Shown here in pieces: positions 1 through 21,030 of a stretch of DNA of 21,030 nt (positions are counted from its first letter, which is position 1; every line of letters begins with the position of its first letter). Origin of the DNA: a virus; IMG/VR virus record IMGVR_UViG_3300031565_006348, positions 1 through 21,030 of that record; one strand, given 5' to 3'. Position numbers and translations under genes: made by a program. The notes beneath the pieces are model-generated. The model ran no database searches and was not told the origin of the DNA. It saw only the letters and a program-made list of their open reading frames with translations.

Positions 1-1355
1 TCTACGTAGTAGTAGCGCGCGTTTTCGTCGTCGTCCTCGACCTCGACCAACACGAAGGCGCGCCGCAACTGCGGGATCGTGCCCGCCAATGTGGCCTCGT
101 AGAACGGGATGGTCCGTATGAACTGGCGCGTGCCGTCGTACTGCGGACTCACGGTCTCGTAGTCGAGCACGCCGTCAACCGTTATCGAAGGAGCGCAGTT
201 GAAACTACCGCACATCCAGTCCCACGACCGCAGCACGGTGAAGCGTTGGTAGACTGTGCTGTATTCTTCGGACTGGCGCGCCGCGTCGTTGTCTTTCGTA
301 TCCTCTAGGTCGATTGCGTTGTATTCGGCTTCAAGCGCCTCTGTCCACGCCAGCGACAGCGCGGCGTAGTTGGCGTCATTGACCGCGAACGTGCAACAGA
401 CCTGTATAAAGCCGCCCAGCACGCGCACGAAGTCATAGCTATGCGCCTGCGAAAATACAATGTGGGGGTCCACGAGTCGGCTGTAGCCGTCCACTACTTC
501 CTGTTCGGGATTGTCACTCATAAACCGAGAGAACACGTCTATGTAAATGTCGCCGAGGCCGTCTGTTATTAGGCGGTAGCCCAGGCCGCGACTACGGCTT
601 ATCAGGCGGTCAACAAGGGGACCGACAGTGTCGTCGGACTCGTAGCTGCCATACAGCTTGTCGAGCGCGGTGCGGAATCCGCTCAGGTAGAAGTACGGCC
701 CATCGTAGCCGCCCGCCGCCTCGCCATTGGCGAAGAAACACAGGGCGTAGTCGAGAATGTCGGCGTTAGACCAGACGCCCGCGTCGTCGTCATCGACGCC
801 CGGCGTATAGAAGATGTGCGCGCCATACTCCGTGGCGTTTGCGGAGCGATTCCCCTGTAGGCCGCGCCCGCCGCCGATCTGCCGATTGAACTGGATCGAC
901 CGGCCCACTTGTTTAATAGCGCCGTCGCAGCAGGCATACGAGCCCAGTATGACTTTGCGGTCCAGCAACGTCTTGAGTCCGACCGCCTTGATCTGCTGGA
1001 TACCGCCCGGCACGTATAAATCGCCCCAGGGGTGCACGTCCTCGTCCTCGACATAGCCGATCCAGAGCGGCGCACTACCATACTGGTCATGTACCCAAAC
1101 GGCAATATAGCAGGCGTGGATGTCAACGAAATCGTAAACCGCCGCATCGGGCGTGTTGGGCTGTACCAGGCCGCCGAATCGCCACTCGAATGTGGCGCTC
1201 TGTGCCGCCGCCCCTTCGCCGTCAGAGCAGGCCGCCGGCGCAAGCCAGGGTATCCAGACCCACTCGCCGCCCCAGTCCTCCTTCACATAGACGGACGTAG
1301 AGGGCTCCAGGAGAAAGTCCGGCTCGCTAGTGCCCCATATATCTATGGCAGCCAT
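1..1355 (-). CDS. Tail hub / baseplate-like protein, 3' end cut by window edge
   Basis: The reading frame is open from an ATG at 1355 to the left edge (about 451 codons, no stop), so the C-terminus lies outside the window. An RBS (GAGGA, 9 nt upstream) supports this start, 20 nt after the upstream gene's stop. The N-terminal part is rich in Trp and aromatic residues. Around residues 90-135 there is a pattern of WIGYVEDED, then a short acidic/Gly loop, then IKAVGLKTLLDR. This resembles the segment of siphophage tail-hub proteins in which a W-G-x-I strand is followed by an 'A-x-G-L-x-x-L-L-D-R' helix. Later sequence is mixed alpha/beta, with a highly acidic stretch near the window edge. Its place last in the tail-tip cluster fits a hub or tail-associated protein. 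The family call rests on motif memory only; another minor tail protein is possible. Confidence 0.55.
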   Translation of the reverse strand, partial: MAAIDIWGTSEPDFLLEPSTSVYVKEDWGGEWVWIPWLAPAACSDGEGAAAQSATFEWRFGGLVQPNTPDAAVYDFVDIHACYIAVWVHDQYGSAPLWIGYVEDEDVHPWGDLYVPGGIQQIKAVGLKTLLDRKVILGSYACCDGAIKQVGRSIQFNRQIGGGRGLQGNRSANATEYGAHIFYTPGVDDDDAGVWSNADILDYALCFFANGEAAGGYDGPYFYLSGFRTALDKLYGSYESDDTVGPLVDRLISRSRGLGYRLITDGLGDIYIDVFSRFMSDNPEQEVVDGYSRLVDPHIVFSQAHSYDFVRVLGGFIQVCCTFAVNDANYAALSLAWTEALEAEYNAIDLEDTKDNDAARQSEEYSTVYQRFTVLRSWDWMCGSFNCAPSITVDGVLDYETVSPQYDGTRQFIRTIPFYEATLAGTIPQLRRAFVLVEVEDDDENARYYYV

Positions 1356-1375
1356 TCGTTTCTATCCTCGCCGCC

Positions 1376-1735
1376 TTACAACTTTTCCGGTTCCACCGGG
1401 GTGGGGAGCGCGGCCAACTTGCGCGTCAGTTCTGCAACTGCCGGGTCTTCAGGGCCGAGGCCCGTACGCCGTAACACCGTGCGCGCCGCTTCGTACATCT
1501 TGCGCCGCTCCTCGTTGGTAGGCGCGGGAAACATCGCTGTTTCCAGCGCCGTCAGCGCCTCCTGCGATAGCATCGATTCGAGCAAGCTGACAGCTACGCG
1601 GGGCCGTGCATCCAAGAATGCCGCCACACGCTCAGGATCGCTGAAGCGCGCCGCCTCTTGCGCGGACACCGCGAGGCCGACGAAGCCAAGCGCCAGCGTT
1701 GCCAACACCAAACAAGCCACTACGTGTTTCATCAT
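1376..1735 (-). CDS. Small exported protein of unknown function (Sec signal peptide)
   Basis: This is a 119-aa protein with an RBS AGGAG 5 nt before ATG 1735; a second ATG directly follows at 1732 with 8 nt spacing, so either may be used. Residues 1-25 form a typical signal peptide: a Lys-His n-region, a hydrophobic core of about 20 residues rich in Leu, Val and Ala, and a V-S-A site before Gln. The mature part (about 94 aa) is helical and charged, with motifs such as NEERRKMYEAAR, and has no further membrane segment. There is no lipobox at the cleavage point (the only early Cys is residue 8), so an outer-membrane spanin lipoprotein is unlikely. It sits between the signal-peptide fibre gene (8 nt gap) and the hub-like gene. 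I do not recognise the family. A periplasmic role during lysis, or an accessory to the fibre, are guesses. Confidence 0.75.
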   Translation of the reverse strand: MMKHVVACLVLATLALGFVGLAVSAQEAARFSDPERVAAFLDARPRVAVSLLESMLSQEALTALETAMFPAPTNEERRKMYEAARTVLRRTGLGPEDPAVAELTRKLAALPTPVEPEKL

Positions 1736-1743
1736 CCGTTCTC

Positions 1744-3519
1744 CTAATCGGTTTGATCGCCCACCGCGTTGCCGTCAGCGTTTGCGGTTGGCAACGCGTT
1801 ATGACATTTCAACGTACCGTCATCTTCTGCAAAGTAGTACCAGACCGTGCCGTTAGGCGAGGCGAGCTTCCAGCAGCCGGGCGTGTTGCCCCCCGCGCCG
1901 TCCCAGGCGGTGAAGACTCCGCGCGCTGCACCGTCCGCGCCCGCCTCGACGCCGGTGCCACCAACGAATTTCCCCAACGTCGCTACCACCTTCCCCGTAG
2001 TGCCCAGATACACGTCCGCCGCGCCGCCGATGTTGACCGTGGTAGACGTCGTGTTGAATAGGGTCGCCGTGGCGGCGGATGACGTGATGTCGCCGCCGTT
2101 GACAGCCCAGTCGCGCGTTGTCACTATCGGGCCAGTGGCAGGAAGCCAGAGAGTATCTTCGCTTGCCCCGGCATTGAAGGTGTGTATTTTTATGCCGCCG
2201 CTGTTGTCCGCCCCATCGCGATACGCGCGGATGCGCCCAATGATGTTATCTACCTGGGCGCTGTCCTGAATCACAAAATCAATGAGTGCGCCGAAACCAT
2301 CGATCATGTCCGCTGACGTTGTGTGCTGCACCTGCACCACCGAAGCGCCGCCGGTTGTTGCCGCCGAGGTTTTCGCGCCCTTCAGCACGGGGGAAGTGGC
2401 AGAGGTAAACCACCCCCGGCCCGCCGTCAGAGTGCCAGCTACCGTGACCGTCTTGGCCGCGCCGCCGATGTTCACGTCCGCCGCGCCGCCAAGGTTGATC
2501 GTGGCGGGTGTGACGTTGAACACGTTGACAGTGGCGGCAGAAGACGTGAGGTCGCCGCCGTTCACAGCCGCGTCGCCGGTCAAGGCAAGCGTCCCAAATG
2601 CGCCCGAACTTCCCGACACCGAATTGGTCGCCTGAACACAATTACTCGCGATGACGCTGTTTGTTGCATTGACATCTGCGGTTGCGGAAATTGAGCCATA
2701 CACCGTCATGTTTCCGGTTGCACCCGTGTCAGACCATGCCGCCATGTAGTTGCCGTCCGCATCCTTCAGAATTAGCATCCCCGGATTGGTCTGGTAGTCA
2801 AAGCCAAAGTCGGCATCGTTGCCGAAATTCAGCCGCGTATCATCCTGGACTTCCCATACGGCAGAGATGTTCTCGGTTGCGTTGACGTGTGCCACGTTTG
2901 CCGACAATGCCGCGTCCGCAACCGTACCCCCCGCGCCCACCGTGATCGTATCGGTAAGGTCGCCGTCAACCACGTTGGTCCACGAGTAGTTATGGAGGTC
3001 GTTGTCCACGTCTAGATCGGTCCCCGAAATCGAGAGCAACTGATTCGGCACAAGCCAGGCCGACGCACCAGCGCCGTCATCCCAAAAGTAAATCCTGTCT
3101 ACCGCCCCGGGATCGCTCATGCTTTCAATGCCAAGGTGAGATAGCGCCACCGTTACCGTATCGGTTGCACCGCCCGTCGTGGCGATGCCGGCACCGCCCG
3201 CGATGGTCAGCGTGTTGCCGTCATTGATAGTCTGGTTCGCACCGCCGTCGCCGGCAAGCGTGATGCCGGTCATAGCCGTGAGCGCGCCGATAGTGAGCGT
3301 GCCGCTTACTACAAGATCGCCCGTCGTGCCTGCGTCTTCCCAGCGCACCATTTCGTTGGCGTCGGCGTCCTTCAGGACAAGGTTCGTGCCGTCGAAAACC
3401 TGAGCCCAGTCGCTATCGTCGCCGAATCGCAATTCGTCGTTGTCGCCTAGACGGATAGACTTCTGTGCGCCAGCGGGTAGGGCCGCCAGCACAAGCACGA
3501 GAATCAATAGCCGTTTCAT
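1744..3519 (-). CDS. Modular tail fibre-like protein with Sec signal peptide
   Basis: This is a 591-aa protein. I chose ATG 3519 because GAGG lies 9 nt upstream and the residues after it form a signal peptide: Met-Lys-Arg, a Leu/Val core, then A-G-A before Gln-19. The longer frame would run 123 nt into the upstream gene. The rest is Gly/Ala/Thr/Asp-rich beta-type sequence typical of phage fibres. Two modules are duplicated: residues 28-71 match 229-274 (both contain LKDAD and a W-x-D-x-G-x-T-G segment), and residues 318-352 match 472-506 (NGGD, SSAAT, INLGGAADV types). Residues 410-465 (IDFVIQDS, IIGRIRAYRDG) and the C-terminus (PGCWKLASPNGT, ADDGTLK-like, PTANADG) resemble common fibre modules. 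It probably binds host surface or structural partners. The signal peptide is the odd feature, since fibres are normally assembled in the cytoplasm. Confidence 0.8.
   Translation of the reverse strand: MKRLLILVLVLAALPAGAQKSIRLGDNDELRFGDDSDWAQVFDGTNLVLKDADANEMVRWEDAGTTGDLVVSGTLTIGALTAMTGITLAGDGGANQTINDGNTLTIAGGAGIATTGGATDTVTVALSHLGIESMSDPGAVDRIYFWDDGAGASAWLVPNQLLSISGTDLDVDNDLHNYSWTNVVDGDLTDTITVGAGGTVADAALSANVAHVNATENISAVWEVQDDTRLNFGNDADFGFDYQTNPGMLILKDADGNYMAAWSDTGATGNMTVYGSISATADVNATNSVIASNCVQATNSVSGSSGAFGTLALTGDAAVNGGDLTSSAATVNVFNVTPATINLGGAADVNIGGAAKTVTVAGTLTAGRGWFTSATSPVLKGAKTSAATTGGASVVQVQHTTSADMIDGFGALIDFVIQDSAQVDNIIGRIRAYRDGADNSGGIKIHTFNAGASEDTLWLPATGPIVTTRDWAVNGGDITSSAATATLFNTTSTTVNIGGAADVYLGTTGKVVATLGKFVGGTGVEAGADGAARGVFTAWDGAGGNTPGCWKLASPNGTVWYYFAEDDGTLKCHNALPTANADGNAVGDQTD
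2011..2107 (-). repeat. Imperfect direct repeat, copy A (97 bp) in fibre gene
   Basis: This segment aligns without gaps to 2473-2569, beginning CACGTCCGCCGCGCCGCC on the plus strand in both. The 462-bp offset is exactly 154 codons, so the same protein module (residues 472-506 region) recurs in frame. It is a coding repeat within the fibre gene. Confidence 0.8.
2473..2569 (-). repeat. Imperfect direct repeat, copy B (97 bp) in fibre gene
   Basis: Second copy of the 97-bp repeat, encoding the residues 318-352 module of the fibre. It differs from copy A by substitutions only, with no length change, as expected for an old in-frame duplication or exchange between fibre modules. Confidence 0.8.
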
Positions 3520-3530
3520 TGTGATGTACC

Positions 3531-5426
3531 TCACACGTAGTCTAGGTTCACGCCCAAGACCAGCGCGCCGCTGCTGTTTAGGCTCATTTTCGTTGACCAT
3601 ACGCCCGTCGCCGCGTTGTAGAATTGGAAGCACGTGTTTGCGTAGCAGCCCCACACCGGCACGCCCGCGCCGGAACTGTGGACCGCCTCAACGTAGTCCG
3701 CGCCGTTCCATGTAATCGTTTCGGCCACGACGTCTACCTTGAGCCGTTGTGTGCCGTTGACGTTAAAGAAGATCTCTTTTGCGCCAACGTCCCACGTGCC
3801 GATCTCGACTGTGCCGACGCCCGCGCCCGAAACGTCGTCTGTGATAATCGAAAACTCGGGCTTCCAATTATCATCAGAAAGTGTCCAGACGAGCGCGGTG
3901 TCGGCCCATAGCTCTACGGAATGGCCCGTGATAACCCAGCGGACGTTCTTCGCCTCGTCGATGTAGACGGGGCTGTCGGGTTCCACAACCGTCGCATAGG
4001 CCCCGTAGGTGCGGCCAATTGCCAGATCGGGCCGGGGCAGGTTGGCCCACCAATACGTTGCGGTGGCGGTATAGATCGCCGCGTTCTCGCTGTCCGATAC
4101 CGGATTTTCCCCGTCGTCGCGGCGCGCGCGCACGATGCACCGGATGGGCGTCTCGTCCAAGTGGGCCGCCGTGGTGTATTCGAGAATGCCCGAGCTGGAC
4201 ATGGTTTCGACTACCGGCTCGTCTACGTCGGGATCGGGGTCTGTGCCGTCTGCGGTCAGGAAAATAGCCCACTTGTTTGCCTGCGCCGCCGCCGCGTCAA
4301 GCGACTTGAAATAGCGGGCCGTCACGAGGATCGTGCCGTCGCTCTGGGCGAGCAGTCCCACGTCGGACGGCCCCGACGGCGGATTTATCAGCACGTCCCC
4401 TTCGGCGTCGAGAGGTAGGCGCGTAGTCTCTTGTGGCGCGGCCACAAGCCCATAGGCGTTCCGGTATAGCTCTTCGTAGTAGTAGGTATGATCCGCGTCG
4501 AGCGGCCCGTAGGACAGATCCTCTTGTGCCGCCGCCGTGTCTTGCGGCGCGGCGTCAAAATCGGGCGGGGCGTCTTGGCCTACGAAGAGCTGGTACTGCC
4601 GGTGGCTTGCCTTGCCGCGCCGCGCGATCCCGCGCAAGTCGGCATGCAGGTTATCCAGGCCGCCGCTCGTGTATGCTGCCCGAATTTCGACGCGCTTGTG
4701 CGCGCTCACGTCCGCCGTGTACTGGCGACGCATCCACAGGCCCAGCCACGCGCCCGGCGCAAGCGTCAGACTCGCCTTGTAGTAGTTCCACTCCACGTCG
4801 GTGGGCGCGGTGAATTGATCCGCTATCGTTTGGATCGCGCCGTCAACCGGAACCTCCGTGGCGAAGCGCAGCCAGTCCCGCATACCGTCCGCGTCGGGGA
4901 TCAATAATTCCAAGCCTGTTGCCTGTGCGGACCCAGCGTTATAGAGTCCCACTGCGCTATAGGTGTAGCCCACGTCCTCGGACGTGTAGTCGTCGCCCGC
5001 CGCGACGGTGTTGTAGGTGTCGCGCAAATGGATCGTTTCTTCGCCCACGAGATCGGCGTTCAGGACGCGCTTGACCTTGATGGTCTTCGTGTAGTTGCCG
5101 CCAGCACTGGCCCACGGAATGATGCGCTCTTCGCCGTAGGGCACTTCAACGGTTTCACTCCAGGTTGTTTCGCCTGGCGGTTGCCATCGTAGCGTGTCCA
5201 CCGTGACCGCCTGTAGGGTGGCCGAGCCTTCGCCGCTGTAGCCCTCGACGTGTATCAAGCGCACGCCGCTGATCGGGCTGTACCGTTGCCACGAGAGCGA
5301 CTTGGCTAGCGAACACGACCTTTCGCCGCCCAGACAATTGGCAACAACGGGTTGCCAACCGTCCGCTATTTCAGCGCCCGTGTGGTACACAACGAGTGAA
5401 ACCTTATCGGCGTGGGCATCAGGCAC
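3531..5426 (-). CDS. Large tail-tip / host-specificity-like protein
   Basis: This is a 631-aa protein with a GTG start at 5426. AAGGA lies 9 nt upstream and the start overlaps the previous gene by 8 nt (GTGCCTGA), a normal coupling arrangement. The first ~260 residues are beta-rich, with repeated Trp/Tyr strands (e.g. GAWLGLWMRRQYTADV). Residues about 280-450 look like one or two fibronectin III/Ig-like repeats (YYYEELYRNAYGLV; PIRCIVRARRDDGEN with an NPVSDSENA edge strand). The C-terminal ~150 residues are again beta-rich (VRWVITGHSVELWAD, TVEIGTWDVGAKEIFFNVNG), as in receptor-binding or fibre-base proteins. It lies between an FnIII-like protein and the fibre, so it probably forms the tail tip or fibre base. 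No enzymatic motif is seen. The family is not recognised with certainty. Confidence 0.75.
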   Translation of the reverse strand: MPDAHADKVSLVVYHTGAEIADGWQPVVANCLGGERSCSLAKSLSWQRYSPISGVRLIHVEGYSGEGSATLQAVTVDTLRWQPPGETTWSETVEVPYGEERIIPWASAGGNYTKTIKVKRVLNADLVGEETIHLRDTYNTVAAGDDYTSEDVGYTYSAVGLYNAGSAQATGLELLIPDADGMRDWLRFATEVPVDGAIQTIADQFTAPTDVEWNYYKASLTLAPGAWLGLWMRRQYTADVSAHKRVEIRAAYTSGGLDNLHADLRGIARRGKASHRQYQLFVGQDAPPDFDAAPQDTAAAQEDLSYGPLDADHTYYYEELYRNAYGLVAAPQETTRLPLDAEGDVLINPPSGPSDVGLLAQSDGTILVTARYFKSLDAAAAQANKWAIFLTADGTDPDPDVDEPVVETMSSSGILEYTTAAHLDETPIRCIVRARRDDGENPVSDSENAAIYTATATYWWANLPRPDLAIGRTYGAYATVVEPDSPVYIDEAKNVRWVITGHSVELWADTALVWTLSDDNWKPEFSIITDDVSGAGVGTVEIGTWDVGAKEIFFNVNGTQRLKVDVVAETITWNGADYVEAVHSSGAGVPVWGCYANTCFQFYNAATGVWSTKMSLNSSGALVLGVNLDYV

Positions 5427-5931
5427 CGGTTAGCATCCTTGTTTCGGCGTCATACGTTACTGTTTGATCGGGCCGACTCGGGCGGCGCACGAGCGGGATA
5501 GTAAAGTCCTTGGGCGCGCCCTCGACGCCGTCCGGGCCGATAGCCACGACGCGGCAGCGGTGGCTCTGCTCGTCCTCGAGCGCGCGCGTCCGGTAGTGAT
5601 ACATCCACTGGTCTGCATCCCGTATGCGGTGGCGCACGACCCATTCGCTGTCTACATATTCGTCGATGCGGTAGGACTTAGCGGTAGGGGACCGTTCCCA
5701 GAAAAAGACAAACTGTGAAGGGTAACACCGATCCGGCGTATCGCTTATGCTGTCGAATACCTGGACCGCAAGCACCGCACCGCTTTCGACGGGAATGTCA
5801 TAGAATGTGCGGGTAGTCGTGACGTATAAGAACCCGTCCAGGTAGACGTAGAACGTGCCGCTGCCGGACCACGAGATCCGCCACGACAGCCCGCCGGGAA
5901 GTTGCGCCGCCGTTATGTCTACTTCTGCCAT
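5419..5931 (-). CDS. FnIII-like minor tail protein
   Basis: This is a 170-aa protein starting at ATG 5931, which overlaps the upstream stop as TAATG; a longer frame reaches 5970 but lacks this junction. The first ~85 residues form beta strands (WRISWSGSGTFYVYLDG). Residues about 80-155 have the fibronectin type III pattern: a SYRIDEY strand, YRTRALEDEQSHRCRVVAIG with the conserved aromatic/Val-x-Ala core, then a G-x-E-G-A-P turn leading to Pro-rich sequence. FnIII domains are common in phage tail tips and help bind surfaces. It overlaps the downstream large tail-tip gene by 8 bp, which implies coupled synthesis. A minor tail protein is likely; its exact position in the tip is unknown. Confidence 0.75.
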   Translation of the reverse strand: MAEVDITAAQLPGGLSWRISWSGSGTFYVYLDGFLYVTTTRTFYDIPVESGAVLAVQVFDSISDTPDRCYPSQFVFFWERSPTAKSYRIDEYVDSEWVVRHRIRDADQWMYHYRTRALEDEQSHRCRVVAIGPDGVEGAPKDFTIPLVRRPSRPDQTVTYDAETRMLTGA

Positions 5932-6311
5932 TAGTAGCTCGTCACCGTGGACTGCAAACGCCACGCGCATTCAAGGTGGTATAGGTAGCCTTCGGTATCG
6001 AGGCCGACGTTGAAGGTGCGCGGCTTCATATCAAGCACCATAAAGCCGTTCCACAGGATGCCGTCGCGGTCATAAATGCCGATGATCGTGCCTTGGAGAT
6101 CCTTAGCCATCAGCTTGAAGACGTTGCGCGCGTACACGGTCGCAAACGCCGCCGTCGCCACGATGGTACCCGTATCGCCGTGGATATTCTTATCGTGATA
6201 GCCGTACCCGGCATTACCGGAGCGGATAAATGGCTCCACAATTGCACCCGCGAGCGGCAGGTCGCCGGTGTAGAACCGAAACTGCATACCGCCTATTAGG
6301 TTTGCCGCCAT
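5931..6311 (-). CDS. Minor tail protein, possibly distal-tail-like
   Basis: This is a 126-aa protein whose ATG overlaps the tape-measure stop codon (TAATG), so translation is probably coupled. It is beta-rich, with motifs such as FRFYTGDLPLAG, KDLQGTIIGIYDRDG and YLYHLECAWRLQS, and has no membrane segment. It is encoded directly after the tape measure, where siphophages usually encode the distal tail protein or a tail-tip adaptor. It is much shorter than a typical distal tail protein (about 200-250 aa), so it may instead be a small adaptor. The gene is well supported but its family is not recognised. Confidence 0.7.
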   Translation of the reverse strand: MAANLIGGMQFRFYTGDLPLAGAIVEPFIRSGNAGYGYHDKNIHGDTGTIVATAAFATVYARNVFKLMAKDLQGTIIGIYDRDGILWNGFMVLDMKPRTFNVGLDTEGYLYHLECAWRLQSTVTSY

Positions 6312-8167
6312 TAGTCTCTGTCCGTTCTGGGTTGCGCGGGGCGGGTCACTTGACGAGGCGCCGGTCCCGAATAGGGCACCCGTCCGAACTTGCTCGGACC
6401 GGCCTTTTCTACGGCTGTCGTGTTGTTCCGCAATTCCTCTAACATCTTGACCGCCGCTTGCTTGAGCATGTTTAGTGAACGGTCGCCCAGCTCAACGGGT
6501 GCATAGCCGGAAGGTAGATTTGGCTGACCATAGGGGTAAAAGGCACCCGGCGCCCCCCGGGGTAAATGGGGCGCATACAGCATATCCTCCTCTAAGCCCC
6601 GCCGCACCCCATAGAACTCCATCTTCTGCTCTGCCGTACCGAATCGCTCGATAGTTGCCTGGTCTCCCAGGATCATTTGTTCGGCGCGTATAAACAGCTT
6701 CGCAAGCGCCACTCCAAATTCGCTCATTCTCCCTGCGGCCCGTTCCTCTCCAAAGTATTGCTTCATGGCGGCATCAGCCATTAGGCGCTCGGCGGCAATC
6801 ACCTGCTCTGCTATGGCCTGCCCGGCTTCACCTATTCGGGCCGCGCGGGGCGCCCTCAATTCGGGCTGCTGTCGAGCAGACCCGACGATCTGCTCTATCA
6901 TTTCGCCGGTATCAGCGCCACGAACGTCACCAAGTATTTGCCCGTACAGCTCCCGATTTGCCTGTAAGCCCTGATAGGCCGTTAGGGCCTCTTTGCGTCG
7001 CAAGAACTCGATAAGTTGCGGCTCATTCAGCCCTAGCGCCTGAACCTTGTCTAGCGATTCTTCCAGCGACAACCCCTTGAACGTGCCGAGTTCTCCTAAA
7101 CGCTCTTGTAGCGGCCCCGCAGCCGGGCCGAGGAATTTCACCATTTCGGCTTCGCTCATGTCTAGGCCACCAAGTTTGTCTATCGCCTCGCCATAACGTA
7201 AATCGCGAAACGGACGCTCCTTCCCTACCTTGGCCCTTGGTAAGACGCCCCCGAGTGCGGCGGTGGCATCCTCCCCTAGAAAGCCCACAAGCTGTTCATC
7301 GGTAAGCCCCATGCCGCCGATCTTCTTAATAGCGTCGGGTAGTGTTAGGTCTTGAAAGCCCGCCTCCCTCAAGAGGGACGTTGCTAGTGACCTAATGGCC
7401 GTTCCGCCCCGTCGGGACTCGCCCAGGGTTTTGCTCATAACGGTTGTAGCGGCAAGGACTTCTTCATCGCTCCACTTCAACATACCGCCCGCAGCGGCGG
7501 GCATCGCCGTGGCTTCAAGTAGTTCCGGGATAGTCGCCGGCGCATATGCGCTTGCTGCCGCGCCCTTACTTAGAATCTGCCGTACCCCCCCCGTTTCTTC
7601 TGCGCCCATCGCCGTACTGATAGTGGCAGCGCCGCGCGCTAGTGTCGGGATGTCTTGTATGGGGCCGTAGAGGCCAGTAAACAAGCGGCGATTTTCTTCT
7701 GTGTTTAGCCCCGCCGACGTAATAGAGAATAGCGTGCGTGCTACTGTATCCAGATCCGGCCCGCCACCCCCTTTGTACATCTCCTTTGCCTGTCTGATTA
7801 GCTCGGCTTCCCGTTGCGGATCACCCAAGGCCAACTGGCCCAACGAACCCAACCCCATCTCTGACGCCCGCATACGCTCTGCGGCTTCCGCCCGCGCCTG
7901 GTCCATCTCTTGAATAGCAACCGTGGCTGAGCGCGCAGCTAGGGTGACGGCGGCAAAACCGGCGGCGTACAGCGCAACGCTTTTCGCCCCGCTATCAGTC
8001 GCCTCTGTGCTTTTCTTTACACCCTCTTCGGTCTCCTTGCCCGCCTTCCGGCCCGCCGTCGCCACACCCCGAAGTTTCTGCTCCATCTTGTCGATCCTGC
8101 GATTAGCGCGATCAATCGCAGCGACCGCCTTTTTCTCATTCGCGGTCATGTCGGTGTGAATAGCCAC
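6311..8167 (-). CDS. Tail tape measure protein
   Basis: This is a 618-aa protein with a GTG start at 8167; GAGG sits 6 nt upstream and the start is 2 nt after the previous stop. Residues 8-60 are a charged coiled coil (ANEKKAVAAIDRANRRIDKMEQ). A hydrophobic stretch (about 63-84) and long Ala/Glu/Arg-rich helices follow. The central part (about 200-270) resembles the TP901-type core, with I-P-E-L-L-E-A-T-A-M-P and LAATTVMSKTLGESRRGGTAIRS-like helices. Three related units follow at 274-301, 323-350 and 366-393, each with a short A-I-x-K-(I/L) helix, a Gly turn and a (Q/E)-(L/M)-x-x-F-L helix. The C-terminus is Pro/Tyr-rich. By the usual ~1.5 A per residue, a short tail of roughly 90 nm would be expected (inference). 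It is encoded downstream of the tube and frameshifted chaperone, the standard position for a tape measure. Confidence 0.88.
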   Translation of the reverse strand: MAIHTDMTANEKKAVAAIDRANRRIDKMEQKLRGVATAGRKAGKETEEGVKKSTEATDSGAKSVALYAAGFAAVTLAARSATVAIQEMDQARAEAAERMRASEMGLGSLGQLALGDPQREAELIRQAKEMYKGGGGPDLDTVARTLFSITSAGLNTEENRRLFTGLYGPIQDIPTLARGAATISTAMGAEETGGVRQILSKGAAASAYAPATIPELLEATAMPAAAGGMLKWSDEEVLAATTVMSKTLGESRRGGTAIRSLATSLLREAGFQDLTLPDAIKKIGGMGLTDEQLVGFLGEDATAALGGVLPRAKVGKERPFRDLRYGEAIDKLGGLDMSEAEMVKFLGPAAGPLQERLGELGTFKGLSLEESLDKVQALGLNEPQLIEFLRRKEALTAYQGLQANRELYGQILGDVRGADTGEMIEQIVGSARQQPELRAPRAARIGEAGQAIAEQVIAAERLMADAAMKQYFGEERAAGRMSEFGVALAKLFIRAEQMILGDQATIERFGTAEQKMEFYGVRRGLEEDMLYAPHLPRGAPGAFYPYGQPNLPSGYAPVELGDRSLNMLKQAAVKMLEELRNNTTAVEKAGPSKFGRVPYSGPAPRQVTRPAQPRTDRD

Positions 8168-8169
8168 GA

Positions 8170-8637
8170 TTAACCTCTAATGTTCACAACGCGCCTATTC
8201 CGCGCGCGCCCGATCCCGTACTCAATTTCCTTTTGAAGGAGCTGTTCAATCTCCCTGCGCTCGGCGGCGGACATCGATGTGAATTCCTCAAGCAATCGCG
8301 GATTGAAATTGAGAACGCGGGTATGTGTTACGATTCTGACGCCGCCCTGACCACCTACAGAGTACGGCCTAATGTCCTCAAATCTGGACATATCCCGAGT
8401 CGTGCCCGTCCACACGAACGGCAGATTATGTCCCCTTACTGCCTTTTTCCTGCGCTGGTATTGGCTGGATCGCCCCGTGTAGTGAAGTTCCCGCGCGCCC
8501 TCCTCGGTGAAGCGTTTAGGCAGCATCCGCTGGTGATACAACACGCCGGCTTTGCCCCACGCCTCTTTCATGATCTGATTGAGTTCACGCTTTTTCATGC
8601 CCGCTATGCCGTCAAGCGTCAGTTTGAAAAAGAGCAT
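8170..8637 (-). CDS. Phage virion morphogenesis / tail-completion-like protein
   Basis: This is a 155-aa basic protein. I chose ATG 8637 because it lies exactly 2 nt after the stop of the -1-frame extension of the upstream gene, so ribosomes finishing the frameshift product can reinitiate here. A GTG at 8721 is in frame but has no RBS. An N-terminal helix (about 15-45; IMKEAWGKAGVLYHQRM) leads to a basic stretch with Tyr (LHYTGRSSQYQRRKKA), then LPFVWTGTTRDM and a strand-rich part ending near VNIRG. The 'helix, Y-x-x-R-K, P-(F/L)-V-x-(S/T)-G-x-x-R' pattern resembles Mu gpG / HK97 gp10-type tail completion and morphogenesis proteins. Here it lies after the chaperone rather than before the tube, so the role is tentative. 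Confidence 0.7.
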   Translation of the reverse strand: MLFFKLTLDGIAGMKKRELNQIMKEAWGKAGVLYHQRMLPKRFTEEGARELHYTGRSSQYQRRKKAVRGHNLPFVWTGTTRDMSRFEDIRPYSVGGQGGVRIVTHTRVLNFNPRLLEEFTSMSAAERREIEQLLQKEIEYGIGRARNRRVVNIRG

Positions 8638-8639
8638 GG

Positions 8640-9439
8640 CTACCGCCCCGCTTCTGCCGCCCACAGGTCCGCAAATGTGGGTGAATAGTTGGGCATCAGT
8701 CCTCGCTGCCAGGCATGACACAGGAGCCGTCTGCTAGTGTTTTTTTTTCCAGGAAGTCTAGGATAACGGGCCAATCGACCGTCGCGTCGAGGATTAGCGT
8801 CACGGCATGCCAGCTAAATAGGCCGCGCAACGCCACCTCCACCTTGCCGACATAGTAGTTTGTCGCCAACGCCACGAGCGCGGCGTCGTGCGACTCCGCA
8901 AACGTCACGGGCGCGTCCTGGTCTGCCGCCTGGACCTTGGTATCCCACCAGTGGCACGCCACGTCCCACAGGGGCCGGTAGCGGGCCGCTACGTCGCCCT
9001 GTGTCCAGTCGCCGTTGTCATCCACGCCCGAGATCGTAGGGACCGCCATGACGGGTACAAGCGTGTCGCCGTCAGCGACCATGGCGCGCGCAATCGGCAC
9101 GACCCACGTATTGCCGTCGCCGAGTTCGACCGGGTGGCCGCGCAGTGTAACGGGCCGTAGCAGATCGCGGGGGACGGGGGGATCGTCTGTGTAGAACCCG
9201 GCCCACGCCTCGGAGCCGGGCACTTGTCGCCACGTCTGACGATCCCGGTAGTAGCGGATAAGGTGGCTGGGTGTACGCCGCGAATCCGCAACGACAAGGC
9301 CGTTGCTTTTGTCGGGGCCACCCTGGACGCCGCAACATGAAGGCGCGGCATCAAAAGCGTATTCAAGGCCAAGGCTACGTAGATCGTCTAGACTAACCCG
9401 GTCCTTGCGCCCTGGCGCGTAGTACAGAAAGCCACACAT
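8640..9439 (-). CDS. Predicted -1 frameshift product of the tail chaperone (lambda gpGT-like)
   Basis: Reading shifts -1 at GAA-AAA-AAA-ACA (A9 run at 8748-8740) after Lys233; the joined segments are 9439..8741 and 8741..8640. This continues for 33 codons through N-T-S-R-R-L-L-C-H-A-W and MPNYSPTFADLWAAEAGR to a TAG at 8642-8640, giving 266 aa. The new frame spans the zero-frame stop and ends exactly 2 nt before the ATG of the next gene, filling a gap that would otherwise be non-coding. In lambda and many other siphophages, a minority product made this way binds both the tape measure and tail tube protein. Transcriptional slippage on A9 would give a similar mixture. No strong downstream stem-loop was found. 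Not experimentally shown. Confidence 0.6.
8696..9439 (-). CDS. Tail assembly chaperone candidate, zero-frame product (lambda gpG-like)
   Basis: This is a 247-aa protein with a strong RBS, AAGGAGG 4 nt before ATG 9439. It lies between the tail tube and the tape measure, the position of lambda G/GT. The N-terminus (CGFLYYAPGRKD) and a Cys-Cys pair at 35-36 are not recognised. The C-terminal third is helical (ESHDAALVALATNYYVGKVEVALRG in part, then a helix ending FLEKK), as in chaperones whose C-terminus carries a slippery site. Lys232-Lys233 are coded by AAA-AAA within a run of nine A. A -1 shift here gives a longer product, annotated separately. Zero-frame translation adds 14 residues and stops at 8696. 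The sequence family is unknown to me; the function is inferred from position and the slippery run. Confidence 0.7.
   Translation of the reverse strand: MCGFLYYAPGRKDRVSLDDLRSLGLEYAFDAAPSCCGVQGGPDKSNGLVVADSRRTPSHLIRYYRDRQTWRQVPGSEAWAGFYTDDPPVPRDLLRPVTLRGHPVELGDGNTWVVPIARAMVADGDTLVPVMAVPTISGVDDNGDWTQGDVAARYRPLWDVACHWWDTKVQAADQDAPVTFAESHDAALVALATNYYVGKVEVALRGLFSWHAVTLILDATVDWPVILDFLEKKTLADGSCVMPGSED
8740..8749 (-). other. Slippery sequence for -1 frameshift (G followed by A9)
   Basis: On the minus strand this reads G-AA-AAA-AAA-A, in the zero frame GAA AAA AAA ACA. The heptamer A-AAA-AAA fits the X-XXY-YYZ rule for tandem -1 slippage. It is the longest homopolymer I noticed in the window, and it lies 45 nt upstream of the zero-frame stop, at the site expected in a tail chaperone gene. 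Confidence 0.6.
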
Positions 9440-9457
9440 AATCCCTCCTTGAAATCA

Positions 9458-10396
9458 TCATGTAATAGCCGACGTGGTGCTGATAACCAGCGGATCGTTT
9501 GTATCGTCGCCGTAACAGGTGAGCTGCACATCGCATGTCGCCAGCGCGTTGCCGGTCGCGTCAAAGGCGTTCTGTACCGTGGCTACGCCGGCAGCCGTGA
9601 TCAAGATGTGTTCTGCGGTGATATCGGCTACAAACCCAGTACCGCCTATCGCGCGCTTGCGCAGATAGATGGCCGTGTTTGCATGCGTGACAGCCAGGCC
9701 CAAGAGCGGGATCGCCGCATCGGCAAGCCACGCAACGTTGACGCCGCGGAATGTGAGCACCGGTATGATGCTAACGATGTGGGCGTGCCGGTCCCAGATT
9801 TCCGAGTCGGAGCCGTCGGTCTGCGCCACGATTCCAAACGAGATATCGATGCCGCGCAACTGCGAAAGGTCCACACTTTCGAGGGCGACCGGGCCAAGGG
9901 TGAACCGCTCAGCGTCTGTGATGGTCGTTGGCAGCGCCACTGAGTCCGCTTCAGCGATGGGGTCGTTTGTACCGTCCCATGTCGGCATCGTCTCGTAGCT
10001 GATCGTGGCATCGTCCTGGTGCGCCGCCGAAAGCGTGCGAGGCAGTACGATCCCCTCTGTCAGCGTGTAGCTGCGGTGTGCCGCGCCCGCCGTGCGCGTA
10101 GAGCCCTCGTCCATCAACTGCGCGTAGAAGATGAGCCCGGCGGCCAGGTCCGCTATGCTTTTCGAGTACGGCGATACAATGCCAAAGGCATCAAGCGCCG
10201 CCGCCACATTGACCGTTGTAAACCCCCCGGTGGGCGTCTGCTTGTAGAGCGACGCGAATCGCGGCTCGGCTTCGCCGCTTGTGGGCGTGGCGCGCACGTC
10301 CGAGCCCACGCCGAGCCGCTGTGCCGTGATTCCGCCGATGACGGTCGTATTGGACACGACCGCGCAAAGTGTGTGAACGGCAGTTATACCAGCCAT
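9458..10396 (-). CDS. Major tail tube protein (probable)
   Basis: This is a 312-aa protein with AAGGAA 8 nt before ATG 10396. It is rich in Ala, Thr, Ser, Val and Gly with short beta strands and few charged clusters, as tail tube proteins are. Examples are PTGGFTTVNVAAALDAF near residues 55-72, SVDLSQLRGIDISFGIVAQTD (in part) near 170-195, and a C-terminal strand series ending DPLVISTTS. It has no signal peptide or membrane segment. It follows the head-tail joining and tail-terminator candidates and precedes the chaperone and tape measure, exactly where the tube is encoded in lambda-like modules. It is longer than lambda gpV (246 aa). I do not recognise a specific family, so the call rests on composition and order. 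Confidence 0.65.
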   Translation of the reverse strand: MAGITAVHTLCAVVSNTTVIGGITAQRLGVGSDVRATPTSGEAEPRFASLYKQTPTGGFTTVNVAAALDAFGIVSPYSKSIADLAAGLIFYAQLMDEGSTRTAGAAHRSYTLTEGIVLPRTLSAAHQDDATISYETMPTWDGTNDPIAEADSVALPTTITDAERFTLGPVALESVDLSQLRGIDISFGIVAQTDGSDSEIWDRHAHIVSIIPVLTFRGVNVAWLADAAIPLLGLAVTHANTAIYLRKRAIGGTGFVADITAEHILITAAGVATVQNAFDATGNALATCDVQLTCYGDDTNDPLVISTTSAIT

Positions 10397-10408
10397 GAGA
10401 TCGTTTCC

Positions 10409-10915
10409 TTATTCGTTGGGTTGTCCGTCGGACAGGTCCAGAGCCCAGTTCCACACCCAGTAGGCCGCGCTGCCCTGAGAGCCCTCTACGTATGACGGCT
10501 GTGAATCGACAGGGTAGTAGGCGCTAAAGTTTAGGTAAGCGCCCACGCCAGCCAATGCGGCGAGCCCATCCATGATCCCGTACACGTCGTGCATGAAGCT
10601 CTTGGCTTCGTTCTGGAAGTCGGCGGCATAGGCGACGTTGGGTATAGCCTCGAATCGCAAGACGATGCGCCCGCCTACATCGGGGCCGAATTCTGTGCTT
10701 GTAGTCGTGGATACCGAATTGCGCCGCGCGTCCTCGTGCCACATTTCCACAAAGGGTCTAGCGGGCGACTCGACTGTCACAAGATAGATAGACGCCTTAG
10801 CGGCGGCAGCGTCGGCGGCACTGACCCAGGTACGAAACGCCGTAACATTTGCAAGCACGGTCTCGGCGTTTTCAAGGCAGAGCCCGAAGGGATCTGTGAA
10901 TACCACGTCGGCCAT
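10409..10915 (-). CDS. Tail terminator / tail completion candidate
   Basis: This is a 168-aa protein starting at ATG 10915, which overlaps the stop of the previous gene (TAATG), with GAGG 8 nt upstream. A longer frame to 11023 would sit entirely inside the upstream gene and is rejected. The N-terminal half has a helix (NAETVLANVTAFRTWV) followed by an Ala-rich helix, then strands with IYLVTVES and a conserved-looking GGRIVLRFEA strand. The second half (DFQNEAKSFMHDVYGIMDGL) is helical, then aromatic-rich. An alpha/beta protein of this size between the FII-like joiner and the tube is usually the tail terminator (lambda gpU position). No specific family is recognised. Confidence 0.6.
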   Translation of the reverse strand: MADVVFTDPFGLCLENAETVLANVTAFRTWVSAADAAAAKASIYLVTVESPARPFVEMWHEDARRNSVSTTTSTEFGPDVGGRIVLRFEAIPNVAYAADFQNEAKSFMHDVYGIMDGLAALAGVGAYLNFSAYYPVDSQPSYVEGSQGSAAYWVWNWALDLSDGQPNE

Positions 10916-11286
10916 TAGCTTCGCCTCACAAACTTCTTGCCGCCCGCCACCTCTTGCCGCGCATAAAGCACTATCGCCAGCGTGTGCATCGTGGCTGTGG
11001 ACGGCTTGCCCTGCACGTACCACGTCTCGCCGCGTATAGACACCGCGTCGCCCTCCGCCGGGCTTGCAATGCCGAGCGTGGTGTCTGTGTAAATCTTCAA
11101 TACGCCCACGCGCAAGACGCCGCGCTCGTCGTCCTGGTAGGCCATAGCGTCAGCATCCTCAGAGAAGATGCCGGTGATGTTCTTGGCCTCAGCGCCCGCC
11201 GCCGTATAGCTCACGGTTTCGCCGAAACTCGCCATAAGCTCGGGTGCCGCGCTGGTAGCAAACTGGGTATCGAATGTGCTCGCCAT
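10915..11286 (-). CDS. Head-tail joining protein (lambda gpFII-like)
   Basis: This is a 123-aa protein with ATG 11286, 3 nt after the upstream stop; the RBS is weak (AGG), which suggests translational coupling. The sequence has the pattern of the small beta-barrel FII-type attachment proteins: LMASFGETVSYTAAG, then ITGIFSED, then a VGVLKIY strand, a P-A-E-G-D-A-V-S-I-R-G-E-T-W-Y-V strand pair (processed as 'GDxVxIxGxxYxV' in the family), and a C-terminal strand LAIVLYARQ. These proteins cap the portal-adaptor stack and receive the tail. Its place after the capsid genes and before the tail terminator agrees. Confidence 0.7.
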   Translation of the reverse strand: MASTFDTQFATSAAPELMASFGETVSYTAAGAEAKNITGIFSEDADAMAYQDDERGVLRVGVLKIYTDTTLGIASPAEGDAVSIRGETWYVQGKPSTATMHTLAIVLYARQEVAGGKKFVRRS

Positions 11287-11289
11287 AAC

Positions 11290-11781
11290 CTACTCGTGAT
11301 TGGCTATGCCGTTGCTGATTATCAGATACAGGATGCCCTGCGCCCCCGTGCTACCGGCGTTTAGCGCGCCCGTATTGGACAAGTAGAGATTGGACGCGAC
11401 GGGAATAGAATCGGACGGCCAAAACTCGATGGCCTTCATGGTGTCCGTGTTATGCGTAAGCGTCCCGCCCGCCAGATCGTCAGTCAAGGTATTCGAGGTC
11501 TGGCCGTATGCGATCTCCTCTTGAACAGAGATCGTCATGGTATTCGCTATGGGGTTTGTCGCGTGGGGTTCAATATAGGCGCGGTACAGCATCCCTACCA
11601 TCGGCCTGTCTGTTCGCGCTGTAGCGACGCCGCTGTTGTCCGCCGTGAAGTTCCAGCGAAGGACGTACCCGGTATCGTTGACTTCCTCGATCTCGATGAT
11701 ATCTGTTGCGAAGATCGGGGAGATGGAGACAATGAGTAGCGTCGCCACGAACGCTACGGAACCTGCTATGATACGTTTCAT
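11290..11781 (-). CDS. Virion-type beta protein with Sec signal peptide, between capsid and head-tail joining genes
   Basis: This is a 163-aa protein with an excellent RBS (AAGGAGG, 7 nt spacing) at ATG 11781. Residues 1-25 form a signal peptide or anchor: Met-Lys-Arg, a core of about 18 hydrophobic residues, and a P-I-F-A site before Thr. The mature part is beta-rich: an acidic IIEIEEVNDTGYVLRW strand, then MVGMLYRAYIEP, TMTISVQEEI, and a C-terminal GAQGILYLIIS strand. The order 'G-x-L-x-A-x-x-x-P, T-(I/V)-(S/T)-V-x-(E/D), P-V-x-x-L-x-L-S-x-x-G, G-x-L-x-L' resembles a small virion protein seen in many siphophage head-tail clusters, normally without a signal. A hairpin lies just upstream of its RBS. 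Function unknown; a surface or decoration protein is possible. Confidence 0.72.
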   Translation of the reverse strand: MKRIIAGSVAFVATLLIVSISPIFATDIIEIEEVNDTGYVLRWNFTADNSGVATARTDRPMVGMLYRAYIEPHATNPIANTMTISVQEEIAYGQTSNTLTDDLAGGTLTHNTDTMKAIEFWPSDSIPVASNLYLSNTGALNAGSTGAQGILYLIISNGIANHE

Positions 11782-11805
11782 CTGCCTGCCTCCTTATGGG
11801 GCGTA

Positions 11806-11838
11806 GCGCGGGGCGGATTGAATAGCGCCGCCCCGCGC
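11806..11838 (-). promoter_or_regulatory. Perfect 11-bp inverted repeat between capsid gene and next gene
   Basis: Arms GCGCGGGGCGG (11806-11816) and CCGCCCCGCGC (11828-11838) pair perfectly around an 11-nt loop; the stem is almost all G-C. It lies 18 nt after the capsid stop and 10 nt before the RBS of the next gene. No U-run follows on the minus strand, so it is not a standard intrinsic terminator. A 3' mRNA-stabilising hairpin for the abundant capsid message, or a limiter of downstream expression, are the likeliest roles. Confidence 0.7.
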
Positions 11839-11856
11839 CAGCTATCGTTGTGGCCC

Positions 11857-13074
11857 TTACGGGGCCGTCGTGGCGGACAGATTCTGGACAACGTACACGT
11901 AGTCGCGCGCGCCGATTTCAACGTCCCACGCGATACGGGCCTGGAAGGCGATCCGAGCCCTGAGAAAGCTCTCGGTGTCACCGGCCAGCGTCACGTACTC
12001 GAAGTTCAGCTTCCACTTGCGCACGAACTGCTTGGCGAAGTCCCCGAGATACCACACGGTGGTCGAGAGATCGTCCAGGCGAGGCGAGCTGAGCAGGCGC
12101 GGGCGGAATGCCCCGCGCGGCCCCCAAGACGACCACTCATTGAGCGTGCCGGAGATCATCTCGCTATTGAGGATCTGCATGGCCTCGGCAAGTAGGGCGT
12201 CGGGTACGAGCAGGGTGCAGCTCGACATCGGGATATAGACGCGCTCGCCGAGCGAGTCCGTCATGGCCGTGAGTAACAGGCGCGCCGCCTCAAGGTCCGT
12301 GTGGTCTGCAAGCGCGTTGTTGGTCTTGCGGTTGCCGCTCGCCCCGCAGCGCGTCAAAACGGCAGCGCTCGTGACATAGAGCGGCGTGCCGGCCCCATTG
12401 GGCCGCAGCACATAGGGTTCTGCCGGCGTGGTCGCAGAGCCGTCGATATCGCATACACGGCGGAGGGTCTGCTTCTCGACCCAGTTGCTGGAGATCTGCG
12501 CCAGCTTGTTGATCCGGTCCACGATACCGGCTACGTTGTTCTCTTCGATGGTCTCAGCGGTGATACTGAGCCGACGACCGTTGCGCAGCGAGCGAATTTC
12601 GTACTTCTCTTCGCCAGCGCCGATCTCGGGGAAGTCCTTACTTTCATCGACGCGATCAATCTGCACGTCCTCGGAAGTCGTGGCCGCATAGATACTGACC
12701 TTCTTGCTGTCCTCTGCCTCAGTTACGAGCTCCTGCCCGATGGTGGGCACGGTCTCGTATTCGGCATTGAGCCCCGCAATGGTCATGCCGCCGGCAAGCA
12801 GCGGAAACGCGCTCGCCATAACGGCGCGGGTCTGGCCGGCGAATTCAAAATGGGCCTTGACCTGCACGTCGGCCAAGGCATGGAACAGCCTCGGCAGACT
12901 GCGCACGTCCTGCCATTTCAACTCGCCCTTGTCGATGAACTCCTGACACCGATCCATGAACGTTTCGGGATTGGCCTCGGCCATGGCCCGGAGGCTGTCC
13001 ACGTCCATGCCCGATCCGAACCTAATATCAGACCGAATCATGGGGTGCTTCTTCTTGGAAACTTCAGTTGCCAT
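11857..13074 (-). CDS. Major capsid protein (HK97-fold type)
   Basis: This is a 405-aa protein. AAGGAG lies 9 nt before ATG 13074 but only 3 nt before an in-frame ATG at 13080, so I prefer 13074. It has a helical N-terminus (residues about 25-70, MDVDSLRAMAEANPETF), then a region like an N-arm/E-loop with EYETVPTIGQELVTEAED and strands DVQIDRVDESKDFPEIGAGEE. The long central part includes the spine-helix type sequence AGIVDRINKLAQISSNWVEKQ. The C-terminal ~80 residues run through YLGDFAKQFVRKWKLNFEYV to RARIAFQARIAWDVEIGARDYVYV-type strands, the typical last beta-sheet of HK97-fold capsids. It follows protease, scaffold and decoration genes. A size of about 45 kDa is usual. No crosslinking or cleavage site can be assigned by eye. 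Confidence 0.85.
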   Translation of the reverse strand: MATEVSKKKHPMIRSDIRFGSGMDVDSLRAMAEANPETFMDRCQEFIDKGELKWQDVRSLPRLFHALADVQVKAHFEFAGQTRAVMASAFPLLAGGMTIAGLNAEYETVPTIGQELVTEAEDSKKVSIYAATTSEDVQIDRVDESKDFPEIGAGEEKYEIRSLRNGRRLSITAETIEENNVAGIVDRINKLAQISSNWVEKQTLRRVCDIDGSATTPAEPYVLRPNGAGTPLYVTSAAVLTRCGASGNRKTNNALADHTDLEAARLLLTAMTDSLGERVYIPMSSCTLLVPDALLAEAMQILNSEMISGTLNEWSSWGPRGAFRPRLLSSPRLDDLSTTVWYLGDFAKQFVRKWKLNFEYVTLAGDTESFLRARIAFQARIAWDVEIGARDYVYVVQNLSATTAP

Positions 13075-13110
13075 TGTCATTATCTCCTTCCTGGAGGCCC
13101 CATCGGCCTG

Positions 13111-13626
13111 TTAGGTTTGCAGTTTCGCATAGACGCTGACGGCCCGCGTGAACGTCATACGCACATACGATATGGTGCGGATCGTCGTACCCGCGTCGCC
13201 CGTCGCGTCATCGGCCAGATGGCCCTGCTTGTCCGGGTAGTGTTCCTGGCCGACTGCATTGCCGACCTCGTCGGTTCCTGTGGTCGCGAGCGTTTCGGAG
13301 TCGCTATAGAACACCTCAGCCCCATAGGCAATGTCGCATTCCGCCGCCAGGGGAAACTCGAACACGTCGCCGGGGCGCGGTACGATGACCTCGTAGTAGC
13401 CGGCACGGTCGCCGGACTTGATCTCTTCGTTGGCAATAGCGACGTTGCCAGCGCCGGCGAAGTCGCTGTCCATAGGCACCCATTCCGTGTTGGTGTTGCC
13501 CGTGAACTCCAGCATCTCGCCCCGCTTGATCGCCTGGGTTGCGCCAGCCGCAAAGTTGCCGAGCATCACCAACGGCTCGGACGCGCCTTCAAGATTGCGA
13601 ATCCAACGCGCGTGGTTCGTAGCCAT
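13111..13626 (-). CDS. Capsid decoration-like protein
   Basis: This is a 171-aa protein, with GGAG 8 nt before ATG 13626. It is beta-rich, acidic and has no Cys. Motifs include MLGNFAAGATQAIKRGEMLEF, a typical 'x-A-G-x-x-I-x-x-G-x-x-(L/V)' start seen in DUF2190 and lambda gpD-type small head proteins, followed by IKSGDRAGYYEVIVPRPGDVFEFP and YGAEVFY strands. The C-terminus (IRTISYVRMTFTRAVSVYAK) forms final strands. Such proteins bind the outside of the expanded capsid. Encoded between protease/scaffold and major capsid, the same place as lambda D. The pattern is suggestive, not decisive. Confidence 0.65.
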   Translation of the reverse strand: MATNHARWIRNLEGASEPLVMLGNFAAGATQAIKRGEMLEFTGNTNTEWVPMDSDFAGAGNVAIANEEIKSGDRAGYYEVIVPRPGDVFEFPLAAECDIAYGAEVFYSDSETLATTGTDEVGNAVGQEHYPDKQGHLADDATGDAGTTIRTISYVRMTFTRAVSVYAKLQT

Positions 13627-13653
13627 GTCTCATTCTCCTTCTTGCTGCGTCTG

Positions 13654-14016
13654 CTAACCGCAGATCGCGCGTTTGAAGTCGTTGTCCGGCAGGTCTGCCG
13701 AGCGGGTGTCCGGCTTCTGTTCGCCGGTAGCCGTAGGCTTCGGGGGCTCGGGCGTCCCCACTGCCTCGCTGCCCTTTGCCAGTTCCTCGATGAACCGCTT
13801 GCGCGCCGTCGGCACGTCCGCGCCCTGCGCAATCAGCTCATCCGCCACCTTGTCCATACCGCGCGGCGCAATCGCCCGAATCGCCACCGTCAGCGCGGCG
13901 AGCGACCGCCCCGCGTCTTCCTCGGGCGTGCTGTGAACCACGGAGGTCTCGGTCGGAGTCTTGACTTCGACCACGGTGGCGCGGGCCTCGCCCTTCTCTT
14001 TCGTTTCGTCAGCCAT
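13654..14016 (-). CDS. Nested in-frame scaffold protein (lambda Nu3-like arrangement)
   Basis: Inside the protease gene, ATG 14016 (Met216) has GAGGAG 6 nt upstream (14023-14028). The product would be 120 aa, identical to the protease C-terminus: helical and charged, with Thr/Pro/Glu-rich ends and the helix SLAALTVAIRAIAPRGMDKV. In lambda, Nu3 is translated in frame from the 3' part of protease gene C and acts as scaffold. This RBS is as strong as those of real genes here. Separate translation is inferred, not shown. Confidence 0.6.
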   Translation of the reverse strand: MADETKEKGEARATVVEVKTPTETSVVHSTPEEDAGRSLAALTVAIRAIAPRGMDKVADELIAQGADVPTARKRFIEELAKGSEAVGTPEPPKPTATGEQKPDTRSADLPDNDFKRAICG

Positions 14017-14661
14017 GTCTTTCTCCTCATCGCTGTTTGTTGCGACGGTCAACCGCCGCAGAGTGTCGGCCAGGCTGTGAATCACGGGCAGCAGCCCTTC
14101 GCCATCGCTATCGAAAAACCCGCGCCGCAACGCATTCGCGTCGGCGGGCACGGGGACCATGGTGATCTCAAATAATTCCCATTTGTTAATAACCACTCCA
14201 GGCCCAGACACTATGTCGTCGCCCTCGCCATCTGTCTCGCCCGGGCCAAGCACGCGCATTGCTGCGCGATTGGGAACAAAGCCGATTGAAACAGTCCTAA
14301 GAAACCCCGTTCGCACGAGTTCCCATATTTCAGAGGCCCGCCTCGTTGCAGCAAACACAATCTTTACTAATAGCTTCTTGCCCTCAACCCAAATATCACC
14401 CCTGCCGACAATGTTAGAAGCTGTCACATACGGCCTGTTGGCGTGTAAATCAAGAACGACCGGATTGATCTTGTATCGCGTAAAATCGGCCCCGGCCATG
14501 CGCAGATATTCGGTACCGGCCATCGTTTGGACGCCGTTCTCTGTTGCCGCCACAAATGTTGCCGTCCGTGACTCAGGTTCAATGTCACGGACCTCTATAA
14601 TATCGAGAAACCCGCGAGTATAGCCGCTAGTTTCATATTCAGTAATATCTATCTTTTTCAT
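13654..14661 (-). CDS. Prohead protease with C-terminal scaffold region
   Basis: This is a 335-aa protein with ATG 14661 overlapping the portal stop as ATGA; AAGGTGG lies a few nt upstream. Residues about 15-180 match the HK97 U4-type prohead serine protease: INPVVLDLHANRPYV with His73, VRTGFLRTVSIGFVP with Ser125, and WELFEITMVPVPADANA with Glu165, spaced as in the family's catalytic His/Ser and conserved Glu. Residues 185-335 are charged and low in complexity (Glu/Lys/Thr/Pro), as a scaffold would be, with an internal start at residue 216 (see nested CDS). The protease matures the prohead by removing scaffold and capsid delta-type segments. The protease half is AT-richer (about 51% GC by counting) than its flanks (62-68%), which hints at exchange. 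Confidence 0.85.
   Translation of the reverse strand: MKKIDITEYETSGYTRGFLDIIEVRDIEPESRTATFVAATENGVQTMAGTEYLRMAGADFTRYKINPVVLDLHANRPYVTASNIVGRGDIWVEGKKLLVKIVFAATRRASEIWELVRTGFLRTVSIGFVPNRAAMRVLGPGETDGEGDDIVSGPGVVINKWELFEITMVPVPADANALRRGFFDSDGEGLLPVIHSLADTLRRLTVATNSDEEKDMADETKEKGEARATVVEVKTPTETSVVHSTPEEDAGRSLAALTVAIRAIAPRGMDKVADELIAQGADVPTARKRFIEELAKGSEAVGTPEPPKPTATGEQKPDTRSADLPDNDFKRAICG
14023..14028 (-). promoter_or_regulatory. Internal ribosome binding site for the nested scaffold
   Basis: GAGGAG on the minus strand, 6 nt before the in-frame ATG 14016 in the middle of the protease gene. Codons for Asp-Glu-Glu-Lys also use it, but the spacing and length match the best RBSs in the window. Confidence 0.6.
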
Positions 14662-16217
14662 ACCGCCACCTTTTTCTTGGGTTTGTCCTCTTCGTCATCG
14701 GGTTTGATATCAGCGTCTTTCCGAACCATCTCGGGCAAGCCCAACTCTTTGCGTCTCTGCATTTCGCGCTGCTCTTCTAGTAGCCGCTGCTCCAGAAGCT
14801 CCTCCCAGTCGCGCCCCTTGGCCGCCGCCACGTCGCGCAACGTTGTGGCATTCATCTGAAGCTCTATCTGTACCGCCTGCGCATCCTTGAGCGGATCTAT
14901 CCACTGCCACCCCGGCGTTATCCATTCCACGGCGGCGATGTCGGCGGGCGTAACGCCTTCCAGGTCGCCGCGTATTAGCGCATCCTCCATGACGGTGCGC
15001 CACTCCCAGTTTAGGTAGCGACGGATGAACCAGCGCTGGTAGATCTCGTAGGTGCGCCGCGCCTCCAGCAGATCTGTGCGCGCGCTCGAATAGGTGGAAT
15101 CCGAGAAGTCCTTGAGCACGATCTGCCACGTGACGCCCAGGGCCGCGCCTATACGGCGGGCCAATAGGACCACAAACGGCACAAGCTCGGGTGTGGGGAA
15201 GTTGGGCACAAGGGTATCGATGGTTTCTTCGGGGTACAGCTTGAAGATCATGCCGGGTTCAAGCGATTGGTCCAGCTTGTACCCGTACTTTTGCGCCGTG
15301 GTCTCCAGTATGTCCGGGCCAGCCTGTGGCGACGTGATGAATACAGCCAAGTCGGCGGCGATCTGTGTCCGCTTTAGGCTCGCCACAAGCAGGAGATCAA
15401 GGTCGCGAACGTCCTGTAGAATCGCGTGGAACATCGGAACGCCGCGCGACTGGCCGGGGCGCTCGGTAATCTTCAGATGCGAGATGTATCGCTTGTCTAC
15501 TGGCGGCGCAAACGCAGCGGCGGCTCGCGGGATTGCCCCCACCGTATCGCCGGGATGCTCCTTTAGAATCCAATAGCGAACCGGGCGGCTCGCCCCGTCG
15601 CGCTCTACGCCGTCACGAATCTTGGCATTGCCGATCTTGTCCTGCGGGGTCGCAAGCCGATCCGCTTCTATGGTTTCAAACCAGACCGGCGCGTCTGGGC
15701 TATAGACGGCCTTGCGCAGCACGTCGCCATCTTCGAGCACCTTGCGGAACAACAGCCGCTGCGCTTCCTCGTGGGTCAGATCGTCAGACTGTGATAGATC
15801 GTCTTTACGCGCGGCCCAGATAGCTTCGATACGCTCATTCTTCGCCGGGTCGCCGGTGCGCGCCTGTGGAACCATGCCAGTCCCGACAACGGCGTTTACG
15901 AAACTCTTGGTGAGCCCGCAACCGATAGAATCGTCACGGTTCAGCTCCCGGCTGCGGTTGCGCAACGCCGCAAGATCGCCCGAGATCTCGGCGTCTGCCG
16001 AGCGCGTGCCGCCTTTCCAGGGTGTTTTTGTACCGGACTGTTTCGCCGCGCGATAGCCCCGTACCCGCAGCGCCATCAGGGCGGCGTCGCGGTAGCTGGG
16101 GTCGTTGTCCATGCGGCGGAAATGCTGACGTAACTGCGCACGGCGCGGGCTTGCAAGCAGCAGCGCGGTATCAACCGCGCCGTCCCAGGATTTCCGCACT
16201 TGTGACCGTATGCTCAT
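14658..16217 (-). CDS. Portal protein, lambda gpB family
   Basis: This is a 519-aa protein; ATG 16217 overlaps the gpW-like stop as ATGA. It shows the lambda-type portal signature in order: YRAAKQSGTKTPWKGG then SRELNRDDSIGCGLTKSFVNAVVGTG (in part, residues 55-115), WFETIEADRLATP (179-192), a hinge with SRGVPMFHAILQDVRDLD (257-274), PTPELVPFVVLLARRIGAALGV (341-362; the conserved P-x-x-E-L-x-P-F-V), KDFSDSTYSSARTDLLEARR (369-388) and PGWQWIDPLKDAQAV (435-449). The C-terminus is a Glu/Lys tail. Portal proteins form a dodecamer at one capsid vertex for DNA passage, and bind terminase and the head-tail connector. The length is within the usual range (about 480-550 aa). Confidence 0.93.
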   Translation of the reverse strand: MSIRSQVRKSWDGAVDTALLLASPRRAQLRQHFRRMDNDPSYRDAALMALRVRGYRAAKQSGTKTPWKGGTRSADAEISGDLAALRNRSRELNRDDSIGCGLTKSFVNAVVGTGMVPQARTGDPAKNERIEAIWAARKDDLSQSDDLTHEEAQRLLFRKVLEDGDVLRKAVYSPDAPVWFETIEADRLATPQDKIGNAKIRDGVERDGASRPVRYWILKEHPGDTVGAIPRAAAAFAPPVDKRYISHLKITERPGQSRGVPMFHAILQDVRDLDLLLVASLKRTQIAADLAVFITSPQAGPDILETTAQKYGYKLDQSLEPGMIFKLYPEETIDTLVPNFPTPELVPFVVLLARRIGAALGVTWQIVLKDFSDSTYSSARTDLLEARRTYEIYQRWFIRRYLNWEWRTVMEDALIRGDLEGVTPADIAAVEWITPGWQWIDPLKDAQAVQIELQMNATTLRDVAAAKGRDWEELLEQRLLEEQREMQRRKELGLPEMVRKDADIKPDDEEDKPKKKVAV

Positions 16218-16495
16218 CCGTTGAACGCCGTGCCGACAACCGTGAAGCGGTTGCGATCTGACCCCCTGGCTACCTTCGCCTCCGCCGTCTCCAGCGCTTT
16301 CCGCAGCCCCTCCAGGCTTTCGCGCCTGCGTAGATACTCACCGTCCTTGCCCATCTGAAGCTCAAGCGCGGCCAAAACCGCCTCGGCTACCGCATACTTT
16401 TTCCATGCGGTAGACCAGTCAGCGGCAATGATAGCGTCCGCTACTTCGGCACATATCGTTTGGTAGGAGCTAACCGAGATCTCGGTCGTGGCCAT
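16214..16495 (-). CDS. gpW-like head-tail joining protein candidate
   Basis: This is a 93-aa protein with AAGGA 6 nt before ATG 16495 and 12 nt after the upstream stop; it overlaps the portal start (ATGA). It is helical and charged: ADAIIAADWSTAWKKYAVAEAVLAAL, then GKDGEYLRRRESLEGLRKALETAEAK, with RFTVVG near the C-terminus. Lambda gpW (68 aa) lies between terminase A and portal B with a similar helical, basic design and a two-strand hairpin, and seals the portal below the head. The match is in position and general character. The order terminase, W, portal is the same here. Another small adaptor or a terminase-associated protein cannot be excluded. Confidence 0.5.
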   Translation of the reverse strand: MATTEISVSSYQTICAEVADAIIAADWSTAWKKYAVAEAVLAALELQMGKDGEYLRRRESLEGLRKALETAEAKVARGSDRNRFTVVGTAFNG

Positions 16496-16507
16496 ATGGC
16501 ATCCTTG

Positions 16508-16762
16508 TCAACGCCCAGCAAAGGACCGATAGGCGCGCCATGTCGCCTCTGTCCCTATCGCCATCTGCGCCGCATATTCGTTCGCCCAATACCAAATGCA
16601 CGCCGGGTCAACATGTGGCTCGGGCAAGTTCTCGCAACAATCAACGAAGCGCCGCCGATAGGCACGCGCGCGGACTTGCGCTATCCCATAGCGCCGCTTA
16701 TCTAGCCAGTCCAGGACCGCTTCCACGTGCCTCGCTTCGCTCTGTGATGGTTCTGCCGCCAC
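16508..16762 (-). CDS. Small hypothetical protein preceding the gpW-like gene
   Basis: This is an 84-aa protein. I chose the GTG at 16762, which follows AGGAGG after 4 nt (RBS at 16767-16772); a TTG at 16780 is in frame, but the RBS would then be inside the gene. The sequence is helical, with many Arg, Trp and Ala residues (VEAVLDWLDKRRYG, IWYWANEYAAQM) and a Cys-Cys pair in FVDCCENLP. It is the first gene after the internal promoter region. No family is recognised. A small head-assembly or early-late regulatory role is speculation. Confidence 0.6.
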   Translation of the reverse strand: MAAEPSQSEARHVEAVLDWLDKRRYGIAQVRARAYRRRFVDCCENLPEPHVDPACIWYWANEYAAQMAIGTEATWRAYRSFAGR

Positions 16763-16795
16763 CGGGCCTCCTAAATGCAATGTGGCCCGACAGGG

Positions 16796-16809
16796 TGGCG
16801 GCCCCGCCA
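16796..16809 (-). promoter_or_regulatory. Short GC hairpin in the leader before the head operon
   Basis: TGGCG and CGCCA (16796-16800 and 16805-16809) pair around a 4-nt loop. It sits between the larger hairpin and the first RBS of the head operon. No U-run follows, so it is probably not a terminator on its own. Confidence 0.4.
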
Positions 16810-16823
16810 GGCCACAAAGAAAG

Positions 16824-16860
16824 GGCGCGACTCAGGAGCCAAGCTCCGCCAAGCCGCGCC
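16824..16860 (-). terminator. Hairpin followed by pyrimidine-rich run, terminator or attenuator
   Basis: On the minus strand GGCGCG (16860-16855) pairs with CGCGCC (16829-16824), enclosing a GGAGC/GCTCC inner stem (16847-16843 with 16839-16835) and two internal loops. It is followed by CTTTCTTTG, a U-rich tail. It lies about 85 nt after the zinc-ribbon stop codon and about 25 nt after the likely transcription start of the internal promoter, so it could end packaging transcripts, attenuate the head operon, or both. The imperfect stem and broken U-run make strength uncertain. Confidence 0.45.
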
Positions 16861-16891
16861 ATTACCGCCTTAAACTTTCGCCTATATACTA

Positions 16892-16920
16892 CTCATACCA
16901 TAAAACAGCCTAACCGTCAA
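16892..16920 (-). promoter_or_regulatory. Sigma-70-type leftward promoter upstream of the head/tail operon
   Basis: On the minus strand TTGACG (16920-16915) is separated by exactly 17 nt from TATGAG (16897-16892), with an extended -10 TGG directly before it. The region is AT-rich compared with the rest of the window. It is the only inter-gene gap above 100 bp and lies just after the zinc-ribbon gene, with transcripts starting near 16885. It would provide independent late transcription of head and tail genes if the host uses E. coli-like sigma-70 motifs. Confidence 0.6.
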
Positions 16921-16944
16921 GGGGGTATATGTAAGGCTGCAAAA

Positions 16945-17424
16945 CTACACCCCCTCCGCAGCCTGCAAATCGGGGTGAAGACCCGACGGCCCCACCTTCG
17001 GTTCCCGTATCTCGGGGGGATCGCATACCACCATCTTCCATGTGTGATCGCATGCCCGACACTTGAGGTAGACCATATCCTCGCCGCCGTGTAGACATAC
17101 AACCGCCTGGCTGCCGCTGTCGAGCAGAACCCGTCGGCACCTAGGGCAGGGCTGAAACTGTCGCCGTATCTTGGGATATCGCGTCGGCAACGGTTTATCC
17201 TCGGGCCAAAAGCAGCGGGCGTCGTGTTCCGCTATATCCCGCGCACGCTGTTCCTCGGCCTCTTGTTCCTGCAGTTGCGCCGCCACCTGTTCGCGCTTTT
17301 TCGCCATCGCGGCCAACTCTTCATCCATGCGCGCCAGATACTCTCCTGGGGTTTCAATGGGCGGCTCTTGTGTCTGAATCGGCGGTTCGTGGTATTGCAC
17401 ATTCGACTTTCTTCGCTTCGCCAT
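16945..17424 (-). CDS. Coiled-coil zinc-ribbon protein next to terminase
   Basis: This is a 159-aa protein with AAGGAG 6 nt before ATG 17424, 10 nt after the terminase stop. Residues 29-68 are a charged heptad-like helix (LARMDEELAAMAKKREQVAA). Residues 93-125 contain CPRCRR (Cys93, Cys96) and CRAC (Cys122, Cys125), with Cys110 and His112 between them: a zinc-ribbon pattern of the type used in Com-like phage regulators and many nucleic-acid-binding proteins. The basic N-terminus (AKRRKS) also fits nucleic-acid contact. Placed between terminase and the promoter for the head operon, it could help packaging or regulate late genes. Function is not known. Confidence 0.7.
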   Translation of the reverse strand: MAKRRKSNVQYHEPPIQTQEPPIETPGEYLARMDEELAAMAKKREQVAAQLQEQEAEEQRARDIAEHDARCFWPEDKPLPTRYPKIRRQFQPCPRCRRVLLDSGSQAVVCLHGGEDMVYLKCRACDHTWKMVVCDPPEIREPKVGPSGLHPDLQAAEGV

Positions 17425-17434
17425 GACGATCTCC

Positions 17435-19537
17435 TTATTCGCGGCCTATCTGCCAGCCGCCGCTCTTTTTCGAGGGTTCGTATCCAGCCTGAATCGCGCG
17501 CGCCTCGCCGAACTGCGGCAATCGCACGCCTAACATCTCAAGCGCCGCCATGCACAAGGCCGGCGTGTCGAGGAAGTGGTTCCACTTCGATACCTGCTCC
17601 CATCGGTTTTTTGCAACGTCCCACACCTCGGCGCAAATGTGGTGGGCAAAATGCCCCCGCAAGTGCATCTTTGGGTTATTACCGAACAATGTCATTGCGC
17701 CGGGTGTGCCGGGTGTCTGTAGTAGCCGCTCGTGCACGTCAAGTTTCCAGTGGTCCGCGTCGAGGTGGAAGATTTGCCCCTGCCCCTGTTCGCGCTTGGC
17801 ATACCAGTGGTTGCCCACCCGAATGCCGTGGCCGCTTTTGCGCGGCGCGTTGAAGCGGTTCTGGCCTATAGTGCGCCCACACCCTTTCGTAGGTCGCCAA
17901 CGCGGCCCGGCCTGTCGGCAGAATCGGCGGATCGCGTCCGGATGCCAGCCCGCGTCTACCAGCGATAGGTCAACCTCCATAGGCTCGCCGGCGGCGGTTC
18001 GGTAGTCCGCTAGTCTGCTGCGCATCTCCAGCAGCCGTTCCCGCAGGGCCTTTTCGACGGCCATGTCAATATGCTTGATTACGGCCTCGTCTGTGCTGCG
18101 CCCGTCCACGTCCGGCGCGTCCACCCGGATAATCGCGTAGTCCACAACGGAGCACGTCGAATCCTGGGCCGCCGCAATCACCGTGGTATGGATCTCTCGC
18201 ATCCGTACATCGACGCCCTGTACGAGTTTGAAGTCCTGGCCCTCGGGCGCGACGAAACGCGGCATACCTGATAGCCGCTCCGCCACCAGTTGCGGCGTGA
18301 TGTTCGAGTATTTGTCCTCTTCGGGCGGCTCGTTTTGACACTCTGACCAGAACGCGCGCTCGCCGTGCGCCACGCGCCAGCGCATGATATGCTCAAGCCA
18401 CGACGATTCAAGCGGCTCGCCGTCCGGCCCGGGCGTGGCAATGAAAGCCCCCGGCCACCACTCTATAGCGCCCCGGTCCATGTCGGCCCGGTTGTCCAGG
18501 TAGAACTGATGCGCCTTGCGCCCCGTCGCGTCCGAGCCGTCCTGCAACCCGTCGCGAAACATATCCATGTATTCAGACCAGAGGTCTTCACGCTCCGGCA
18601 TGCTGGGCAGTGCCTGTTCTCGCACGCCCTGCCACTCGGGGTGTTGCTCGCGGTCTGAGAACTCCTCGGACAGATCGCCCCGCTCGATGACGGTGCATAG
18701 CGCCACGCATGCCAACGGCTTCATGTGGCTGCCCGTGCCGCCAATATCGGCCTGGACGGTACGCCGGATGCGATCCTTGATGGTCTCGGACGTTGCGTCC
18801 TCGCGATTCATCCAATCATCGATAATCGCCAGATCCAAGCGGGCGCTCTTAATGTTTGTGCCACGGATGCCGCCCTGGAGCCCCACGGCGTTGATCGTCG
18901 CCCCACTCGCCGGGCTGTCGGCCACGGTGGGTAGCACAAGCTGATTAGAGCCCCACTCCACGTCTACCGGTAGACCGTCCACCAACACGGCACGCACGCG
19001 GCCCGTCTCACTCACGGCCTCGCGTAGCGGCACAATGATCTCAGGGAAGTCTGCGCACAACAGATTATTTCGCAGCAGTTGGTTCTTGATACAGTCAAGC
19101 CGCTCGACAGACTGAGGCAGCGAAGGCGTGTAGAGTCCCGCCACGTGTACGCGGCCCGTGCATACGGCCCACATGAGGCCGATCTTTGCCCACGTGGTCT
19201 TGGCCCCGCCGCGCGGGGCAACGCGGCAGTCCTGCAAGCCGTACAGGATCGCGTTCTCGGTCGCGTCGGCCCACGCTTCGTGACTGGGCGCGGGCTCGCA
19301 GAAGATGTAGGGGTCCATGTTATCTTGCCGCGTCGAGAAATACGTGAGCCCAAACGTGTACAGCCGCACTGAGGCCCGTTCGCGCCGCTCCGGGTCCGCG
19401 CACGGCGGGATTGTGACGGACCGCGCCTTGGCCCGTTTGCGCGCCATGAGCGCCGCCTGGGCAGAGCGCTCATCGTAGCGCCCGCTGGGCACAGGCCCCT
19501 TGCTAGGGCGCGCCGGGGCGTCAGGCGCAACCGTCAC
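17435..19537 (-). CDS. Terminase large subunit (ATPase and nuclease)
   Basis: This is a 700-aa protein. Walker A is RVAPRGGAKTT at residues 105-115 and Walker B is DLAIIDD (235-241), preceded by GIRGTNIKSARLD, as in terminases with 'R-G-x-x-x-x-x-R-P-D-L-x-(I/L)-(I/L)-D-D'. The C-terminal RNase H-like nuclease has candidate aspartates Asp443 (QGVDVR), Asp528 (LVDAGWHPDAI) and Asp657 (NHFLDTPALCMAALEML); the last resembles the end of lambda gpA-type terminases. Family assignment is mixed between gpA-like and Terminase_6-like. The enzyme translocates DNA into the prohead through the portal and cuts concatemers. The start is uncertain: GTG 19537 has no clear RBS and no better in-frame start exists after the upstream stop; ATG 19447 (Met31) is an alternative. 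Confidence 0.9.
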   Translation of the reverse strand: MTVAPDAPARPSKGPVPSGRYDERSAQAALMARKRAKARSVTIPPCADPERRERASVRLYTFGLTYFSTRQDNMDPYIFCEPAPSHEAWADATENAILYGLQDCRVAPRGGAKTTWAKIGLMWAVCTGRVHVAGLYTPSLPQSVERLDCIKNQLLRNNLLCADFPEIIVPLREAVSETGRVRAVLVDGLPVDVEWGSNQLVLPTVADSPASGATINAVGLQGGIRGTNIKSARLDLAIIDDWMNREDATSETIKDRIRRTVQADIGGTGSHMKPLACVALCTVIERGDLSEEFSDREQHPEWQGVREQALPSMPEREDLWSEYMDMFRDGLQDGSDATGRKAHQFYLDNRADMDRGAIEWWPGAFIATPGPDGEPLESSWLEHIMRWRVAHGERAFWSECQNEPPEEDKYSNITPQLVAERLSGMPRFVAPEGQDFKLVQGVDVRMREIHTTVIAAAQDSTCSVVDYAIIRVDAPDVDGRSTDEAVIKHIDMAVEKALRERLLEMRSRLADYRTAAGEPMEVDLSLVDAGWHPDAIRRFCRQAGPRWRPTKGCGRTIGQNRFNAPRKSGHGIRVGNHWYAKREQGQGQIFHLDADHWKLDVHERLLQTPGTPGAMTLFGNNPKMHLRGHFAHHICAEVWDVAKNRWEQVSKWNHFLDTPALCMAALEMLGVRLPQFGEARAIQAGYEPSKKSGGWQIGRE

Positions 19538-19573
19538 GTCGGCGAGGATATCGAGTAGGGACGGTATGGGTCG

Positions 19574-19825
19574 TTACCCCTTGGGCCGTATTCCGCCGTG
19601 CCTAATCACGACATTATCGTCTTCGGGCGTCAGCCGGGACATAGCGAATGGGGTCAATGCGTCATTACGTATGAAGCAAACAATGTCCCCTTTCTCGGGA
19701 GCTTCCCGCAACAATCCCGCTTGGTCTAGGGCCGTCACGATATTGAGCGGGGATATTGGTACCGCGTTCTCTCTGCACCACGCCACGGCGCTTTCCGCCG
19801 CGAAGTGTCGCCTACTAAACAGCAT
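19574..19825 (-). CDS. Small hypothetical protein upstream of terminase
   Basis: This is an 83-aa protein with GAGGAAAGGA 5-6 nt before ATG 19825, overlapping the previous gene by 11 bp. The sequence has a helical N-terminus (FSRRHFAAESAVAWCRE), a helix IVTALDQAGLL and a beta-type part (KGDIVCFIRND). It has no membrane segment. It separates the HTH protein from terminase and is in the same frame as the terminase, with a TAA stop between. No family is recognised. It may be a short accessory of the packaging genes. Confidence 0.65.
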   Translation of the reverse strand: MLFSRRHFAAESAVAWCRENAVPISPLNIVTALDQAGLLREAPEKGDIVCFIRNDALTPFAMSRLTPEDDNVVIRHGGIRPKG

Positions 19826-20393
19826 CGCCTATCCTTTCCTCGTGCCGTCGCCGTCGCGAGCTTGTAATCGGCGTCGCAAGTGCCGCCACGAGACCGGCGT
19901 CGGATACGTGGTCAAGCGTGATAGCGTCGTCTTGGGTAAGCCGTCGCACCACTTGGTTGTAGCTCAAGCCGTTGCTGATGTACTTATCCGCGCGATCTGC
20001 CACGCCACTCTCCTGGCACGCCTTGCGGATTAAGAACCGCCGCTCCTGCTCACGTTTCGGTAACTGAGATTCTGGCTCTCCCGCGCTTGCATAAATCTGC
20101 GCGAATAATCGCTCTACGTTCTCCTTTTCAGTCGCATGGCGTACGTCACGCTCCTCTGCGCTCTCCCCATTAGCCGCATAGCGTGCCTCGCGCTCCTCTC
20201 TACTTTCATTCACGGGTGGAGCGTTCTCCCAATACCGCAGCACGTCATCTTCGCGATACCGGTAGGCGCGCGAACTCACGCGGACGCGGGGGACGCTCTC
20301 AGGCCATCCCTTGACAGTATTCAGGCTCAAGTTTAGGCGGCCCGCCAACTGCCGCGCGGTCAGTAGGTCGCTTGTCATGTTTGATTTTTTCAT
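19815..20393 (-). CDS. HTH (excisionase/MerR-type) protein, small terminase candidate
   Basis: This is a 192-aa protein with AGAAGG 7 nt before ATG 20393, overlapping the upstream stop as ATGA. Residues 8-55 form a winged-helix of the excisionase/MerR type: LLTARQLAGRLNLSLNTVKGW, then a short loop and YRYREDDVLRYWE wing/helix. Lambda Nu1 (small terminase) starts with a related 'kkQLAdifgvs-x-rTIqnWq' domain and then a coiled coil; here residues 60-140 are highly charged and probably helical (ESREEREARYAANGE in part). A second helix-rich part near 125-175 follows (RADKYISNGLSYNQVVRRLTQ). Its place two genes before the large terminase supports a DNA-recognising small terminase, but an ordinary phage regulator is also possible. 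Confidence 0.6.
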   Translation of the reverse strand: MKKSNMTSDLLTARQLAGRLNLSLNTVKGWPESVPRVRVSSRAYRYREDDVLRYWENAPPVNESREEREARYAANGESAEERDVRHATEKENVERLFAQIYASAGEPESQLPKREQERRFLIRKACQESGVADRADKYISNGLSYNQVVRRLTQDDAITLDHVSDAGLVAALATPITSSRRRRHEERIGDAV

Positions 20394-20971
20394 GGACTAT
20401 CCTTCTCTCTATCCTCGTTGTCCTCACCTACGCCTACCGCCTCGTCGAGCGCGGCCAGGATCGCCTCCTTGAGCACGCGGCGGATCGTGCGCAAGTCCTT
20501 CATCCGTCGCAAGCGCGGCGATACCTCAAGGATCGCGTCCCGGAGCGCCTCACGGATCACACCCACGACGGTCAACCACTTCTCCTTCACCGTCGCCACA
20601 GGGATCATGCCGGGGTCCGCGCCGTCCGGCGCGGGCAACCCGTACAGGTTCAACAGCTTGGCCGTTTCCTTCACCGCAGCAAACGCCACGTCGGGACGCG
20701 AGAAGCCTTTGCCGTTAGGGGTGCGACACGCGGTGTAGAGCCGGTGTAGCCGATAGAGCGCAAGGCCGCGCTGGGCAGCGGAGTCAACACCGTCGGAGAG
20801 GACGCGCGCCTCTGAGGCGGTGGGCTCCTCGATAACGTCGAGCGCGTCGAACAGGTCCAGCGGGACAGCGGGAAGCCCGGCGACGGTGCGCACCGAAGGC
20901 GGAGACGCCTCGCTGGGCGTAACCTCAAGGGCTGTAATGGGTTCGGTATTACTAGAGGCCTGAGTCGTCAT
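20390..20971 (-). CDS. Hypothetical helical protein at the start of the packaging block
   Basis: This is a 193-aa protein. I chose ATG 20971 because AAAGGA lies 9 nt upstream; an in-frame ATG 20998 lacks such a site. The N-terminal ~45 residues are Thr/Ser/Pro-rich and probably flexible. Residues about 50-190 are helical, with TASEARVLSDGVDSAAQRG, VAFAAVKETAKLLNLYGLP and a long basic/hydrophobic helix (VVGVIREALRDAILEVSPRL in part). It is coupled to the HTH gene by an ATGA overlap. The family is not recognised. The helical core and position make it a second small-terminase candidate, but without specific motifs. The 59 bp between its start and the right edge show no clear promoter. Confidence 0.65.
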   Translation of the reverse strand: MTTQASSNTEPITALEVTPSEASPPSVRTVAGLPAVPLDLFDALDVIEEPTASEARVLSDGVDSAAQRGLALYRLHRLYTACRTPNGKGFSRPDVAFAAVKETAKLLNLYGLPAPDGADPGMIPVATVKEKWLTVVGVIREALRDAILEVSPRLRRMKDLRTIRRVLKEAILAALDEAVGVGEDNEDREKDSP

Positions 20972-21030
20972 ACTGCTAAGTCCTTTACTAACTAACACTT
21001 ACAAAAAGCCGTTAGACTTTGGCGGCAAAC

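Follow-up and report, generated by a model that had tools for sequence, protein, structure and literature searches.

Three genes in the virion operon of a 21,030-base virus fragment (the window, meaning the whole stretch of DNA analysed) are predicted to encode Sec substrates whose mature parts are of kinds that usually lie on the virion exterior: a small β protein encoded after the major capsid protein (MCP) gene, a tail-fibre-like protein and a small companion. We put the probability at about one half that the three are Sec substrates of virion-exterior type that either attach to particles when the cell lyses or remain on the host surface. The accepted view is that tailed phages make and assemble their virion parts in the cytoplasm. 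Across the related phages, predicted signal peptides (SPs) recur at two operon positions, are fused in a modular way to mature proteins and co-occur within the same phage. Because of this recurrence, the exactness of the SP junctions and the co-occurrence among neighbouring genes, a modular, co-inherited set of putatively exported, virion-type surface proteins is well supported.

Predicted signal peptides in the virion operon

The virion genes of the window all lie on the minus strand and comprise a lambda-type portal, a decoration protein, a Phage_capsid_4 MCP, a head closure protein, a tape-measure-like protein and tail genes. The MCP gene (11857..13080; Pfam PF25209, E 4e-10), which was the anchor for finding relatives, lies downstream of a head decoration gene without an SP (13111..13626; phrog_122 head decoration, E 9e-4). 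P0003 (163 aa, 11290..11781) is the first gene after the MCP, 75 bp downstream of its stop, and it lies within the head module because the next gene, which borders the post-MCP slot and lacks an SP, encodes the head closure protein Hc1 (10915..11286; phrog_82, E 2e-6). Further along, a tail protein without an SP (3531..5426), conserved in the relative L004, is followed by the fibre-like P0002 (591 aa, 1744..3519) and, directly after it, by P0001 (119 aa, 1376..1735). The last gene (3..1355) lacks an SP, is cut by the contig end and had no family match in a PHROGs search; it is a probable tail protein by position. Good ribosome-binding sites precede all three SP-bearing genes, with AAGGAGG 7 nt before the ATG of P0003, GAGGT ahead of that of P0002, which starts directly after the stop of the upstream gene, and GGAG ahead of that of P0001.

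SPs were called with a home-made predictor that combines the hydrophobic core, the charge of the n-region and a cleavage-site matrix built on 28 SPs known from E. coli and M13, with a cut-off of 6. In leave-one-out calibration, the cleavage site was placed exactly for 27 of these 28 SPs. On a 50-kb stretch of E. coli K-12, known exported proteins scored about 6-9, and the only false positive was a protein whose N-terminus forms a membrane helix; of the lambda late genes, lom alone passed the predictor in full. The gene caller was also home-made, start codons were inferred and the contigs are fragments. The SP rate was 2.5% among 632 genes of the fetched viral contigs.

The original prediction had placed Sec-type signals on these three genes. 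Their coordinates and strands are right, and the calibrated predictor bears the prediction out, since all three N-termini score as SPs and follow good ribosome-binding sites. None of the other genes called in the window passed. Each of the three has the features of a Sec and signal peptidase I substrate, namely a positive n-region, an uncharged hydrophobic core and small residues at -3 and -1, from which we infer Sec export and cleavage. P0002 scored 10.4, with a predicted SP of residues 1-18 (3466..3519) cut between MKRLLILVLVLAALPAGA and QKS, that is, after PAGA. P0001 scored 7.5; the predictor cut after residue 27, and a cut between VSA and QE at residue 25 is more orthodox, giving residues 1-25 (1661..1735) as the likely SP. 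P0003 scored 6.7, with a predicted SP of residues 1-25 (11707..11781) cut between MKRIIAGSVAFVATLLIVSISPIFA and TDI, after SPIFA; it is the weakest of the three at the cleavage site (site score -0.2), and its hydrophobic stretch is long. A shuffle test for A-x-A at the end of the core gave a weak result (16 observed, 12.4 expected). Searches of Pfam (up to E 1), PHROGs and NCBIfam returned nothing useful for P0001-P0003.

The shaft repeats of P0002 match annotated cyanophage tail fibres (BUCT-ZZ01, E 7e-5; S-CREM1, E 2e-4), and its repeats and its position in the tail module are both those of a tail fibre, with the gene order kept in L004. Many phage fibres whose N-termini are ordinary contain these repeats too. 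The shaft motif LGDNDELRFGD comes directly after the P0002 SP, with no attachment domain of recognisable type between the two, and elsewhere is internal to longer fibres with ordinary N-termini (e.g. L076). A frameshift fusion of P0002 with the upstream tail gene was ruled out, as about 155 bp separate the two genes in L004. The true homologue of P0002 in L004 retains an SP-like N-terminus (MRHAVTFLTVALLALPAAG...) with the same motif after it, though its score of 5.2 is below the cut-off of 6.

SP-like N-termini are present on tail-end fibre genes of L004, L008/G001, L079, G004, G006 and G007. The first fibre of L008/G001, which has a TTG start, scored 4.5 (below the cut-off of 6), the second fibre of G001 (1018 aa) scored 8.9, and the fibre-like gene of L079 scored 9.9; the SP-bearing fibre-like genes of G004 (939 aa), G006 (903 aa) and G007 also lie at the tail end. 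In G006 the SP precedes the motif TTNYGLGKPAKGARGWDTTINANMDTID, a common phage-fibre N-terminus. The available sequence of G002 and G003 contained no SP-bearing fibre, and the slot genes there also lack an SP. Contig G001 encodes an SP-bearing 80-aa protein (L127:4061-4303) at the same position as P0001, so that its order of fibre, small SP protein and tail gene is that of P0002, P0001 and the tail gene in the window. The 80-aa protein has no detectable sequence similarity to P0001, for which no homologue was found in Pfam, PHROGs or the relative search.

The post-MCP slot, the junction and co-occurrence

The MCP searches left 52 loci that could be used, which fall into 42 clusters at 90% identity. 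In 21 of 40 clusters the gene that directly follows the MCP scores as SP-bearing, compared with 2 of 284 genes on the upstream side (Fisher 5.5e-20). This enrichment of about 75-fold was stable over thresholds of 4 to 10 and when a simpler rule was applied; the 21 clusters include L003, almost the same phage as the window. On the MCP tree the SP state is clustered, yet it has changed at least four times and probably eight. The suggestion of an exported set thus reaches beyond the window, since half of the MCP clade is SP-bearing after the MCP, fibres of the clade bear SPs and the SP states of neighbours are correlated.

The content of the slot varies between SP-bearing β proteins, β-helix proteins without an SP, lipoproteins and nothing. 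In L004, the closest relative (72% MCP identity), the slot holds just a 34-codon ORF and there is no post-MCP gene, so the post-MCP protein is dispensable there. Several lineages have a β-helix slot protein without an SP, and the related β-helix protein of L085 has one. In slot family A3, one mature protein occurs with an SP (L122, L092, L124), without one (L120) and with a cytoplasmic extension (L090); the A3 profile did not match P0003. In slot family A2, about 50 residues past the cut are conserved and the remainder is highly variable, an adhesin- or fibre-like pattern. The alanine at the predicted cleavage site (A25) is invariant in 11 slot proteins in which the hydrophobic core is variable. 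The proteins P0003 and those of L067, L100 and L122 had no homologue in deposited phages.

The junction between SP and mature protein was examined in the A7/A8 family of about 130-aa proteins, gathered from the second slot protein of L008. Because the query was the mature part only (A7), the A8 sample is unbiased by SPs. SPs were predicted on 16 of 61 A8 representatives, or 17 when L144, with an internal SP start, is counted. The junction alignment held 58 proteins, 42 SP-less and 16 SP-bearing. The SP-less members begin M-A-G-(T/S), with exactly Met-Ala ahead of the conserved Gly in 39 of 42; of the 16 SP-bearing proteins, 13 have their predicted cut one residue ahead of the same Gly. Therefore, once the Met or the SP is removed, the N-termini would coincide. 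The cleavage predictor had no information on this family. The SP is thus joined exactly where the SP-less homologues start, so neither chance composition nor a buried structural helix appears to account for it.

The link of P0003 itself to this family is weak (hhalign probability 70% with the SP and 20% for the mature part, pairwise E 0.001), and an AlphaFold model of P0003 alone reached a pLDDT of 36. The A8 model (pLDDT 93) is a jelly roll that resembles, among other structures, cement and capsid proteins of phages (7dou, Z 6.7; 7eel, Z 6.4; 8h89, Z 6.4). The fold would be compatible with a cement role, but carbohydrate-binding modules and plant-virus coats match at similar Z, all values being below 8. 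A position beside the MCP was found in part of the A8 loci. In deposited phages, the sole relative of the A7 family is in a Methanosarcina virus.

In this A8 sample, which is independent of the MCP-clade survey, SP-bearing neighbours lay within the fetched 5-kb flanks of 16 of 17 SP-bearing loci and 9 of 41 SP-less loci (p 3e-7). Counted by gene, SPs were predicted for 30 of 141 flanking genes around SP-bearing loci and 13 of 349 around SP-less ones. As SPs co-occur among neighbours, the SP state appears to be a trait of the phage rather than of a single gene. A 31-kb contig from a genome of the Nitrospirota group (the GTDB phylum of the L079 bin) runs from apparent host genes through phage genes to an SP-bearing A8 gene and an SP-bearing fibre gene, which suggests that one such phage has a diderm host. 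MCP relatives were rare in that group, occurring in 2 of 296 genomes, in one of them as a weak partial match.

Proposed attachment at lysis and competing explanations

We propose that late in infection P0001-P0003 would be translocated to the periplasm, lose their SPs and take up their fold in that compartment. Once lysis opens the envelope, the periplasmic proteins would encounter the particles assembled in the cytoplasm and bind to them last, or remain on the host surface. The fuller proposal is a two-compartment virion, in which a cytoplasmic core and Sec-exported periplasmic fibres or cement proteins are joined at lysis, an SP module being added to or lost from ordinary virion proteins precisely at their N-termini, in several genes at once; it is tentative, and we place it somewhat short of an even chance. 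The P22 tailspike, a trimeric surface protein, is added last and needs no other machinery to bind completed particles, which makes late addition physically plausible; the tailspike differs in being made and assembled in the cytoplasm and in having no SP. Disulfide enrichment, a possible sign of periplasmic folding, was not seen (mean 1.0 Cys in both SP-bearing and SP-less groups), and none of the MS-verified virion proteins examined from a Cellulophaga phage carried an SP.

We favour the addition of fibres to particles at lysis over free host-surface adhesins on two grounds: the mature form starts at the same residue as its SP-less counterparts, and the genes stand in the decoration and fibre places of the operon. 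Our confidence is lowest in the final step, the arrival of the exported proteins on virions. The same SP evidence (window scores, post-MCP recurrence and A8 junction) also speaks for proteins that are exported and never part of the virion. Displayed on the host surface or shed, they might bind the phage's own receptor through their fibre or jelly-roll domains and so block superinfection or keep progeny from adhering to debris and siblings, or they might be adhesins. This explanation stays well alive because L004 has no slot gene and because there are precedents, in lambda lom for SP-bearing late-operon phage genes acting in the host envelope and in Bdellovibrio for SP-bearing phage-fibre-like adhesins (PMC10769870). 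It leaves unexplained both the shared mature N-terminus and the presence of SP genes at the decoration and fibre sites, with conserved head and tail genes on either side. In P0001-P0003 we saw neither an outer-membrane nor a lipoprotein anchor. We consider this explanation possible but on balance doubtful.

The long hydrophobic stretch and low cleavage-site score (-0.2) of P0003, together with the unremarkable A-x-A shuffle test, would suit uncleaved N-terminal segments that anchor the protein to membrane or particle or give a local signal for assembly at the inner membrane. We regard this as improbable, given that the predicted cut coincides with the SP-less start in 13 of 16 A8 members, an exact junction that also disfavours a buried structural helix, and that the cleavage-site alanine is invariant over 11 slot proteins with variable cores. 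If the genes were cargo ('morons') with various functions that entered the operon at two tolerant sites, had no relation to the virion and were exported only incidentally, this would account for the high variability of the post-MCP slot. It would not account for the correlation of SP states among neighbours and with fibre genes, or for domains shared with SP-less virion-operon proteins, and we think this explanation quite improbable. Chance hydrophobic N-termini or wrong start codons might be suspected with a home-made predictor and inferred starts; the position statistics (21/40 against 2/284) reject them, and with strong ribosome-binding sites and exact junctions besides, their probability is close to negligible.

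Relation to known systems and significance

Several A8-family and slot genes immediately follow an MCP gene, and the cement or decoration jelly rolls of KHP30/KHP40, Pam1 and GP4 resemble A8 in size and fold (Z 6.2-6.7), a match that is non-specific. We know of no precedent among tailed phages for exporting a receptor-binding fibre away from the site of assembly. Lambda Lom is similar in being an SP-bearing product encoded inside the virion operon beside tail-fibre genes; it differs in being annotated as an outer host membrane protein, whereas the families analysed here have SP-less virion-operon counterparts. No Ail/Lom domain was detected in P0001-P0003 (Pfam up to E 1). The MAT fibre adhesins of Bdellovibrio, which are exported to the cell surface, combine an SP and a β-rich domain with phage-fibre-like trimeric shafts (PMC10769870). 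They are alike in carrying the SP ahead of a β-rich domain and fibre-like shafts; the likeness is one of architecture, as they are cellular proteins of the predator encoded outside any phage operon (PMC10769870). The target proteins of phage DGRs are stated to lack signal peptides (PMC6199706), and one phage annotation reports no signal peptides in its genome (PMC4642752). In the full texts searched, no report came up of tailed phages with Sec signals on fibre- or decoration-type proteins, nor was the pattern described among deposited phage genomes.

An SP predicted on a viral contig should not count as evidence that a gene is host-derived or non-structural. If the explanation is correct, the Sec-tagged set of fibre and decoration-type proteins would represent either a two-compartment route of virion assembly or a widespread display of phage adhesins on the host.

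The gene slot following the major capsid gene

The closest relative of the window, locus L004 (72% identity in the major capsid protein), carries a 34-codon open reading frame (MKHLFSRAERLATAFSIAVGRLSLLVHKRPAVHE, 4763-4867) with a strong ribosome-binding site ahead of its start, and this frame replaces the gene that follows the major capsid gene. In five other loci the slot is occupied by β-helix proteins, most without a signal peptide and one, that of L085 (2591-4657), with; the other four are in L082 (9605-10510), L007 (10545-11495), L009 (6258-7181) and L080 (8216-9910). Lipoprotein-like genes adjoin the β-helix slot genes in L009 and L083. On the plus strand of the window, a 624-aa open frame (12301-14175) lies antisense to the major capsid, decoration and protease genes; in all likelihood it arises only because the coding sequence there is rich in G+C.

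Signal peptides on fibre and tail-spike genes

Six genes with predicted signal peptides surround the tail-fibre region of one phage (L056:1489-9788), which the searches used show as unrelated. At L067:5570-8495, a signal peptide precedes a tail-spike-like protein whose PRFKAIDGNGNPIRGGLLYSYIEGTSTAKDTYSDKE resembles a head-binding domain, and a signal-peptide-bearing relative of the A7 jelly-roll family comes after it. On one contig of a Nitrospirota-group genome (G279:C23; loci L217 and L218), genes that appear to be the host's occur along with those for a CI-like repressor, terminase and portal, and with a jelly-roll gene and a fibre that both have signal peptides.

Exceptions to signal peptide co-occurrence

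In L165, L192 and L197, the gene after the A8 jelly-roll gene encodes a fibre with a VTVNGTNHTIPQTNEKGWGN motif and a signal peptide in front of that motif. The adjoining A8 protein has no signal peptide, and these loci are therefore exceptions to the rule that signal peptides on A8-family genes and their neighbours go together.
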